Assembly (NCBI RefSeq): GCF_017355785.1 | Contig: NZ_JAFEWE010000007.1 | Span: forward strand, 1 to 64,000 | DNA: 64,000 bases | Reading direction: 5' to 3' | From: Desertivirga arenae | GTDB taxonomy: Bacteria; Bacteroidota; Bacteroidia; Sphingobacteriales; Sphingobacteriaceae | Shown here: one piece after another, positions 1-64,000 of the stretch | Layout: the number at the start of each line of letters is the position of its first letter | Position numbering within the stretch: position 1 is the stretch's first letter | Position numbers and translations under genes: made by a program | The notes under the pieces: generated by a model | Databases searched by the model: none | What the model was told of the DNA's origin: nothing | The model's input: the letters and a program-made list of their open reading frames with translations, nothing else

Positions 1-102
1 TACCAGTGGTTAAAATACGCCTTGGAGAATATCATGACGATCAACCATAAGAATATCAGAGATCTCTATCCACAAAACTTTAAGAAATTAGTGGAGCTTT
101 AA
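1..102 (+). CDS. IS66-family transposase, C-terminal end (partial)
   Basis: The first 33 codons are open from the window edge to a TAA at 100-102. The peptide (WLKYALENI, then NIRDLYPQNF) resembles the C-terminal segment that closes IS66-family transposases (TnpC), where a WL..vL.. motif is followed by a short L-P-x-N/x tail. Only this tail is visible, so the catalytic DDE residues and the accessory orfs lie outside the window. A likely right terminal repeat follows directly. It is read as the right end of an IS66 element; the family call rests on a short segment. Confidence 0.6.
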   Translation, partial: YQWLKYALENIMTINHKNIRDLYPQNFKKLVEL

Positions 103-127
103 AAGACGTGCTTGGTCGGGCGAATAC
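103..127 (+). repeat. probable right terminal inverted repeat of the IS66 element
   Basis: Directly after the transposase stop the sequence runs through GACGTGCTTGGTCGGGCG to GAATAC. Read from the outside this gives GTATTCGCCCGACC, compatible with IS66 ends, which commonly begin with GTA. The left end is outside the window, so the repeat cannot be matched to its partner and the boundary at 127 is an estimate. Confidence 0.35.
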
Positions 128-414
128 AGCTAGTAGATAGATTAGGGCATAAGTATAAAATAAATAAAGCTTTTAAAGTTAAGTATCTTGGATTGTGGGG
201 ATTAAATCCCCTTTTAAAAGGACGACAAATTCTTATTGACTTTGAATACGATCCAGAAATACAAAGTGTGTCATTGGATGATTTTAAAGAAGAAATCATT
301 AAAAGGCTGGAAAAGAAAAAGAGGTTTTGGGAGACAAGTTGGAATGTTGAAGAATTAAAGCAAAAAGTGTTTAATAGTCCAACCTTTAGTGGAATAGCAG
401 AGCTTCTGAAATAG
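112..414 (+). CDS. hypothetical protein, probably 5'-truncated by the IS66 element
   Basis: The frame is open from just after the transposase stop to 414. The only start available is a TTG at 112, which would lie inside the putative IS66 terminal repeat, so the first residues are probably IS-derived. The body has a basic start, a hydrophobic LGLWGLNPLL patch, an acidic stretch around ILIDFEYDPE and a charged coiled C-terminus ending in IAELLK. The family is not recognised. It looks like the 3' part of a gene whose beginning was displaced by the insertion, and expression is doubtful. A strong hairpin follows 27 bases after the stop. Confidence 0.4.
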   Translation: MVGRIQLVDRLGHKYKINKAFKVKYLGLWGLNPLLKGRQILIDFEYDPEIQSVSLDDFKEEIIKRLEKKKRFWETSWNVEELKQKVFNSPTFSGIAELLK

Positions 415-440
415 TTTTATACATTCATTAGAGTCTAGAT

Positions 441-492
441 CTAAAACGAACAAAGCCAATTTCTTAATTGAATCGGGCTTTGTTCGTTTTAG
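441..492. terminator. strong bidirectional hairpin terminator
   Basis: A perfect 17-base inverted repeat (arms 441-457 and 476-492, core AACGAACAAAGCC / GGCTTTGTTCGTT) encloses an 18-base loop. Each arm carries A/T runs that would give a U-tract in either direction. It lies between the truncated plus-strand gene and the minus-strand regulator remnant, so it suits both as a transcription terminator. Confidence 0.75.
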
Positions 493-507
493 AAGCTTTC
501 AAGAATC

Positions 508-675
508 TTATATTAGGTTAATCTTACTAGCTTTAATAAAGTGGTCAACGGTAGTAAGGAGAAATTCTTTTTCTTGTTCAGGCAAAACGGCAATATCCTT
601 AAAACGTTGGAGCATCTTAGGGTCTTTGAATAAATCAATTAGTTTAAATATGGCGCTTTTTGGGGCAGGTTTAAA
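508..675 (-). pseudogene. remnant of an XRE-type helix-turn-helix regulator, C-terminal tail
   Basis: On the minus strand an open stretch of about 55 codons ends at a TAA (508-510) and is bounded upstream by an in-frame TGA (676-678). The peptide contains APKSAIFKLIDLFKD, MLQRFKDIAVLPEQE and TVDHFIKASK. This resembles the tail that follows the HTH domain in many Bacteroidota XRE-family regulators (FK.I..LPE.. ...TVD.FI). No HTH or start codon is left. It is called a decayed fragment, and the family assignment rests on pattern memory only. Confidence 0.4.
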
Positions 676-784
676 TCAGGTGTCAAGATGGGACGGAGGT
701 ATAGCAAATTTCAAAGGATGGTTTGATCAGAAACGTGATAATGAAATGATAATCAAGGGTTATAACATGAAGTTTAAATACTAG
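650..784 (+). other. 44-codon open fragment, possible displaced C-terminal cassette
   Basis: An ATG at 650 opens 44 codons that end at a TAG (782-784), three bases before the start of the next lipoprotein gene. The peptide is glycine- and tryptophan-containing (GAGLNQVSRWDGG, FKGWFDQKRD) and has no signal peptide. It overlaps the minus-strand XRE remnant by a few codons. Its position directly before a small lipoprotein would suit the truncated end of a polymorphic-toxin tip followed by its immunity gene, but nothing in the sequence proves that. It may be non-coding. Confidence 0.25.
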
Positions 785-787
785 GAA

Positions 788-1309
788 ATGAAATTTTGGA
801 AACTTTTTGCATTTGTAACAATTCTTTCATCTATCTACTCCTGTTATAAAAATCCTCCGGAAAGAAATAAGATTGTTTTTGAAGATGAAATTAAGAATGT
901 ACAAGATTCTTTATTAATGATGAAAGCATTGTTAATAAAGCTTCCTAAAAGAAGTGATATTCTTAATATAAATTATAATATTAAAGATGGTAAATTGTAC
1001 GTAAACGATAGTTTGTTAAATTTTGATTATAGAGATGCTCTGGGAAATCTAACTGCTTTTGAAAAACGACGCTTCATTATGCTTTCATTTTACTTAAATA
1101 AAAGACATATTTCATCTGGTTATTTTGATGAAGGATCTAATATATGGCGTTTTATATATCGGGATCTTCCGGATATTACCTATAATGATTCAAGGAATAT
1201 TGTTTTACTTACAAATGAGCTAGCTAATTCTATTATATCAACAGATACTATTTTAGACCAGAAAGGTGAACTTTATTTATTAGCCCCAAAAGATGCCAAA
1301 ATCCGATAG
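788..1309 (+). CDS. putative lipoprotein, unrecognised family
   Basis: This 173-residue protein starts MKFWKLFAFV and has a lipoprotein signal peptide ending in a lipobox-like IYSC (Cys19), so it should be lipid-anchored. The mature part is rich in Asn, Asp, Ile and Leu, with no recognised domain, and contains KRRFIMLSFYLNKR and an IWRFIYRD segment. It is AT-rich like its neighbours and follows the preceding 44-codon fragment by three bases. In this kind of gene-poor accessory zone such proteins are sometimes immunity or surface proteins, but no function can be assigned. Confidence 0.65.
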   Translation: MKFWKLFAFVTILSSIYSCYKNPPERNKIVFEDEIKNVQDSLLMMKALLIKLPKRSDILNINYNIKDGKLYVNDSLLNFDYRDALGNLTAFEKRRFIMLSFYLNKRHISSGYFDEGSNIWRFIYRDLPDITYNDSRNIVLLTNELANSIISTDTILDQKGELYLLAPKDAKIR

Positions 1310-1313
1310 ATAA

Positions 1314-1613
1314 AGGAGTGTCCCGATAGCGAGCGCCAAAAATATAATCAGTGATTGTGAAATACTAACGCCAGTTACTAAAGACGGATCATCCTACATC
1401 CAGATATCTAATTTGGGTATAAACTATTATACTAGTGAAAGTCTTCAACGAATTGCAAACAAATGGGCGGCGAAGGAATATAAGGCCTACGAACCCTCAG
1501 ATAAGTTATACTTGATGAAAGCTCTGGATTTCTATAACAGCAAGGAGTTGAATAATTACATTGATTCAATAAGGAAGATTGAGTATGGTAAACTGTGGGA
1601 GGCTTCAGATTAA
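1314..1613 (+). pseudogene. 5'-truncated fragment of an unrecognised gene
   Basis: The frame is open from 1314, just after an in-frame TAA at 1311-1313, to a stop at 1611-1613, but has no ATG. The first usable start is a TTG at 1413 (66 codons). The codons upstream of it also read like protein (KNIISDCEILTPVTKDG), which suggests that the true N-terminus has been lost. The C-terminal part is helical and charged (WAAKEYKAYEPSDKLY). It is not recognised and is probably a relic. Confidence 0.4.
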
Positions 1614-1680
1614 TCTAGCTGCCTACGGGAATCAATATAGGCAAAAGCTTCGCGGCAGCAAGAAGTTTTAATGTAAGAAA

Positions 1681-2157
1681 ATGATGCAAGTTATGAAACA
1701 CAAAGCTCTAATTTTAATAGGCTTTTCAGTGCTGGTAGCAGTAAGGGGTATTTGCCAGGACAGGGTGCCTTATTACAAAAGACTTCCGAAAGCAAACTAT
1801 TCAGTTGTGAATGAAGCTGGAGAAAAACTGGATGCTCTTGTTTTTCAAAATGATAAGACAATTAAGCAGGAAAAAGCAAAGGAGCTTTTTGTCTACTTTA
1901 AGACTGATCCTAAACCAATTGTAATAGTAATTGCAATTCCTCCTAGGTTGATCGGTATCCCGGAAAGAAGCAGCACGATGAAAATTGTTAAAGATCAATT
2001 GCTTATCCTGCGCGAGTCTCTAGTGTTTACACCTGTAAACGTGGGCATTGAAAAGATGCTTAATGAGTATACCATTGCGGATGACCTTATTTCCTTTGAT
2101 GCTTTCGCTGAGTTAAAATCATTCGGAAGGAAAATTTTTGTCAAAAAAACTGGATAG
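1681..2157 (+). CDS. putative secreted protein, unrecognised
   Basis: This 158-residue protein has an N-terminal signal peptide (hydrophobic ALILIGFSVLVAV, cleavage likely before QDR). A second Met at codon 5 (1693) is an equally good start. The mature part has a short beta-rich core (PIVIVIAIPPRLIG) and an ISFDAFAELKSFG segment near the end. There is no known domain. It is followed after 15 bases by a membrane protein on the same strand, so the two may be cotranscribed. Confidence 0.6.
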   Translation: MMQVMKHKALILIGFSVLVAVRGICQDRVPYYKRLPKANYSVVNEAGEKLDALVFQNDKTIKQEKAKELFVYFKTDPKPIVIVIAIPPRLIGIPERSSTMKIVKDQLLILRESLVFTPVNVGIEKMLNEYTIADDLISFDAFAELKSFGRKIFVKKTG

Positions 2158-2172
2158 GAATAATCATTTGCT

Positions 2173-2634
2173 ATGTTTTTTAATATGGAGTACTATTCGG
2201 GGGATAAGTGCCATTTAGTTACTTACAACAGGCAGAATTTCCCAATTGCCACAAGTATAATTTGGGGTTATTGCTGCTTTTTCTTATACTTTTATGCTTT
2301 AAAATCAAAGCCGATGTCAGCAATTATTAAAAAGTTAAGTAATGCGGAGATAGTGTTTCTTATCTATTATATCCTCTGGTGGCTTTACCTGGTGTATTGG
2401 ATTAATTCAGAAAAGTACGATAATAACCCAGCAGGGGGAATAGCTTCTGTGGGTATGGGTTTCCTAACCTTTTCTATTTTCCTTTTATACCTCATTTCCT
2501 TCTCCATTGCGGCCATTGTATCCAGGAAAAAGCGATTCTTATATCTATTGATCATCCTATTTCTTTTTTTGCCAATAGCAGTATCTTTTTTGATTGCTAC
2601 TATAGCTAGTCCTAATATTTTATCTCTAAAGTGA
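2173..2634 (+). CDS. small membrane protein, unrecognised
   Basis: The protein is 153 residues with three or four hydrophobic helices: around residues 30-45, 54-73 (IVFLIYYILWWLYLVYWI), 90-115 and 120-145. An internal ATG at 2314 (MSAIIKKLS) may be the true start. It would give a 106-residue three-helix protein, and the sequence just upstream of it is part of a duplicated segment found again at 4647-4754. No family is recognised. The next gene starts eight bases downstream, so these two are probably one transcript. Confidence 0.6.
   Translation: MFFNMEYYSGDKCHLVTYNRQNFPIATSIIWGYCCFFLYFYALKSKPMSAIIKKLSNAEIVFLIYYILWWLYLVYWINSEKYDNNPAGGIASVGMGFLTFSIFLLYLISFSIAAIVSRKKRFLYLLIILFLFLPIAVSFLIATIASPNILSLK
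2231..2339 (+). repeat. direct repeat, copy A (109 bases)
   Basis: This segment, from GGCAGAATTTCCCAATTG to TTAAAAAGTTAAG, recurs in the same orientation at 4647-4754 with about nine in ten bases matching by eye, one single-base indel and a few substitutions. Here it spans the start region of the small membrane protein gene, including the internal ATG at 2314. Confidence 0.85.
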
Positions 2635-2641
2635 AAGTAAG

Positions 2642-3367
2642 ATGGATAAAATAATCGACTGGGAGGCGCAATATGATTTTGATTTTATTATCCCCCAAAG
2701 TTTCAATGAATATAAAGCTTGTAATATAATTAATCAGGGCAAAGAGCTCAGACCTTTAAAAAAGGAAGATTTAATTTTTTTGATAAAAAGTCTTCCTCAA
2801 GATCGAAATGAACTGGTAGCTAAACCTGACGAAGTTGTCAGTCTTTTTTTTGGAAGTGATAAACAGACTTTTATTCAAAATGAAGATTCTGATTTTGAAT
2901 ATACATACGAAATTCTCTCATCTGCATTGAAGGATTTGGAAAGTAACGAATTCCTCGATCCGTCTTCTGAAGTTTTTATAAGGGTTCTTTATTTTCGAAA
3001 ATTAACCACCTTGTTTAGCCAGGGATGGTACCTTTCAAAGAGAGTTAATTTCTCCAGGGAAATACTTTCAGACCAATTGCGAAGGTTTGGAGAGATACTT
3101 TATAATGAAGAATATATCTCTACAAGTAAAACACTTTATAAGGTAGACATTATCAATCGGTTTGATGAATCATCGGTGTCGATTGAATCCCTGATTGGAA
3201 ATGATTATTTACATTATGACTTTTATGCTTGTGAAAAAAAGCTTTTAGCTTCAATACTTTCTGAAGGAAACCATACTGCTCATTCTATCGATAATGAGTT
3301 TCGTTTAATTAGACCCTTACTCTCACAGGCCGAAGAGGGGAAGCTCCTTTTTTGTCTTTTTAAATAG
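2642..3367 (+). CDS. hypothetical cytoplasmic protein
   Basis: This 241-residue, acidic protein has no signal peptide or membrane segment. It begins MDKIIDWEAQYDF and contains a conserved-looking W-Y pair early and a C-terminal helical part (LRRFGEILYNEEY, RLIRPLLSQAEEG). No family is recognised. It lies eight bases after the small membrane protein gene and is probably cotranscribed with it. In similar small-gene islands such proteins can be SMI1/KNR4- or Imm-like immunity proteins, but the diagnostic motifs are not clear here. Confidence 0.6.
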   Translation: MDKIIDWEAQYDFDFIIPQSFNEYKACNIINQGKELRPLKKEDLIFLIKSLPQDRNELVAKPDEVVSLFFGSDKQTFIQNEDSDFEYTYEILSSALKDLESNEFLDPSSEVFIRVLYFRKLTTLFSQGWYLSKRVNFSREILSDQLRRFGEILYNEEYISTSKTLYKVDIINRFDESSVSIESLIGNDYLHYDFYACEKKLLASILSEGNHTAHSIDNEFRLIRPLLSQAEEGKLLFCLFK

Positions 3368-3461
3368 ATACGTCCTTTGTTGTAAATGGACGAAAAAATG
3401 CAATTTCTGGAATCAGGGACTTTAATAGCCCGCTAAACCTTTAAGGAAATAAACCAGCCAA

Positions 3462-3941
3462 GTGAAAAAAATAAAAAGTTGGATGCTCTTGATCGTAACA
3501 TTCGCTTTTACCAATGTCCAATGTGAAAAAAGCAGTGTGGAAAAAAAAGATAAGCTACCCGCCCAAACGCAGGAAGGTAAAAATACTTTTGGATGTTTGG
3601 TAGATGGGAGAGTATGGATCCCGGAAGCTTCAACCATTTACCCTGCAGTATTTACTTCTGTAGTTGACAATCTAGTAAGTCTTGCCGCATTTAAAGATAA
3701 AGAATCCATTGTGTTGAGAATTGATAATTTAGCCAAACCTGGAATCTATCATTTAAGTGATGCTGCAAATGAATTCACTATTGGTGGGGTAGAATATTTG
3801 TTAAAAGAAGGAGAGCTAATCATTACCAATATAGATCGGCAACGGCGTATTATTTCAGGGCGATTTAATGCCACTGGAGAAAATGGTGGTAAGCAAGTTG
3901 TCTTAAGTGAAGGTCGTTTTGATTTAGCATATCATGAATAG
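3462..3941 (+). CDS. lipoprotein of the DUF6252-like type
   Basis: The start is a GTG at 3462. The product has 159 residues with a signal peptide and lipobox-like NVQC (Cys22). After a polar linker comes FGCLVDGRVWIP, the typical opening of small Bacteroidota lipoproteins with a single beta-sandwich domain. The end (GRFNATGENGGKQVVLSEGRFDL) is also typical, where a G.F..t..d..G..i.lt.GrFd.. pattern closes the domain. The family name is from memory. The last 87 bases recur at 4759-4845, and a shorter version of the tail recurs at 36181-36234. Confidence 0.6.
   Translation: MKKIKSWMLLIVTFAFTNVQCEKSSVEKKDKLPAQTQEGKNTFGCLVDGRVWIPEASTIYPAVFTSVVDNLVSLAAFKDKESIVLRIDNLAKPGIYHLSDAANEFTIGGVEYLLKEGELIITNIDRQRRIISGRFNATGENGGKQVVLSEGRFDLAYHE
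3855..3941 (+). repeat. second direct repeat, copy A (87 bases, lipoprotein 3' end)
   Basis: This is the last 87 bases of the lipoprotein gene, up to and including its TAG. The same length recurs at 4759-4845 with the same reading frame and stop codon. The conserved core AGTGAAGGTCGTTTT is identical in both, and the peptide ends SEGRFDLAYHE here and SEGRFNLKYHE there. Confidence 0.8.
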
Positions 3942-3958
3942 TAATGGTTTTTTCCTTT

Positions 3959-4585
3959 CTATTCCTTTCCAGATTTATGAAAATTTATCTTTCGCTTATT
4001 TGAGTTGTAATTGTTTTCATAAAAATGGTAATGCGAATAAAATACATGGTCGAATAGGGTATGGCCATATTTTCGGAATTCAAAAGCGCCTGTAGTTTTT
4101 AACTTTCTATAAATATCAAGGAGTTTTTGGATGATTAATTCCTCATCTTTCTTTTCACAACGCAATCCAAATAGGAACATGTCGTTCTGGTCGGTGGGAT
4201 CCTTATCCAGATCAAAATAAGCAAAAACCTGAATATCATTCGCACTATGAAAAACCTCTACATCCGAATTGTGGAGATCTTCAAATTGCTTTATTAAAAG
4301 CTCCCTGTCTGCAGTAATGCTAAGAAGCGCGAGGGTGTCGAAAATCTCATTCCCATTAAAATCGGTTTCCCAATCACTGTCTTCAATATTCAAAAGTTCC
4401 GGCAGGCAGGCGGCAAAAGTGAATTCTACATAACCAACATGCGATCGCGGAGCCCTAGTCTTCTGGGGAATATCTGGATTAATTTCAGACTGCGTAAATG
4501 CTTCTTTTTCCTCCCCGACAGCGTTTTCCTCTCGTTCCCTTTCTGAAGATTTTATACTGGAGAAGATCCTTCCAAAAATGTTCAT
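3959..4585 (-). CDS. hypothetical protein
   Basis: The start is set at 4585 (MNIFGRIFSSIKSS). A longer frame reaches 4738 but would run through the duplicated segment on the other strand. The product has 208 residues: a Lys/Glu-rich N-terminal linker, then a compact domain with FTFAACLPELLNIEDSDWE, QVFAYFDLDKDPTDQ and a His/Tyr-rich end (YSHYHFYENNYN). There is no signal peptide and the family is not recognised. It is the only minus-strand gene in this small-gene island. Confidence 0.6.
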   Translation of the reverse strand: MNIFGRIFSSIKSSEREREENAVGEEKEAFTQSEINPDIPQKTRAPRSHVGYVEFTFAACLPELLNIEDSDWETDFNGNEIFDTLALLSITADRELLIKQFEDLHNSDVEVFHSANDIQVFAYFDLDKDPTDQNDMFLFGLRCEKKDEELIIQKLLDIYRKLKTTGAFEFRKYGHTLFDHVFYSHYHFYENNYNSNKRKINFHKSGKE

Positions 4586-4646
4586 AGGCCAGATTTTGGT
4601 TTTACCAAACAAGGTAAGAACTTTATGGAGCGATGCGAAAATCAAG

Positions 4647-4845
4647 GGCAGAATTTCCCAATTGCATAAGTATAATCTTGGGTTATCGCTGCTTTTTCTT
4701 ATACTTATGTGCTTCAAAATCAAAGCCGATGTCAGCAATTATTAAAAAGTTAAGCATCTCTGTTCAATTTAATGCAAGAGGCCAAAATGATGGTAAAAAG
4801 GTTATATTAAGTGAAGGTCGTTTTAATCTTAAATATCATGAATAG
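4647..4845 (+). pseudogene. chimeric scar made of two duplicated gene fragments
   Basis: Bases 4647-4754 copy 2231-2339 (start region of the small membrane protein) and bases 4759-4845 copy 3855-3941 (end of the DUF6252-like lipoprotein), with only four bases between them. The frame runs through the junction from MSAIIKKLS to SEGRFNLKYHE. The simplest explanation is a tandem duplication of the 2.2-3.9 kb block followed by a deletion of its middle in the second copy. The short fusion peptide is unlikely to be functional. Confidence 0.7.
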
Positions 4846-4875
4846 TAGTGCCATACTTATTAAAGATCAACTCAC

Positions 4876-5367
4876 ATGAAAATCTTATCAATACTCTTAG
4901 TATTTCTGATAAACTTTTTTCTTCAAGTTACCAAGCCCTGTAAAGTAGAGACCATCTTTGAGTTAGGTGAAAAGTGTTATTCTACTACAGATTACAAATG
5001 GATTAGAATGACACATTTTAATCGTGGAAGCAAGGTTGCAACAATTCCTGCTGAATGGCAACAATCTACCTATGATGGCGACGCAGAAGCAGTTGTTGAG
5101 ATTCAAAAACAAAACAAAGCTGGTAGGTATGAGAAATTGCAGCTTCAAGATATAGATGTCGACTATATGGTTGGAGATAGAAAATTAACGTCTTTGAAAC
5201 CTGGAGATAAATCGAAGCAAGAATTAGACTTTGGGATGTTATATGACCTGACTGTCGCGGGGAATTATAAGGTTAGAGTCTGTATACCTATGCAGAAATT
5301 TAACGCTGATTGCTGCTCTAATTATTCTTCATGGATGTACTTTCGAATTTCAGATAATTGTAGATAG
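4876..5367 (+). CDS. putative secreted Cys-rich protein
   Basis: The 163-residue product has an N-terminal hydrophobic stretch (ILSILLVFLINFFLQV) that acts as a signal peptide or anchor. The exported part has several cysteines (two near residues 22 and 34, a VRVC, then DCCSNYSSW and a final NC), consistent with disulphides in the periplasm or outside. A beta-sandwich is suggested by YDLTVAGNYKVRVCIP. The family is not recognised. It is the last gene of the small-gene island; about 230 bases without a gene follow. Confidence 0.6.
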   Translation: MKILSILLVFLINFFLQVTKPCKVETIFELGEKCYSTTDYKWIRMTHFNRGSKVATIPAEWQQSTYDGDAEAVVEIQKQNKAGRYEKLQLQDIDVDYMVGDRKLTSLKPGDKSKQELDFGMLYDLTVAGNYKVRVCIPMQKFNADCCSNYSSWMYFRISDNCR

Positions 5368-5601
5368 TGTGTTTGAGGTAGGCATTTAATAGTTCTTCCT
5401 CTACATGTCTGTGCTTCTTTTTTCTCATATACCTATGAGATGTACTAAATGGCTTATATTTATTTGATCTCTGAGATAACTTGTGGTGTTCTTTGTATTT
5501 AATATTTATTTTTTTTGTTAAAATAATTACAAAAAAGTGATTTAGGTCCTATTTTTTTCTTTCATGACTGTCTAAATTTAATAAAAACAAAAATTAAGAC
5601 A

Positions 5602-6228
5602 ATGGTTAATCAAGAAATTGCGAAAAAAACGATCTTGGAGGCTGCAAGGACTCTAATTAAAAAGTTTGGTTGGAAGAAATTAACGGTTGCGATGCTGTTA
5701 GCGGAGGCAAACGTTAGTGATTCAGCTTTTAAAACTTGTTTTGATGACTTGGATGAGCTTAAAATGGCATATATCCAAAGTCAGGATTTCTGGTTTAAGC
5801 AACTTGGAAAATTGAGTAAGCCTGAATTCAATATTAACTCAAGCAAAGAGGTAAAGGAATTCGTGAGATCATTGATGGTTGAACGGGTCAATTTTATTTT
5901 TGAAAGTGAAGAATGGCGCGACATTCTTCAGGAACAGTTACGTACTAATGACCCCTTATTTAGTATTGTTGATGAGACGAGAGAAAAAGCATTATCCATG
6001 CTGCTGAACATTGTAAACCCATTTTTTCCAAATTCGGATTGTGGAATTGGAGTTGCTATGGCTATACTATTTGGCTCAATAGATTACTTCAGCCTTCCAG
6101 GAGCTCCTCATAGTATTCTTGGTTTTGATCCCGACAGCCAGACGCCAGAACATCGGCAGCAATTAATAAAAACAATTGATTTAGTAATAGAAGGAGCGTT
6201 TTCACAAAGTCCGGAATTAGTTAATTGA
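5602..6228 (+). CDS. TetR-family transcriptional regulator
   Basis: The 208-residue length is typical of TetR proteins. The N-terminal helix-turn-helix is readable: ILEAARTLIKKFGWKKLTVAMLLAEANVS (residues 11-39), then a degenerate recognition helix DSAFKTCFDDLDELK where the family usually has Y.hF..KeeL. The C-terminal half is an all-helical ligand-binding domain with no obvious effector. It is followed by a clear terminator and stands alone, so its target is unknown. The altered recognition helix makes it a divergent member. Confidence 0.8.
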   Translation: MVNQEIAKKTILEAARTLIKKFGWKKLTVAMLLAEANVSDSAFKTCFDDLDELKMAYIQSQDFWFKQLGKLSKPEFNINSSKEVKEFVRSLMVERVNFIFESEEWRDILQEQLRTNDPLFSIVDETREKALSMLLNIVNPFFPNSDCGIGVAMAILFGSIDYFSLPGAPHSILGFDPDSQTPEHRQQLIKTIDLVIEGAFSQSPELVN

Positions 6229-6321
6229 CCAAATCTAGTCTTAGAGTAAGCGATGCAAAGCTCAGCTAATAGTCGCTATAATAGGTCGAGATATATCTTT
6301 AATTAGGAGAGATGATAGATG

Positions 6322-6356
6322 AAAGCCGTTCTAATTAAGTTCGGCTTTTGTGTTTT
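6322..6356 (+). terminator. rho-independent terminator after the TetR gene
   Basis: The inverted repeat AAAGCCG (6322-6328) and CGGCTTT (6342-6348) is followed by TTGTGTTTT. It lies about 95 bases after the TetR stop and just before the next gene. Confidence 0.6.
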
Positions 6357-6419
6357 AAATCATTTTTCTTGTTCTGTTTAGCCTTTAAATTAAGCTTCTA
6401 TTATTTAAACCTTTGGAAC

Positions 6420-6845
6420 ATGGACAACCTACCCGAAAATGGAAATTTTGTCGATACTATTTTATCAGATCTTGAGGCTGAGCAATACGTCAAGGCTTTT
6501 TGGCGGGAGCCTACAGATGAGGAATTGAAAGAGTTGGCACTGCATATGGCTACAGATTACGTTAAAGGGATGAGTAATTATATGGAACCTGAGATGGACG
6601 ATGTCGAAAAGATTCTAATGTTGGAAGAACAGAAGCAGAAGAACCTGAAAGAGCTCAAGGTCTTAACGAGAGTAATGGAGATGCCAGGGGTAAATGCTAT
6701 AGTGTTTTATACCCTGGCCTTTTGTTTTTCTAGAACTCGAAAAGACAATAAGATCTGGTTTGGGGACGGTTTTATACGATATATTAAGCGAGATGGAGTT
6801 TTGTGGTGGCACGATGAAGAGAAGGATGTTTTGTTTGAGTTTTAA
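6420..6845 (+). CDS. hypothetical acidic protein
   Basis: The start is the ATG at 6420 (MDNLPENGNF). A frame opening with TTG at 6348 would overlap the terminator and adds an implausible hydrophobic leader. The product has 141 residues: an acidic helical N-terminal half (EEQKQKNLKELKVLTRVME) and an aromatic C-terminal half (IWFGDGFIRYIKRDGVLWWHDEE). No family is recognised. The gene ends abruptly where a HipA remnant begins, so the junction may be recombinational. Confidence 0.5.
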   Translation: MDNLPENGNFVDTILSDLEAEQYVKAFWREPTDEELKELALHMATDYVKGMSNYMEPEMDDVEKILMLEEQKQKNLKELKVLTRVMEMPGVNAIVFYTLAFCFSRTRKDNKIWFGDGFIRYIKRDGVLWWHDEEKDVLFEF

Positions 6846-6847
6846 AA

Positions 6848-7091
6848 AGCATTTTAACCCAGCATGATGATGGCACATTTGAATATCAGTATCATCAGAC
6901 ATGGATAGAAGACAACTCGAAACCAGCTATCAGTTTAACTTTACCTAAAAGTATCGAGGCCTATAAATCACCATACCTATCCCCTTTTTTACAATATGTT
7001 ACCAGAGGGGTCAAATAAATAGGTGGTCTGTAAAAATAAACGATTAGACGGAGACGATTATTTCGGTTTGTTACTCTCCATATTAAAATAG
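6848..7091 (+). pseudogene. HipA-like toxin kinase N-terminal remnant, frameshifted
   Basis: Two overlapping frames together give the HipA N-terminal domain. The first frame (from 6848) reads DDGTFEYQY, PAISLTLPKSIEAYKSPYLSPF. The second (6981-7091) reads LFYNMLPEGSNK, stop, VVCKNKRLDGDDYFGLLLS. The known family pattern is AISLTLP.r...y.s..LfpFF.n.LPEG....... ...D.dDdFGLL. The frame changes at a C/T homopolymer at 6981-6990, and an in-frame TAG interrupts the domain. The N-terminal start and the whole kinase domain are missing. It is a dead fragment of a HipBA-type locus. Confidence 0.7.
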
Positions 7092-7147
7092 GAAGCCTGG
7101 CTAATCTAAGCCTGGCTTTGAACTTTTAAAGCTTCACCTATTATTTT

Positions 7148-7798
7148 TTACTCTGACCAGGGTGAATGGAGGATGCAATCGCAGAAGTTCTTTCTATGGA
7201 AGTTCGGTATCATGTAGGCGCAGACGTCGGCCTTGATGTTCCCGAAAGTTGTTTCGGTTTTATGTTCGAATCCGCCAAAAAAAGTTGGAATGATTTTCTT
7301 TTTGAAGTCATTACGCGGGAAGTAAGAAATGATCTCCTCCCGGTTTGCTGCACTTAAATTTTCGTATCCTTCTCCCATTACGTCGAGCCCGACTCCACTA
7401 TACATTAATGCAACTTCATTCTCTTTGTGCTCAGCGATACCAATAGTAGTGTGCAGGGCGATAGTATCCCATACCAACTGCAGCTTATCTTTTGCTATTC
7501 CATGACTCTTAAGAAAATCACGGGCTGCATTTGCGCCGGCGACTTCAAACCTTAGGTCAGGACTGCTGTACTGCGGTACCAGGCCAAGGTCATGGAACAC
7601 AGAGGCGACATAAAGTAGCTCGCTGTCGTGCTCGAGATCATTCCGTTTCGCATTCAGTGAGGAGAACAGAAAAACCCGCAGTGAGTGGTTAAAGATAAAT
7701 TCTGTACCGTGTTCAAGCAAAAGCTCGGTTGCCTGACTTGCAATGGTACTATCTGGAATAAGGATTCCAGCTACTGATTTGAGACGATTAACTGACAT
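7148..7798 (-). CDS. HD-domain metal-dependent phosphohydrolase-like protein
   Basis: The 216-residue protein carries the HD-domain signature: His38 in FNHSLRV, His69-Asp70 in VFHDLGL, and His116 in ALHTTIG. The EFIFNHSLR and HDLG pattern is also used by cyanamide hydratase-like members of the superfamily, so the activity could be phosphohydrolase or hydratase. It is cytoplasmic, with no signal peptide. It is divergent from an AraC regulator across a 119-base gap that holds a palindrome, which suggests regulation by that protein. Confidence 0.75.
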   Translation of the reverse strand: MSVNRLKSVAGILIPDSTIASQATELLLEHGTEFIFNHSLRVFLFSSLNAKRNDLEHDSELLYVASVFHDLGLVPQYSSPDLRFEVAGANAARDFLKSHGIAKDKLQLVWDTIALHTTIGIAEHKENEVALMYSGVGLDVMGEGYENLSAANREEIISYFPRNDFKKKIIPTFFGGFEHKTETTFGNIKADVCAYMIPNFHRKNFCDCILHSPWSE

Positions 7799-7871
7799 AA
7801 CGTAAAATTTTTATTAGGTCAAAATTAGTTTTGCTGGTATCGGCAGAGAATATCAATAATGGCCTTTCACA

Positions 7872-7885
7872 TGTCAATATTGACA
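7872..7885. promoter_or_regulatory. 14-base perfect palindrome between divergent genes
   Basis: TGTCAATATTGACA is a perfect palindrome in the 119-base gap between the HD-domain gene (minus) and the AraC gene (plus), 33 bases before the AraC start. It is placed to act as an operator for both promoters. AraC proteins usually bind direct repeats, so a different dimeric regulator is also possible. Confidence 0.45.
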
Positions 7886-7917
7886 GGCGAAATTTTTACC
7901 TTTAAATTTCTTCGATT

Positions 7918-8778
7918 ATGGGGGCGTCAAAAATTTTTGTAGAAACAGCTATCAAGGATTCATTTTCCATTTGTCGCTTGGATAAGGCTGGCTTGGATAC
8001 AGATTTCGCAAACCGGCTTATTTACAACCGTGTTCTCCTAATCGAGAATGGTTCCGGCACGCTGACTGTTGATGATCATTCCTTCGAAGTTTCAAGCAAT
8101 ACCGCATTTCTACTGGCAAAGGGGCAGCTATATGTTTTTAAACAAGCATCGGTTGTTACTGGATATCTTTTATGCTTTGGGGATTGTTTTTGGGAAAAAG
8201 CCCCTTCTAGTGCCAGCAATTGCAAAGCAGTACTTTTTAATAATGCGGCTGCTAACCAGAAACTCCAACTTAGTGATACGGAACTGCGGGAGCTTTCTTC
8301 GCTGTTTAAGGCGATGCTTGAAGAATTTGAACAGGCTCCTTATAATAATCAGATGGATGCTCTGGCCGCCTACCTCAAAATTATTATGATAAAGCTGGCG
8401 AATATAAAGTTAACGGATGAAACGATGTTTGATAGTCAGGATTATATCTTGTACCGGCAATTTATGGAAATACTTACTTCGCACTTCAAAAGCTACCGGG
8501 AGGTAAGTGATTACGCTAAGCTGATGGGAATTACTGCCCGGCGTTTGAGCGATTTGTGCAGGCGATGCAGTAACAAAAGCGCTAAAGAGATCATAAACGG
8601 ACAACTGGTTGCAGAAGCCAAACGTTCACTGCAATTCAGCTCCATTCCGGTAAAAGAACTAGCCTATGAGCTCAATTTCAATTCCCCCGAACAGTTCAGC
8701 CATTTCTTTAAGAAGAATACAAAATTCTCGCCGGCGAGTTACCGCGATCAATTTCTGAATATTGGCGTTAATGTTTAA
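7918..8778 (+). CDS. AraC-family transcriptional regulator
   Basis: The 286-residue protein has an N-terminal cupin-like sensing domain (roughly residues 10-130, with LIENGSGTLTVDDHSFEV) and a C-terminal AraC DNA-binding domain (roughly 185-280). The second HTH is clear: VKELAYELNFNSPEQFSHFFKK followed by FSPASYR. Divergent orientation to the HD-domain hydrolase suggests that gene is its target. The inducer cannot be seen from the sequence. Confidence 0.85.
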   Translation: MGASKIFVETAIKDSFSICRLDKAGLDTDFANRLIYNRVLLIENGSGTLTVDDHSFEVSSNTAFLLAKGQLYVFKQASVVTGYLLCFGDCFWEKAPSSASNCKAVLFNNAAANQKLQLSDTELRELSSLFKAMLEEFEQAPYNNQMDALAAYLKIIMIKLANIKLTDETMFDSQDYILYRQFMEILTSHFKSYREVSDYAKLMGITARRLSDLCRRCSNKSAKEIINGQLVAEAKRSLQFSSIPVKELAYELNFNSPEQFSHFFKKNTKFSPASYRDQFLNIGVNV

Positions 8779-8851
8779 GAAATAGGTCTGGCAGCTAAGT
8801 CAATAGGTTTATCGGTTGTTTTGCAACGTGCCACTTGTGTTTTATCTGATC

Positions 8852-9272
8852 TCAGCGAGTTCCTAGATTAGGCTTCGGTTCTTTAGATACAAAATTATTC
8901 TCACCCCAGTGATCGCAGATTTTGCCATTCTCCAGTGCAAGGATATCGATCACTTTTAAAGTGATAGTTTTGCCTGTGGCGGGAATGCCCATTAGTTCCC
9001 CGGTATGAGTTGCAGAGATTTCTTTCCTGGAAACTACCTTGTCGCCTTCGGCCAGCATTCTTTGATCCCAACATTACTTTTTCCCCTTCAGTGATCAGAC
9101 TGATCATGTGTCTGTTCAGTGTTGCCCTGCCTTTAATAACCGCCGTTTCCGATACATAAGGTACGAAATCGACACCTCTATTAATGGGGGGGGTCTTTAA
9201 AAAAGAATCAGGAATAGGTACCGTCCCCATGATCGTAATTTTACCGCAAATATTTATTGTGCAAAACAGCAC
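8852..9272 (-). pseudogene. SnoaL-like (ester cyclase/NTF2-fold) remnant, frameshifted
   Basis: On the minus strand two frames cover one domain. Frame one (downstream, 8852-9058) reads MLAEGDKVVSRKE, ATHTGELMGIPATGK and ILALENGKICDHWGENNF, the classic second half of SnoaL-like proteins (aegDkVv.r.t..gTHtGe.mGippTGk...... d..r..dGKI.eHW). Frame two (to 9272) reads ATLNRHMISLITEGEKVMLGS, a piece of the first half, and then loses sense. A frameshift or deletion near 9060 breaks the gene. The start shown is only the outer limit of the open frame. Confidence 0.55.
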
Positions 9273-9660
9273 AATTGGGTGTATATTTCTTCCTGTTGAA
9301 GAAGTTATGGTATCAAAAAAAGTTACTTTAAAAACGACGAGCCCTGGTCTGACAGGAACAGTATCGAGTTGAAGGAGAGGTTTGGGAAGCTTTGATGTAA
9401 GAGGTATTTAATTAGGCACCCGATAACTATATATATTCATAGAACGAGGGCTATTTCGAGCCATGGTTGATTTACCTAAGTATGACGTTGATGAGTGTAC
9501 AATCCCTTGCGTTGTTATTGTATGACTTAAAAAGATATGAATATCAGAGAAGGAATTATGAAAACGTTTTTATCAGCCAGCCTCGGCAAAGTTTAATTAT
9601 CTGGATCCATAGGAAGCCTCGTATTTTAAAAATGCTTTTATTTGTATTTTAGGTCAGAAA
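9273..9660. other. gene-free stretch before the LacI regulator
   Basis: No convincing gene is seen here. Short open frames exist on the plus strand (for example 9467-9652) but lack recognisable motifs or a signal. The last 60 bases should hold the promoter of the following regulator. Confidence 0.5.
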
Positions 9661-10752
9661 ATGAAGGATAAGAACGTCCGCATAAAAGATATTGCGAGTA
9701 AAGCGAATGTTTCCGCTGGAACAGTTGATCGTGTATTGCATAACCGGGGAAGAGTATCCGAGAAGGTCAAAGAAAAGATCCTGAAAATAATAAAGGAGAT
9801 GGACTACGAACCTAATCTGATGGCTAGGGCTTTGGGCTCCAATAAAGTGTTCAGGTTTGCTACATTAATCCCCGATGAACAGTTCGATTCTTACTGGCAC
9901 GCTCCTAGAATCGGAGTACTAAAGGCTAGCAAGGAAGTTAAACAGTTCGGAGTTCAGGTAACCGAATTTCTATTTAATCCCTACGATGTAAATTCTTTTA
10001 TTGAACAAGCAAATCTGGTGACAGAACAACAGGTAGACGGCGTTTTATTGTCTCCTATATTCTATCGGGAGGTTCTTCCTTTTCTTGAGAAATGGAAGTC
10101 GGATAAAATACCCTTTGTGCTATTTAACACTCAAATAGCTGATTACGAACCACTAAGTTACATAGGTCAGGATTCTTACCAGAGCGGCTTGTTAGCAGGT
10201 AAATTGATGCATTACGGTTTACCCAATCCCTGTTCTATACTTATTGCTCATTTTGATGAAGATATAAGCAATGCAGCCCACCTTAAGAAGAAGGAGCAAG
10301 GGTTTAGAAATTACTTTGCGCAAGGGCAGATAGGGCAGAAGTATCGATTGGATAAGATAGAACTTAACAGCTCAAACTTTTCCTCTTTTATTAAACAACT
10401 GGAAGATGCCATCGAAAACATAAGCGATTTAGAGGGTATCTTTGTGACCACCTCCAAAGCTTTTGAAATTGCGTCCTACCTTAAACAAAGGCGAATAAAG
10501 AATATCAAAATAGTTGGATACGATCTGCTTCCAAAAAATGTTCACTTCCTGAACACTGGTGAGATTAGTTTTCTGATAAATCAAAATCCTAAAGGACAAG
10601 GCTATTGGGGAATACAACATCTTGCGAATCACCTTGTATTTAAAAAAGATGTTCAGAAGCTGAAATATCTTCCCCTGGATATTATTACGAAGGAAAATGT
10701 AAATTATTTCCTGGATGACGAAGATGAGTCTGCTTATCTGGGCTTCATTTAA
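9661..10752 (+). CDS. LacI-family transcriptional regulator with sugar-binding domain
   Basis: This is a 363-residue protein. Residues 6-30 form the LacI helix-turn-helix (IKDIASKANVSAGTVDRVL) and residues up to about 60 form the hinge helix (YEPNLMARAL). The rest is a periplasmic-binding-protein-like sensor (VDGVLLSPIF, YIGQDSYQSGLLAG, IVGYDLL). The AGTVDRVLH variant marks the subgroup whose sensor resembles ribose/galactose-type binding proteins. It stands directly upstream of galE, whose promoter carries an operator-like palindrome, and so probably controls galE and the co-marked operon at 23 kb. Confidence 0.88.
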   Translation: MKDKNVRIKDIASKANVSAGTVDRVLHNRGRVSEKVKEKILKIIKEMDYEPNLMARALGSNKVFRFATLIPDEQFDSYWHAPRIGVLKASKEVKQFGVQVTEFLFNPYDVNSFIEQANLVTEQQVDGVLLSPIFYREVLPFLEKWKSDKIPFVLFNTQIADYEPLSYIGQDSYQSGLLAGKLMHYGLPNPCSILIAHFDEDISNAAHLKKKEQGFRNYFAQGQIGQKYRLDKIELNSSNFSSFIKQLEDAIENISDLEGIFVTTSKAFEIASYLKQRRIKNIKIVGYDLLPKNVHFLNTGEISFLINQNPKGQGYWGIQHLANHLVFKKDVQKLKYLPLDIITKENVNYFLDDEDESAYLGFI

Positions 10753-10796
10753 TCTATTATTCCTGCTACTTAGCTTATTATTCTGCTGTTTTACGA

Positions 10797-10827
10797 GCGT
10801 TGTTCCTTAAAAACCAACGCCCTTTTC
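10797..10827 (+). terminator. weak terminator-like hairpin after the LacI gene
   Basis: GCGTTG (10797-10802) pairs with CAACGC (10815-10820), followed by CCTTTTCC. The stem is short and the U-tract is imperfect. Confidence 0.35.
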
Positions 10828-10844
10828 CTATTATTCATTTTTTA

Positions 10845-10877
10845 TTTGCTTTTGTGTGTGCGCGCACGCTATCTTTA
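10845..10877 (+). promoter_or_regulatory. galE promoter with overlapping operator-like palindrome
   Basis: A TTTG box (10845-10848) and TATCTTTA (10870-10877) are 21 bases apart, matching the Bacteroidota -33/-7 layout (TTTG, TAnnTTTG). Between them lies GTGTGTGCGCGCACGC (10854-10869), whose core GTGCGCGCAC (10858-10867) is a perfect palindrome, as expected for a LacI-type operator. The same GTGTGTGCGC followed six bases later by TATCTTTA occurs at 23135-23158, before the second kinase/SusC operon. Confidence 0.55.
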
Positions 10878-10962
10878 TATGGCGGTTTGAGCGGGGATGG
10901 TAATACCTTGGTGATCGCTAATTCCTGATGATATTAAAAAGGTGAAGCCTTAGAAAATAAGC

Positions 10963-11997
10963 ATGATGAAAAAAAGATTATTAGTTACAGGCGGAGTAGG
11001 ATATATCGGTTCGCACACAGTAGTAGAGCTGATGAACGCCGGATATGATGTAGTAATTGTAGATAACCTTAATAACTCAAGTATTTCTATACTTGATCAG
11101 ATCTTTGAAATTGCTGGTCAAAAACCGGAGTTTCGTGAGCTTGACCTGTGTGAGGAAGCCAAAGTAGCCCAATTCGTGAAAGATAACCCTTCTATCTCCG
11201 GAGTTATCCATTTTGCAGCCCACAAAGCCGTAGGGGAATCTGTTCAAAACCCCTTGAAATACTATCGTAATAATTTTTTTTCCATACTTAATCTTCTAAC
11301 GGCATTTGAAGGAAGAAAGGTGAACTTTGTTTTTTCATCTTCCTGCACCGTCTACGGTCAGCCTACTCAATTGCCGGTAACAGAAAATGCTCCGGTCCAA
11401 AAAGCAGAATCTCCCTATGGAAATACCAAGCAGGTTGCTGAAGAGATATTGGCAGAAGTGGCAGCCGCAAATACAAACTACAATATAATTTCCCTTAGAT
11501 ATTTTAATCCTGTTGGAGCTCACGAATCAGCTTTAATCGGTGAACTTCCTATTGGAGTTCCCCAGAATTTAGTTCCTTTTATTACTCAGAGCGCTATTGG
11601 AAAACGGGGCCCGATTACGGTATTTGGTGACGATTACAATACACCGGATGGAAGTTGTATCCGCGACTATATTCATGTAGTTGACTTGGCCAAGGCTCAT
11701 ATTGCAGCTTTGAAAAGACAAGAGCAGGATAAAATGATGAGCAAGTATGAAGTTTTTAACGTTGGAACAGGCAAGGGAAGCTCAGTATTAGAAGCGATAA
11801 CAACATTTGAAGCTGCAACAGGGGTAAAGCTTAATTATGTAATCGGTCCACGTAGGCAGGGAGATATTGAGCAGGTTTGGGGAGATGTTGCGAAGGCAAG
11901 CTCGGAGTTAAATTGGGAAGCGCAGTTAGGGTTGCCGGAAATGATGAGATCTGCCTGGGCATGGGAAAATTATATATCCAATAAGAAATTCAACTAA
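10963..11997 (+). CDS. galE: UDP-glucose 4-epimerase
   Basis: This 344-residue cytoplasmic enzyme interconverts UDP-galactose and UDP-glucose with bound NAD; some family members also act on UDP-GalNAc/UDP-GlcNAc. The Rossmann motif is Gly10-x-x-Gly13-x-x-Gly16 (GGVGYIG). The catalytic triad region is visible as SSSCTVYG (Ser127) and Tyr152-x-x-x-Lys156 (YGNTK). PVGAHESALIGE and FNVGTGKGSSV are also typical of GalE. A second ATG directly follows the first. It sits between the LacI gene and a GH36-like enzyme, in keeping with galactose or GalNAc handling. Confidence 0.95.
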   Translation: MMKKRLLVTGGVGYIGSHTVVELMNAGYDVVIVDNLNNSSISILDQIFEIAGQKPEFRELDLCEEAKVAQFVKDNPSISGVIHFAAHKAVGESVQNPLKYYRNNFFSILNLLTAFEGRKVNFVFSSSCTVYGQPTQLPVTENAPVQKAESPYGNTKQVAEEILAEVAAANTNYNIISLRYFNPVGAHESALIGELPIGVPQNLVPFITQSAIGKRGPITVFGDDYNTPDGSCIRDYIHVVDLAKAHIAALKRQEQDKMMSKYEVFNVGTGKGSSVLEAITTFEAATGVKLNYVIGPRRQGDIEQVWGDVAKASSELNWEAQLGLPEMMRSAWAWENYISNKKFN

Positions 11998-12072
11998 TTA
12001 TTCTTACGAGTCTCCTTTTATTACAATCCCTATGATAGTAGCCAGGGAGATTAATAACCAAATTATAATAGC

Positions 12073-14085
12073 ATGAAGAGACATCTCCTTTGCGGACTTT
12101 TACTAATTGCAGGATTAAATATCCCTGCAAAAGCTCAACTAACATATCCGGCAACAAGCCCTGGAAAACCAATAGTTAAAATATCAGATAAGACCTTAAG
12201 TTTAGGCAATGCGGCCCTAAATATTCAATTTCGCCTCACGGGAAACCGGCTTGATTTATCCAGATTTGAGGACAAAGGAAGAGGAGAAAGTCTTACCCTG
12301 AATACTTCCCTTTTTCAACTCACCTTAGACAATAGTAAAATCTTATCGTCAAACTCCTTCGTGCTGAAAGGAAAGGTTCGGCAAGCTGATGTTAACTCGA
12401 ATATTCAAAGTACTGCTTACGCTGCCAGTCTGAACGGTAAAAAACTTATTGCTGAGATGGAAGAACCCCAAACCGGTATAAAGGTGGTTTGGGAAGCCAT
12501 GTTGACCAATAACGCTAACTATGTAAGACAGAAAATTACTTTAAGTACCCCAACTCAAGCTTCAATAAAGGATATTCAAATGCTGAAGCTGCCTGTGGCA
12601 ATAGGAGTGAAGAAAGTTGGAACGGTGGATGGTTCACCTCTGGTTCATAACAATATGTTTTTTGCACTGGAGCATCCTATGAGTCAGGTGAATCAAACCC
12701 GTTCTTCGATCGCCGCCTCTCTACCTCGTTTAAATCCTTTGGTAAAAGGGCAAACTATTACGGTATCATCAGTTTTAGGTGTAGTTCCTACAGGCCAGTT
12801 AAGAAGAGGTTTTTTATATTACGTAGAACGTGAGAGGGCGCAGCCTTACAGGCAGAAACTCCACTACAATTCCTGGTTCGATATTTCTTATGCTACTCTG
12901 AAACTTAACGATAGTGTATGTCTTGACCGCATAAAAATGTTTGGTGACAGCCTTGTGCAGAAAAGAAAGGTTAAGTTGAACGCTTATTTATTTGATGACG
13001 GCTGGGATGATAACCGAACCCTCTGGCAGTTTAATTCTGGCTTCCCTGCCGGATTTAAAAATGTAAAGAACCTGGCTCAAAAGTACGGGGCAGGCATCGG
13101 CGTTTGGGTTTCTCCCTGGGGTGGTTATGATGAGCCGAAACAGCAGCGATTGGATTACGGGAAGAAACAATCTCCTCCGTTTGAAACGAACGCAAACGGC
13201 TTCTCACTATCGGGCCCTGTATATCGAACAAGGTTCAAATCCGTAACGGACATGTTTATTAAAGATTATAGTGTAGAAATGTTCAAGTTCGATGGCGTTG
13301 GAGCTGGGAACGGTGCTAGTGGAGCGAGTATCTCCTTTCAAAGTGATATTGAGGCATTGTTAACCCTGATTACGGATATGCGCTCTGTAAAACCAGATCT
13401 ATATTTCAGTCTTACCGTTGGCACCTGGCCCTCTGTTTATTGGTTGAACTATGGAGATGCGATATGGCGCGCAGGCGATGATACCGGTGTAAGCGGCACC
13501 GGAACTAAAAGGCAGCAATGGATGACTTACAGAGATGCGCAGGTTTTTAAAAATGTTGTCAAACGTGCTCCGCTTTACCCACTGAATTCGCTGATGAACC
13601 ATGGAATTTGTATCGCAGATCATGGCCTTCCAGGCACCCTGGAATTGGATGACAAGAACATTGAAGATGAAATCTGGTCTTTCTTCGGTACCGGTACTAG
13701 TTTACAAGAACTTTATGTTAATCCTCACAAATTAAATACCCGTACCTGGGATTGTCTTCGAGATGCGGCAAGCTGGTCAGTAGCTCATAAAGATATTTTG
13801 AGAGATGTACATTGGGTAGGAGGAGATCCTGATAAAGGGGATATTTATGGCTTTGCAGGATGGGACAATAACAGGGGAGTACTTACTCTTAGAAATCCTT
13901 CGTCAGTACGAAAAGAATATAAGCTGAACGTGCAGGAAGCATTTGAACTCCCTACAGGATTAGAAAGTGAATATAGCTTCTACAATGCCAGGGCTGAAAA
14001 GGCAGATAAAGTATATTCTGGTAAAGTTATAACGATAGTATTAGAACCTTACGAAGTAAAAGTACTTGACGGAAAAAAAAACTAG
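12073..14085 (+). CDS. secreted GH36-like alpha-galactosidase/alpha-N-acetylgalactosaminidase candidate
   Basis: The 670-residue protein has a signal peptide (LLCGLLLIAGLNIPAKAQ). An N-terminal beta-sandwich is followed by a TIM barrel with FDDGWDD (residues 307-313), IGVWVSPWGGY and FKFDGVG (Asp407, likely nucleophile). RAGDDTG (Asp469/470, likely acid/base) fits clan GH-D (GH27/GH36) enzymes. A C-terminal beta domain closes it. The specificity is not readable; galE upstream and the amino-sugar genes around it suggest alpha-linked Gal or GalNAc. A terminator follows. Confidence 0.7.
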   Translation: MKRHLLCGLLLIAGLNIPAKAQLTYPATSPGKPIVKISDKTLSLGNAALNIQFRLTGNRLDLSRFEDKGRGESLTLNTSLFQLTLDNSKILSSNSFVLKGKVRQADVNSNIQSTAYAASLNGKKLIAEMEEPQTGIKVVWEAMLTNNANYVRQKITLSTPTQASIKDIQMLKLPVAIGVKKVGTVDGSPLVHNNMFFALEHPMSQVNQTRSSIAASLPRLNPLVKGQTITVSSVLGVVPTGQLRRGFLYYVERERAQPYRQKLHYNSWFDISYATLKLNDSVCLDRIKMFGDSLVQKRKVKLNAYLFDDGWDDNRTLWQFNSGFPAGFKNVKNLAQKYGAGIGVWVSPWGGYDEPKQQRLDYGKKQSPPFETNANGFSLSGPVYRTRFKSVTDMFIKDYSVEMFKFDGVGAGNGASGASISFQSDIEALLTLITDMRSVKPDLYFSLTVGTWPSVYWLNYGDAIWRAGDDTGVSGTGTKRQQWMTYRDAQVFKNVVKRAPLYPLNSLMNHGICIADHGLPGTLELDDKNIEDEIWSFFGTGTSLQELYVNPHKLNTRTWDCLRDAASWSVAHKDILRDVHWVGGDPDKGDIYGFAGWDNNRGVLTLRNPSSVRKEYKLNVQEAFELPTGLESEYSFYNARAEKADKVYSGKVITIVLEPYEVKVLDGKKN

Positions 14086-14105
14086 GGTTATTCTTTTATA
14101 TTCAG

Positions 14106-14143
14106 AACGGGTAAGGGGGTATATCATTCTTACCCGTTTTTTT
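14106..14143 (+). terminator. rho-independent terminator after the GH36-like gene
   Basis: AACGGGTAAG (14106-14115) pairs perfectly with CTTACCCGTT (14129-14138), followed by a run of T up to 14143. It begins 20 bases after the stop codon. Confidence 0.85.
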
Positions 14144-14300
14144 GTTGTCTGTTTGTTAATTAGGGTCGTAATTGCTTCTAAATTTTCAATTATATCTGCC
14201 GGTTGGTGTATGTTTTAATTAGGCATACGGTAGTGGACCGGATAGAGTGAATGTTAGATGGGAGCTTCAAACCTCGACGACAGCTAGGACTTTAAAAATT

Positions 14301-14335
14301 AAAGGGATGAAAAGCTATCTCCTTTTCATCCCTTT
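14301..14335. terminator. terminator of the nag-like operon (minus strand)
   Basis: A perfect 14-base inverted repeat (AAAGGGATGAAAAG, 14301-14314, with 14322-14335) and a 7-base loop lie about 70 bases beyond the end of the minus-strand transporter gene. A/T-rich flanks on both sides make it usable in both directions. Confidence 0.75.
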
Positions 14336-14401
14336 AAAACTTACTTATAAATTTTAGCTAAAGATTTCTGCTCTCTAAAGCTTTGTCTTATTCATAAAAA
14401 C

Positions 14402-15709
14402 CTACCTGACCGACTTCTGGCTAACCGAAAAATACCAGATAAACAAGTAGCAGGGCACCATAATAAGGTATGCTCTTGAAAAAGCAGTACTATAGTTGAA
14501 CATAGTTTGCAAGTATTGAGCACAAGCACCGTATGCCAAAGGTAATATTGCCCCGCCTGCTATTGCCATCACCAACATAGCAGAACCAGTTTTTGTATGT
14601 ACTCCCAGGCCTCGTATTGCCAGCGGAAATATAGCTGGCCACATAAGAGAATTTGACAAGCCTAAAAGCGCGAGAAAAATTATTGACGCATAACCGCTTG
14701 TAAGGGCGGTACCTAAGCTAAATAATACACCAGTGATAGCACAGATTTTTAGAGCGGTCTGTTGGGAGATGTATTTAGGAATGGTGATGATCCCAATAAC
14801 ATACCCCATAAGCATAAAAGCAAGAGTTCCTTGCGTAAAGAACCTGGCTGTTGATAAGGGAATGCCGAGAGCTTTTCCATAGCTTATGATTGTGTCTCCT
14901 GCCATTACTTCCACACCTACATATAAAAATAGGGCTACAACTCCCAGCATCAGGTTCGAAAAGCTGAATATGCTTCTTTTGGTAGTCGAGCTGTGACTAC
15001 TCGTGCGCGACTGGTCATCTTCATCTTCATTTATATCAGGAAGAGATGATCTCAATACTGCAAAAGCAAGGGCAAGTAAGGAAATCCCGATGATGATGTA
15101 GGGAATAGTAACCCTGGACGCTAATGCGTCAAGAGTTGCTTGCCTGCTTGAAAAAGACATGTTTGCAAGCCGCTGCTCTATCCCATCAGAATCTTTTAAA
15201 GCTATATATCCGAAAATTAGACCGGCAATAATACCGGCTACCTTATTACAGATTCCCATAATGCTGATTCGTTTTGCTGCACTTTCTGGCGGGCCTAAAA
15301 TTGCCGCATAAGGGTTGGAGGCAGTCTGCAGAAGGGCTAGGCCTGTTCCTATAATAAACAATCCTGTTAAAAATGTATTAAAGCTTCTGGTTTCTGCAGC
15401 GGGCACAAATACAAAAGCCCCCACAGCCATCGCCAGCAACCCTATTGCCATTCCTTTTTTGTAACCGATTTTATTTAAAACCCAGGAAGAGGGCAAGGCC
15501 ATTACTGTATAAGCTATGAAGAATGCTGTAGCTACCAGGTACGATTCCGTTTCTGACTTTAGCTCACACGCTATTTTCAAGTAAGGAATTAATGTTCCGT
15601 TTACCCATGTAATAAAGCCAAATACAAAGAATAAAATACCGATGATAATAATAGGATTGAGGCCTTTTGGCGGAGTCAGGCTAGCCACAGAGGAACTTTC
15701 TTTTTGCAT
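14402..15709 (-). CDS. nagP: MFS sugar transporter, NagP/FucP type
   Basis: The 435-residue inner-membrane protein has about 12 transmembrane helices. The FucP/GlcP/NagP family hallmarks are visible: FGFITWVNGTLIPYLK in helix 1, LLQTASNPYAAILGP near helix 4, and GLSNSLMWPAIFPLAIRGLG in the second half. These proteins are proton symporters for fucose, glucose/galactose or N-acetylglucosamine. The start lies seven bases downstream of the NagB gene stop, so they form one operon, which favours amino-sugar (GlcNAc/GalNAc) transport. The exact sugar is inferred from context. Confidence 0.85.
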   Translation of the reverse strand: MQKESSSVASLTPPKGLNPIIIIGILFFVFGFITWVNGTLIPYLKIACELKSETESYLVATAFFIAYTVMALPSSWVLNKIGYKKGMAIGLLAMAVGAFVFVPAAETRSFNTFLTGLFIIGTGLALLQTASNPYAAILGPPESAAKRISIMGICNKVAGIIAGLIFGYIALKDSDGIEQRLANMSFSSRQATLDALASRVTIPYIIIGISLLALAFAVLRSSLPDINEDEDDQSRTSSHSSTTKRSIFSFSNLMLGVVALFLYVGVEVMAGDTIISYGKALGIPLSTARFFTQGTLAFMLMGYVIGIITIPKYISQQTALKICAITGVLFSLGTALTSGYASIIFLALLGLSNSLMWPAIFPLAIRGLGVHTKTGSAMLVMAIAGGAILPLAYGACAQYLQTMFNYSTAFSRAYLIMVPCYLFIWYFSVSQKSVR

Positions 15710-15716
15710 GATGTCT

Positions 15717-17636
15717 TCAATATGAGTATTTAATAAATGCTTCTATCGCTTCATATTCAGCTAAACCCAGCTGATTATAGCATTTTGCAGTTTCGCTTGT
15801 TCTGTGCTCTGCCCGAACCCAAAATTCCCGGGAGTCATCTCCAGGAAACACAGGACGGTCTTTTTGCGACTGATGTTTGAAGATGGCAAGGCGCTTACGT
15901 TCTACTTCCTCGGGAGACAAAGGAACTGCCATTTCAATTTCATGCACTTCAAACTCGTGCCATGCGCCCCTGTATAACCAAAGCCAGCAGTCTTTTACCC
16001 ATTCTTCTGTCTCCTTTAGTCGCTTCAAAGCCTCAAGAATAATGTCAAAGCAAATCTTATGCGTACCATGAGGATCTGCAAAATCGCCGGCAGCGTAAAC
16101 CTGATGAGGCTTTACTTTACGAAGAAGCTCGATCGTTTGGAGGATGTCATCCTCGTAACTAATACTCTTTTGCCTTTTAGTTCTATCATAGAAAGGCAAG
16201 TCCATGAAGTGGATGCGTTCATCACCTACGCCAGCAAAACGTGCTCCTGCAATCGCTTCTCCCTTTCTTATCAGTCCTTTAATTTTCTGGATCTCTTTCA
16301 GGTCTTCCTGGTTGGGTAACTTACCACCGAAAAATTCCTTCATGTTTAAATAATCCTTCTCCAGCTTTATTGTATCGTCGTTTTGAGATTTAGCAAAGTC
16401 TATCGCAAACTCTACAAACCTTAATACATCGTCATCCCATACTGCGGTATTGCCGGAGGTTTGATAGGCAACGTGTACCTCATGACCATGATCGGCTAGT
16501 CTGATAAAAGTTCCTCCCATTGAAATCACATCGTCATCCGGATGAGGAGAGAATAGTAGCACACGTTTTTTAGCCGGATTTCTTCTTTCCGGCCGCTGAG
16601 AGTCGTCTGCGTTAGGTTTTCCTCCTGGCCAACCGGTAATAGTGTGTTGAATACAATTGAAAATCCTGATATTTACGTCGTAGGCTGGCCCCATCTCTGT
16701 TACAATCTGCGCCATTCCATTGTTGTTATAATCCTCCTCTGTCAGTTTAAGGATAGGTTTTCCAAGCGTTTTTGCGAGCCAGATAACTGCTTTTTTGATG
16801 GTCTTTTCGTCCCATTGAACATCCTTCACCAACCACGGGGTATTGAAGCGTGTAAGGTCTGCTGCGGCCTCCTGGTCCAAAACAAATTCAACATTATCAG
16901 AAAGCTGAAGGTAAGTAGCAGGTACTTCTGATGATATTTCACCTTCAACAGCTTTTTTAATTATCGACGCTTTCTTGCCGCTCCAGGCCATTAAAATAAT
17001 CTCTTTAGCCTTAAAGATCGTCCCGATTCCCATGGTAACAGCTTTGGTTGGAACATAAGCTTTCCCTCCAAAATCATGAGCAGCATCTCTCCTGGTTAAG
17101 TCATGAAGGGTTACAATACGAGTACCGGAATTCGGTGCTGAACCTGGCTCGTTAAAACCGATGTGTCCCGTTCTGCCAATGCCCAAAATCTGTACATCTA
17201 AACCCCCAAGATCATTAATTTTGCTCTCGTAGGCTAAACAATAATCGTTAATTTCCTCCTGACTGATAGTGCCGTTTGGAATATTGATGTTCTCCGGATC
17301 TATGTCAATGTGGTTGAAGAGGTTTTCGTGCATAAATCGCACGTAGCTTTGTTCTGCGTCTGGCTGCATAGGATAATACTCATCCAGGTTGAAAGTAATC
17401 ACGTTTCTAAAACTTAATCCTTCTTCTTTATGCAACCGAACCAGTTCCCGGTAAACATCCAGCGGAGTAACCCCTGTGGCCAGGCCTAGTACCGCCTGCT
17501 GGTTATTTTTTTGTTTTGTTTGAATTATTTCGGCAATCCTTGCTGCAACGGTTTTTGATGCAAGCTTTTTATTTGGATAAATAGAGACAGGTAACTTTTC
17601 AAACCGTGTCTCTTCTAAAAGATTCAATCTGGCCAT
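15717..17636 (-). CDS. nagB: glucosamine-6-phosphate deaminase fused to a PIG-L/LmbE deacetylase-like domain
   Basis: The 639-residue protein is about twice the size of a plain NagB. Residues 15-265 form the deaminase: GLATGVTPL (51-59), ITFNLDEYYP (Asp85 as general base) and GIGRTGHIGFNEPGS (His158, Glu163). The E. coli NagB Asp141 position is Thr156, which I believe is usual for long Bacteroidota forms. Residues about 355-639 form a PIG-L/LmbE domain with PHPDDD (His365, Asp367, Asp368) and DPHGTH (His523, His526), zinc ligands in GlcNAc deacetylases of that family. The fusion could deacetylate and then deaminate GlcNAc-6-P. The operon order is CBM9-like, nagB, nagP. Confidence 0.9.
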   Translation of the reverse strand: MARLNLLEETRFEKLPVSIYPNKKLASKTVAARIAEIIQTKQKNNQQAVLGLATGVTPLDVYRELVRLHKEEGLSFRNVITFNLDEYYPMQPDAEQSYVRFMHENLFNHIDIDPENINIPNGTISQEEINDYCLAYESKINDLGGLDVQILGIGRTGHIGFNEPGSAPNSGTRIVTLHDLTRRDAAHDFGGKAYVPTKAVTMGIGTIFKAKEIILMAWSGKKASIIKKAVEGEISSEVPATYLQLSDNVEFVLDQEAAADLTRFNTPWLVKDVQWDEKTIKKAVIWLAKTLGKPILKLTEEDYNNNGMAQIVTEMGPAYDVNIRIFNCIQHTITGWPGGKPNADDSQRPERRNPAKKRVLLFSPHPDDDVISMGGTFIRLADHGHEVHVAYQTSGNTAVWDDDVLRFVEFAIDFAKSQNDDTIKLEKDYLNMKEFFGGKLPNQEDLKEIQKIKGLIRKGEAIAGARFAGVGDERIHFMDLPFYDRTKRQKSISYEDDILQTIELLRKVKPHQVYAAGDFADPHGTHKICFDIILEALKRLKETEEWVKDCWLWLYRGAWHEFEVHEIEMAVPLSPEEVERKRLAIFKHQSQKDRPVFPGDDSREFWVRAEHRTSETAKCYNQLGLAEYEAIEAFIKYSY

Positions 17637-17660
17637 ATGCTGTTTATCTTATGATTCTTA

Positions 17661-18299
17661 TTAATTAAAATGAGCGAGCCCAAAGTATTCGGGCATGTGA
17701 AAATTCGGTGTAGGATTATTGATTCGTGTCCAGCTTAGAAAATGGGGTTCAGGAAGATGATCGCCACATTTGTAGAAGTTAACCTTGCATTTGCTATTAA
17801 GAAGGTTTCCCAGAGTATGGAATTGAAAAACAGAGAGTGGAATAAGCACTGTTAGTTCCCAATAAATATCTCCCTCTAAGATTCCTTTTGATCTAATCCA
17901 GGTTTCATGCCTTATCTTTTCAATATTACGATCTGAAATCTTTTTTCTTGAATTCTTTTCCTTTCCAAAACCTGCACAACATGTTCCTGTGCAGTTAAAT
18001 TCGATATTATAGTATTCCAACTCATCGTTAAAAGCTATAAAAAACTCTACGCAACTATCTTCATACACCGGCTGGTTTGAATAAATATTAAGGGCCTTTA
18101 TTGCCTTCTCCTGCACATAATACTTTAATGCTATTGCGTTTTTAGTATAAGCTACACTAAAAGAAGTGTTGGGAGAATATGGATATTCCTGCCATGACAC
18201 TTCTTTAATCTCATTCTTCTCAAGCGTGTCGAGATAATTGGAAGTTTCTTTTAAAGTAATCAAGTGCTCTGGCAAAAGTGAAATATTGATTTTTTTCAT
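17661..18299 (-). CDS. CBM9-like carbohydrate-binding protein, no signal peptide
   Basis: The 212-residue protein resembles the CBM9-like domain found in Bacteroidota: FSVAYTKNAIALKYYVQEK, then VYEDSCVEFFIAFN and YYNIEFNCTGTCCAGFG, then WELTVLIPLSVF. The family signature is the D(S)CVEFF.. ...Y.NfE.N..G pattern. It lacks a signal peptide, so it should be cytoplasmic, unlike extracellular CBMs. It is the first gene of the nag-like operon, 24 bases before nagB. It may bind an imported sugar or oligosaccharide; its role is unknown. Operator-like palindromes lie upstream. Confidence 0.65.
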   Translation of the reverse strand: MKKINISLLPEHLITLKETSNYLDTLEKNEIKEVSWQEYPYSPNTSFSVAYTKNAIALKYYVQEKAIKALNIYSNQPVYEDSCVEFFIAFNDELEYYNIEFNCTGTCCAGFGKEKNSRKKISDRNIEKIRHETWIRSKGILEGDIYWELTVLIPLSVFQFHTLGNLLNSKCKVNFYKCGDHLPEPHFLSWTRINNPTPNFHMPEYFGLAHFN

Positions 18300-18375
18300 G
18301 GATCAAAAACCGTTTCTGTGAGATTCTAAATCGAAGGTATTTAATTATAGGATGATAAAATCGGGATGGCGAAGC

Positions 18376-18387
18376 GCAAACGTTTGC
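18376..18387. promoter_or_regulatory. LacI-type operator palindrome, copy 1
   Basis: GCAAACGTTTGC is a perfect 12-base palindrome of the classical LacI/GalR operator form with a central CpG. It lies 77 bases upstream of the first gene of the minus-strand nag-like operon. A near-identical site is at 18614 and a 10-base core at 22651. Confidence 0.65.
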
Positions 18388-18613
18388 AAGTAATCTTATA
18401 AGTGATGTAACTAGGATTATTGTAGGAATAAAGCTTGAAAAAAGAGAAAGGTTGCGCTTAGAACAGAGAGAAATTGGGGGGAGATATCAATCAATTGCGC
18501 TCATTTCTTCTATGCTTATAAGTCTTGAGGAGATGAAGCTCGTTTAGCCCGCCTTTTTTTGCTCATTTAAGACTTGTATTTCTATTTTAAATCAAAAGCT
18601 CCCTCCTTCTTAC

Positions 18614-18625
18614 GCAACCGCTTGC
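18614..18625. promoter_or_regulatory. LacI-type operator palindrome, copy 2
   Basis: GCAACCGCTTGC differs from the palindrome at 18376 in two symmetric positions and keeps the GCAANCGNTTGC pattern. It lies about 105 bases before the plus-strand kinase start, so the two sites bracket the divergent promoter region. No other gene is seen in the roughly 420 bases between the divergent starts. Confidence 0.5.
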
Positions 18626-18718
18626 TCAGTGCATTTTGCCGTCAACGCAAATTTTAATTTCAATAATTGCATCAGATTCCACTTGAATGATGGAAAAACT
18701 AAGAATATAATTAAGATT

Positions 18719-19855
18719 ATGATGCAAGCAGGCGTTTATGTGAAATATGATTTCCAGGAAATTTTATCGAATTTTTGGATCGAGGATACCTGTAGAACGG
18801 TTGTCCCGCTTGGGTCGGGACTTATTAATGATACATACTCAGTAAAATATAGCCCCTCAGATTCTCCCCTGTATTTATTGCAGAAAATTAACAGTCGGAT
18901 ATTTAAGGATGTACCGGCTTTAATGCAAAATATAGTGAACGTAACGTCTCATATCTGGCAGAAGCTTGGTGCCCATGAAGAGGCTCGTGGTAAAGTATTG
19001 CAAGTGGTTATGACGAAAAATGGCGCCAGTTATTACCAAGATATTACAGGCGACTATTGGCGGATTTTTCATTATATCCCGAATACCATGAGCTTCGACA
19101 AAGTAGAAACGGAGCAACAGGCATTTGAGGGCGGACTTGCATTCGGACAATTCCAGTTTTTACTATCAGATCTCGAGGTTTCGGAAATTGTAGATAGTAT
19201 TCCGAACTTTCATAACATCAGTGTTCGCCTGGAACAGCTTTACGCAGCGTTTACTAAAGATCCTGTGCAGCGAGCTAAAGAGATTTCCACTGAACTTCTT
19301 TTTATAAGCGAAAGAGAAGAGAGAATGAAAAAAATACTATTGCTGGGAAATGCTGGTAGAATCCCTAAACGAGTTATTCATAGCGATACCAAGTTTAATA
19401 ATATTCTATTCAGTAAAGACGGCAGGGTTCAATGCGTAGTGGATCTGGATACAGTAATGGCAGGCTACTCGGCTTACGATTTTGGCGACGCAATTCGTAC
19501 CATAATCAATTCAGCTGGAGAAGATGAAAGGGACCTGGAGAAGATCAGGTTAAACTCTCCACTGTTCCGCGCTTATACCCGCGGATATCTTTCTCAGGCG
19601 ATACACTTTCTGGAGGAAGAAGAACTAAAGTCGCTGATGGATGGTGTTTTGCTGTTGCCATATATGCAAGCTGTTCGCTTTCTTACCGATTATCTTGATG
19701 GAGATTGCTACTACAAAGTCCGGTCAGAAAAGCATAACCTCGAACGGACGCTGGCGCAGATCCAGCTGGTGAAGAAGCTGGAAGAAAGTTACGATTACCT
19801 CGCCGGAATAATCGAGGAAGAAGCTGAAATATTAATGAAAGAAAAAGCAGTCTAA
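18719..19855 (+). CDS. APH-fold sugar kinase, NahK-like (copy 1)
   Basis: The start is set at the ATG pair 18719/18722; a longer frame from 18629 would read across the upstream operator region. The product has about 378 residues with a choline-kinase/APH fold. It carries LGSGLINDTYSV (nucleotide loop), the catalytic HSDTKFNN (His-x-Asp, then Asn) and a metal-binding DLDTVMAG. YDFGDAIRTI and LPYMQAVRFLTDYLDGD are shared with the second copy at 23226. N-acetylhexosamine 1-kinase (NahK) belongs to this fold, and the gene is 13 bases before a phosphohexomutase gene. GlcNAc/GalNAc 1-kinase is the best guess, from context. Confidence 0.7.
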   Translation: MMQAGVYVKYDFQEILSNFWIEDTCRTVVPLGSGLINDTYSVKYSPSDSPLYLLQKINSRIFKDVPALMQNIVNVTSHIWQKLGAHEEARGKVLQVVMTKNGASYYQDITGDYWRIFHYIPNTMSFDKVETEQQAFEGGLAFGQFQFLLSDLEVSEIVDSIPNFHNISVRLEQLYAAFTKDPVQRAKEISTELLFISEREERMKKILLLGNAGRIPKRVIHSDTKFNNILFSKDGRVQCVVDLDTVMAGYSAYDFGDAIRTIINSAGEDERDLEKIRLNSPLFRAYTRGYLSQAIHFLEEEELKSLMDGVLLLPYMQAVRFLTDYLDGDCYYKVRSEKHNLERTLAQIQLVKKLEESYDYLAGIIEEEAEILMKEKAV

Positions 19856-19868
19856 AACTCGAATAAAT

Positions 19869-21266
19869 ATGACTTTGATTAAATCGATCTCCGGCATCAG
19901 GGGAACAATAGGAGGTGAGTCGGGTAACGCACTAACTCCCATAGACGTTGTCAAATTTGCAGCAGCATTCGGACAATGGGTATTGAATAAAACAGGAAAC
20001 AAAAAAATTGTAATTGGCAGAGATGCAAGAATTTCCGGTCCCATGGTCCGTGATCTGATTGTCAATACCTTAGTTGGGATGGGGATTGATGTTGTCGATC
20101 TAGGTCTTTCAGCTACACCGACAGTCGAGATTGCAGTGCCGGATGAAAAAGCTGGAGGAGGCATTATAATAACTGCTAGTCACAATCCAAAGCAGTGGAA
20201 TGCGCTGAAGTTGCTCAACTCTGCAGGAGAATTTATAAGTGATGCGGATGGAAAAGAGCTTCTGGCAATAGCAGAGAGCGAGCAATTTACTTTTGCAGAG
20301 GTTGATGAATTAGGAAAGGTGATTACCGATGATTTTTATTTAGAAAAACATATCCAAAAGATACTTGCTCTGCCCCTTGTAGATGTAGATGCTATAAAAG
20401 CGGCGGGTTTTAGAATAACTGTGGATAGTGTGAATTCTGTTGGAGGAATTTTTGTGCCGCCGCTACTACAAGCACTGGGGGTGAAGGAAACCCATCAAAT
20501 TCATTGCACGCCTGATGGTAACTTCCCTCACAATCCCGAACCATTACCAGAACATCTCGTAGATCTTTCGAAAAAAGTTGTAGAAACCGGGTCTGCTTTG
20601 GGAATAGCTGTTGATCCCGACGTGGATCGCCTGTGCTTTGTTTGCGAGGACGGGTCGATGTTTGGAGAAGAGTACACGCTTGTGGCAATCTCAGATTATG
20701 TTTTAGGTAAAACTCCGGGTAGTACCGTTTCTAATCTTTCATCTACACAAGCTCTCGAAGACATTACCTCTAAAAAAAATTGTACTTATGCAGCAGCTGC
20801 AGTAGGAGAGGTGAATGTGGTGGCAAAAATGAAAGAAGTAAATGCTATTATAGGAGGGGAAGGTAATGGTGGTGTCATTTATCCCGAACTACACTATGGA
20901 AGAGATGCTTTGGTTGGAATAGCATTATTTTTAAGTCACCTTGCTACACAAAATACAAGTATTTCAAAATTAAGGGATTCCTACCCGCGATATTATATGG
21001 CAAAGCGGAAAATAGTATTACAGGAAGGGCTTGACCCGGAACTTCTTCTCACCGAGATGCATCTGAAATATCTTCATCTCAACCCTTCTACTATCGATGG
21101 TTTAAAAATTCAATTCGGGAAAAAGTGGGTTCATTTAAGGAAGTCTAATACGGAGCCGATTATCAGGCTTTACGCCGAATCCGACACTAAGGAGGGGCTT
21201 GATAGCTTTGTAGATTCTTTCTATGAAGAACTTATGAAGGTTAATAATCAAATAGAGATCGTTTAG
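19869..21266 (+). CDS. glmM: phosphohexomutase, phosphoglucosamine mutase-like
   Basis: The 465-residue cytoplasmic enzyme of the alpha-D-phosphohexomutase family moves phosphate between C1 and C6 of hexoses or hexosamines. The four family motifs are present: catalytic Ser104 in TASHNP, metal loop DPDVDR (Asp249, 251, 253), sugar loop GGEGNGG, and phosphate-binding RKSNTEPIIRLYAES at the end. The start ISGIRGTIGG is also typical. Cotranscription with a NahK-like kinase suggests conversion of HexNAc-1-P to HexNAc-6-P, or the reverse for cell-wall precursors. Whether it is the cell's only GlmM cannot be told here. Confidence 0.85.
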   Translation: MTLIKSISGIRGTIGGESGNALTPIDVVKFAAAFGQWVLNKTGNKKIVIGRDARISGPMVRDLIVNTLVGMGIDVVDLGLSATPTVEIAVPDEKAGGGIIITASHNPKQWNALKLLNSAGEFISDADGKELLAIAESEQFTFAEVDELGKVITDDFYLEKHIQKILALPLVDVDAIKAAGFRITVDSVNSVGGIFVPPLLQALGVKETHQIHCTPDGNFPHNPEPLPEHLVDLSKKVVETGSALGIAVDPDVDRLCFVCEDGSMFGEEYTLVAISDYVLGKTPGSTVSNLSSTQALEDITSKKNCTYAAAAVGEVNVVAKMKEVNAIIGGEGNGGVIYPELHYGRDALVGIALFLSHLATQNTSISKLRDSYPRYYMAKRKIVLQEGLDPELLLTEMHLKYLHLNPSTIDGLKIQFGKKWVHLRKSNTEPIIRLYAESDTKEGLDSFVDSFYEELMKVNNQIEIV

Positions 21267-21293
21267 CTTCTAATATAGTCAATATAATGGGAG

Positions 21294-21327
21294 CCGGAGA
21301 GAAGAAATTCCTCCGGTTTTGTTTTTA
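21294..21327. terminator. rho-independent terminator between convergent genes
   Basis: CCGGAG (21294-21299) pairs with CTCCGG (21311-21316), followed by TTTTGTTTTT. It separates the mutase gene from the convergent LacI gene. Confidence 0.7.
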
Positions 21328-21334
21328 CAAGAAC

Positions 21335-22363
21335 CTAGTTGTTCTTTGTATTCTCTACCAGTTGTGATTCAATAATTACTTTATAAAACGCTTGTATCTC
21401 CTGGCTATCACTCCGTTGACTTATTAGATCCAGCAAAGTATCAGTAGCTTTTTGGGCCTGAAGTGTCGGGAACTGCTCCACAGACGCGACCGGTTTATAA
21501 TCCATATAATCTATCAGTGGAAGATTTGCATAACTTACAAACTCCACATCTTTCCCAATTTCAAGTTTTTTCAAACGAGCGTATTTAATAGCATAAAGGG
21601 CTACATAATCGTTAAAAGTTACAATTGCAGTAGGTTTCCTTTTATTTTTTAGGAGGTACTCCATCGCCTCTACCGTGCCTTGTTCAGTAAGGTCGCAATT
21701 TACTACCAGTGTTGGGTCAAACTTAAGCCGGTTTTTCGACATGGCTTTTATAAAACCTTCTTTCCGTTCTTTACTTGCCAGTAGTGTTGTTGGCCCGTTT
21801 ATCAACCCGATAGTCCGGTGTCCTTTTTTTAAAAGATAGTTCACTGCCTCCACTGTTCCTGTTTCCATGTTACAAGCTACATAATGAATGTTTTGAATCT
21901 GGGGAATACGGTCAAAAAACACAATTGGAATATTGTATTTTTTCAATGATTCGAAATGCTCAAATGATTTTGTGTTTTTAGAAATAGAAACAAGAAGTCC
22001 GTCTACCCGATGGTTCTTCATCTTTTCAACCAATTGTTTTTCTTTAATCTCATTGTCGTGCGATTGTGCAAGTAATACGGTATAGTTTCTGTTATAAGCG
22101 GCTTCCTCAATTGCACTGATGGCCGAGGAGAAAAATACTTCCGAAAGCTCGGGTAGTATTACACCAATCGTATAAGTTTTGCCCTTTTGAAAGAAAATGG
22201 CTGTTTGATTTGGTTCGTAATTCAGGTCTTTCGCCAGCTTCTTAACTTTTGCCCTAGTTTCTTTTCCAATGCTGGGATGATCATGCAAAGCTCTGGATAC
22301 CGTAGAAGTGGAAATTTTAAGGATTTGCGCAATTTCTTTGATCGTTGTTGGTTTCTCTGACAT
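21335..22363 (-). CDS. LacI-family transcriptional regulator
   Basis: The 342-residue protein starts with a canonical LacI HTH (TIKEIAQILKISTSTVSRALHD, residues 7-28) and hinge (LNYEPNQTA), then a type I periplasmic-binding-protein sensor (TIGVILPELSEVFFSSAI, VDGLLVSISK, IVFFDRIP, TAIVTFND). It lies between the two kinase operons and has CAAACGTTTG upstream of its own start, so autoregulation and control of the GCAANCGNTTGC-marked genes are likely. The inducer is probably a sugar or amino-sugar phosphate, which is inference. Confidence 0.9.
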   Translation of the reverse strand: MSEKPTTIKEIAQILKISTSTVSRALHDHPSIGKETRAKVKKLAKDLNYEPNQTAIFFQKGKTYTIGVILPELSEVFFSSAISAIEEAAYNRNYTVLLAQSHDNEIKEKQLVEKMKNHRVDGLLVSISKNTKSFEHFESLKKYNIPIVFFDRIPQIQNIHYVACNMETGTVEAVNYLLKKGHRTIGLINGPTTLLASKERKEGFIKAMSKNRLKFDPTLVVNCDLTEQGTVEAMEYLLKNKRKPTAIVTFNDYVALYAIKYARLKKLEIGKDVEFVSYANLPLIDYMDYKPVASVEQFPTLQAQKATDTLLDLISQRSDSQEIQAFYKVIIESQLVENTKNN

Positions 22364-22650
22364 GATAAAGGGTGTTGAAGAAGACAGGAATGCCCCGTGT
22401 AGTTATTAATAAAGCTTGAAAGTAATCTATTTGGAGTAATATCGGAACATCTTTGAAAAATCAATCGTTTGCGCTAGTATTTAGAGGCAATAAGGGCTTG
22501 TTTGAGACCATGCGTGCCGAATCTTTTTATTGATCCACTTTAAACTATTTCCGGTAGTTATAAAGCTCCTTCTGAGGCTCGCCCACCTTATCTATCCATC
22601 AGTCTGCTTAGCATTCTCCTTTTCTGATGCGAAACTTCAGTAAGTTTTCT

Positions 22651-22660
22651 CAAACGTTTG
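22651..22660. promoter_or_regulatory. LacI-type operator core, copy 3
   Basis: CAAACGTTTG is a perfect 10-base palindrome, with GCGC continuing on the right side as in the nag operator region. A half-site (CGTTTGCGC) lies at about 22466-22474. The rest of the roughly 860 bases from 22364 to 23225 holds no gene that I can see; it is AT-rich and ends in the promoter of the next operon. Confidence 0.5.
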
Positions 22661-23126
22661 CGCAATCTTACAGCGCTGAATTTCATAGCTTCTCCTGAGT
22701 AAAATGCTAGATTTACAATAAGAATAACTAACCAAGGTAGGGCATGCAATTGCCTTAATATAAACTAACATAATTAATGAAGTGCTATAAAATGAATGAT
22801 TTCTTAGCTCAAGTATTTTTCAGCTGATCTTTTAACTTTAATGATTTTGTGCAGTGGCATTGGCTTTTTGCATTTTTTAAGGTTTTCAATACTGATTCTG
22901 ACCCCTTGAGTGCAATGTTTTTTTATTTCTTTATCTATTTGTTGTTGAAACTGGAGTTGGATTCATTTTGGAGGTGAATTCTTATTTAAATATTTACTGG
23001 TTTTGATAAAACGCTCGATTATCTATCTGATGCCTGGTTGTTTTATATCAGAATGTTGTTTTTATCCTATTAATATTCGGGTTTGTCTGTATTTTTTGGG
23101 TTAAATAAAAAAAATATCAAAAATAG

Positions 23127-23158
23127 TTTTAAAAGTGTGTGCGCAAACACTATCTTTA
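23127..23158 (+). promoter_or_regulatory. promoter/operator of the second kinase-SusC operon
   Basis: TATCTTTA (23151-23158) fits the Bacteroidota -7 box, with a weak TTTT (23127-23130) 20 bases upstream. GTGTGTGCGCAAACAC (23135-23150) is a near-perfect 16-base palindrome lying between them. The arrangement GTGTGTGCGC, six bases, TATCTTTA is identical in sequence and spacing to the galE promoter at 10854-10877. Confidence 0.55.
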
Positions 23159-23193
23159 CGATAGGAGGTTTAAATAAATCCTAAGATAAAGAG

Positions 23194-23205
23194 TGTGCGT
23201 GCACA
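23194..23205. promoter_or_regulatory. second operator-like site in the leader of the kinase operon
   Basis: TGTGCGTGCACA has 5-base symmetric arms (TGTGC/GCACA) and resembles the GTGTGTGCGC element 55 bases upstream. It lies downstream of the -7 box and 20 bases before the chosen start codon, where a bound repressor could block elongation. Confidence 0.4.
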
Positions 23206-23225
23206 AAGTTTATAAATATTATAAA

Positions 23226-24371
23226 ATGGGGTCAAAGGAATTAAGTAATTTAAAAGTAGAGTCAATACTCGAGCAGTTCCAGATTGATGGGCAGGCGGCC
23301 GAGATACATCCTTATGGCTCTGGTCTTATTAATGATACTTTTTTTGTAAAAAATAAAAGTGTCGGTTATGATGATTACCTGCTGCAGCGTATCAATCACC
23401 ATGTATTTAAGGATGTTTCAGGATTAATGAAAAATGTCGATCTTATTATCGCTCATCTTAAAAAGAAGACAGCATCTGATCGTAAAGTTCTTACTCTAGT
23501 TCCCACTAAAAGTGATGAACTTTTTCATATGGAAGCGGACGGTTCCTTCTGGCGCTTGTATGTTTTCATTCCGGGAACTAAGAGTTATGATTTGGTAACA
23601 ACCGAGAAGCAGGCCTATGAGGGAGGTCGGGCTTTTGGAAACTTCCAGCTGCTACTTTCGGATATGGATGTTGCCTTATTAAAGGAAACAATCATAGATT
23701 TTCATAACATTAAAAAGAGGCTGCGCGATTACTACACGGCTTTGAAAGAAGACGTAGCCGGCCGTGCTGGCAGTATTACCCAGGAAGCCCTTTTTATTAA
23801 AGATCGTGAAGATGCGATGTCAATAATTTTTAATTGGGGAGAGTATGGCCTTATACCTCAACGGGTAACGCACAATGATACGAAATTCAATAATGTGCTA
23901 TTTGATGAAAATAACAAGGTTCAATGCGTAATAGACTTTGATACCGTTATGCCTGGTCTAGTAGCGTATGACTTTGGGGATGCCATCAGAACAATAATCA
24001 ATACCGCTAATGAGGATGAAGCAGATCTTGATAAAATTCAAATTAATATACCTCTTTTCGCAGCCTATGCAGAAGGATATTTAGAAGAAGCAGGAGAATT
24101 TCTCTCTCCAAAGGAAGTAGAATCTCTTTCTCTCGGCGTATTGCTTTTGCCTTACATGCAGGGAGTGAGGTTTCTTACGGATTATTTAGACGGGGATAAG
24201 TATTTCAAAACAACCTATCCCGAGCATAACCTGATAAGGGCCCGGACCCAGTTTCAGCTCTTAAGAAAACTTGAAGAGCAACAAGCAACACTGGAGCAAA
24301 TATTAACCACTGCGGCGGCTAATAATGTAGGAAAGAAAAATATCGGGACAGTGAGTGTAGGTACAAATTAA
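23226..24371 (+). CDS. APH-fold sugar kinase, NahK-like (copy 2)
   Basis: The start is placed at the ATG 23226 (MGSKELSNLK); a GTG at 23193 would put the N-terminus inside the operator-like sequence. The product has 381 residues and is clearly paralogous to the kinase at 18719. It has YGSGLINDTFFV, HNDTKFNN (catalytic), DFDTVMPG (metal) and YDFGDAIRTIINTA, and both share LDGDxYxKxxxxxHNL near the end. It probably phosphorylates an N-acetylhexosamine at C1, which is an assignment from fold and context. It leads the operon that continues into SusC 38 bases downstream. Confidence 0.7.
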   Translation: MGSKELSNLKVESILEQFQIDGQAAEIHPYGSGLINDTFFVKNKSVGYDDYLLQRINHHVFKDVSGLMKNVDLIIAHLKKKTASDRKVLTLVPTKSDELFHMEADGSFWRLYVFIPGTKSYDLVTTEKQAYEGGRAFGNFQLLLSDMDVALLKETIIDFHNIKKRLRDYYTALKEDVAGRAGSITQEALFIKDREDAMSIIFNWGEYGLIPQRVTHNDTKFNNVLFDENNKVQCVIDFDTVMPGLVAYDFGDAIRTIINTANEDEADLDKIQINIPLFAAYAEGYLEEAGEFLSPKEVESLSLGVLLLPYMQGVRFLTDYLDGDKYFKTTYPEHNLIRARTQFQLLRKLEEQQATLEQILTTAAANNVGKKNIGTVSVGTN

Positions 24372-24409
24372 ATATTCATGAATTAAGAATTCGCCAAATA
24401 AAAAATATT

Positions 24410-27400
24410 ATGGACTGTAGTTATTTACTCAACAAAAAACTCTTTTACGCTTTCTTACTGCTTGCGAGTTTGCAGTATTCAGATGCAGCTGCAAAAAGTG
24501 GCGTAAGAAATACTGTTGGCATCAGTCAACAAGTTACAATTACTGGAACTGTCCTTGACCCTAATGGGATGACGCTGCCTGGCGTTTCTGTATCTGTTAA
24601 AAATTCCAAGGTTGCTACTTCAACTAACAACCAGGGTAAATTCTCAATTACTGCTAAAGAAGGAGATGTGTTGGTATTTAAAATGGTGGGATTTGAGGCG
24701 AAGGAAGTTACAATAGGCAGTGAGGCAGCGTTAACCATTCGTTTGCAGGAGTCTAATACAAATTTAAATGAGGTAGTAGTAGTAGGTTATGGAACCCAGA
24801 AGAAAAGGGACCTTACTGCAGCAATTTCTTCGGTTAAAACAAGTGATCTGGTGATGTCTTCAGGGCCAGAAATTGGCAATATGCTAAAAGGTAAAGTACC
24901 GGGATTAACAATCCGCCAAAATAGTGCACAGCCAGGAGGAGGGCTCGATATTCTTGTACGGGGCGCCGGCTCTATTAACGCTAGCAATCAGCCATTATTT
25001 GTTGTAGATGGATTTCCAATATCAGATTTGCAGCAACCAGGAAGCGGGAATCGTTACAACGGCGGTACTCAAAGTATTCTGAACTCTTTTAATCCTAATG
25101 ATATTGAGTCTATTGAAGTATTAAAAGACGCCAGTGCAACAGCTATTTACGGATCAAGAGCAGCAAACGGGGTAATTTTAATTACTACGAAACGGGGAGC
25201 AGAAGGAAAGCCGAAAATTGATTACATGAATAACTTTTCCTTCCAAAAGTATAATAACTCCTTCGATGTATTGCCTCTGAATGAATGGATGCAGGTAAGA
25301 AACGAGGCGAAATACGAAAAATGGATGTGGGATAACAAGGTTTTTCCATACGGAACTGAAACTGTAGCGTCATTAGCGTCGAGAAGTGAGCCTGTAGTAT
25401 ATCCTGGAAATCCCTATACTCAAAAAGCGATTGATAATGTTGGTGAAGGAACGAATTGGATGGATCTGGTAATGCGAAACGGTTCAACTAAGCAGCACAA
25501 CCTTACCGCTTCCGGCGGAACTAAAAGTACACGTTACCTCCTGTCAGGGAACTATTATAATCAGGATGGGGTGGTTAAAAATTCCGGATTTAAACGCTAT
25601 TCATTTCGCGCTAACGTAGATCAGGAGATCAATAAATACCTGAAGCTGGGTGTAAATATGACAGCTAGCCGCATAGACAATAATAATAGTCAGCTAGGCG
25701 GAGATCAATTTGAAAACTCAGGTGTTATTCGTGCTTCAATTCAGCAGGGGCCTCATATTCCTGCCCTGGACGAAAACGGTAATTATCCGATTAATCCGGA
25801 CCTTGCTTTACAGCCAAATCCTTATTCGCTGCTTACTATAGCAGACCAGGGAAGAATTGAACGGATGCTGTTAAACTCCTACGTTGATATTACTCCGTTC
25901 AAGGGTATGGTAGTTAAGCTTAAAGCTGGAGTGGACCGCGGATACTCAAAACGTGAGACTTATATTCCAACCACTACTGTAGCTGGTAAGCTCGAAAATG
26001 GAAGAGCTTCTGTTTCAAATCTTGATAAGGATGATTACTTGTTGGAGGCAACAGCGAATTATTCAAAAGTGCTGGGAGGCCATAAAATAGATTTATTGGG
26101 AGGTGTTTCGCAACAAAAATTCATCAATCGCTTTAGTTCGACTGGCAGTACCGGATTTATCACCGATGCTTTTCTTTGGAACAACCTTGGGGCTGGAAGC
26201 AATCTTCAAACACCATCATCTTACGGGCCTGAGAATGTTATTGCCTCTTATTTCGGCCGGGTTAATTATAACTACAAAAGCAAATATCTGCTTACGTTCA
26301 CCCTTCGTACAGACGGAGCCAGCGTATTTGCAAGAAATAATAAGTGGGGAACGTTCCCATCGGCAGCCGTTGCCTGGAACGTGGTGGAAGAACCATTTTT
26401 TAGCGGTATAAAGAACGTAGTATCTCAATTAAAACTTAGGTTAAGTTATGGCCAGACAGGTAATGCTCAGATAAACAGTAATGCTTTTGCTGCTTATAGT
26501 GCGTTTCCAGCGTGGTTAAGCGGAGAAGAAACCCGCCAGATTGGAGTAGCCCTTTCCCGACTTGAAAATCCTGACTTGAAATGGGAAACGACTACTGGTG
26601 CCAACCTCGGAGTCGACTATTCTTTATTTAATGGCCGTGTGGAAGGATCTTTCGAGCTCTTTAATAATGTAATTTCTGATTTGCTTGATACCAAGCCTCT
26701 TAATTCCTATCAGGAAGTTAGCTCTATTATAGCAAATGTTGGTAAAACAAGAAGCCGAGGAGTTGAATTTAGCATCAATACAAGGAACATTCAAAGGAGG
26801 AATTTCTCCTGGCGGACGATGTTAAATCTTTCAAGGTACAAAGACACCTGGTTGGAAAGAGCCCCAGACTGGAAGCCGTTAGTTTACCAGAGTGAGAAAG
26901 ATCCGATAAGAGCAAGATATACTTACATTGCTGATGGAATACTTCAGACAGGTGATCCCGTTCCTGCTTCTCAACCGGGTCTCATGCCTGGTATGATTAA
27001 GATCAAAGACTTGGATGGCTATGTTCGGGATGCAAATGGAAACCCTGCTGTAGATGGAAATGGAAGATTTCTGAGAACGGGTTCTCCTGACGGAATTATT
27101 GATGCTGCGGACCAACGGATGGAAGGAACAACAGATCCAAGTTTAATGGCTGGTTTAACAAATATTCTGACGTACAAAAATTTCAGTTTAAACTTTGATT
27201 TCAATGGACTTTTTGGACGAAAAATGGCCGATCCTAATTATGTAACGTATGGTTTTAGTGCTTATGGCATTGAAGCACAGGGATATGGTGGCTTAAGGTC
27301 AATAAAAGACCGTTGGACACCAACGAACCCATCTACAACCAATCCAAGTTCATTCTGGGGCTTTTCTCCAACTGGTGCCGTTGGCGACTTTTTCATGCAG

Positions 27401-27616
27401 GATGCCTGGTTTGTTCGTTTGCAAAATGTTTCGCTGGGATACAATTTACCTACAAGGTTATTGAAAGGAGTATTTAGTTCAGCCAGAGTACATGTTGATG
27501 CACAAAATTTATTTGTCATTACGCCTTATAAAGGTGTTGATCCGGAAACAGATTCTTACACTGCAGCTTATCCGAACATTCGTACATATACAGTAGGTCT
27601 TAACTTAAGTTTTTAG
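24410..27616 (+). CDS. SusC/RagA-type TonB-dependent outer-membrane transporter
   Basis: This 1068-residue protein has a signal peptide, a carboxypeptidase-like beta-sandwich (VTITGTVLDPNGMTLPGVSV, residues about 42-120), then the TonB-box region (NEVVVVGYGTQKK) and the plug (GPEIGNMLKGKVPGLTI, LFVVDGFPISD, IEVLKDASATAIYGSRAANGVI). The beta barrel ends in YTVGLNLSF. It has no STN domain, so it is not expected to signal to an anti-sigma factor; its operon is marked by LacI-type operators instead. It imports a glycan with the SusD partner encoded 22 bases downstream. Confidence 0.95.
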   Translation: MDCSYLLNKKLFYAFLLLASLQYSDAAAKSGVRNTVGISQQVTITGTVLDPNGMTLPGVSVSVKNSKVATSTNNQGKFSITAKEGDVLVFKMVGFEAKEVTIGSEAALTIRLQESNTNLNEVVVVGYGTQKKRDLTAAISSVKTSDLVMSSGPEIGNMLKGKVPGLTIRQNSAQPGGGLDILVRGAGSINASNQPLFVVDGFPISDLQQPGSGNRYNGGTQSILNSFNPNDIESIEVLKDASATAIYGSRAANGVILITTKRGAEGKPKIDYMNNFSFQKYNNSFDVLPLNEWMQVRNEAKYEKWMWDNKVFPYGTETVASLASRSEPVVYPGNPYTQKAIDNVGEGTNWMDLVMRNGSTKQHNLTASGGTKSTRYLLSGNYYNQDGVVKNSGFKRYSFRANVDQEINKYLKLGVNMTASRIDNNNSQLGGDQFENSGVIRASIQQGPHIPALDENGNYPINPDLALQPNPYSLLTIADQGRIERMLLNSYVDITPFKGMVVKLKAGVDRGYSKRETYIPTTTVAGKLENGRASVSNLDKDDYLLEATANYSKVLGGHKIDLLGGVSQQKFINRFSSTGSTGFITDAFLWNNLGAGSNLQTPSSYGPENVIASYFGRVNYNYKSKYLLTFTLRTDGASVFARNNKWGTFPSAAVAWNVVEEPFFSGIKNVVSQLKLRLSYGQTGNAQINSNAFAAYSAFPAWLSGEETRQIGVALSRLENPDLKWETTTGANLGVDYSLFNGRVEGSFELFNNVISDLLDTKPLNSYQEVSSIIANVGKTRSRGVEFSINTRNIQRRNFSWRTMLNLSRYKDTWLERAPDWKPLVYQSEKDPIRARYTYIADGILQTGDPVPASQPGLMPGMIKIKDLDGYVRDANGNPAVDGNGRFLRTGSPDGIIDAADQRMEGTTDPSLMAGLTNILTYKNFSLNFDFNGLFGRKMADPNYVTYGFSAYGIEAQGYGGLRSIKDRWTPTNPSTTNPSSFWGFSPTGAVGDFFMQDAWFVRLQNVSLGYNLPTRLLKGVFSSARVHVDAQNLFVITPYKGVDPETDSYTAAYPNIRTYTVGLNLSF

Positions 27617-27638
27617 TCCTATCCATAATAAAAAGAAA

Positions 27639-29102
27639 ATGAAAAAATTTCTATTTGCACTAACGTCTATAGTGTTGTTACTGGGTAGCTGCACAGAAGA
27701 CCTTGTTTCGATTGATTACTCCGAGATAAATCCAGCTATATTCCCTAAGTCAGAGTCTGATATTCAGGCCATGGTTAATGCAGCTTATTATCCTCTTAGG
27801 GGCGCCTATAGTGATGGTATTTTTTCTACATCAGAAAAAGGAGTGATGTTCATTTCAGATGCTACCACTGAAATTCTTTACGGCCCCTATGGAGACCAGC
27901 AAAAGGCCACCCTCCATAATTACAGGCCCGAAGATGCCCCTTTCACCCGGTATTATGATGATTTTTACAATAAGATAAGCCGTATGACTGTTACTATCGA
28001 TCAAATCGAGAAGTCAACAGTTTCTGAGTCTCTAAAGAAAAGAGCTATTGCAGAAGTACGCTGTGCCCGGGGGCTTCTGGCCTATACCCTATTTGATCTT
28101 TACGGTCCGCTGGTAATAGCACCTTTAGAGCTTTTACAAAATCCATTAAAAGAGGAGCCACTTGCCCGATTGACAAGCCAGGAAACCGTAGATTTTATTG
28201 AAGCTGATCTCATTGCTGCTGCTGATGGACTTCCAGCACCCTCGGAAGCTGAATATGGGCGCTTCAATAAGGCTTTAGCGAAAATGATTCAAATCCGTTT
28301 AAACCTGCACGAGAAGAAATGGGATAAGGTTTTAGCCTTAAGCAATGACATCATCGCATATCAGTATTATAGCCTTGACGCCGATTATGCAGGAATGTGG
28401 AATCTTGATGGCGCTAAAAATAGCAAGGAAGTGATTTGGGCCATTCCTTGCGACTATGCCGGCACTAGCGAAAATCAATGGCAACTGATGGTGCTTCCTG
28501 CGGTGTTTGCTCCTAAAGGTGGTTTCGGAACCATCCAAAGTACCTGGTATTTCTACGATAGTTTTGAAAGTAACGACAAACGAAAGACAAGGCTGATTGC
28601 AGAGTTTACTGGTACGGATGGTATTACTTACAGCAGGACAAATCCTGGAAGTTTAATGAATTATGGTCCTATTCCGCTAAAAATTCATCCGGATGCGGAG
28701 CGTACCACCGGACTTACAACGGTAGATATCATTATGTATCGCTATGCAGACGTCTTATTGTCAAAAGCTGAGGCGATTGCTAACATTTCAGGTCCTAATC
28801 AAGAGGCTATGAATCTGGTGAACATGGTGAGAAAAAGAGCCGACCTTGGAGATAAGCAGCTTGCTAATTATAGTGCACTTCCAGCCTTCAATGATTTGAT
28901 ATTACTGGAAAGAAGCCATGAGTTCTGGTGTGAGAATGGCCAATATCGAGCTGACCTAATCAGACATGGAAAGTTTGTTTCCCGCACTCAGCAAGTAAAA
29001 GGTTCAAATTTTACAGCTCCTCATAAAGTCCTTTTCCCGTTTTCACCCGCAAGAATTGCGGAGGGTAAAGGGAAATTTATTCAAAATCCAGGTTATAACT
29101 AG
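27639..29102 (+). CDS. SusD/RagB-type glycan-binding lipoprotein
   Basis: The 487-residue protein has a lipoprotein signal with LLGSC (Cys18). The SusD features are present: helical TPR-like repeats, ALAKMIQIRLNLHEKKWDKVLALSND in the middle, and YRYADVLLSKAEAIA with VRKRADL and LLERSHEFWCENGQYRADLIRHG near the end. It caps the SusC transporter and captures the glycan at the cell surface. The ligand is unknown; the operon content suggests an amino-sugar glycan. Confidence 0.93.
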   Translation: MKKFLFALTSIVLLLGSCTEDLVSIDYSEINPAIFPKSESDIQAMVNAAYYPLRGAYSDGIFSTSEKGVMFISDATTEILYGPYGDQQKATLHNYRPEDAPFTRYYDDFYNKISRMTVTIDQIEKSTVSESLKKRAIAEVRCARGLLAYTLFDLYGPLVIAPLELLQNPLKEEPLARLTSQETVDFIEADLIAAADGLPAPSEAEYGRFNKALAKMIQIRLNLHEKKWDKVLALSNDIIAYQYYSLDADYAGMWNLDGAKNSKEVIWAIPCDYAGTSENQWQLMVLPAVFAPKGGFGTIQSTWYFYDSFESNDKRKTRLIAEFTGTDGITYSRTNPGSLMNYGPIPLKIHPDAERTTGLTTVDIIMYRYADVLLSKAEAIANISGPNQEAMNLVNMVRKRADLGDKQLANYSALPAFNDLILLERSHEFWCENGQYRADLIRHGKFVSRTQQVKGSNFTAPHKVLFPFSPARIAEGKGKFIQNPGYN

Positions 29103-29131
29103 TATTTTATTGCGAATTTAATATAAAAGCA

Positions 29132-30517
29132 ATGGCAACGGATTCAAATTATTATAAAAGGTTACTTCTGGGAGTAGTGACAATGTGCATAATGGGATGG
29201 GTAACCTCCTGTAAGAAAAATAGTCCCGCGCAGAAAGAGGAAGAAGAGACTAAATTGAATTATGAGATCTCTTATGATATTTTTCCCAATCCAGAGAGAG
29301 GATTTACAAAAACAATTCCTACCTATTCTGACGGTACCGGTTTAAATCTCACTCAGCTAAAAACTTTTAGAAGCCAGAATATCACTTTGGTTGTTCGTGT
29401 CTTTTATTTAAATCTGTACAAAAACAAGCAACTCGATCAGCCAATACTTAATTTGATTCAAACCGACCTTGATAAACTTCGCGAGGCGGGACTTAAGGGT
29501 GTGATTAGATTTGCTTACACGGATGATATTAACGGCACTGATGCTCCGCTTTCTATAGTAGAACAGCACATTGATCAGCTAAAAAGCATCGTCGATATAA
29601 ATAAAGATGTGATCGCATTTGTACAGGCTGGCTTTATCGGCGCCTGGGGAGAATGGCACAGCTCTAGTAATGGTTTGGCTACAACCGAGAATGAACGCGC
29701 TGTATTAACCAAATTACTATCAGCGTTTCCAAAGGAGATCCTTCTTCAGGTGCGTACTCCTCGTTATAAACAGCAGGTATATAACACCACCTCCGCTTTA
29801 ACAAAAGAGCAGGGGTTTGGGGGAACAGATATCGCGCGTGTTGGGCATCACAACGACTGTTTTTTATCAAGCACCGATGATTATGGAACTTATAGCAATG
29901 TAGGGGCTGAGAAGCAGTATATCAGTAGTGAAGGATTGTACGTGCCGGTTGGCGGTGAGACTTGTCCTCCGCTTGGGGGCTTTTCACCTAACTGCCTGGA
30001 GGGGCGTAATCAGATGAAGCTTCTGAGATGGACTTATATCAACACGGATTACTACCAGCCAACGCTAAGCGCATGGAAAGCGTCAGGTTGCTTTGAGGAA
30101 TTCGAAAGAGGACTGGGATATCGCCTTGCTTTGGTAAATTCCAAATTACCCACCACTGCCACTGTAAATAGCTCATATCCTTTCGCTGTTGATATAACAA
30201 ACAACGGATATGCTCCTGCATATAATAAGAAGGTTACGAGCCTTGTATTGAAAAATAAAACTACAGGAAGTTATTCTGAGATTAAATTAAACTATGACAT
30301 AAGGGACTGTAAGCCTTTAGCCACAGCCTCTATTGTGGAAAATCTAAGTCTGGCTGGAATACCTGCAGGTGAGTATGCGCTATATCTAAAAATTGCTGAT
30401 CAATCTGATCGATTAAAAGCCAGGGCAGAGTATTCTGTTAGAATGGCAAATAAAAATACATGGACGGAAGAGAATGGAGGAATGAACAATCTTTTGTCAA
30501 GCTTACAAATTAAGTAG
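29132..30517 (+). CDS. DUF4874/DUF4832 surface or periplasmic protein (copy 1)
   Basis: The 461-residue protein has an N-terminal lipoprotein-like signal (VTMCIMGWVTSCKK). The N-terminal DUF4874 domain is marked by PNPERGFTKT and a TIM-barrel-like series (VIRFAYTDD, IAFVQAGFIGAWGEWHSS, LLQVRTPRYK). The C-terminal DUF4832 domain has GHHNDCFLSSTDDYGTY and YVPVGGETCPP. The acidic and aromatic residues in FIGAWGEWH and HNDCF look like active-site motifs, but no activity is assigned to these families to my knowledge. A paralogue lies at 33149, on the other side of the GH109 gene. It is probably a glycan-processing enzyme of this operon. Confidence 0.85.
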   Translation: MATDSNYYKRLLLGVVTMCIMGWVTSCKKNSPAQKEEEETKLNYEISYDIFPNPERGFTKTIPTYSDGTGLNLTQLKTFRSQNITLVVRVFYLNLYKNKQLDQPILNLIQTDLDKLREAGLKGVIRFAYTDDINGTDAPLSIVEQHIDQLKSIVDINKDVIAFVQAGFIGAWGEWHSSSNGLATTENERAVLTKLLSAFPKEILLQVRTPRYKQQVYNTTSALTKEQGFGGTDIARVGHHNDCFLSSTDDYGTYSNVGAEKQYISSEGLYVPVGGETCPPLGGFSPNCLEGRNQMKLLRWTYINTDYYQPTLSAWKASGCFEEFERGLGYRLALVNSKLPTTATVNSSYPFAVDITNNGYAPAYNKKVTSLVLKNKTTGSYSEIKLNYDIRDCKPLATASIVENLSLAGIPAGEYALYLKIADQSDRLKARAEYSVRMANKNTWTEENGGMNNLLSSLQIK

Positions 30518-30540
30518 TGTTTACGATTTACAACAATTAA

Positions 30541-31401
30541 ATGAGAACGAACTTTATTTTATCAATCTGTGCGGTAGTCATCGTGCTTATTGCTGGCTCT
30601 TGTAAAAAGGAAGAAACAGGTAGTGATACAAAGGCTGTTTTTAGCTATGTGGCTGACGGTTTTCAGGTGAATTTTACAAATTTCTCGAGAAATGCAACGG
30701 AATATATCTGGGAATTTAACGATGGTTCTAACGAGACCTCAACAAAAAAATATCCGCAGCACGTATTCAAGAGCAAAGGCAAGTTTCTTGTCACACTAAC
30801 TGCTAAAAACGGGAATGAATCTAGTGTATTTTCCGATACAGTTACCATCCTCGGTCCCAACATTAAAATTGATGGAGATTTCAAAGATTGGGAAAATGTG
30901 AGCTATTCTCATACTAATGCTGCCAGTGCCGGTGGTAATCTCTTGGCAATGAAAACCTTTGCTACGGATAATAGCATCAATTTCTACCTCGAAGGAACCA
31001 CTGACATGAAAATGGAGATTTTCGATTTATATCTCGATGTAGACAATAATACAGCAACTGGTTTTAATACCTGGCAATATCCAATGGGTTCCGGTTCTGA
31101 ATTTCTGTTGGAAGGAAGCTTTAAAGACGGCTGGGGAGATATGTTCAAACATACTGGTGCGCCAACCGAGTTTGCTTTTACTCCGGTTGCTTCTTTTTCC
31201 GATGTCCTAAGTTACTCCCAGATCAAAACAGTGGGAGGAAAGAATATAATTGAATTCTCCGTGAAGCGGTCGAAATTAGGTACAAATCTTAAGGGCTTCG
31301 TAAATTATTCGATAACAGAACTTACTTCAGGTTGGGCTGCTGTAGGAAGCCTTCCTACTTTCCAAACACCAACGTCTGCCTTTGGAAAGATTGCGTTGTA
31401 A
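30541..31401 (+). CDS. PKD-domain lipoprotein with a CBM-like C-terminal part
   Basis: The 286-residue protein has the lipobox IAGSC (Cys21). Residues about 30-105 form a PKD domain (YIWEFNDGSNETSTKKYPQHVF, then GKFLVTLTAKN). The second half starts with IKIDGDFKDWENV, a pattern seen in CBM9-like/DOMON-like domains, and runs through FDLYLDVDNNTATGFNTWQYP. It should be an outer-membrane surface glycan-binding protein, in the SusE/F position of the operon. The ligand is unknown. About 210 bases separate it from the next gene. Confidence 0.8.
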   Translation: MRTNFILSICAVVIVLIAGSCKKEETGSDTKAVFSYVADGFQVNFTNFSRNATEYIWEFNDGSNETSTKKYPQHVFKSKGKFLVTLTAKNGNESSVFSDTVTILGPNIKIDGDFKDWENVSYSHTNAASAGGNLLAMKTFATDNSINFYLEGTTDMKMEIFDLYLDVDNNTATGFNTWQYPMGSGSEFLLEGSFKDGWGDMFKHTGAPTEFAFTPVASFSDVLSYSQIKTVGGKNIIEFSVKRSKLGTNLKGFVNYSITELTSGWAAVGSLPTFQTPTSAFGKIAL

Positions 31402-31613
31402 TAAACGTTGCAGATTAAAAGAGGCTATACATTTGGTTGTTTTTTGAACAGAGGTGATAAGAGATAATGAACAGAGATAAGAGTCACAATAGTTTAAGGC
31501 GTAATTGTCAACGAGTTCCTGTTCATCCTTATCACTCAATTTAGTTAACGGTTCATTTCTTTAACGATCAGCGGATTACAATCAATCGCCCGAAAATTAC
31601 AATTTTAGAATCA

Positions 31614-32963
31614 ATGCACAGAAGAAGTTTTATAAAAAATAGCACGATGGCGGCAGCCGGATTTGCTATTCTTCCTTCCATTACTTTCGGCATGAGTAAA
31701 TCGAAAGTAAAACTGGGATACATAGGAGTAGGCCTTAGAGGGCGAAATCATATTTCGGAAGGCCTTTTAAGGGATGATGTGGAAATTGTAGCCATCTGCG
31801 ATACACAGGAAAGCTCATTGAAGTTATGCAGAGAGCAATTTCAGCAGGCGGGTAAAAAACTGCCCAAGGAATTTACTGGAGGGGTAGATGCTTATAAGAG
31901 AATGCTTGAAATGAAGGAAATAGAAGGAGTTATCATTGCTACTCCCTGGACTTTTCATCATGATCAGGCGGTAGATGCGATGCAAGCAGGAAAATACGTA
32001 GGCTGCGAGGTGCTTGCAGGCTTAACTTTAGAGGATCACTGGAATATCGTCAATGTTTCAGAAAAGACAGGTATGTCTTATATGACGCTGGAGAATGTTT
32101 GCTATCGTCGGGATGTTATGGCTGTGCTAAATATGGCCCGTCAAAATCTTTTTGGCGAGCTAGTACACTTAGAGGGAGGATATCAGCATGATTTAAGACC
32201 GGTTCTTTTTAACGACGGAGCGCATTTTTATGGACATGGGGTGGAATTTGGTCCGGATAAATCTATAGGTGAAGCGCAATGGAGAACCCAGCATAATATT
32301 GATATGGTAGGAGATATTTATCCTACACACGGCTTAGGGCCATTAATGCCTTTTATCAACATTAACCGGGGAAATCGGATTACAAACCTCGTTTCCTTTT
32401 CCTCCAAAGCTAAGGGCTTGTCAAGTTATGTGAATAAGCTATCACCTGGTCATAAGAACGCAAGCGTCAATTTTAAGAATGGTGACATTACCACTACGTT
32501 ATTAAATTGTGCTAATGGTGAAACTTTAAGTATCCAACATGATACCCATCTACCCCGGCCATATTCCCTCGGTTTTCGAGTCCAGGGTACAGAAGGTTTG
32601 TGGACTGACGCAAATCAATCAATCTACATTGAAGGAAAGTCAAAAAATGAAGATGTTTGGGATCCTGCGGAAGAATGGCTTAAAAAGTACGACCATCCTC
32701 TATGGAAAAAGTATGAGAAACAAGCCGAAGGAGCGGGACATGGGGGAATGGATTGGTTTGTTTTTAATGGATTTGTGGAAGCGATAAAACAAAAAAGACA
32801 AACCCCTATCGATGTTTATGACTCGGTGACAATGAGTGCCATACTTCCTTTATCGGCTAAGTCCATCACGGAAGGAAACATGCCCCAAGACTTTCCTGAC
32901 TTTACAAGAGGCAAATGGAAGACAATGAAGAACACTTTTGCTTTAAATGACAGCGGTTTTTAG
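31614..32963 (+). CDS. GH109 family alpha-N-acetylgalactosaminidase (NAD-dependent)
   Basis: The 449-residue protein has a twin-arginine signal (HRRSFIKNSTMAAAGFAIL) and a Rossmann start (LGYIGVGLRGRNH). The GH109 hallmarks are strong: VAICDT, YKRMLEM, VIIATPWTFH, AMQAGKYVGCEV, LENVCYRRDVMAVLNM (158-174), GGYQHDLR, YPTHGLGP (236-243, His239), NRGNRI, PRPYSLGFRVQGTEGLW and AGHGGMDWFV. GH109 enzymes use bound NAD for an oxidation-elimination-reduction cycle and remove terminal alpha-GalNAc in the periplasm. The plain Gfo/Idh/MocA label would miss this. It lies between two DUF4874/DUF4832 genes. Confidence 0.9.
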   Translation: MHRRSFIKNSTMAAAGFAILPSITFGMSKSKVKLGYIGVGLRGRNHISEGLLRDDVEIVAICDTQESSLKLCREQFQQAGKKLPKEFTGGVDAYKRMLEMKEIEGVIIATPWTFHHDQAVDAMQAGKYVGCEVLAGLTLEDHWNIVNVSEKTGMSYMTLENVCYRRDVMAVLNMARQNLFGELVHLEGGYQHDLRPVLFNDGAHFYGHGVEFGPDKSIGEAQWRTQHNIDMVGDIYPTHGLGPLMPFININRGNRITNLVSFSSKAKGLSSYVNKLSPGHKNASVNFKNGDITTTLLNCANGETLSIQHDTHLPRPYSLGFRVQGTEGLWTDANQSIYIEGKSKNEDVWDPAEEWLKKYDHPLWKKYEKQAEGAGHGGMDWFVFNGFVEAIKQKRQTPIDVYDSVTMSAILPLSAKSITEGNMPQDFPDFTRGKWKTMKNTFALNDSGF

Positions 32964-33148
32964 CCGGAGGACAATAAAAAAATTTTCTTTTACAACAGCT
33001 TTGGGCGAACTGGATATTGACGGAGGAACAAGATTGTTAAATAACCGGGTAGAAAAAGGTGCTGATGAAGTTTCATCCACAAATGCTCCAACACCATAAA
33101 AAAATCATGAAAGAGGAACGCTGCAAAAATATTGAGAAAGGGAACAGG

Positions 33149-34651
33149 ATGATCAATCGAAAAGCAATTCTTATTTCGATAGTTTTTATGGCGTTCTTCT
33201 TTCACCTTACGGGATTCGCACAGGTTAAGACATTAATCTACAGTGAGAGCAGAGATGACATTCCAAATCCGGAACGGGGTTTTTATTTTCCTGCAGCAGA
33301 GCCAGTCGGAGAGCTGTCCGTAGAAAAGCTTAAAAAACTACGCACAGTTTATTCTGCAAAAGCCAGTGCTGATTATTCTACCTGGATAAGTTTAGTTTAT
33401 CGGGGATATCTTCTAACTGATTTCAGAGACAAGCCAATCTCATCACAGTTTCTGGAAAAGTTACAAAAGGATTTTGATGCGGTAAGGTCGGCCGGCCTGA
33501 AAATCGTACTCAGGTTTTCTTATACGGATAAGAGCAAAAATGGTGATTGTCCTGATAAAGCGATATGCCCGCCATATGGTGATGCGCCGAAGGAGGTTGT
33601 CCTGAATCACATTGCTCAACTAAAACCTTTAATCCAACAGAATTCAGACGTCATAGCAGTCGTTCAGGAAGGATTTATCGGTATCTGGGGCGAAAACTTC
33701 TATACAGATTATTTTGGAGATCCATCTGCAAATGGGCGGGGATTTGTTCCGGATAGTAGCTGGAATGACAGAAATGAAGTTTTAATGGCTTTGCTGGACG
33801 CAGTTCCTCAGCAGCGAATGGTACAGGTTCGAACCCCGCAAATCAGACAACGTTTTTTGTCTGGCCCTAATGCTCCGGTTAGTAAAAAACCTTCTGCCTT
33901 AAAAAAGGCATTTGATAGGAGTAGTACCTCAAGAATTGCCTTTCATAATGATTGTTTCCTTGCTAGCTCAGATGATTATGGAACTTATACCGACTACGGT
34001 AATTCTTCTGGTAGACTACAATCAACAAACCTCATCTTGAGAAAATATCTCGAGGCAGAAAGCAAATATTTAGCAGTAGGCGGAGAAACATGCGACGACA
34101 CGTTCAGTCCTCAGAACGACTGTGAACCTTATGGACATGCAATGAAGGAAATGGCGGCAATGCACTACAGTTTCTTAAATGTAAGTTATAATAATTTGGT
34201 GAATAACGATTGGGAAGGGCAGGGATGTATGATAGAGATAAAAAAACGCCTTGGCTATCGCATCGTCCTTAAACAAGCCAAACTTCCAACTGCAGTGAAA
34301 GCAGGAAAGAAAGTGAAGATTGACGTTCAGTTAAAAAATACAGGTTTTGCTTCTCCTTATAATCCCCGGCCGGTTCAATTAGTTCTCAGAGATAGTAAGG
34401 ATGGAAGTATTTACAGAATAGAGCTACAAACTCGTATCCAGAAATGGTATCCGGGCGAAGTTTTTCTGCGAGAATCTGTGAGGTTGCCAAAGGAGATAAA
34501 GAACGGCGATTATGATTTGTTTTTAGGAATGCCAGATGGCTATACGAGTTTGCAGAATCGTCCGGAGTATAGTGTTCGTTTGGCTAATGAAGGTTTGTGG
34601 GAGGAAAGCTCGGGACTGAACAGGCTGAACCACGCAATGAAAGTAAAGTAG
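33149..34651 (+). CDS. DUF4874/DUF4832 secreted protein (copy 2)
   Basis: The start is set at 33149 (MINRKAILISIVF, a good signal peptide ending FAQ); a GTG at 33059 would add a charged leader before it. The product has 500 residues. PNPERGFYFP, IVLRFSYTDKSK, VIAVVQEGFIGIWGENF, MVQVRTPQIR, FHNDCFLASSDDYGTY and VGGETCDD repeat the motif series of the copy at 29132. The two share a scaffold but are clearly diverged. It has no lipobox, so it is probably periplasmic whereas copy 1 looks lipid-anchored. Two such proteins around one exo-glycosidase suggest division of labour on one glycan. Confidence 0.85.
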   Translation: MINRKAILISIVFMAFFFHLTGFAQVKTLIYSESRDDIPNPERGFYFPAAEPVGELSVEKLKKLRTVYSAKASADYSTWISLVYRGYLLTDFRDKPISSQFLEKLQKDFDAVRSAGLKIVLRFSYTDKSKNGDCPDKAICPPYGDAPKEVVLNHIAQLKPLIQQNSDVIAVVQEGFIGIWGENFYTDYFGDPSANGRGFVPDSSWNDRNEVLMALLDAVPQQRMVQVRTPQIRQRFLSGPNAPVSKKPSALKKAFDRSSTSRIAFHNDCFLASSDDYGTYTDYGNSSGRLQSTNLILRKYLEAESKYLAVGGETCDDTFSPQNDCEPYGHAMKEMAAMHYSFLNVSYNNLVNNDWEGQGCMIEIKKRLGYRIVLKQAKLPTAVKAGKKVKIDVQLKNTGFASPYNPRPVQLVLRDSKDGSIYRIELQTRIQKWYPGEVFLRESVRLPKEIKNGDYDLFLGMPDGYTSLQNRPEYSVRLANEGLWEESSGLNRLNHAMKVK

Positions 34652-34723
34652 TAGGGTTATCGAGAAATTTTTTTCTAGTATTTGATATAATATTCCTGAT
34701 GATATATTTCCTAGTTTTTTGGT

Positions 34724-35842
34724 ATGGTTAAACCGGATTCAGCGACAATTCCTAGAGTTTCGAGAATTGCTTCTATTGATGTGTTGCGGGGCGGCATTAT
34801 GATTTTGCTGGCAGCAGAAAGCTGCTTATTATACACCTCACTTAAAGATCAAATTACATCTACTTTAGCCACCGGCATCATTGATCAGTTTTTTCATCAT
34901 CCCTGGCATGGCTTAAGGCTTTGGGATCTGGTTCAACCGGGCTTCATGCTGATAGCAGGGGTAGCGTTGTATGCTTCCTGGAAAGCAAAATCCGAAAAAG
35001 GCCTGAGTTGGACTGCAAACGGCAAAACGGTTTTTCTTCGGTGCCTTAAACTATTTTTCTTCGGCGTAGCTCTACATTGTGTGTATGCGGGAAAATTAGT
35101 TTGGGAGCTTTGGAACGTACTCACACAGCTATCAGTTACCACTCTGATTGCTTTTCTGATAATTCGAGAATCTCACGCCGTTCAACTTTCGATTTCAATG
35201 CTTCTCCTGGTTTCAACGGAATTTCTATATAGATGGTGCGGGCCTACCGGCTTTGATGAGCCCTTCCAGCCTCAACATAATTTTGGTACGTATTTCGATC
35301 TTCTGTTGATGGGCAAGGTTAATTCTGATGGATGGGTTGCTATAAATTTTATTCCAACTGCAGCTCATACTATCTGGGGAGCGCTTTGTGGGCGAATACT
35401 GCTGTCGGAAAAAAGATCGAAAGAAAAAATTCAAGTATTACTAGTAGGCAGTATTACGGGGCTTATTTTAGGTTATGGACTCGATTTTTTCTCAATTACC
35501 CCCATTATTAAGCGAATAAGTACAAGTTCTTTTGTGCTTGTTTCTGGTGGCTGGGTTTTAATTGCTGTTGCTTTTTGTTACTGGTTTGTGGATGTCTGTG
35601 ACTACAGAAAGTATTCCTGGATATTTTCTGTAATGGGGATGAACGCACTTTTTATCTATCTCTTCTTTGAAACAGTTGGTATACAATGGCTCAATCGCAT
35701 TGTCAGAATTTTTGTGGGAGGCTTAGCCTTTCTTTCTATTTCTAGTTTCAGCATCGCTTTGATCTCCTCAATTCTCACTCTTTTTATTGAATGGTATCTA
35801 TGCTATTGGCTACACAAGAAGAAAATCTTTTTTAAGGTATAA
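34724..35842 (+). CDS. HGSNAT-like membrane acetyltransferase (DUF5009/DUF1624 type)
   Basis: The 372-residue integral membrane protein has about ten helices. RIASIDVLRGGIMILL (residues 13-28) is the signature start of the heparan-alpha-glucosaminide N-acetyltransferase/DUF1624 group, followed by FHHPWHGLRLWDLVQPGFMLIAGVAL and NFIPTAAHTIWG. In lysosomal HGSNAT the enzyme passes acetyl groups across the membrane to terminal alpha-glucosamine. Here it closes the operon holding GH109, so acetylation of terminal alpha-amino sugars before hydrolysis is an attractive but unproven role. Many bacterial members are uncharacterised. Confidence 0.75.
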   Translation: MVKPDSATIPRVSRIASIDVLRGGIMILLAAESCLLYTSLKDQITSTLATGIIDQFFHHPWHGLRLWDLVQPGFMLIAGVALYASWKAKSEKGLSWTANGKTVFLRCLKLFFFGVALHCVYAGKLVWELWNVLTQLSVTTLIAFLIIRESHAVQLSISMLLLVSTEFLYRWCGPTGFDEPFQPQHNFGTYFDLLLMGKVNSDGWVAINFIPTAAHTIWGALCGRILLSEKRSKEKIQVLLVGSITGLILGYGLDFFSITPIIKRISTSSFVLVSGGWVLIAVAFCYWFVDVCDYRKYSWIFSVMGMNALFIYLFFETVGIQWLNRIVRIFVGGLAFLSISSFSIALISSILTLFIEWYLCYWLHKKKIFFKV

Positions 35843-35847
35843 GTTAG

Positions 35848-36158
35848 GATGCTATTACTCACCATTTGGAGAAGTTGAAAGGTAATATCAGAGATTATGA
35901 TCAGATTTTCATTCGGACAAAACTCGATGAAAATATTCAGCCTCCTGTAAAGGTTTTAAAGGTTGAAAATGGTTTAAATTCTAGGTTCCTGAGAAAATCA
36001 GTTATAAACTTTCTGTGGAGTTGCGGATAGAAACTCAGTTGAATCGTCTGCAGCTGAACGTGACCAATTATAGGATTGAAAAAGTGTCGAATAGAAAAGT
36101 TCGATTACTAAATCTGAATAATGGAGGTAGATATGAATTTGTTAATACAGCGCCGTAG
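35848..36158 (+). pseudogene. frameshifted relic of an unrecognised gene
   Basis: Two successive frames read like one protein. 35848-36030 gives HHLEKLKGNIRDYDQIFIRTKL and QPPVKVLKVENGLNSRFL. From about 35988 a second frame continues KISYKLSVELRIETQLNRLQL and VSNRKVRLLNLNNGGRYEFVN to a TAG at 36156-36158. A single-base shift near 35985 joins them. No start codon is seen at the front. The family is not recognised. Confidence 0.45.
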
Positions 36159-36180
36159 GCAGGTCTGCAAATTTGACTAA

Positions 36181-36234
36181 CTTAAGGAGCAAGTCTTACG
36201 TGAAGGACGTTTCGATTTGAGATATCATGAATAA
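36181..36234 (+). pseudogene. 3' tail of a DUF6252-like lipoprotein gene, third scar copy
   Basis: The peptide EQVLREGRFDLRYHE followed by TAA matches the tails at 3855-3941 (QVVLSEGRFDLAYHE) and 4759-4845 (KVILSEGRFNLKYHE), and the DNA core GTGAAGGnCGTTT and ATATCATGAATA is shared. An in-frame stop at 36178-36180 cuts it off. It shows that the same gene family once stood here, more than 31 kb from the other copies. The remaining roughly 110 bases to 36342 are the leader of the Crp/Fnr gene. Confidence 0.6.
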
Positions 36235-36342
36235 TAGGAAATCAAATTAAAATAATTAAGATCTTTGACTGCTTAACTACTTCGCAGAAATAACAAGCCC
36301 GGAATCGCGCAATACCAGGGAATTCCGTACATAACAATTCAA

Positions 36343-36906
36343 ATGAAAGACTTTTCTGATTTCATAAGAGCCAGAGTACTTATTAGTGATAATGATCTAA
36401 CAAATGTTCTCGTGAAGTTCAAGGAGAAAGTGATCAAAAAAGGAACGCTTGTATTGAGAAAGGGGCAAATTGCAAATCAATATTTTTATATAAGGTCAGG
36501 TGGCCTGCGCCTTTATTATGGAGAGTTTGATGAGCAGCATACATCCTGGGCCTTTTTTAAAAATGACTTTTTTACCGAGATTTCAAGCTTACACCACCAG
36601 GTTCCATCCCGCTTTAATATCGAGGCGATAGAGGAAACCGAGCTTCTGGTGATCAGCAAAATTGAAATGGATCAGCTTTATAAACTATTTCCTGTATGGC
36701 AGGAGTTCGGTAGGAAGATCTGGGAGGAAATGTGCATCAGGCAAGTCGATCAAAATCTGCAATACCAAACCTTAACTGCCGAACAGATCTATCTGGAGCT
36801 TTCAAAAAACCAGGACTTTATTAGGAAAATACCGGTTAAGCAACTGGCTACCATCCTTGGCATTACCCCTAATGCACTTAGCAGGATCCGCAGAAATATC
36901 AGGTGA
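36343..36906 (+). CDS. Crp/Fnr-family transcriptional regulator
   Basis: The 187-residue protein has an N-terminal cyclic-nucleotide-binding-like domain (KEKVIKKGTLVLRKGQIANQYFYIRSGGLRLYY, then FFTEISSL) and a C-terminal winged helix (IPVKQLATILGITPNALSRIRRNI). The cAMP-binding Arg/Glu pair is not apparent and there is no Fnr iron-sulphur cysteine motif, so the signal is unknown, as for many short Bacteroidota members. It is followed by an alpha/beta hydrolase gene after 65 bases and may control it. Confidence 0.88.
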   Translation: MKDFSDFIRARVLISDNDLTNVLVKFKEKVIKKGTLVLRKGQIANQYFYIRSGGLRLYYGEFDEQHTSWAFFKNDFFTEISSLHHQVPSRFNIEAIEETELLVISKIEMDQLYKLFPVWQEFGRKIWEEMCIRQVDQNLQYQTLTAEQIYLELSKNQDFIRKIPVKQLATILGITPNALSRIRRNIR

Positions 36907-36971
36907 TCCATTATCTACCTTATGGTAGTTTTTTCGCCTTTCTACCGCTCTACATTTGTAAAAAGATACAA

Positions 36972-37898
36972 ATGATGGAGAATATCGATCAATTTTCAGA
37001 TGAAGAACTAATTAAAAGATGGCCAGGCTTTGTTAATAAAACGGCTGCGGTGAATGGTGTTAAACTTCATTACGTAGAAGGAGGCTCAGGAGAACCGCTT
37101 ATTTGTTTACCGGGCTGGCCGCAAACTTGGTTTTCCTACCATCCTATTGCCATTGAACTTGCGAAATCATTTAAGGTGATCGTGGTCGACATCCGTGGAA
37201 TGGGAAGTTCGGATAAGCCAGGATCAGGTTACGATAAAAAAAACATGGCTACAGATATCTTAGAACTGGTAAAGCAGCTTGAATTGGAAACGGTGAATAT
37301 GATGGGGCATGATATTGGGGGAATGGTGGCTATGAGCTTCGCTTTCAACTATCCTGAATTCGTAGAAAAGCTTATAGTATTAGACGGTTCTCATCCTGGT
37401 GAAGGTATGTTGCAAATGCCATTAATACCATCCTCAGGTACATTTGGCGGGAAAATGGACGCTAATATGCCATACGCTTGGTGGATGGGTTTTAATCAGG
37501 TGAAAGGATTACCAGAGCAACTGCTGGCAGGCCGTTATGAAATGCTGCTCGACTACCTTTTTAAATATGTAATGATTGACGAAAACAAGATGAGCGCATT
37601 TGACAGGGCTGTCTACGCCGCAGCGTATAATGACACTGATAGTATAAGGGCTTCTAATGCCTGGTATCAGGCATTTGCCCAGGATATAGAAGATTCAAAA
37701 CATTATAACCAACTTACTATTCCTGTACTTGGGATTGCCAGCTATGTGAGTTACAATTACATGAAAATGGGATTGCCTTACGTTGCGAAAAACTTAAGCG
37801 TAATAGGAATATTAGACAGTGGACATTATTTGTACGAAGAGAAGCCGGCTGAGGTGATTGATGCCGTGATGAACTTCTTGTCAAAGGATAAAAATTAA
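36972..37898 (+). CDS. alpha/beta hydrolase, epoxide hydrolase/haloalkane dehalogenase type
   Basis: The start is set at ATG 36972 (MMENIDQF); a GTG at 36903 would overlap the regulator's end and adds a hydrophobic leader. The product has 308 residues. The nucleophile elbow GHDIGG has Asp114 instead of Ser, which is typical of epoxide hydrolases and dehalogenases. An oxyanion-loop-like LPGWPQTWFSY is present, and the catalytic His is in DSGHYLYEEKP near the end. It is cytoplasmic and lies 10 bases before an NmrA-like gene, so probably in one operon. Its substrate is unknown. Confidence 0.82.
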   Translation: MMENIDQFSDEELIKRWPGFVNKTAAVNGVKLHYVEGGSGEPLICLPGWPQTWFSYHPIAIELAKSFKVIVVDIRGMGSSDKPGSGYDKKNMATDILELVKQLELETVNMMGHDIGGMVAMSFAFNYPEFVEKLIVLDGSHPGEGMLQMPLIPSSGTFGGKMDANMPYAWWMGFNQVKGLPEQLLAGRYEMLLDYLFKYVMIDENKMSAFDRAVYAAAYNDTDSIRASNAWYQAFAQDIEDSKHYNQLTIPVLGIASYVSYNYMKMGLPYVAKNLSVIGILDSGHYLYEEKPAEVIDAVMNFLSKDKN

Positions 37899-37908
37899 AC
37901 ATATTAAT

Positions 37909-38805
37909 ATGGAAAAAATGGTATTAGTAGCGGGTGCTACGGGAAACTTGGGAAGGAGAATATGCAGGGAACCGCTACAAAGAGAGGCCTCTGTCTCTGC
38001 TATTGTAAGAAAATCGTCTGACCCAGCGAAAAGAGAAGCGCTTTCTAAATTGGGGGTTAGAGTTCTAGAGATCGATTTGAACAGTACTGAGGAAATTGTG
38101 CAGGCTTGTGAAGGCATGGACGTAGTGGTTTCGGCACTGGCAGGCTTAGCTGATGTGATTGTGGATTTGCAAAAAAGGGTTTTAGACGGAGCGCTAAAGG
38201 CTGGTGTTCCAAGGTTTATTCCTTCGGATTTTTGTACGGATTACAATGATCTCGTCCCAGGTGAAAACAGGAACTTCGATTTGAGAAGAACTTTTAAAGC
38301 TTATCTGGATAGTACTTCCATCAAAGCATCTTCTGTATTCAATGGAGCTTTTGCTGACATACTAAAATATAACACTCCTTTACTGAACTTAAAGGAGAGG
38401 AGTATCGGTTACTGGGGAGACAAGGCCGGTTGGAAGTTAGACTTTACTACCATGGACAACACGGCTGCCTTTACTGCAGAGGTGGCCCTTGACGATGATG
38501 CTCCAAGAGATTTGCAAATTGCAGGTTTTCAGATCAGTCCTAACATGCTATGGGCTGAAGTGAAGGAAATAACTGGAGAAGAATTTAGCTTACGGCAGAT
38601 ATCAGACATGGCATCTTTTGCAGAACTCATAAAAAAACAAAGAGCAGATAACCCTGCTGGAGAACATGAATTGTATGCAAAATGGCAGCAGAGCCAGTAT
38701 ATGTATTCGATGTTTTCAACTCAGCATCATAACTTGTCTAACAACCGTTACCAAAACTTGGATTGGACCCCATCATTAGCGTTTCTACAATCATTTGTGA
38801 AATGA
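37909..38805 (+). CDS. NmrA/isoflavone-reductase-like NAD(P)-binding protein
   Basis: The 298-residue protein begins with the atypical-SDR Rossmann motif LVAGATGNLGRRI (residues 6-18). It has VVSALAGLADVIVDLQKRVLDGALKAGVPRFIPSDFC in the middle, the usual layout of NmrA-like/aromatic-alcohol reductases. The canonical SDR Tyr-Lys pair is absent, as expected for that subgroup. It may reduce a small aromatic compound or sense redox state. The position directly after the hydrolase suggests a shared detoxification role. Confidence 0.8.
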   Translation: MEKMVLVAGATGNLGRRICREPLQREASVSAIVRKSSDPAKREALSKLGVRVLEIDLNSTEEIVQACEGMDVVVSALAGLADVIVDLQKRVLDGALKAGVPRFIPSDFCTDYNDLVPGENRNFDLRRTFKAYLDSTSIKASSVFNGAFADILKYNTPLLNLKERSIGYWGDKAGWKLDFTTMDNTAAFTAEVALDDDAPRDLQIAGFQISPNMLWAEVKEITGEEFSLRQISDMASFAELIKKQRADNPAGEHELYAKWQQSQYMYSMFSTQHHNLSNNRYQNLDWTPSLAFLQSFVK

Positions 38806-38918
38806 CAGGAGTATTGCGGATTAAGATTGTAAATGATATTTGGAACAAAGCAAAATTGATATCCTGAACAAAACGTGCCAGTTGTTGCCTCTCTAACTTT
38901 GCTTAAAATGATTTAATT

Positions 38919-39791
38919 ATGAATACAGAAAACAAAGTGTGGCTTGTAACCGGAAGCGGTAATGGCCTTGGCCGCAGCATAACCGAAGCTGCATTAACTG
39001 TGGGACATACTGTAATTGCCACGGCAAGGAACATAGGCCAATTAAGCGGCCTTAAAGCTAAATATGCTGATCGGCTACTGGTTGCCGAACTCGACGTTAA
39101 CAATGAGCAACAGGCAGCCGATGTAGTACAAGTCGCAGTTAGTCAGTTTGGCCGTATAGATGTGCTGGTGAATAACGCAGGCTATGGTGATAACCGTCCG
39201 TTTGAACAGGTACCTGCAGATGAGTTTCGAAAACTGGTGGAAACCTGCTTTTTCGGTGTAGTAACGCTTACCCGGGAGGTATTACCCTACATGCGCAAAC
39301 AGAAAAGCGGTCATATTATACAGATATCTTCTGCAGGTGGCAGGATGGCTACACCTGGCAATGCGGCTTACCATGCCGCCAAATGGGCAGTAGGCGGCTT
39401 TACAGAAAGCCTCGCACAGGAAACTGCTGCCTTTGGCGTAAAAGTAACGGCCCTGGAACCCGGTGGGATCCGGACAAACTGGGGAAAAAAGGCTTTTGCC
39501 GATCCTATTGATTTACTGCCGGAATACGAATCTACAGTAGGCGCTACGACAAAGTTTCTGGAGAATTACTGGGGTAACGAAAACAGCGATCCCGAAAAAG
39601 TGGCACAAATCGTTTTGAAGGTGAGTGAATCTGACCAGCTTCCGCCGCATCTTTTGGTGGGGAGCGACGCCTTTCACCTGGTGAAGGAGAACTCCGATAA
39701 AGCCTGGAAGGAAGCTGAGAAATGGAAAGAGCTTACCGCATATGCTGATTTCGCGGGCCAGACGCTTATCCCGGATTTTATGAAAAGCTAA
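38919..39791 (+). CDS. short-chain dehydrogenase/reductase (SDR)
   Basis: This classical SDR of 290 residues has TGSGNGLGRSI (cofactor loop), NNAGYG, the catalytic Ser in QISSAGG and YHAAK (Tyr/Lys). The C-terminal extension beyond the core binds substrate. The base composition of this gene and the next looks richer in G+C than the neighbours, which suggests separate acquisition. It is followed after 34 bases by an AraC regulator on the same strand. The substrate is not readable. Confidence 0.85.
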   Translation: MNTENKVWLVTGSGNGLGRSITEAALTVGHTVIATARNIGQLSGLKAKYADRLLVAELDVNNEQQAADVVQVAVSQFGRIDVLVNNAGYGDNRPFEQVPADEFRKLVETCFFGVVTLTREVLPYMRKQKSGHIIQISSAGGRMATPGNAAYHAAKWAVGGFTESLAQETAAFGVKVTALEPGGIRTNWGKKAFADPIDLLPEYESTVGATTKFLENYWGNENSDPEKVAQIVLKVSESDQLPPHLLVGSDAFHLVKENSDKAWKEAEKWKELTAYADFAGQTLIPDFMKS

Positions 39792-39825
39792 ACAAAGCAG
39801 CGGTGCGATGCTATAAATTTGAACA

Positions 39826-40665
39826 ATGACGGAAAGGAAGCAAAATACGCATGCAGAAATACTCTTATCATGTGTAGATGAGAAGTATTACAAGACAGAG
39901 GTAGTATCGGAATTCCATGTACTGATGAAGGTATTCTCGGGCGAAATGAAAATTGTGCAGGCAGACCGTACCTACACACTAGAGGCAGGGGATATCCTGA
40001 TGATGCCACGTAACCAGCTATGCTCTGTGATCAAGAAGGGTAAAGTTGGACAACCGTATCGATCGATAGTAGTTATGTTTAAACCTGACCGGCTGGCCGC
40101 TTATTATGCGGACAGATCTTTCAAATTGGGGGCATCCGCAAATACTAAACTCAGAACATTTGATCCGCATCCTTTGCTTGAAAGTTATTTTGCTTCCTTA
40201 CTACCCTATTTTGAACTGAATGAGGACCTTCCTGAAGAGATCATCGCATTGAAAGTTGAGGAAGGTATCAGTATCCTGCGCGCGCTGGACAACGATATTG
40301 ACACTTTGCTCTCAGATTTTTCAGAACCTGGGAAGATCAATCTGGCAGCATTTATGGAAAAGAACTTCATGTTTAATATGCCGCTCGAGAAGTTCAGCTA
40401 CCTGACGGGGCGAAGCATCGCTACTTTTAACCGTGATTTCAGGAAAACTTTCCGCACCACGCCTCAAAAATGGCTTACCGAAAAGCGGCTTCAACATGCC
40501 CATTACGAATTATCAGTAAAAAACCGAAAGCCGATTGAAGTTTATCTGGAGGCAGGATTTGAAAATATTTCCCACTTCTCTTTCGCTTTCAAAAAACACT
40601 TTGGGTATGCACCGACAAAGCTTCCGGCACCCGAAGTGGAAGTTCCAGGCAGACCAGGTAATTAA
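39826..40665 (+). CDS. AraC-family transcriptional regulator
   Basis: The 279-residue protein has an N-terminal cupin domain (FHVLMKVFSGEMKIVQADRTYTLEAGDILMMPRNQ) and a C-terminal HTH (MPLEKFSYLTGRSIATFNRDFRKTFRTTPQKWLTEKRL, then VYLEAGFENISHFSFAFKKHFGYAPTK). It is encoded just after an SDR and before a second one, and probably controls one or both. The ligand is unknown. Confidence 0.87.
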   Translation: MTERKQNTHAEILLSCVDEKYYKTEVVSEFHVLMKVFSGEMKIVQADRTYTLEAGDILMMPRNQLCSVIKKGKVGQPYRSIVVMFKPDRLAAYYADRSFKLGASANTKLRTFDPHPLLESYFASLLPYFELNEDLPEEIIALKVEEGISILRALDNDIDTLLSDFSEPGKINLAAFMEKNFMFNMPLEKFSYLTGRSIATFNRDFRKTFRTTPQKWLTEKRLQHAHYELSVKNRKPIEVYLEAGFENISHFSFAFKKHFGYAPTKLPAPEVEVPGRPGN

Positions 40666-40899
40666 TTCATCAAATACCTGCTACGGTTGCCTGATTCATT
40701 AAGGCTCATTTTTGAATTCCCTTGTAGGTTGCCCGGAACAGACCTTTGGGTTGCCGTCCTATGCTAAAACTTAGAAAGAAAGAACATAATTAAGGCTTTC
40801 GTAATTCTGTGCTATTCTTCCCGACAAACGGGTTATTTATCCCGTGTAAATCAGCCCACCTTTGAACTATCAAAAACAACAAAAAAAAATATTACCATC

Positions 40900-41721
40900 A
40901 TGAGCAAGACAATTTTTATTACAGGAGCATCAAGAGGATTTGGAAAACTTTGGGCAGAAGCCTTATTAAAACGCGGCGATAAGGTAGCTGCTACCTCACG
41001 CAACATCAGCGGACTACAGGATCTTAGCGATACATACGGCGACAGCTTTTTACCAATTGCCTTAGACATTACCAACCGTGAAGCAGCCATTGAGGCCGTA
41101 AATAAAGCGCATCGTCATTTTGGAAGTCTGGATGTGGTCATTAACAATGCAGGATATGGTGTATTTGGTGCAGTGGAAGAAGCAAGTGAGAATGAAACCA
41201 AAGACGTCTTTAATGCCAATGTATTCGGCACATTATGGATTACACAAGCAGCCTTACCCATCTTCCGTGAACAGCGTCATGGACATATTATTCAGTTGTC
41301 TAGTGTATTAGGAGTATGGTCATTACCAACATTAGGTATATACAATGCTACCAAATTTGCGGTAGAAGGCTTTAGCGAAGCACTGGCTGCCGAAGTAGCT
41401 GGATTTGGCATTAATGTAACGCTTGTAGAGCCTAACGGTTATACGACTGATTTTGGTGGTGCATCAGCTGTGCAGAGCAAAGCTATTGCTGCATATGACA
41501 CTATCAAAGCCGGCCTGGCTACAGCGGAGGGCCTGCAGCCTGATGACTATGGCAAGCCTGAAGCTACGGTACCTGCCATTCTAAAATTGATTGATGCAGA
41601 AAATCCGCCCTTACGTCTTTTCTTAGGCAAAATTGGTTACAGTAAAACAAAACGTGTATACCAGGAAAAACTGGACACCTGGAAAGCATGGGAAGATGTT
41701 GCTGTAGCTGCACATGGTTGA
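40900..41721 (+). CDS. short-chain dehydrogenase/reductase (SDR)
   Basis: The 273-residue classical SDR has TGASRGFGKLW, NNAGYG, the catalytic Ser in QLSSVLG and YNATK (Tyr/Lys). It resembles the SDR at 38919 in its FAVEGFSEAL segment and in overall layout, so the two are related but not recent duplicates. It is followed 83 bases later by a carboxymuconolactone-decarboxylase-like gene. The substrate is unknown. Confidence 0.85.
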   Translation: MSKTIFITGASRGFGKLWAEALLKRGDKVAATSRNISGLQDLSDTYGDSFLPIALDITNREAAIEAVNKAHRHFGSLDVVINNAGYGVFGAVEEASENETKDVFNANVFGTLWITQAALPIFREQRHGHIIQLSSVLGVWSLPTLGIYNATKFAVEGFSEALAAEVAGFGINVTLVEPNGYTTDFGGASAVQSKAIAAYDTIKAGLATAEGLQPDDYGKPEATVPAILKLIDAENPPLRLFLGKIGYSKTKRVYQEKLDTWKAWEDVAVAAHG

Positions 41722-41804
41722 TTGCCTTGAAATTCTTCACGGTCTACCTTAACCGTCACCCTCGTATCTAACTTAGTTTATTACTGTTAATATCTATATA
41801 TATC

Positions 41805-42347
41805 ATGAAAACTATCACAGTACCTGCCAAAGAGCAGCTAAGCACCGATTCGCAGACAATTTTTGACCAGATACAGAAAAAATTGGGGAAAGTTCCTAAC
41901 CTGTACCGAACTATCGGCTATTCTGCCCCGGCGTTGAAAGGCATGCTGGATTACGAAGCAACTCTAACAAGCAGCAGCATTTTTACAGCTAAGGAGCGTG
42001 AGGCCATTAATCTAGTCGTTTCGCAGGTAAATGCTTGTAATTATTGTCTCGCTGCTCATACCGCCATTGCTCAAATGAAAGGCTTCACCAAGGAAGAAAC
42101 CATTCAGATCAGGAAAGGCATTTCGAAAGACATAAAATTGGATGCGATTATCCTCTTGGCGAAATCAATTGCAGAGAATAAAGGCCAAGCAGATGTTACG
42201 CTTACCGACAATTTTTTTGCTGCAGGTTATGATGAGCCCGCCTTAATCGAGCTGATCGGACTGATCACTTTGAGAACATTTACTAATTATGTTTACGCTG
42301 CAACTGAAATTCCGATCGATTTTCCTGCAGCAGATCCAATCGATTAA
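41805..42347 (+). CDS. carboxymuconolactone decarboxylase-like / AhpD-like protein
   Basis: The 180-residue protein of the AhpD/CMD fold has the redox motif Cys78-Asn-Tyr-Cys81 followed by His85 (ACNYCLAAHTAI), which is diagnostic for peroxidase-type members. A Glu one turn earlier (KEREAINL) completes the usual proton relay. It probably reduces peroxides with an unknown electron donor, or acts as a general alkylhydroperoxidase. It is cytoplasmic and ends in a strong terminator, closing the redox gene group. Confidence 0.85.
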   Translation: MKTITVPAKEQLSTDSQTIFDQIQKKLGKVPNLYRTIGYSAPALKGMLDYEATLTSSSIFTAKEREAINLVVSQVNACNYCLAAHTAIAQMKGFTKEETIQIRKGISKDIKLDAIILLAKSIAENKGQADVTLTDNFFAAGYDEPALIELIGLITLRTFTNYVYAATEIPIDFPAADPID

Positions 42348-42374
42348 GAACGGGTTACTCTTAAGTTTATTGAC

Positions 42375-42414
42375 AACAGCATAAGTGCTCAGAGGTGCTT
42401 ATGCTGTTTTTTTT
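42375..42414 (+). terminator. rho-independent terminator after the AhpD-like gene
   Basis: AACAGCATAAG (42375-42385) pairs with CTTATGCTGTT (42398-42408), followed by eight T. The remaining roughly 245 bases up to the sigma factor gene show no convincing gene and should hold its promoter; a TATATTTG at 42541-42548 fits the -7 box but lacks a well-placed -33 box. Confidence 0.85.
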
Positions 42415-42660
42415 GCCAAAAATCAGACTATTTCCAATTTTGCTGTACGGCATTAAGGAAGTTTTTATAAGTAAATCCTGACTTCTTTCATCGAGCTTTC
42501 TCTCAGAAACCAATGCTATTGAATTTGAAAAAGAAAGTTTTATATTTGTTATAAGTACTGATTTTAAACCAAAATTCAATATCTCTTTTTAAGGGGCATT
42601 TTATATAATTCTTTCTTTAACAAAGAAGTGAGATAGTAAATAAGTTGTGATCTTGTAGAA

Positions 42661-43248
42661 ATGAGTGATTATAATCGTGTGTCTGATTCTTCTTTGCTAA
42701 GCTGTATTGCAATCGATGATCATCGTGCATTTGAGGAGATTTATAGGAGATATTGGAAGAAGATGCTTAAGATATCCTGGAATCACACTAAAGATACTGA
42801 TGCTTCGAAAGATATCGTTCACGAAGTATTTCTATCATTATGGCAAAGAAGAGCAAGTCTTGAAATCAAAGACCTGCCAGCTTTTCTCGCCACGTCTGTC
42901 AAATTCTCTGTCTTTAAGCATTATCAGAGGGAGCAGAGACGTTCTGCTCTTGCCCGGGAAAACTACCAGCCAGAAACCCTAACCCAGGATGAAAGTAAGC
43001 TTGACGCCCTTTTTCTCGAGGAATTTATCAATGGAATTGTAGAGCAATTGCCCGAACGATGCCAGCTGGTATTTAAGTACAGTCGTATTTACGGGATGAA
43101 AAATTCTGAAATTGCAGAAAAATTATCGATTTCTGAAAAAGGAGTAGAAGCCAATCTCACCAGGGCATTAAAGATCATCAGACATGAGTTGAAAAATGCC
43201 GGGCTTCTCGGCCTGGCCATTTATTATATCTCAGACCTTTTTAACTAG
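42661..43248 (+). CDS. ECF sigma factor, Bacteroidota expansion family
   Basis: The 195-residue sigma-70-like protein has region 2 (residues about 18-85: AFEEIYRRYWKKMLKISW, DIVHEVFLSLWQRR) and region 4 (about 115-175: LPERCQLVFKYSRIYGMKNSEIAEKLSISEKGVEANLTRALK). It lies upstream of a FecR anti-sigma gene and an STN-bearing SusC gene, the standard trans-envelope switch. It should activate the downstream polysaccharide locus when the transporter senses its glycan. Confidence 0.92.
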   Translation: MSDYNRVSDSSLLSCIAIDDHRAFEEIYRRYWKKMLKISWNHTKDTDASKDIVHEVFLSLWQRRASLEIKDLPAFLATSVKFSVFKHYQREQRRSALARENYQPETLTQDESKLDALFLEEFINGIVEQLPERCQLVFKYSRIYGMKNSEIAEKLSISEKGVEANLTRALKIIRHELKNAGLLGLAIYYISDLFN

Positions 43249-43522
43249 CCTTTCATTTAAATCCTAAATTTAATGTTGAGCAATTTGTAACCATATTTGG
43301 CCTGGCTGCAATATTTTATTTTTTAGCTTATAAGATGGTCTAACCCACAATTGATTTCTTATAAAAGAGGCCAAGCCATGTATTCTATTAAAAAAAATAT
43401 CTTTTGATGTAGGGTAAGGGCCGAGGTGTAGTACAAGGTAGTATAAAACAACCAGTAGGCTTAAAGAGAATAATCAATTAATCTGGCGGTGACAAAGCTT
43501 CACTACCATAAATATAAACCAC

Positions 43523-44659
43523 TTGAAGATTGATTTCATTAATAGTTTAATTGAGAAATACAAGAATAGAACGGCTACAAAGGAAGAGAGGGATACCTTG
43601 CTTGACTGGTACCGGAAGACTGCGGAACAGGATGCTGAATTTCCGGAAGAGGAGGAGATTGTTCAAACAGCCATTTGGGAACGCCTTAAAAAGGATATTG
43701 GCGTTCAGGAGAAAAAGAGAGTGGTTTTATGGCCAAGATTAGCAGCAGCTGCAGCAATAGTAGTAGCCTTAACAGCAGGATTGTTATTTAAGCAGGGGTT
43801 GTTTGGTGGGAAAGATAAGGCTGCAAATACGGCGGTGCTGCAGGAGATCGGGCCCGGGGGTAATAAAGCTGTTCTGATTCTTGCCGACGGCTCAAGAATT
43901 TCTTTAAATGATGTTAAAAACGGAGAAATAGCCGATCAGGGTTCAATTAAGATCAGGAAGACGGCAGATGGACAACTAATCTATATAGTGGAAGACCAAA
44001 AGCAAGGATCATCCGCACAGCTTGCATACAATACTATTGAAACTCCACGGGGCGGACAGTATCAGCTGCAATTACCAGATGGATCAAAGGTTTGGTTGAA
44101 CGCTGCTTCTTCGTTAAGATTCCCGGTTAATTTTTCCTCTTCAAATGAACGTCGTGTTGCTTTAAATGGTGAAGCTTATTTTGAAGTTGCTAAAGATAAG
44201 TTACATCCTTTTAAAGTGAATACTGATCAGCAGGAGGTCGAAGTTCTTGGTACTCATTTTAATATTAATAGTTTCAGGGATGAAGGTGGTATTAAAACAA
44301 CCCTGCTTGAAGGATCTGTAAAAGTTTTATCGGGCAGTAAGTCGGCAACTTTAGTGCCGGGTCAGCAGGCTGAAGTAGCAGGAAACATCACGGTTAAGAA
44401 CGTCAATACAGAGGATGCAATGGCTTGGCGGAACGGCTATTTCAGGTTCGATGATGAATCGCTGGAGAATATAATGAAAAAGATTTCCAGGTGGTACGAT
44501 GTGGATGTAGTTTATATCGATGAAGGGGTAAAAGACGAACAATTTGCAGCTGTTGCTAAGCGTACCTCCAACGCTTCTGCTTTGTTGAAAATGATGGAGC
44601 AGACCGGGAATGTAAGGTTTGAAATAAAAGGCTCCCAGATCCTGGTCAGGAAAAGGTAG
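43523..44659 (+). CDS. FecR-type anti-sigma factor
   Basis: The start is a TTG at 43523; no ATG fits the beginning of the domain. The product has 378 residues. A cytoplasmic N-terminal sigma-binding part (KYKNRTATKEERDTLLDWY) is followed by one membrane helix (LAAAAAIVVALTAGLLF, about 70-90). The periplasmic FecR domain follows (TIETPRGGQYQLQLPDGSKVWLNAASSLRFP, GEAYFEVAKDKLHPFKV, VEVLGTHFNINSF). The C-terminal DUF4974 part has RFDDESLENIMKKISRWYDVDV. It relays the SusC signal to the sigma factor. Confidence 0.92.
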   Translation: MKIDFINSLIEKYKNRTATKEERDTLLDWYRKTAEQDAEFPEEEEIVQTAIWERLKKDIGVQEKKRVVLWPRLAAAAAIVVALTAGLLFKQGLFGGKDKAANTAVLQEIGPGGNKAVLILADGSRISLNDVKNGEIADQGSIKIRKTADGQLIYIVEDQKQGSSAQLAYNTIETPRGGQYQLQLPDGSKVWLNAASSLRFPVNFSSSNERRVALNGEAYFEVAKDKLHPFKVNTDQQEVEVLGTHFNINSFRDEGGIKTTLLEGSVKVLSGSKSATLVPGQQAEVAGNITVKNVNTEDAMAWRNGYFRFDDESLENIMKKISRWYDVDVVYIDEGVKDEQFAAVAKRTSNASALLKMMEQTGNVRFEIKGSQILVRKR

Positions 44660-44765
44660 TTTGTAGGGAAAGTAATTTTATGTATTCAATTATAACCAAT
44701 TAAAACTTAGGCATTATATGATAGAAAATTCTAGCTAAAAACCTGACAGGTTCTTCCGGAAAGCA

Positions 44766-44793
44766 AATCAGGAACACGGCAATGTTCCTGATT
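44766..44793. terminator. 11-base perfect inverted repeat between fecR and susC
   Basis: AATCAGGAACA (44766-44776) and TGTTCCTGATT (44783-44793) enclose a 6-base loop. There is no T-run, so it may be a weak terminator, an mRNA-stability element or a regulatory site before the SusC gene. Confidence 0.4.
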
Positions 44794-44860
44794 CTAAGGC
44801 TGATCGAACCTCAAATGAATTAGACGATACCATTTCAGAATTCTAAAACAACCTTAACAA

Positions 44861-47800
44861 ATGTATAAATTTTTTACTAGAAACATTTGTACGCCTTTCG
44901 GCTACGTCAAGAAATTCCTGCTCATAATGAAGATTTCATTTTTCCTGGTTCTATTGGCCTTTATGCAGGCAAGCGGGTCAGTCCTTGCCCAGAAAATTAC
45001 ATACAAGGAAAGTGAGGTGTCTCTTAAAGAGATCTTTAACGTTATTAACCGGCAAACAGAATACAATATCTTTTGGTCGCCGAAAAACATTAATAATAAG
45101 CCTCGGATAACGGTAAATTTTAAGGAAGCTTCCATAGAGGAGGTCTTAAGGATCTGCCTTAAGAACCTTCCCTTAACCTATGCGATAGAGGGGAAGAATA
45201 TTATCATAAAGGAAGACAAAGTAGCAGCGGCAACCGAAGAAAGAAGAGACATCGAAGTTAGCGGTACAGTAAGAGATGAAAAAGGGGAAACCCTGCCCGG
45301 AGTTAGTGTTAAAGTTAAAGGTACCACTATCGTGAAACTTACCGACGCAGGCGGAAAGTTCTCGATAACAGTTCCAGGGCCCGAATCAGTACTGGAAATA
45401 ACTTTTGTAGGTTTTGTGAAGCAGGAATTACCGGTTAAAGACAGGAAAATATTCGACATTGTATTAAAAGAGCAGGTTAATACATTGGAAGAAGTTGCTG
45501 TTGTGGCATTCGGAACCCAAAAGAAATCGAGTATGGTAAGCTCAATTGAAACCATTAACCCTAAAGAGTTAAAAGTACCATCCAGTAATTTAACTACAGC
45601 ACTGGCTGGTAGATTATCCGGAGTTATTGCTTACCAGAGAAGCGGAGAACCTGGAAGGGACAACGCGGATTTTTTCATTCGTGGTGTTACCACTTTTGGT
45701 TATAAAAAAGATCCCTTGATCCTGATTGATGGAATTGAAACTTCCAGCACAGAATTAGCGCGGTTACAACCCGACGATATCGCTGCATTTTCAATTCTGA
45801 AAGATGCCACTGCCACTTCCTTATATGGGGCGCGGGGAGCGAATGGTGTTATTCAGGTAACAACGAAGCAGGGTGCGGTTGGTGCGGCGCAGGTATCAGT
45901 TAGGTTTGAGAATTCTTTTTCCTCTAATACTAGAAATCTGCAGCTGGCCGATCCGGTTACCTACATGACAATGGCTAATGATGCGGTCTTAACCCGTGAT
46001 CCTTTGTCGCCACCCCTATATTCCCAGGAAAAAATAGCGAAGACCGTTCCTGGAGCAGACCCTTATTTATACCCTCAAAATGATTGGAGAAGCTTATTAA
46101 TGAAGGACGTGGTGAGTAACCAGAGACTTAACTTCAATATAAGCGGCGGAGGAGACGTAGCCCGGTATTACATTGCTGGTACGGCCAACCAGGATAATGG
46201 GAATCTAAAGGTGGCGAAGATCAATAATTTCAACAATAACATCAACCTTAAATCCTATCAGCTTAGAAGTAACGTTAATATTAACCTTTCAAAAACTACC
46301 GAAGCGATTGTTCGCCTCTCAGGAAGTTTCGACGATTATCGTGGCCCACTTGATGGTGGAGAAGAGATGTACAAGAGGATAATGAGGACGAACCCAGTGC
46401 TTTTCCCGGCGTACTATCCCGCAAGCTTTATGCCTAAAACAAAACATATTCTGTTTGGAAATGCCAGGAGGGAGGATGCGACTCAGGGCGCAAGTTATAT
46501 TAATCCCTATGCAGATATGGTTCGAGGATACAGGGATGGGGCTAAATCGCTAATGTATGCCCAGTTCGAGATGAAGCAGGATCTAAAGGCTATTGCTCCG
46601 GGACTTACAGCACGTGGTATGTTCAATACTTCCAGGTACTCTTATTTTGATGTCTCACGTTTTTATAAGCCATTCTACTATAACGCGGGTTATTATGATG
46701 AAGCTTCAGGTACTTACCCTTTAAGCTTGCTGAATCCTAACGATGGCGCTGATTACCTGGATTATAATGAAGGAGCCAAAGACGTTAGTTCAACCTTGTA
46801 TATGGAAGCGTCAGTTGCCTATAACCGGCAACTTAACAAAGTTCATGATATAAGCGGAATGCTGGTTTATCAGCGCCGGCAGCAGTTGTTTGCTAATCAG
46901 GGTACCTTACAAAAATCTTTACCTTATCGCAACCAGGGCGTTTCCGGACGTTTTACTTATGGCTATAACAGTCGTTACTTGCTGGAGGCAAACTTTGGTT
47001 ATAACGGTTCTGAACGTTTTTATAAATCCAAGCGATATGGCTTCTTTCCTGCGGTTGGAGCGGGCTGGGTAGTATCAAACGAGAAGTTTTGGAATGGCTT
47101 AAAGAACGTACTTACCAACTTTAAGATCCGGGGAACTTATGGGCTGGTAGGAAATGATGCGATAGGAAATGAGAACGATAGGTTCTTCTACCTCTCAGAT
47201 GTTAACATGAACGACGGCGGGAAGTCCTATTCATTCGGCGAAAACAATACTGAAGGAAAAAATGGAATAACCATTAACAGGTATGAAAATCAGGATATCT
47301 CCTGGGAAATAGCAACCAAAACAAATCTGGGAGTAGAGCTCGGATTATTCAAGGATATAAATATCCAGGCAGACTATTTCACGGAGCACCGAAGAAATAT
47401 CCTGATGGATCGCAACATACCTTTAAACGTAGGTCTGGCTGCAACTGTAAGGGCAAATGTAGGTGAAGCAAAGGCAAACGGTATTGATATGTCTTTAGAT
47501 TATAACAAAAGCTTATCACGAAATGCATGGATACAGGCCCGTGGAAACTTTACTTATGCGCACAGTGAGATCCTTAAATTCGAAGAACCATCATACAACG
47601 AACGATACTTATCCCGGATTGGAACTACATTGAATCAGGTATATGGTTTGATTGCTGAACGTCTCTTTGTGGATGAGTACGACGTCAGCAACTCGCCGCT
47701 GCAAAGCTATGGCAAGTATGGAGCCGGGGACATCAAATATCGTGATGTTAACAACGACGGACAGATCACCGATCTGGATAAGGTACCTATTGGCCATCCT

Positions 47801-48286
47801 ACAGTCCCTGAGATAGTTTACGGTTTCGGATTTTCTTATGGATACAAAAATCTCGACTTCTCTGCATTTTTTCAGGGATCGGCCAGATCTTCTTTCTGGA
47901 TAGATGCTTCAAATACTTCGCCTTTTCAAAATAATATTCCCCTTCTGGCTGCATATGCGCAGGATCACTGGTCGGAAGAGAACAGGGATTTGTATGCAAT
48001 GTGGCCGCGCTTTAGTCCCGACTACAGCAATAATAACTTCCAGAACTATTCTACCTGGTTTATGCGTAACGGAGCTTTTTTACGGATGAAGACTGTAGAA
48101 CTGGGTTATAAGTTACCGAAGAAGCTTCTGAACAATTGGAAGATTTCCTCAGCCCGGATCTATGCTACCGGAAATAACTTATTCCTTCTGAGTGGCTTCA
48201 ATTTATGGGACATTGAAATGGGAGGAAATGGCCTCGGCTATCCTGTACAGAAAGTAGTTAACCTGGGCGTTCAACTTAGATTTTAA
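44861..48286 (+). CDS. SusC/RagA-type TonB-dependent transporter with STN signalling domain
   Basis: The 1141-residue protein has a long cytoplasmic leader before the signal peptide, usual for FecR-linked SusC proteins. Residues about 45-120 form the STN (secretin/TonB N-terminal) domain (KITYKESEVSLKEIFNVI, ITVNFKEASIEEVL), the contact to the anti-sigma factor. A carboxypeptidase-like domain (VSGTVRDEKGETLPGVSV), the plug (DPLILIDGIETS, ILKDATATSLYGARGANGVI) and the barrel, ending VNLGVQLRF, follow. The stop overlaps the SusD start (TAATG). It imports the glycan of the region 4 locus. Confidence 0.95.
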   Translation: MYKFFTRNICTPFGYVKKFLLIMKISFFLVLLAFMQASGSVLAQKITYKESEVSLKEIFNVINRQTEYNIFWSPKNINNKPRITVNFKEASIEEVLRICLKNLPLTYAIEGKNIIIKEDKVAAATEERRDIEVSGTVRDEKGETLPGVSVKVKGTTIVKLTDAGGKFSITVPGPESVLEITFVGFVKQELPVKDRKIFDIVLKEQVNTLEEVAVVAFGTQKKSSMVSSIETINPKELKVPSSNLTTALAGRLSGVIAYQRSGEPGRDNADFFIRGVTTFGYKKDPLILIDGIETSSTELARLQPDDIAAFSILKDATATSLYGARGANGVIQVTTKQGAVGAAQVSVRFENSFSSNTRNLQLADPVTYMTMANDAVLTRDPLSPPLYSQEKIAKTVPGADPYLYPQNDWRSLLMKDVVSNQRLNFNISGGGDVARYYIAGTANQDNGNLKVAKINNFNNNINLKSYQLRSNVNINLSKTTEAIVRLSGSFDDYRGPLDGGEEMYKRIMRTNPVLFPAYYPASFMPKTKHILFGNARREDATQGASYINPYADMVRGYRDGAKSLMYAQFEMKQDLKAIAPGLTARGMFNTSRYSYFDVSRFYKPFYYNAGYYDEASGTYPLSLLNPNDGADYLDYNEGAKDVSSTLYMEASVAYNRQLNKVHDISGMLVYQRRQQLFANQGTLQKSLPYRNQGVSGRFTYGYNSRYLLEANFGYNGSERFYKSKRYGFFPAVGAGWVVSNEKFWNGLKNVLTNFKIRGTYGLVGNDAIGNENDRFFYLSDVNMNDGGKSYSFGENNTEGKNGITINRYENQDISWEIATKTNLGVELGLFKDINIQADYFTEHRRNILMDRNIPLNVGLAATVRANVGEAKANGIDMSLDYNKSLSRNAWIQARGNFTYAHSEILKFEEPSYNERYLSRIGTTLNQVYGLIAERLFVDEYDVSNSPLQSYGKYGAGDIKYRDVNNDGQITDLDKVPIGHPTVPEIVYGFGFSYGYKNLDFSAFFQGSARSSFWIDASNTSPFQNNIPLLAAYAQDHWSEENRDLYAMWPRFSPDYSNNNFQNYSTWFMRNGAFLRMKTVELGYKLPKKLLNNWKISSARIYATGNNLFLLSGFNLWDIEMGGNGLGYPVQKVVNLGVQLRF

Positions 48287-50205
48287 TGAATTTTACGATG
48301 AGACTAAAGAGAATATATATTATCCTCCTGTTATTTAGCTGTGCCTGTTTGCAGGCTTGTAAGGATTATCTGGACCTTGTTCCAGACAACGTGCCGACCC
48401 TGGAAAATGCTTTCCGCAACCGTATTGAAGCAGAAAAATATCTGTACACCTGTTACTCTTATCTGCCCTCCCATCACACGGCCAACGGAAATGTGGGACT
48501 ACTGGGTGCAGACGAATTTTGGACACCTACATTTTCCACTTATGATCCCTGGCAGATTGCAAAGGGGTTTCAAAATGTAAACGATCCCTATATGAATTTT
48601 TGGGAGGGAACAAGAGGTGCTAGTGCTTTATATAAGGGCATCAGGGATTGTAATATATTCCTTGAAAATGTGAGCAACCGGGAAAATGTGATCGACCTTA
48701 ACGAGGCTATGAGAAGAAGATGGCTGGGGGAAGTAATGTTCCTTAAGGCTTACTATCACTTCTACCTTTTTAGAATGTATGGGCCGATCGTTATTGCCGA
48801 CAATAATTTGGCAATAACAGCTCCTCGCGATGATTTCAAGCAAAAACGTGCACCTGTTGACTCGGTAGTGAATTATATCTCAAGGCTGTTGGATAGTGCG
48901 GCTGTTAATCTGCCGGGCGAGATAACAGACAGAACAACCGAATTGGGGCGGGTCACCCGGCCGGCAGCATTAAGCCTGAAGGCGAAAGTGTTGGTTACGG
49001 CTGCAAGTCCCCTTTTCAATGGAAATCCTGATTATGTGAACTTTAGGGATAAGGATGGAACGCATCTTTTTAACCCTGCGTATAGTGCAGCGAAATGGGA
49101 GCTGGCAGCTGAAGCCTGTAAAGAAGCTATAGAGATGTGTGAGGAAAATGGTGCCCGCCTGTATTCCTTTGCCACTTTCTATAATTTGAATGATACAACA
49201 AAACGTCAGATGAGTATCAGGAACAGTGTTTCTGAAAGATGGAACAGTGAATTGATCTGGGGTTTATCCGGAAGGCAGGTTTCAGATCTGCAGGGCGACC
49301 TGTTGGCGCGGATCGACCAAAGATACCCCACAAATATCTGGGGACCAAGAGAGCGTCTTACACCTACGCTCGAGATCGCGAATCTCTTTTATTCTGACAG
49401 GGGCATTCCTATCAATGAGGATCCTAACTGGAAATACTCAACAAGGTATTCCATTGCCACAGCAAGCCGCAAGGATAGGTTCAATATCATCGAGGGTTAC
49501 GAAACTGCCCGGTTTAACTTTGACCGGGAGCCCAGGTATTATGCAAATATTGCTTTTGACGGCGGGATCTGGTATATGGAGAATGGTAATGGAGACAAGT
49601 CGGATGTTAACACCTTTACCGTTAGAGCCAAGAAAGGTCAGGCCCAGGCTCAGGTAGGGGCTTACAATTACTCGGTTACCGGCCTCTGGGCCAAGAAGCT
49701 TGTTAACTGGAAGCTTGTCGTTACAGAATCAAGTTACCGGACAGAGACCTTTCCATGGCCTGAAATCCGTCTGGCCGATCTTTACCTTCTTTACGCAGAG
49801 GCATTGAATGAAGCAGGCAGGGGCGACGAAGCCATTCTCTGGATCGATAAAGTAAGGGAAAGGGCCGGTCTCCAAGGAGTTAAATATTCCTGGAGCAACT
49901 ATTCAACCAATAAAAATAAGTTCGCTTCTAAAGCCGGTCTCAGGGATATCATTCAACAGGAAAGAGGTATTGAGCTTGCTTTCGAGGGGCATCGCTTCTG
50001 GGATTTGCGTAGGTGGAAGATTGCCGACCGGGTACTAAACCAGGGCATTCATGGCTGGAATATAGACCAGGAAGGCGCAGTAGGGTATTACCGTCCCCGC
50101 TTATTGTTCACTCAGCAATTTGTTGCTCCCAGAGACTACTTATGGCCACTCAGACAGCTCGATCTGAGTATAAATACTAATCTCGTTCAAAACCCAGGCT
50201 GGTAG
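48286..50205 (+). CDS. SusD/RagB-type glycan-binding lipoprotein
   Basis: The 639-residue protein has the lipobox LQAC (Cys25) followed by KDYLDLVPDNVPT, the standard SusD opening. Helical repeats (RWLGEVMFLKAYYHFYLFRMYGPI) and the C-terminal signature (IRLADLYLLYAEALNEAG, VRERAGL, QQERGIELAFEGHRFWDLRRWK) are clear. It shares one base with the SusC stop, so translation is coupled. It holds the glycan over the SusC channel. Confidence 0.95.
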   Translation: MNFTMRLKRIYIILLLFSCACLQACKDYLDLVPDNVPTLENAFRNRIEAEKYLYTCYSYLPSHHTANGNVGLLGADEFWTPTFSTYDPWQIAKGFQNVNDPYMNFWEGTRGASALYKGIRDCNIFLENVSNRENVIDLNEAMRRRWLGEVMFLKAYYHFYLFRMYGPIVIADNNLAITAPRDDFKQKRAPVDSVVNYISRLLDSAAVNLPGEITDRTTELGRVTRPAALSLKAKVLVTAASPLFNGNPDYVNFRDKDGTHLFNPAYSAAKWELAAEACKEAIEMCEENGARLYSFATFYNLNDTTKRQMSIRNSVSERWNSELIWGLSGRQVSDLQGDLLARIDQRYPTNIWGPRERLTPTLEIANLFYSDRGIPINEDPNWKYSTRYSIATASRKDRFNIIEGYETARFNFDREPRYYANIAFDGGIWYMENGNGDKSDVNTFTVRAKKGQAQAQVGAYNYSVTGLWAKKLVNWKLVVTESSYRTETFPWPEIRLADLYLLYAEALNEAGRGDEAILWIDKVRERAGLQGVKYSWSNYSTNKNKFASKAGLRDIIQQERGIELAFEGHRFWDLRRWKIADRVLNQGIHGWNIDQEGAVGYYRPRLLFTQQFVAPRDYLWPLRQLDLSINTNLVQNPGW

Positions 50206-50225
50206 TAATCTAAAGAAATTTTAAA

Positions 50226-51416
50226 ATGAGAACTAAGAATTTAATCATACTATTCTTTGCGCTTGCGCTTACCTTTTTTGCCTGCAAGGAAGATCAGATG
50301 GAGCCTATCGAAGGCGACAGTAGTGCTCCTGGCGCTCTAACAAATCCCAAAGTGGAAAATTTGCCAGGTGGAGCAAAGATCACCTATACACTTCCACCGG
50401 ATCCTGACCTATTATATGCCGAGGCCGTTTATCTCGATGCTAAAGGTACACCTGTAAAGTTTAAGTCGTCTTACTATACAAATAACATTATTGTAGAGGG
50501 CTTTGCCGACTCGCTGGAGCACCAAGTGGAAATCTACGCTGTCGATAGAAGTGGAAATCGTTCAAATGCAACCAGGGTGGCAGTGCAGCCAAAAACGCCT
50601 CCCTATATGGCAGCATTGAGATCTATTGAAGTGAAACCTGATTTCGGTGGTATCAGTGTAAGCTTTGTTAATGAAACAAAGGCGCAATTGGCAATAGAAG
50701 TGCTTACACCGGATTCTTCAGGTACCCTTAAAACTGCTTATACTTTTTATACCCAAAGAGACCGTGCAAGTTTTTCAGTGAGGGGTTTCGCTTCAGAGCC
50801 GCGTAAATTTCTAGTGCAGGTGTCTGACAAATGGAAACACCGTTCAGATACGAAGGAGACACAACTAACTCCCATATATGAGCAAATGCTTGACAAAAGC
50901 AAGTTTAGGGAAGTTAAACTCCCAGGAGATGCAAGAACTGATGCATGGGGAGGAAAAATGCAGAATATTTGGGATGGTAAAGCTTTGGGTGACGTAGATA
51001 ATTCAGCAGCACACACTGGTAATACAGGTACCGGGGTTCCTATGTACTTCACTTTTGACCTGGGAGTAGAAGCTAAATTAAGCCGGTTCAATCTGAAGAT
51101 GGTTCAGGATGATAAGCACTGGTTCAACGATGTTAGTCCCAAAAAGTATGAGGTGTGGGGTACACTGAATCCTAACCCTGATGGCAGCTTTAACGGCTGG
51201 ACAAAATTGGCATCCATTGAAAATAAAAAGCCCTCCGGTTTACCGGTAGGAATGATAACAGAAGATGACCGGATTGCTGGCAGAATAGGAGATGAAGTAG
51301 TATTTGCTTCTGACCTTCCTAAAGTCAGATACATCCGGCTGCGTTGCCTTGACAACTGGTCGGGAAATACCAATATGGTGATGACCGAATTAACCTTCTG
51401 GGGAAATGACAAATAG
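50226..51416 (+). CDS. surface lipoprotein, DUF4959/DUF5126 plus F5/8 type C-like domain
   Basis: The 396-residue protein has the lipobox TFFAC (Cys20). The N-terminal part has a fibronectin-like opening (PGALTNPKVENLPGGAKITYTLP), followed by a second beta domain and then a discoidin-like C-terminal domain (WDGKALGDVDNSAAHTGNTG, MYFTFDLGVEAKLSRFNL, YEVWGTLNPNPDG, VRYIRLRCLDNW). This set is usual in SusE-position proteins. It binds glycan at the cell surface; the ligand is unknown. Confidence 0.85.
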   Translation: MRTKNLIILFFALALTFFACKEDQMEPIEGDSSAPGALTNPKVENLPGGAKITYTLPPDPDLLYAEAVYLDAKGTPVKFKSSYYTNNIIVEGFADSLEHQVEIYAVDRSGNRSNATRVAVQPKTPPYMAALRSIEVKPDFGGISVSFVNETKAQLAIEVLTPDSSGTLKTAYTFYTQRDRASFSVRGFASEPRKFLVQVSDKWKHRSDTKETQLTPIYEQMLDKSKFREVKLPGDARTDAWGGKMQNIWDGKALGDVDNSAAHTGNTGTGVPMYFTFDLGVEAKLSRFNLKMVQDDKHWFNDVSPKKYEVWGTLNPNPDGSFNGWTKLASIENKKPSGLPVGMITEDDRIAGRIGDEVVFASDLPKVRYIRLRCLDNWSGNTNMVMTELTFWGNDK

Positions 51417-51445
51417 TACAATTAATTCTTTAAAATTTGATTAAA

Positions 51446-52648
51446 ATGAAGTACTCCAAATATAAATTACTGATAGTACTATCACTGATCTTTTCAGGCT
51501 TAGTATCCTGTTCAAAGATGGATGATTACCTGAAATATACAGACGGCAAGGACAAGTTGTATACAGGTAAGCTCGACTCTGTTAAGATACGTTCAGGGCG
51601 GGAAAGAGTAGTGGTAACCGGCTTACTGACTTCTGATCCTAAGGTCAGCCGTTTAAAGATCGCGTATAATTCTTCAAAAGATTCTGTGGTAATGAATATA
51701 TACAGAAGTGCAGGTGTGGATACTATAAAGGTGCCTATAGCATTAGCTGAAGGGACACATAGTTTTGAAATTACCACTTACGATAATCAGGGAAATTCTT
51801 CAGTAACTGTCAGAACAACAGGTAGATCGTATGGCAATGTTTATCAGCAGACGCTTTTTAACAGGGCAGTTAAGCATATTGAGAAAACCGGAGGTGATAT
51901 TGCTATAGACTTTTATTCTGCTGACATCAATTCTCCCTTCTCTCGATTAACCTATACAGATATTAATAATCAGGTTCGTAATATTAAAGTTTCGAACGAC
52001 GATACGAGAGTTACCCTAAAGGATTTTAAGAGCCTGACAGAGGTTAAGCTACAATCCCTCTTTTTACCTGATAGTATCGCAATTGATACTTTTTACGCAG
52101 AACCCCAGTTCTTCCGGGTATCGGAGGACGTAACATCCATCTATCTCAAGAATGCAGGAAACCCATTCCAAAGAGCAGGCAATGGAAGTGGAAAATGGGA
52201 TATGCCTAAAGATTGGTTGTATAACAGTAACGTCCTGAACCAGGATGGCAGCCGGCTTGGTGGATGGTCATGGGATAATAACGGCGTTATTCATTTTGAA
52301 TCTAAAGATTGGGGAGGGGATGGAGTGAATAACGGTAAACTGTACCAAACATTTACCCTTCCTGCAGGAAAATATGCCTTCGAAGTTAATAAAGATGCTG
52401 GCGGTGGTTCTATAAACGCGAATTTCGTGGTATCAAAAGGGGCAGTGATTCCGGATATAGATAAATTGAACGATCAAACTGTTGTGTTGGGCAAATATCA
52501 CTGGGATGAAAATAATACGGGAGGGAATCCAACTGTGCAGATCATTCTGAATGAACCTACCCAGATAGCGGCAGGATTTGTAGTAAGCACAGGATCCTAT
52601 ACCTGGCTGCGCATTAAGGGACTAAAACTCCGATTGGTGGTGGATTAA
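51446..52648 (+). CDS. surface lipoprotein, DUF4998/DUF5013 type
   Basis: The start is set at ATG 51446 (MKYSKYKLLI); an upstream TTG adds three codons. The product has 400 residues with the lipobox LVSC (Cys22). MDDYLKYTDGKDKLYTGKLDSVKIRSGRERV opens a DUF4998 domain. The C-terminal half has GGWSWDNNGVIHFESKDWGG and KLYQTFTLPAGKYAFEV, as in DUF5013 beta-sandwiches. It probably assists glycan binding next to SusD. About 100 gene-free bases follow. Confidence 0.8.
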   Translation: MKYSKYKLLIVLSLIFSGLVSCSKMDDYLKYTDGKDKLYTGKLDSVKIRSGRERVVVTGLLTSDPKVSRLKIAYNSSKDSVVMNIYRSAGVDTIKVPIALAEGTHSFEITTYDNQGNSSVTVRTTGRSYGNVYQQTLFNRAVKHIEKTGGDIAIDFYSADINSPFSRLTYTDINNQVRNIKVSNDDTRVTLKDFKSLTEVKLQSLFLPDSIAIDTFYAEPQFFRVSEDVTSIYLKNAGNPFQRAGNGSGKWDMPKDWLYNSNVLNQDGSRLGGWSWDNNGVIHFESKDWGGDGVNNGKLYQTFTLPAGKYAFEVNKDAGGGSINANFVVSKGAVIPDIDKLNDQTVVLGKYHWDENNTGGNPTVQIILNEPTQIAAGFVVSTGSYTWLRIKGLKLRLVVD

Positions 52649-52746
52649 CCTATTTAGATTAACTCTTAAGTAATCAGGCTTTTATTAATTTTTCACTGGC
52701 TGCATTGATACTAAAATCAGTGCGGCCTCTATAAACACGCACTTAT

Positions 52747-55713
52747 ATGATCAAAAAACACACAAACCTATTAACGTTCTTTTATCTCACCTGGGCTATT
52801 ATTACTTCAGCTAGCCTGTTTTCCTCATTAAAGGCCCAGAATAGGGTTTCCCTGGGAAGTGACGCAGGCTTGATATGGAAGGTAAAACCACAAGCAGTAG
52901 CCGGAAATGAGGTAAATAGTTTTTTCGAAACAGCAGCACAGCAAAATGGCTGGGTGAAAGCTACGATCCCGGGAACAGCTTATGCTGCTTATGTTGATCA
53001 GGGATTGGAGAAGGACCCTAACTTCGGTGATAATATTTGGAATGCTGACAAAGCAAAGTTCGACCAGCAGTTCTGGTATATCACCACCTTTAAGGTCCCT
53101 GCATCTTTTAACAAGGAAAAGATCTGGCTGAACTTTAATGGAGTGAACAGGAAGGCAAATGTCTACCTGAATGGCCAGAAAATGGGAACAGTAGAGAACT
53201 TTATGGATAAGAAAAAGTTCGACATCACTAAGGTTGTTTCAAAAAATGGAGATAATAGATTAGCTGTATTGGTAGACATTCCACGAAAACCAATGGCTAA
53301 TTATGCAAGTCCTACTTACGTTTCAAGTGCTGGCTGGGACTGGATGCCTTATGTTCCAGGCTTAAATTCGGGAATTACTGATAAGGTATTTCTAACTAAT
53401 TCAGGAAGTCTCAGTATTGAAAATCCCTGGATTCAAACAAAGCTTCCTACCAATGCCCGTGCAGATCTCATCGTTTCTTTTGATATCAAAAATACAACAG
53501 GGGAGAACCGTACAGCTTATGTTAAAGGCCTGATCACTCCTGGTAATATTGAGTTTACCCAAAAGATAGCAGTAGAAGCGGATGTACCGGCAACGGTAAA
53601 ACTGGATAAGAAGCAGCTATCGCAGCTTGTGATCCACAGTCCCAAGCTATGGTGGCCTAATGGCTACGGCGACCCGAATCTTTACACCTGTAAATTGACC
53701 CTCCTCGACGGGAACCAGGAGTCAGACCAGGCAACGGTGAAATTCGGCGTTAAGCAATACAGTTATGATACGGTTGGCAATGTCTTACATATTTCGATAA
53801 ACGGAAAAAGGGTTTTTGTGAAGGGAGGAAATTGGGGGATGTCTGAATATATGCTTAGGTGCCGGGGGGAGGAGTATGATACCAAGGTTCGTTTACATAA
53901 AGAAATGAACTTTAATATGATCAGGAATTGGATAGGCTCTACTACTGATGAAGAATTCTATGAAGCATGTGATAAATATGGAATTATGGTTTGGGATGAC
54001 TTCTGGATCAATTCTAATCCCAACTTACCACGTGATCTTGGCGAGTTCAATAATGCTGTTATCGAAAAAATAAAGCGCTTTAGAAATCACCCTTCAATAG
54101 CCGTTTGGTGTGGAGATAATGAAGGCTGGCCAGAGGCACCATTAAATAATTGGATCAAGGAAGATATCAGGAATTTTGACGGCAACGAACGATATTACCA
54201 GGCGAACTCGCATGATGATAATTTATCTGGCAGCGGCCCCTGGGCAAATAAGGATCCCCGCTATTATTTCACGCCCTTTCCCACCGGTTTAGGTGGAAGA
54301 GATGGCTGGGGATTCAGGTCTGAGATAGGAACTGCTGTGTTTACGAACGTAGAGAGCTTCAGGAAATTTATGCCCAAAGAGAACCTGTGGCCCAGGAACA
54401 GCATGTGGGAGAAGCACTTTTTTGGCCAATGGGCTTTTAATGCCGGAGCAGATAAGTATGAGTCGGATATTAATACCAGGTACGGCAAGGCTAATACTAT
54501 TGAAGATTTTTGTCGCAAGGCCCAGCTCTTGAACCTTGAAACAAATAAGGCAATGTATGAAGGTTGGCTGGATCATATATGGGAAGACGCTTCAGGAGTG
54601 ATGACCTGGATGAGCAACGCTTCTCTTCCGTCCCTTATCTGGCAGACCTATGATTATTACTACGATTTGACAGGAGCGTATTTTGGAATAAGAACTGCCT
54701 GCGAACCCCTGCATATTCAGTGGAACCCTGTTTCAAATGCGATCAAGGTAGTAAATACTACAGCAAGTGATGCTTCTGATCTGGTAGCTGAAGCCAACGT
54801 ATTCAACCTTGATGGAAAACTGGTAAAAAGATACAGTTCATCTGCAAGGATCACAGCCCCTTCAAATAGTGCTGTAGAAGCGTTTGCTTTGGGCTTAAAT
54901 CCAGAAAAAATTAACCTGGCGCTGAACAAACCAGTACTGGCATCGTCCACAGATAATGGACAGCCTGCTTTAGTTACAGATGGAAAGGATGATACAAGGT
55001 GGGCGAGTAAATCAACTGATAACGAATGGATCTATGTCGACTTAGGGAAAGAGGAAGTAGTTAGTGGTGTTAGTTTGAATTGGGAGGATGGGTATGCAAA
55101 ATCTTATAAGATCCAAGTATCAAATGATGCAGTGAAATGGAGGGATGTGTATTCGACCGATAAAGGCAGAATTGGTGTTCAGGAGGCTTTCTTCCCAGAA
55201 GAGGCGACTGCAAGGTATGTACGTATGTTAGGCGTAGAACGCGGCTCCTGGTGGGGGTATTCACTGTGGGATTTCAAGGTGTATGCCGGCAATGTGAAAG
55301 AAAAAGATGTCGATCCGGTACATTTTATTAAACTGCAACTAAAGGATAAGGCTGGAAAAGTTGTTTCTGATAACTTTTATTGGAGAGGAAGTAAGCGGAA
55401 GGATTTTACTGCCCTAAACCAGCTGCAGGAAGTTAAGCTTAAGATCAACTCTACCACCCGGAAAGAAAACGGTAAATATATTATCAATGCCCAGGTTACC
55501 AACCCATCCTCTTCTCCATCGGTGGCTTTCGCCATTCGCGTACAAGCGGTAAAAGCGAAGTCTGGTGAGCAGATCCTTCCTGCTATCATTAGCGATAGTT
55601 ATTTCTCGCTGGTGAAAGGTGAGAGTAAAAAAGTTCGTATTGAGTTTGATGAGGACGCCCTGGGTAATGATACCCCTGAATTAAAAATAGAACCTTTTAA
55701 CAATACAAAGTAA
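52747..55713 (+). CDS. secreted GH2 glycosidase with F5/8 type C domain (beta-mannosidase-like)
   Basis: The 988-residue protein has a signal peptide. A jelly-roll N-terminal domain (WYITTFKVPASFNKEKIWLNFNGVNRKANVYLNGQ) and Ig-like domain precede the TIM barrel, with FVKGGNWG, MNFNMIRNWIG, the acid/base in CGDNEGW (Glu459) and the likely nucleophile in FRSEIG (Glu526). Residues about 720-855 are an F5/8 type C insert (NGQPALVTDGKDDTRWAS, WIYVDLGKEEV, ARYVRML), followed by a final beta domain. The motifs fit beta-mannosidase or exo-beta-glucosaminidase-type GH2. The acid/base is Asn-Glu, not the Ser-Asp that I recall for CsxA-type glucosaminidases, so mannosidase is preferred. Confidence 0.85.
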   Translation: MIKKHTNLLTFFYLTWAIITSASLFSSLKAQNRVSLGSDAGLIWKVKPQAVAGNEVNSFFETAAQQNGWVKATIPGTAYAAYVDQGLEKDPNFGDNIWNADKAKFDQQFWYITTFKVPASFNKEKIWLNFNGVNRKANVYLNGQKMGTVENFMDKKKFDITKVVSKNGDNRLAVLVDIPRKPMANYASPTYVSSAGWDWMPYVPGLNSGITDKVFLTNSGSLSIENPWIQTKLPTNARADLIVSFDIKNTTGENRTAYVKGLITPGNIEFTQKIAVEADVPATVKLDKKQLSQLVIHSPKLWWPNGYGDPNLYTCKLTLLDGNQESDQATVKFGVKQYSYDTVGNVLHISINGKRVFVKGGNWGMSEYMLRCRGEEYDTKVRLHKEMNFNMIRNWIGSTTDEEFYEACDKYGIMVWDDFWINSNPNLPRDLGEFNNAVIEKIKRFRNHPSIAVWCGDNEGWPEAPLNNWIKEDIRNFDGNERYYQANSHDDNLSGSGPWANKDPRYYFTPFPTGLGGRDGWGFRSEIGTAVFTNVESFRKFMPKENLWPRNSMWEKHFFGQWAFNAGADKYESDINTRYGKANTIEDFCRKAQLLNLETNKAMYEGWLDHIWEDASGVMTWMSNASLPSLIWQTYDYYYDLTGAYFGIRTACEPLHIQWNPVSNAIKVVNTTASDASDLVAEANVFNLDGKLVKRYSSSARITAPSNSAVEAFALGLNPEKINLALNKPVLASSTDNGQPALVTDGKDDTRWASKSTDNEWIYVDLGKEEVVSGVSLNWEDGYAKSYKIQVSNDAVKWRDVYSTDKGRIGVQEAFFPEEATARYVRMLGVERGSWWGYSLWDFKVYAGNVKEKDVDPVHFIKLQLKDKAGKVVSDNFYWRGSKRKDFTALNQLQEVKLKINSTTRKENGKYIINAQVTNPSSSPSVAFAIRVQAVKAKSGEQILPAIISDSYFSLVKGESKKVRIEFDEDALGNDTPELKIEPFNNTK

Positions 55714-55723
55714 ATGACAAAAT

Positions 55724-55755
55724 GCATAGAGATACATGTATTTGTATTTCTATGC
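55724..55755 (+). promoter_or_regulatory. intergenic stem-loop between GH2 and GH36 genes
   Basis: GCATAGAGATACA (55724-55736) pairs with TGTATTTCTATGC (55743-55755) in 12 of 13 positions, with a 6-base loop. It lies between the GH2 stop and the GH36 start, without a T-run. It could be an mRNA-processing or stability element that sets different levels of the two enzymes. Confidence 0.4.
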
Positions 55756-55787
55756 TCTTTCGCATTCAAGTTAATCTTAAGATTCAA

Positions 55788-57992
55788 ATGAAAATTCCTC
55801 CTCCTATTAAGAGCATGGTAGCCATGTTCGCGTTGCTTTGGGTGTATCTCCAAACTTCAGTTTTAAAAGCTCAGGCCGTTATCGCGATTGAGACGCAAAA
55901 CAACGCTTTGGTGCTTGAAGTTGAAAAAGATAAAGACCTTGGGATAATCTATTTTGGTAAGAAGCTCGCAAGGGTTGACGAATATCAGTTGGTGCCCAAA
56001 GTGTTTAAGCAGCCTGAAGATTACACTGGTCTTTTGAACTCAGCATATACTCCATCAGGCTCCAGGAATCTTATGGAGCCAGCACTTTCGGTTACTCACG
56101 CTGATGGAAATAATAGTCTGGACCTTCGTTATGTAGATCATAAGCAGAGCAACGTTGCAGACGGCGTTTCTCTGCTCTCCATAACCTTAAAAGATCCAGT
56201 TTATGATTTCGAGGTCATGCTTTTCTATAAGTCGTATTTCAAACAGGATGTGGTTGAACAATGGAGCGTTATTAAACACCGGGAGAAAGGAGAGGTAATA
56301 CTACAGAAATATGCTTCTGCAAATTTACACCTTAAGGCGGGTAGTTATTGGTTGAACCAGTATCATGGCGATTGGGCTAAGGAGATGCAGCCTGAAGAAG
56401 CAAAGCTCACGCATGGAATAAAAACGCTGGACTCAAAATTGGGAACCCGGGCAAATTTATTCCAGCCTTCTGTATTTATGATCTCCTTAGACAAGCCTGC
56501 CACTGAGGATGAAGGAAGTGTTTTATATGGAGCGTTACAGTATAGCGGAAACTTTAAAATTGATCTGGAAGTTGACCTTCAGGATAATCTTAGGATCATC
56601 GGCGGGATAAATAACTATGCATCCTCATATTCTTTGAAACCGGGTGAGGAGTTTATTACTCCAGCCTTTTTGTACACCTTCTCGGATAAAGGAAAAGGTG
56701 ATGCAAGTAGGAAATTGCAGAGCTGGGCACGCAACTACAAGTTGCTGGATGGAAATGGAAATCGTTTAACCCTGCTTAATAATTGGGAAGCAACCTATTT
56801 CGATTTTAATGAAAATAAGCTTGCAGAACTACTAAAAGATACTAAGAAACTAGGTGTAGATATGTTCCTGCTCGATGATGGATGGTTTGCAAATAAGTAC
56901 CCCAGGAATGATGATCGGGCTGGATTGGGAGATTGGCAGGAAAATAAACAGAAGCTCCCTAATGGTATAGCTTCCCTTGTGAAAGAAGCAGAGGCCAACG
57001 GTGTGAAATTCGGCATATGGATAGAACCCGAAATGGTGAATCCTAAAAGCGAACTTTACGAGAAACATCCGGACTGGGTAGTGAAGCAGGCAAAGAGGGA
57101 TGAATATTACTTCAGGAATCAATTAGTACTTGACCTTGCTAATCCAAAGGTGCAGAACTTTGTATATGGCGTTGTGGATGACCTTTTTACTAAAAATCCA
57201 GACCTTGCCTACATTAAATGGGACTGCAACGCAGTTATTTATAATGCTCATTCTGCATACCTGAAAAACCAGTCGCATTTTTATATCGAGTATATGCGTG
57301 GCCTGAACAATGTTTTGAAGAAAATCAGGGCGAAATACCCGAAAGTGCCGATGATGCTCTGCTCAGGAGGTGGAGGCCGGGTAGATTACGGGGCACTGCA
57401 ATACTTTACCGAGTATTGGCCAAGTGATAATACAGATCCGCTGGAGCGCATTTTTATCCAATGGGAATATTCATATTTCTATCCTGCTATCGCATCTTCC
57501 AATCACGTAACCGACTGGGGTAAACAGCCGATAAAATTTCGTACCGACGTGGCTATGATGGGAAAGCTGGGATTTGATATTGTAGTGAGCAAGTTGCCTG
57601 AAAATGACTTAAAGTTCTGCCAGGAGGCCATTAAAACTTACAATGATTTCAAAGACGTCATTTGGCACGGAGACCAATACAGACTTTCGAATCCGCGGGA
57701 GAATAGTGTTGCTTCAATATTGTACGTTGACGAGGAAAAGACCTCGGGAGTGATGTTTAACTACCTTGTAAATAACCGTTACGGAGAAAGTACAAAAAAT
57801 CCTATAAAACTAAAAGGGCTTGATCCCGCCAGGAAATATAAGTTGAGAGAAGTAAATTTATATCCAGGGACAAGTTCATGGATTGACTCTAATCGCGTGT
57901 ATTCAGGAGAATTTCTAATGAAAGTTGGATTTAATCCGGAGGTGACCAGCGGTAGAACAAGTGTGGTGGTTCATATAGAAGAGGTTAAATAG
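55788..57992 (+). CDS. secreted GH36 alpha-galactosidase
   Basis: The start is set at ATG 55788 (MKIPPPIKSM, signal peptide ending LKAQA); an ATG at 55722 would place the stem-loop inside the gene. The product has 734 residues. A large N-terminal beta-supersandwich is followed by a TIM barrel with FLLDDGWF (about 362-366), GIWIEPEMVNP, KWDCN (nucleophile Asp about 479) and PSDNTDPLERI (acid/base Asp about 547), and a C-terminal beta domain. These are classic GH36 motifs. It removes alpha-galactosyl side groups, presumably in the periplasm, with the GH2 enzyme. Confidence 0.9.
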   Translation: MKIPPPIKSMVAMFALLWVYLQTSVLKAQAVIAIETQNNALVLEVEKDKDLGIIYFGKKLARVDEYQLVPKVFKQPEDYTGLLNSAYTPSGSRNLMEPALSVTHADGNNSLDLRYVDHKQSNVADGVSLLSITLKDPVYDFEVMLFYKSYFKQDVVEQWSVIKHREKGEVILQKYASANLHLKAGSYWLNQYHGDWAKEMQPEEAKLTHGIKTLDSKLGTRANLFQPSVFMISLDKPATEDEGSVLYGALQYSGNFKIDLEVDLQDNLRIIGGINNYASSYSLKPGEEFITPAFLYTFSDKGKGDASRKLQSWARNYKLLDGNGNRLTLLNNWEATYFDFNENKLAELLKDTKKLGVDMFLLDDGWFANKYPRNDDRAGLGDWQENKQKLPNGIASLVKEAEANGVKFGIWIEPEMVNPKSELYEKHPDWVVKQAKRDEYYFRNQLVLDLANPKVQNFVYGVVDDLFTKNPDLAYIKWDCNAVIYNAHSAYLKNQSHFYIEYMRGLNNVLKKIRAKYPKVPMMLCSGGGGRVDYGALQYFTEYWPSDNTDPLERIFIQWEYSYFYPAIASSNHVTDWGKQPIKFRTDVAMMGKLGFDIVVSKLPENDLKFCQEAIKTYNDFKDVIWHGDQYRLSNPRENSVASILYVDEEKTSGVMFNYLVNNRYGESTKNPIKLKGLDPARKYKLREVNLYPGTSSWIDSNRVYSGEFLMKVGFNPEVTSGRTSVVVHIEEVK

Positions 57993-58020
57993 CCGGAGCT
58001 TTAACCAAAATAGCGATTAT

Positions 58021-59616
58021 ATGAAGCAAAGAATATTTTTTTATCTCTTTCTGATCGCGGCCTTATGTGCCACAAGAAGGGTTAACGCTCAGGTATGGAT
58101 CCCAGATAATGGTGACGGGACTTATAAGAACCCAATTATCTATGCCGATTATTCAGATCCTGATGTGATCAGGGTTGGAGACAATTATTATATGGTTGCT
58201 TCCAGCTTCACCTGCCAGCCGGGAATTCCTGTTCTTCATTCAAAAGATCTCGTTAACTGGAGAATTATCAATTACGTTTACGATCGCTTACCTCTTCAAA
58301 AATATGATCAGGTTCAGCACGGACAGGGGTCCTGGGCCCCATCCATCCGTTATTATAAAGGGACTTATTTCGTTTATTTCTGCACGCCGGATGACGGACT
58401 TTTTATGGCTTCAAGTAAAGATCCGGGAAAGAATTGGGACCTTAATCTCATTTATAAAGTAAGCGGTTGGGAAGATCCTTGTCCTTTTTGGGACGAGGAT
58501 GGAAAGGCCTACTTGCTGCACGGGAAATTAGGTGGTGGCCCTGCTATTCTTCACAAAATGTCTTCAGACGGGAAAAGATTACTGGATGAAGGGAGATTGA
58601 TCTACGACGACCGCCAGAAACAACCCGTTTTGGAAGGCTTTAAATTCATGGAGAAGAAAGATGGATATTACTATTTTGCCGCTCCTGCTGGCGGCGTTTC
58701 TACCGGTTGGCAGTCTGTTTTCCGGTCAAAAAATATTTATGGGCCCTACGAAGACAAGATTGTGCTGAACCAGGGGGCAACCCCAATCAACGGACCTCAT
58801 CAGGGAGGTTTGGTGGAAACTCAAAAAGGTGAGTGGTGGTTTATCCATTTTCAAGCAAAAGGTGCTTACGGCCGGATTGTGCATCTTCAACCTGCGGCAT
58901 GGAGGAATGGCTGGCCGGTCATTGGATCCGATAAGACCGGAGATGGCACCGGAGAGCCTGTAGAGAGTCACAGAAAACCAAACGTTGGGAAGGAATATCC
59001 TATAACGGTTCCTCAAACCTCTGATGATTTTAGTTCCTCTAAGCTCGGTCTGCAATGGCAATGGCAGGCTGCTCCTCAAGATTTCTGGTACTCGCTGAAG
59101 GCAAGGAAAGGCTTTGTCAGGCTCAATGCTGTTAGCAATACAAAAGATAATGGAAATTTAACTCATGCAGGTAATGTTCTATTGCAAAAATTCACAGCTC
59201 CGGTCTTCACTGCAACAACAAAGCTTGAATTTCATGGAAATAAGGCGGGTGAAAGCGCGGGGCTCACTGTAATGGGTAATTATTACACCTATCTCGCTAT
59301 AGAGAAGCAAGCGAAGGGCTTGACCGTTGTTCTATACGAAGGAGAGCGGGACTGGGAATGGTTGAAAATACCGAAAGCTGTTTCTTCGCAATTTATTTCA
59401 TCGTCAACTGCATGGCTAAGGGTAGCTGTAACTGAAAATGCAAAGGTTAATTATTCCTATAGTCTTGACGGAAAAACCTTCTATGCGATTGGAGGAACTT
59501 TCGGAGCGCGGGAGGGAACATGGATCGGTGCTAAAGTTGGTATTGTTTGTACCAACAGAAATAGTGATACAACTGGAGGCTATGCTGATTTTGACAGTTT
59601 TATCATTTCAAAATAG
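58021..59616 (+). CDS. secreted GH43 glycosidase (beta-xylosidase/arabinosidase-like)
   Basis: The 531-residue protein has a signal peptide. The five-bladed propeller carries the GH43 acids: DYSDPDVIRVGDNYYM (general base Asp about 45), WEDPCPFWDEDGKAYL (pKa modulator Asp about 152) and VLEGFKF (acid Glu about 205). A C-terminal beta-sandwich (DDFSSSKLGLQWQWQ, then TATTKLEFHGNKAGESAGLTV) is the usual accessory domain of subfamilies near GH43_12. It acts on arabinosyl or xylosyl termini; the exact bond is unknown. It lies 28 bases after the GH36 gene. Confidence 0.88.
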   Translation: MKQRIFFYLFLIAALCATRRVNAQVWIPDNGDGTYKNPIIYADYSDPDVIRVGDNYYMVASSFTCQPGIPVLHSKDLVNWRIINYVYDRLPLQKYDQVQHGQGSWAPSIRYYKGTYFVYFCTPDDGLFMASSKDPGKNWDLNLIYKVSGWEDPCPFWDEDGKAYLLHGKLGGGPAILHKMSSDGKRLLDEGRLIYDDRQKQPVLEGFKFMEKKDGYYYFAAPAGGVSTGWQSVFRSKNIYGPYEDKIVLNQGATPINGPHQGGLVETQKGEWWFIHFQAKGAYGRIVHLQPAAWRNGWPVIGSDKTGDGTGEPVESHRKPNVGKEYPITVPQTSDDFSSSKLGLQWQWQAAPQDFWYSLKARKGFVRLNAVSNTKDNGNLTHAGNVLLQKFTAPVFTATTKLEFHGNKAGESAGLTVMGNYYTYLAIEKQAKGLTVVLYEGERDWEWLKIPKAVSSQFISSSTAWLRVAVTENAKVNYSYSLDGKTFYAIGGTFGAREGTWIGAKVGIVCTNRNSDTTGGYADFDSFIISK

Positions 59617-59705
59617 CGCTCCGGTATGAACCGGGTATTTCATTCCTTTTTGTGCCTTTGTTAATTTACGAATGTAGGGTAACCGCTCTCCAATAGTACA
59701 TCCTA

Positions 59706-59738
<33 letters not shown>

Positions 59739-59768
59739 ATATAAAACCATTCGATTCACTATTTCTGT

Positions 59769-62039
59769 ATGAAAAAGAAATTACTTATTGTTTTGTTCCT
59801 TCTGCCTGTTTTAGCAGGTTTTGCGGTTCATAAAGATGATCCACTTCCCATTTACAAAAATAGAAACGCCCCGGTAAAGGATCGTGTTGAAGACTTGTTA
59901 TCAAAAATGACGCTGAAGGAAAAAATTCAGCAGCTGCAGAATAAACCTGCAGGTAAAATCAACGAGATTGAAAGCATTTTTAAGGGTGAAAGTTGGGGCT
60001 GTACTCATGAAATGAGTATGAAAGCAAAAGACTGTGCAGAAATGTTTGAAAAGCTGCAGGACTACATGTTAAACAAAACGAGATTAGGTATTCCTTTGCT
60101 TACCGCGGCAGAAGGTATTGAAGGAGTTCTGCAGAACGAATCTACCATTTTTCCCCATGCGCTTGCTCAGGGAAGTACTTTTAATCCTCCATTAATTCAA
60201 AAGATGACTGAGGCTGCAGGAGAAGAGGCTAAAGTAATGGGAATTCATCAGATACTTTCTCCCGTTTTTGACCTGGCCAGGGAACTACGTTGGGGACGCG
60301 TAGAAGAGACTTATGGGGAAGATCCTTTTCTTGCTGCGGAAATAGGGCTTGCTTTTGTAAAGGGTTATCAGAAACATAACATTACCTGTACTCCAAAACA
60401 CTTTTTAGCTCACGGTTCACCTTCCGGTGGCTTAAATTGTGCAAACGTTAGCGGAGGTGAAAGGGAGCTTAGAAGCGTATATATGTACCCTTTTAAACGC
60501 GTAATAGCAGAAACGAATCCTTGGTCAATAATGTCATGTTATAGCGCCTACGATGGCTTGGCAGTGAGCGGTTCTCCATATTACATGACGGATATTTTAA
60601 GGGGAGAACTAGGCTTTAAGGGTTATGTTTACTCCGACTGGGGTTCAGTAGAACGTCTCATGACTTTCCATCATGCAGCTGCAACAAGGGAGGATGCTGC
60701 TAGAATGTCTTTAATTGCCGGTGTGGATCTTAACGTTGATTCTTCTTATGAAACTCTGGAGCAGATGGTAAAAGACAATAAACTGGATATCATATACGTA
60801 GATCAGGCGGTGAGAAGGGTATTGACTACAAAGTTTTCCCTTGGCCTTTTTGATGGACCAACTGCCGAGCCTTCCAAAGTAGCAAAGGTTGTAAGAAGTG
60901 CAGAGAAAGTAGCTTTGTCTAAAGCAGTTGCAGACGAGAGCGCGATCCTGGTGAAAAATGACAACAATATCCTTCCTTTGAACTTGTCGAAATATAAGTC
61001 TATAGCTGTTGTTGGTCCTAACAGTGCACAAACTATTTTCGGCGATTACTCGTGGACGTATCCGGATACTAAGGAAGGAGTAAGCCTGCTTGAGGGGATG
61101 AAACAAGTGGCCGGAAGTAAAGTAGAGATCCGTCATGCTGAGGGATGCGACTGGTGGAGCCGGGATAAATCTCGCATCCAGGAAGCTGTAAGTGCCGTCC
61201 AGGCTAGTGATATTGCAATTGTGGCTATCGGAACCAGAAGTACCTTTCTTGGAAGAAGTCCAAAGAACTCGACCTCTGGTGAAGGATTCGACCTATCTTC
61301 CTTAGAGTTGCCAGGGGTGCAGGAAGATTTACTTAAAGCTATAAAAGCAACTGGTAAACCAATGATCGTAGTATTTATATCTGGTAAGCCGCTTGCCATG
61401 CCCTGGGTAAAAGAAAACGCTGATGGAGTACTGGTTCAATGGTATGGAGGTGAAAAGCAGGGTCGTACCGTAGCAGATATCTTAACAGGTGCGGTTAACC
61501 CTTCTGGTAAACTGAACGTCTCTTTCCCCAGAAGTACAGGCAACACTCCTTGCTATTACAATCACTTTATAACTGACCGTGAGGAGCCTTTTGACCGCCC
61601 CGGCACTCCCGATGATCCTAAAGGCCATTATATTTTCGATAAACCAGACCCTCTTTGGAATTTCGGTTATGGTTTAAGCTATTCAAATTTTAAATACATT
61701 GACTGCAAGCTAAATAACACTGATTTTTCGGTAAATGATATAATTAAAGCAGAAGTAGAAGTAGAAAATACCGGAACGCGCGATGGAAAAGAGGTGGTTC
61801 AGCTATATATCAGAGACAAATACAGTTCGGTAGCCACTCCAATTCAGCAGTTGAAGGGCTTTAAAAAGGAGTTGATCAAGGCTGGTAAAAAGGCTAAGAT
61901 CACGATTGAAGTGCCTGTTTCTGAACTGGGTTTGTATAACGAAAAAATGAAGTATGTGGTGGAACCTGGAGAGTTTGAAATTCAAATCGGTAGTGCGTCG
62001 GATGCTATAGTATTTAATAAGACGATCACAGTTAATTGA
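59769..62039 (+). CDS. secreted GH3 beta-glucosidase-like exoglycosidase
   Basis: The 756-residue protein has a signal peptide (LLIVLFLLPVLAGFA). The GH3 N-terminal barrel has RVEDLLSKMTLKEKIQQL, RLGIPLLTAAEGIEGV, RWGRVEETYGEDPFLAAEIG, CTPKHFLAHG and the nucleophile in VYSDWGS (Asp about 290). The alpha/beta sandwich (SAILVKNDNNILPL, VLVQWYGGEKQGRTVADILTGAVNPSGKL) and a fibronectin III-like end (VENTGTRDGKEVVQLYI) follow. It releases terminal beta-linked glucose or xylose in the periplasm. The gene is flanked on both sides by (CA)15 tracts. Confidence 0.92.
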   Translation: MKKKLLIVLFLLPVLAGFAVHKDDPLPIYKNRNAPVKDRVEDLLSKMTLKEKIQQLQNKPAGKINEIESIFKGESWGCTHEMSMKAKDCAEMFEKLQDYMLNKTRLGIPLLTAAEGIEGVLQNESTIFPHALAQGSTFNPPLIQKMTEAAGEEAKVMGIHQILSPVFDLARELRWGRVEETYGEDPFLAAEIGLAFVKGYQKHNITCTPKHFLAHGSPSGGLNCANVSGGERELRSVYMYPFKRVIAETNPWSIMSCYSAYDGLAVSGSPYYMTDILRGELGFKGYVYSDWGSVERLMTFHHAAATREDAARMSLIAGVDLNVDSSYETLEQMVKDNKLDIIYVDQAVRRVLTTKFSLGLFDGPTAEPSKVAKVVRSAEKVALSKAVADESAILVKNDNNILPLNLSKYKSIAVVGPNSAQTIFGDYSWTYPDTKEGVSLLEGMKQVAGSKVEIRHAEGCDWWSRDKSRIQEAVSAVQASDIAIVAIGTRSTFLGRSPKNSTSGEGFDLSSLELPGVQEDLLKAIKATGKPMIVVFISGKPLAMPWVKENADGVLVQWYGGEKQGRTVADILTGAVNPSGKLNVSFPRSTGNTPCYYNHFITDREEPFDRPGTPDDPKGHYIFDKPDPLWNFGYGLSYSNFKYIDCKLNNTDFSVNDIIKAEVEVENTGTRDGKEVVQLYIRDKYSSVATPIQQLKGFKKELIKAGKKAKITIEVPVSELGLYNEKMKYVVEPGEFEIQIGSASDAIVFNKTITVN

Positions 62040-62084
<45 letters not shown>

Positions 62085-62122
62085 CACAGAAACACATACA
62101 TATAAACTAACTAATTACGATA

Positions 62123-62884
62123 ATGAAAAAACTCATTTTTACTTTTTTTTACCTGATCCTGGCAGCTGTAGAGGCAGAGGCTCAGGTGGGCTTGGGTGTA
62201 AAGCCAGGCAAAGGAGCAGATGTTTTATTCGATGGAACAAAAGGTATGCTTGATAGTAAGTGGACCTACTGGGAAGGACCTCGCTTTTCTGCAACTTATC
62301 CGGTAAAATGGAAAATAGTAGACGATCCTGCAGGGGAGGGAACGGTATTGTATGGAAATGATCCAGCATCTTCAGGGGGTAAATATGGGGCAGCTGATTT
62401 GGTTACCCGTAAGGCATATCGTGATTTTAGAGCACACATTGAGTTTCTTATTGGTAATCCGGGCGGAAACAGTGGCATTTACATGCAGAACAGGTACGAG
62501 ATCCAGATCCTCGATGGAGATAGTACCTCTCATGGTATGGCTGCTGTGATTAATGATTCGAAATCGCCTTACTATGCTTACAATGGTCTCAGAAAGTGGA
62601 ATGCCTACGATATAGTTTTCAGAGCGGCACGGTTTAAAGAGGGTAAGCTTGTGGAGAAACCCATCTTAACGATGTATTTTAATGGAAAAAAGGTTCATAA
62701 AAATCAAAGTATAAGTCAGGTTTGGGGCGGACCCTCCTCAGGATTAGATGGTGGCAACGATGGAGGAAAAGGGATTAGTGATACTCCGGGAGGTTTAAAG
62801 CTTCAGGCAGAAGGACATGATATTTACTTTAGGAACATCTGGGTAAAGGAGCTTAATCTGAAAAAAGCAGAAACCGACTTTTAA
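62123..62884 (+). CDS. DUF1080-domain (3-keto-disaccharide hydrolase-like) secreted protein
   Basis: The 253-residue protein has a signal peptide (LILAAVEAEAQ). The single concanavalin-like beta-sandwich shows the DUF1080 pattern: DVLFDGTKGMLDSKW, KWKIVDDPAGEGTVLYG, YRDFRAHIEFLIG, NSGIYMQNRYEIQILD, WNAYDIVFRAARF, and GGLKLQAEGHDIYFRNIWVKEL at the end. Members of this family are reported as 3-keto-glycoside hydrolases or glycan-binding proteins; which applies here is open. It ends the locus. Confidence 0.87.
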   Translation: MKKLIFTFFYLILAAVEAEAQVGLGVKPGKGADVLFDGTKGMLDSKWTYWEGPRFSATYPVKWKIVDDPAGEGTVLYGNDPASSGGKYGAADLVTRKAYRDFRAHIEFLIGNPGGNSGIYMQNRYEIQILDGDSTSHGMAAVINDSKSPYYAYNGLRKWNAYDIVFRAARFKEGKLVEKPILTMYFNGKKVHKNQSISQVWGGPSSGLDGGNDGGKGISDTPGGLKLQAEGHDIYFRNIWVKELNLKKAETDF

Positions 62885-63249
62885 CAATCTTAATAAATTG
62901 CATGTGCTGCCGAAAGGGACAGCTGGAAATAAGGGTTGAATTTCGAAAGCGGTATTTGGAAATAATGTTTGCGTAAAGCCGTTTCTTCACCTCCGGGGAA
63001 GATGCCGATGGCAGAGATGGTAATACCAGATTAAAGGTTGGGCATGCCTGCCAGCTTTTAATAGAAGGCAATATGCACGTAAAGCAGATTTGTTTTGAAA
63101 GAGTCCGGTTACGTATCAAAGAGAGTTTCTGACCCGGAATAAAGTAGTATCACTGTATTCAACTGAGCCATCCCTATACAAAGAGGCAAATTGATCTAAA
63201 AGTACTTCTTGTAAGGAATTGCAAATTAGTTACTATGCAAGATCGTTAC
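62885..63249. other. gene-free stretch after the polysaccharide locus
   Basis: I see no convincing gene here. Short open frames on both strands have no recognisable content. It separates the DUF1080 gene from the convergent proline dehydrogenase. Confidence 0.55.
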
Positions 63250-63266
63250 GGGCACATCACGTGCCC
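63250..63266 (-). terminator. hairpin after the proline dehydrogenase gene
   Basis: GGGCAC (63250-63255) and GTGCCC (63261-63266) form a G+C-rich stem with a 5-base loop, 14 bases beyond the stop of the minus-strand gene. No strong T-run follows, so it may be a terminator or an mRNA 3'-end stabiliser. Confidence 0.45.
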
Positions 63267-63279
63267 TTAACTCTCTTTG

Positions 63280-64000
63280 TTATACCCTGATGTCTAACCC
63301 GATAATATCTAATAACGCCGTAAATACGTTTTGGGGATATTCCGCGAGCCTGTTACAAAGGTAAAGGTACCATTGGGTGCCATAAACGAAGTATAACTTA
63401 GCTGGATGACCTTCATCTTTTAGTCTGCGGAGACGTTCCGTTTGGATTCCGTGCAGTGACTCGAACTCATAATATTCTTTTTTGGATCCATGAGCCTTTA
63501 TTAATGCTTTAGCTTCATTTTGTACATAAGGGTCATGTGTCGCAATGGAGCATAAATGTTCCCGCTGAAGCAGCTGATCCAAAAAATCGAGATAGCGCTG
63601 ATTTAATTTACTTCCACGCGGTAAGGCCAGCTCTGGTGGCGTTTCAAATGCTCCTTTGACAAGTCGTATCCGTCCTGAAGTTTTCATAATCTCATGGAGG
63701 TCATCTTTTGTCCTATGAAGGTAGACCTGCAGGGTTATTGAAAGATTCTTAAAGATCTTAGCGGTATCAATGTAGGTGATTAACACCTTGTCTGTCTTGT
63801 AGGTGTCCTCTGCACTTATCGTTACTTCAATATTAGCTTCTTCTGCCGCTTGACAAATAGCTTCCAGATTCGCTCTGCAAAGCTCCTCCGATAATGAAAG
63901 CCCGATGTGCGAAAGATCCAGAGAAATAGTCGAGTTCAGCCTTTGTTCCTGAATGTGACGAATTGCTTTAATAAACTCTTTTGTAGCCAGGCCAGCTTCA
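63280..64000 (-). CDS. putA: proline dehydrogenase, partial (N-terminus beyond window)
   Basis: The frame is open from the window edge to a TAA at 63280, giving 240 C-terminal residues. A GTG at 63786 is not the start, since the frame continues upstream with SLDLSHIGLSLSEELC and ISAEDTYKTDKVL. The FAD-barrel motifs of proline dehydrogenase are clear: LQVYLHRTKDDL, GRIRLVKGAFETPPELALPRG, SIATHDP, YEFESLHGIQTERL and WYLYLCNRLAEYP. It oxidises proline to pyrroline-5-carboxylate with FAD. It looks like the single-domain (monofunctional) form because it stops after the barrel. It is unrelated to the neighbouring glycan locus. Confidence 0.9.
   Translation of the reverse strand, partial: EAGLATKEFIKAIRHIQEQRLNSTISLDLSHIGLSLSEELCRANLEAICQAAEEANIEVTISAEDTYKTDKVLITYIDTAKIFKNLSITLQVYLHRTKDDLHEIMKTSGRIRLVKGAFETPPELALPRGSKLNQRYLDFLDQLLQREHLCSIATHDPYVQNEAKALIKAHGSKKEYYEFESLHGIQTERLRRLKDEGHPAKLYFVYGTQWYLYLCNRLAEYPQNVFTALLDIIGLDIRV

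Follow-up and report, generated by a model that had tools for sequence, protein, structure and literature searches.

A probable utilisation locus for alpha-linked galactosamine polymers that carries DUF4874/DUF4832 proteins and an HGSNAT-like acetyltransferase

A cluster of 17 genes in a 64,000-nucleotide stretch of Desertivirga arenae DNA (hereafter the window) is probably a utilisation locus for an extracellular alpha-linked galactosamine polymer that is N-acetylated in part and may contain interspersed galactose (fungal galactosaminogalactan or bacterial Pel). A first-pass annotation had described eight of these genes at 23226–35842, and this set is real and lies where it was placed: the genes for the kinase, SusC, SusD, two DUF4874/DUF4832 proteins, PKD lipoprotein, GH109 and HGSNAT-like protein all have open reading frames and are colinear. 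A start at 23226 proved too narrow. Homologues of the genes at 9661–22363 (LacI, GalE, a GH36-fold protein, MFS, NagB-PIG-L, CBM9, a second kinase, GlmM and a second LacI) recur in the same locus type, and we therefore extended the locus to 9661. Judged by sequence comparison, it is a unit of 17 genes spanning 9661–35842, held together by this recurring neighbourhood and by LacI-type operator sites (Table 1); because the homologues recur together in many genomes, the gene set is no chance assembly. Pfam matches and gene order reveal adjacent SusC and SusD genes accompanied by glycan-active enzymes, as expected of a Sus-type polysaccharide utilisation locus. The operator palindrome recurs in related loci between lacI and susC, often as tandem copies; scans for sigma-70 promoters and terminators gave matches at chance level.

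Table 1 Genes and candidate operator sites of the locus, in window positions
Feature	Position	Strand	Basis
LacI-family regulator (second)	9661..10752	+	NCBIfam LacI-type matches below cut-offs; homologues 55-68% identity in DUF4832 loci L060, L171, L182, L088
GalE, UDP-sugar 4-epimerase	10963..11997	+	TIGR01179 387 bits, cut-off 262
U15, GH36-fold protein, signal-like N-terminus; candidate exo-alpha-galactosidase or alpha-galactosaminidase	12073..14085	+	family profile, AF2 model
MFS sugar transporter	14402..15709	-	Pfam MFS_1; homologues in DUF4832 loci
Glucosamine-6-phosphate deaminase (NagB) fused to PIG-L deacetylase domain	15717..17636	-	Pfam; PRK02122 1030 bits; PHPDDD motif in PIG-L part
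CBM9-like protein	17661..18299	-	PF16011 1.2e-60
LacI-type palindromic operator candidate, divergent CBM9/kinase spacer	18373..18390	.	4 mismatches vs TGCGCAAACGTTTGCGCA
LacI-type palindromic operator candidate, divergent CBM9/kinase spacer	18611..18628	.	4 mismatches vs palindrome
NahK-type N-acetylhexosamine 1-kinase 1 (ATG 18719 or 18722)	18719..19855	+	Pfam APH; 50% identity with kinase 2
GlmM-type phosphoglucosamine mutase	19869..21266	+	TIGR03990 508 bits, cut-off 439
LacI-family regulator	21335..22363	-	Pfam LacI and Peripla_BP; in relatives, homologues adjoin susC
LacI-type palindromic operator candidate, upstream of operon	22647..22664	.	2 mismatches vs palindrome
NahK-type N-acetylhexosamine 1-kinase 2	23226..24371	+	phmmer to solved NahK 4ocu/4wh1, about 1e-80
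SusC-type TonB-dependent transporter	24410..27616	+	Pfam Plug and CarbopepD_reg_2
SusD-type glycan-binding lipoprotein	27639..29102	+	Pfam SusD_RagB and SusD-like_3
DUFa, DUF4874/DUF4832 lipoprotein, likely surface endo-hydrolase	29132..30517	+	PF16116 2.6e-54, PF16173 9.9e-46
PKD lipoprotein, candidate surface glycan-binding protein	30541..31401	+	Pfam PKD; homologues adjoin susD and DUF genes
GH109 alpha-N-acetylgalactosaminidase (predicted)	31614..32963	+	PF21252 1.5e-80; phmmer to 2ixa 5.5e-150
DUFb, DUF4874/DUF4832, ordinary-looking signal peptide, likely periplasmic hydrolase	33149..34651 (ATG 33149)	+	PF16116 3e-63, PF16173 2.1e-43
HGSNAT/NagX-like transmembrane N-acetyltransferase (predicted)	34724..35842	+	family profile to HGSNAT 8vkj 4e-26

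The first-pass annotation had proposed an alpha-linked amino-galactose glycan, partly de-N-acetylated, as the substrate. Such a glycan, with the de-N-acetylation probable, is supported by the linkage of AgaS to DUF4832, by FpGalNase-like GH36 enzymes, by GH114 and PelF-type genes in Flavobacterium, by GH109 and NahK in the window, and by the published protein SIR_1591. AgaS-type genes scoring at least 250 bits, which in all 43 DUF4832 genomes fall under the curated TIGR02815 cut-off, are present in 20 of these genomes, and in 15 of the 20 the distance to DUF4832 is at most 20 kb (0.38 expected). Likewise, in 21 of 32 cases a strong GH109 gene (at least 250 bits) has a DUF4832 match no more than 20 kb away, with 0.31 expected. 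The window's own genome lacks a real AgaS (best match 40 bits), in keeping with a kinase route. Among 78 distant DUF4832 loci, 25 contain none of the labelled marker genes; Flavobacterium L179 and L184 are among these 25 and several sit on short contigs, but others are long, indicating that DUF4832 is not always linked to galactosamine.

Enzymes for amino-sugar release and catabolism fit this substrate. The proposed identity of the GH109 protein as an alpha-N-acetylgalactosaminidase is borne out at the sequence level by its Glyco_hydro_109_C domain, accompanied by GFO_IDH_MocA, and by the match to the solved enzyme 2ixa, in which the stretches ENVCYRRD and YPTHG are conserved; its N-terminus, read by eye, is twin-arginine-like (RRSFIK). 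The NahK-like kinase of the first-pass annotation matches solved N-acetylhexosamine 1-kinases over nearly its full length (kinase 2 to 4ocu, 2.4e-81, over residues 13-354 of 381), and kinase 1 is assigned to NahK solely through its identity to kinase 2. The GalE cluster has nine members in DUF4832 loci, no uridylyltransferase was identified for the GalE step, and the aldolase gets similar scores as a fructose-type and as a tagatose-type enzyme.

GH109 also serves in the use of mucin GalNAc, and the GH109 enzyme and kinase could in principle act on host-type GalNAc from mucin O-glycans or blood group A. The B. thetaiotaomicron locus BT4240-50 (PMC11992087) does so and shares with the window GH109, a NahK-type kinase, an inner-membrane sugar transporter, SusC/D and GalNAc metabolism. 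We consider this reading improbable. BT4240-50 includes an M60-like peptidase and a GH2 beta-galactosidase, neither of which turned up in scans of the 17 proteins of the locus (16 by Pfam, the one encoded at 9661 by NCBIfam), whereas the window has the DUF4832 pair and an acetyltransferase, and neither an acetyltransferase nor HGSNAT is mentioned in the main text on BT4240-50. The predicted GalN acetyltransferase and the FpGalNase-like enzymes of related loci point instead to a de-N-acetylated sugar.

DUFa and DUFb each carry PF16116 and PF16173 domains far over the Pfam cut-offs. The AF2 model of DUFb (pLDDT 92.5) matches TIM-barrel glycosidases in Foldseek, beta-amylases first, at low TM-scores (about 0.35 or less among the top matches to solved glycosidases), and on this evidence DUF4874/DUF4832 models as a TIM-barrel hydrolase. 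Glycosidases of clan GH-A have two conserved carboxylates, located after strands 4 and 7. DUFb residues E180 and E311 (numbered with base 33155 as the start; 2 higher if the ATG at 33149 is used) follow the model strands counted by eye as 4 and 7 and are kept in 61 of 61 and 58 of 61 sequences of the family alignment, and DUFa E174 and D242 stand in columns invariant in 61 of 61. The DUFb sequence has zero matches among solved structures, and the sole match of its family profile there, a sorting domain (0.26), was rejected as unrelated. We also set aside a role for DUF4832 as a mere binding module, since PF16116, at residues 292-510 of a DUFb frame of 530 residues, extends into the barrel. A regular-expression scan for lipoboxes picked out a Cys box in 7 of 12 proteins of the DUFa type and 11 of 39 of the DUFb type, but it overlooks obvious examples and is thrown off by misassigned start codons; signal peptides were therefore judged by eye, and DUFa read in this way has a Cys after its hydrophobic N-terminus.

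Pel is an alpha-1,4-linked GalNAc/GalN polymer, mainly a GalN-GalNAc repeat. SIR_1591, the DUF4832 protein of the Streptococcus intermedius pel cluster, disrupts Pel-dependent aggregates (PMC12345266). The first-pass annotation had left the DUF4874/DUF4832 proteins as uncharacterised processing enzymes; their role need not stay unspecified, because the published DUF4832 protein is a Pel-dispersing hydrolase, and by this analogy DUFa and DUFb are likely endo-hydrolases.

An association of DUF4832 with polymer synthesis extends beyond one phylum. In streptococci and clostridia the DUF4832 gene sits with pel synthesis genes (PMC7112168). The Flavobacterium loci L179 and L184 carry a block of GH114, PelG-like and PelF-type genes arranged tail to tail with DUF4832; the GH114 gene is about 6 kb and the PelF-type gene (DUF3492) about 8.5 kb from it. 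The PelG-like gene of L179, about 7 kb from DUF4832, scores 24.7 bits (cut-off 29), and its 76% identical homologue in L184 has no Pfam match. Some Bacteroidota thus keep DUF4832 beside polymer synthesis; this block contradicts the notion that DUF4832 is tied to Pel synthesis only in Firmicutes, which we dropped, and it slightly raised our confidence in the galactosamine-polymer reading to its present level. Both associations would also suit a locus that recycles or remodels the cell's own exopolysaccharide rather than feeding on one, but for the window this is most improbable: its genome has no match to GH114 (PF03537), PelG or the DUF3492 of PelF, PelG exceeds the cut-off in 0 of 43 DUF4832 genomes (with a weak match in 4), and the locus carries SusC/D, catabolic kinases and LacI regulators. 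A scan of the surroundings of DUF4832 in 12 loci, ten of them Chloroflexi-type, took in 73 of 96 neighbours; the 25 of 136 families shown are mostly housekeeping, with no pel family among them. The other 23 neighbours include every one from L163 and, next to DUF4832, a GalE-type gene each in L185 and L187.

If the locus does serve a partly de-N-acetylated chain, the HGSNAT-like protein may handle its GalN residues. This protein has zero Pfam matches at E<=0.001, and its assignment comes from the family-profile match to solved human HGSNAT. The analogy with HGSNAT drawn in the first-pass annotation holds for the family, the catalytic His-Asp dyad and two CoA-binding arginines but fails at the oxyanion site. 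By positions counted along the alignment, H58 and D68 correspond to the H297 and D307 of the dyad and R22 and R106 to R275 and R345, all invariant in 21 of 21 aligned sequences, whereas Asn286 is replaced by Ser33 in the window protein and Asn occurs at that column in 0 of 21 family members. Roles of these residues, including contact of Arg275 and Arg345 with the CoA diphosphate, are those described for HGSNAT (PMC11199644). Of 34 DUF4832 genomes, 32 have a NagX-like gene about 3 kb or less from DUFb. NagX-like genes occur with GH109 in 22 of 126 loci against 9.1 expected, a statistic that ignores shared ancestry, and with AgaS in 2 loci.

A second type of enzyme may act on terminal GalN in related loci. 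FpGalNase-like GH36 genes are found in 15 of 126 DUF4832 loci, outside the window locus; a profile built from 11 of these 15 matches FpGalNase, an alpha-galactosaminidase, at 3e-105, against 1e-21 for the GH36 that follows, all 15 score at least 674 bits on the FpGalNase-like profile, and an Aga-type gene is seen in only 8 of the 15 loci. FpGalNase-like GH36 and NagX-like genes occur together in 0 of 126 loci although carried by 15 and 46 (5.5 expected, again ignoring shared ancestry). This exclusion is easier to explain if each enzyme provides its own route to one kind of chain end than if both belong to a single route, and judged from their distribution the two enzymes look as if they were alternative answers to terminal GalN.

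The same polymer could also be used in another way, with the acetyltransferase acting on free periplasmic GalN only and an exo-alpha-galactosaminidase, perhaps U15, cutting GalN ends directly. Fitness data place bacterial NagX, proposed to act on free glucosamine, in the use of that sugar (PMC9007349), FpGalNase is one of the matches to the GH36-type fold of U15, and U15 and NagX-like genes are found together in 8 of 126 loci. U15 has zero Pfam matches above cut-off. Its family profile reaches alpha-galactosidases of GH36 (best E 2.3e-5) but misses FpGalNase at E<=1, so that FpGalNase is a fold match only: the AF2 model of U15 (pLDDT 76) is closest to GH36 alpha-galactosidases (8e-26), with FpGalNase at ranks 21-23. 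Moreover, of the loci with U15 (16 of 126) and NagX-like genes (46 of 126), 38 NagX-like loci show no U15, and the mutual exclusion described above speaks for alternative routes. We hold direct cutting with acetylation of free GalN to be possible, if rather doubtful.

Galactosaminogalactan, named in the first-pass annotation as a suitable polymer, remains a good candidate substrate: alpha-galactosidase-type enzymes, GH31 among them, occur in 40 of 126 DUF4832 loci, which suits a galactose-containing chain of this kind. An alpha-GalNAcase role for GH31 was rejected, since a profile built from 12 of its 26 members hits alpha-galactosidases of GH31 at 2e-252; GH31 is absent from the window.

From tool results on gene identities, grouping, operator sites and conserved catalytic residues we infer a pathway, and with it each reaction, the sequence and location of the steps and the precise polymer. 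SusC/SusD and the PKD lipoprotein would hold the polymer chain while surface DUFa cuts it internally; SusC would import the fragments, periplasmic DUFb would cut them further and U15 might take off galactose or GalN ends. The MFS carrier would then bring in GalNAc, the NahK-type kinases would phosphorylate it at C1, GalE would convert it to the gluco form, and GlmM followed by NagB-PIG-L would yield fructose-6-phosphate. A more specific joint scheme strikes us as plausible, though somewhat short of probable: the HGSNAT-family enzyme with its changed oxyanion site would N-acetylate terminal alpha-GalN in the periplasm so that GH109 alone unzips a randomly de-N-acetylated chain, related loci would use an FpGalNase-type alpha-galactosaminidase, DUF4874/DUF4832 would form a further endo-alpha-1,4-(N-acetyl)galactosaminidase family, and the locus as a whole would let the cell feed on galactosaminogalactan from fungi and Pel from bacteria.

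Both galactosaminogalactan and Pel are sticky, cationic polymers of fungal and bacterial matrices. Among the literature matches listed, titles and abstract openings describe no utilisation locus for galactosamine or galactosaminogalactan and none with DUF4832 or DUF4874. If the scheme is correct, two DUF families gain a substrate, new candidates for matrix-dissolving enzymes emerge, and a bacterium would be seen to cope with mixed acetylation through a transmembrane acetyltransferase, acetylating and then cutting in a manner similar to that of human lysosomes. That the acetyltransferase and FpGalNase-like enzymes exclude each other is a directly testable prediction.

Comparison with known systems delimits these proposals. 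The endo-galactosaminidases of GH114, GH135, GH166 and GH191 are also TIM-barrel enzymes and act on galactosaminogalactan and Pel (PMC12054363). DUFa and DUFb have no sequence match to these families in the PDB, Pfam shows only their two DUF domains and no GH114 domain (PF03537), and none of the four families is among the 50 best of 1645 DUFb fold matches. The likeness of SIR_1591 to DUFa and DUFb lies in the shared Pfam domain name and the wording of the paper, and no Firmicutes appear by title among the best 80 of 578 relatives in a scan of genome contigs; SIR_1591 belongs to a biosynthetic cluster for a GalNAc-rich polymer, whereas the window has two paralogues in a SusC/D feeding locus. 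Bacterial NagX resembles the window protein as a short HGSNAT-like membrane protein in amino-sugar loci, but is proposed to use free glucosamine, and the window protein falls far under the NagX equivalog NF046061 (99 bits, cut-off 480). Human HGSNAT, like the enzyme proposed here, transfers acetyl across a membrane to an alpha-linked amino sugar at a chain end, ahead of the glycosidases; its sugar is gluco-configured and its compartment the lysosome, whereas in the window Asn286 is replaced and the acceptor is predicted. Flavonifractor plautii, with FpGalNase, deacetylates before cutting (PMC11762096), whereas we propose that the window's enzymes acetylate before cutting.

All eight genes that the first-pass annotation assigned to one operon are present and colinear where it placed them, carry the domains it named and are separated by 22–72 bp, except for 212 and 185 bp flanking GH109. 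The GH109 protein aligns with 2ixa, a solved alpha-N-acetylgalactosaminidase, at 5.5e-150, and the operon's kinase aligns with solved N-acetylhexosamine 1-kinases (about 1e-80). When 14 proteins of the window were compared by tblastn with the surroundings of DUF4832 genes at 56 loci (L054–L109), the recurring neighbours were DUFb (the second of two DUF4874/DUF4832 proteins), SusC/D (SusC in 41 of the 50 loci with a clustered DUF gene), the PKD lipoprotein (35), homologues of the HGSNAT-like membrane protein, here called NagX-like (34), kinase (20), GH109 (19), NagB-PIG-L (16), GlmM (9), CBM9, MFS and LacI. Because genes upstream of the operon also have homologues in DUF4832 loci, we take seventeen genes as the unit, a larger one than first annotated. 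This locus is probably a feeding system for an extracellular alpha-linked, partly N-acetylated galactosamine polymer, perhaps with galactose.

Palindrome placement backs the same enlarged grouping. A scan of 19 related loci for an 18-base palindrome resembling TACGCAAACGTTTGCGTA (at most five mismatches) located it in spacers adjoining lacI or susC in 14 of them by hand count, in many cases as tandem copies; those spacers lack it in L060, L080, L081, L088 and L091, and coding stretches of the scanned loci hold zero to three matches each. The window contains four palindromes at up to four mismatches, compared with a mean of 0.23 and a maximum of 2 in 60 first-order Markov simulations. Three occupy both expected spacers; the fourth stands alone within a gene and is probably a chance occurrence. 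The window also holds a second SusC/SusD locus.

Coordinates of the features discussed (window positions unless another locus or contig is named)
Feature	Coordinates	Remarks
Whole locus	9661-35842	seventeen genes
LacI regulator	9661	homologues in DUF4832 loci
GalE	10963	TIGR01179 above cut-off; homologues in DUF4832 loci
U15, GH36-fold protein	12073-14085	670 residues; homologues in DUF4832 loci
MFS, NagB-PIG-L, CBM9, second kinase, GlmM, LacI	14402-22363	directly upstream of the eight-gene operon
Palindromes in expected spacers	18373, 18611, 22647	
DUFa, DUF4874/DUF4832 protein	29132-30517	
PKD lipoprotein	30541-31401	
GH109	31614-32963	
DUFb, DUF4874/DUF4832 protein	33149-34651	
HGSNAT-like protein	34724-35842	
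Second SusC/SusD locus	43523-62039	with FecR
GH2-type enzyme of second locus	52747	
Protein of second locus	55722	beta-L-arabinopyranosidase resemblance, below cut-off
Further palindrome	60438-60455	within gene 59769-62039
Third DUF4832-like match in the window's genome	G000:C40:256865-257260	22.8 bits, below cut-off
Distant NagX-like gene, Tannerella forsythia	L168:11403-12527	
pel-like block with DUF4832, Flavobacterium	L179:8009-21375	
pel-like block with DUF4832, Flavobacterium	L184:10004-21383	

DUFa and DUFb are 35% identical, and both carry PF16173 and PF16116 far above cut-off. In streptococci and clostridia a DUF4832 gene is described among pel genes (PMC7112168), and recombinant SIR_1591, a DUF4832 protein, is reported to break up Pel-dependent aggregates with an effect comparable to that of the PelA hydrolase domain (PMC12345266); Pel is given as chiefly an alpha-1,4-linked GalN and GalNAc repeat (PMC9135694). 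With our DUFb model (pLDDT 92.5, 66 sequences), the Foldseek matches listed begin with beta-amylases, followed by other TIM-barrel glycosidases, at low TM-scores (about 0.35 or less for the top matches), in agreement with the fold matches that the SIR_1591 authors give for their own model (PMC12345266). All 61 aligned sequences have E180 and D266, and 58 have E311 (numbering from base 33155; add 2 for the ATG at 33149). Clan GH-A enzymes place carboxylates after strands 4 and 7; by our own strand count, E180 comes after strand 4 of the model and E311 after strand 7, a placement that may correspond to that arrangement. Known endo-galactosaminidase families are listed as GH114, GH135, GH166 and GH191 (PMC12054363), and neither DUFa nor DUFb matched any of the four in the PDB searches made. 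Read by eye, the N terminus of DUFa is lipoprotein-like and that of DUFb of ordinary secreted type, suggesting one cut outside the cell and one in the periplasm. L062, L076 and L088 carry both paralogues with the same N-terminal types, and in many loci with DUFb alone that protein bears a lipoprotein-like Cys (all by eye). Weak DUF4832-like matches comparable to the third one in the window's genome also occur in other family genomes.

The HGSNAT-like protein has no Pfam family at E ≤ 0.001 and scores 99 bits against NCBIfam NagX (cut-off 480); going by sequence, we do not file it as NagX. A 21-row profile of its family reaches human HGSNAT at 4e-26. HGSNAT is described as catalysing through His297 with Asp307, with Asn286 stabilising the acetyl carbonyl and Arg275 and Arg345 binding the CoA diphosphate (PMC11199644). 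In the window protein (ACETYLTRANSFERASE), H58 and D68 correspond to the dyad and R22 and R106 to the arginines, all invariant in 21 of 21 members, whereas the Asn286 position is Ser33 and holds Asn in none of the 21. The annotated analogy with HGSNAT thus holds for the dyad and arginines and breaks down at the oxyanion asparagine, one catalytic site that differs. Of 34 family genomes, 32 (all but G561 and G579) have a NagX-like gene about 3 kb or less from DUFb, and in 34 of 46 loci such a gene sits no more than 300 bp from a DUF gene on the same strand. A recurrent GH36 enzyme is present in 15 of 126 DUF4832 loci (two duplicates removed); a profile from 11 of these members finds FpGalNase at 3e-105 and the next GH36 at 1e-21, and all 15 score at least 674 bits on it. 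FpGalNase is an F. plautii galactosaminidase reported to act once a deacetylase has acted (PMC11762096), so GalN itself is likely a chain end in those loci. The window locus is without such a GH36 and has the HGSNAT-like gene instead. None of the 126 loci carries both genes, where 5.5 would be expected (Fisher p 0.001, for one of 28 pairs tested, uncorrected for ancestry and multiple pairs), and NagX-like genes accompany GH109 in 22 loci (9.1 expected) and occur in all 23 kinase loci. This pattern points to two answers to one problem, direct cutting of GalN or its acetylation followed by GH109 and a GalNAc kinase, with an imperfect split downstream: an Aga-type gene occurs in 8 of the 15 GH36 loci, and NagX-like with AgaS in two loci.

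We tentatively propose, at a little short of an even chance, that terminal GalN would be acetylated in the manner of HGSNAT so that GH109 unzips the chain, with the DUF4874/DUF4832 proteins as endo-alpha-1,4-(N-acetyl)galactosaminidases, GH36 as the alternative in relatives, and galactosaminogalactan and Pel as substrates. The acetyltransferase might instead act only on free GalN in the periplasm; since fitness data led to the proposal that NagX acetylates glucosamine present free in the periplasm (PMC9007349), we leave this alternative where it stood, distinctly below even. NagX-like genes and a sodium symporter also accompany DUF4832 and a nucleotidyltransferase, without SusC/D, in three Planctomycetota loci (L166, L167, L174). 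The distant NagX-like gene of Tannerella forsythia directly follows SusC, SusD and DUF4832; a NagX-related muramate transporter is mentioned for this species (PMC9007349), so its role may be different.

Two Flavobacterium loci bear on the polymer. One or two DUF4832 genes adjoin a pel-like block on the opposite strand, tail to tail, which includes a DUF2194 protein of 1.3 kb residues that may be a deacetylase, a DUF3492 glycosyltransferase (8e-33 in L179, 3e-31 in L184) that we take to be PelF, a PelG-like gene (24.7 bits against a cut-off of 29 in L179; its 76% identical L184 homologue has no Pfam match) and a GH114 gene above cut-off (5.2e-19 and 2.2e-19, respectively). L176 carries the first part of this block, up to the end of its contig. 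These loci, L176 in part, are possibly a Pel-type system in Bacteroidota. GH114 is described as an endo-alpha-1,4-galactosaminidase family (PMC12054363), and the block links DUF4832 with a polymer of alpha-1,4-galactosamine beyond the streptococcal papers. On this evidence we slightly raise the probability of both a galactosamine-polymer feeding locus and the acetylate-then-cut step. Recycling or remodelling of the cell's own exopolysaccharide also gains slightly, remaining very improbable, and a mucin O-glycan or blood-group-A locus loses slightly and is unlikely.

Some DUF4832 loci also encode alpha-galactosidase-type enzymes. GH31, absent from the window, occurs in 26 of 126 loci, and a profile from 12 of these members matches solved GH31 alpha-galactosidases at 2e-252; U15 occurs in 16. 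The window U15 model (pLDDT 76, nine sequences) has a GH36-type fold, with alpha-galactosidases at 8e-26 and FpGalNase at ranks 21–23; at the sequence level its profile finds alpha-galactosidases at no better than 2e-5. GH31 or U15 is present in 40 loci, 33 of them also with GH109, GH36, NagX-like, AgaS or kinase. The presence of these enzymes would favour the polymer first guessed, galactosaminogalactan, which is built from Gal, GalNAc and GalN; published Pel is described as GalNAc and GalN only (PMC9135694). Among 78 distant loci with a clustered DUF gene (from the best 80 of 578 relatives of the DUF4832 profile in named genomes), AgaS-family genes occur in 15, PfkB kinases in 17, class II bisphosphate aldolases in 14 and GatZ/KbaZ in 7, at least two of these in 17, and no labelled marker in 25. 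Jointly the markers suggest a galactosamine route to tagatose phosphates, each cluster being named through one representative: AgaS scores 355 bits (cut-off 529), GatZ/KbaZ 555 (cut-off 569; PF08013 well above at 584), and the aldolase about equally as fructose-type and tagatose-type. In 43 genomes behind 44 distant loci, picked after the neighbourhoods had been seen and hence not blind, 28 have some AgaS-type match, none above cut-off; 20 have one of at least 250 bits, and in 15 of these a DUF4832 gene is no more than 20 kb away (0.38 expected). The 34 genomes of the window's family that have long DUF4832 matches carry 32 GH109 genes of at least 250 bits; for 21 of these genes a DUF4832 match is no more than 20 kb away (0.31 expected), compared with 3 of 21 weaker relatives close by. 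In Chloroflexi-type loci (L152, L153, L161, L162, L164, L165, L178, L185, L187) the genes around DUF4832 are for the most part housekeeping ones, judged from 73 of 96 neighbours, with a GalE-type gene nearby in L185 and L187.

A true AgaS is absent from the window's genome, where the best match reaches 40 bits. The GalNAc pathway runs from GalNAc-1-phosphate through UDP-level epimerisation to GlcNAc-6-phosphate, then deacetylation and deamination. Here NahK-type kinases would convert GalNAc to GalNAc-1-phosphate, GalE would epimerise at the UDP level, and GlmM and NagB-PIG-L would serve the steps at GlcNAc-6-phosphate and beyond. We rate the locus as a polysaccharide utilisation locus of known type, new in its proposed acetylate-then-cut step; the closest described locus is BT4240-50, in which BT4240 has been published as a GalNAc kinase of the APH type (PMC11992087).
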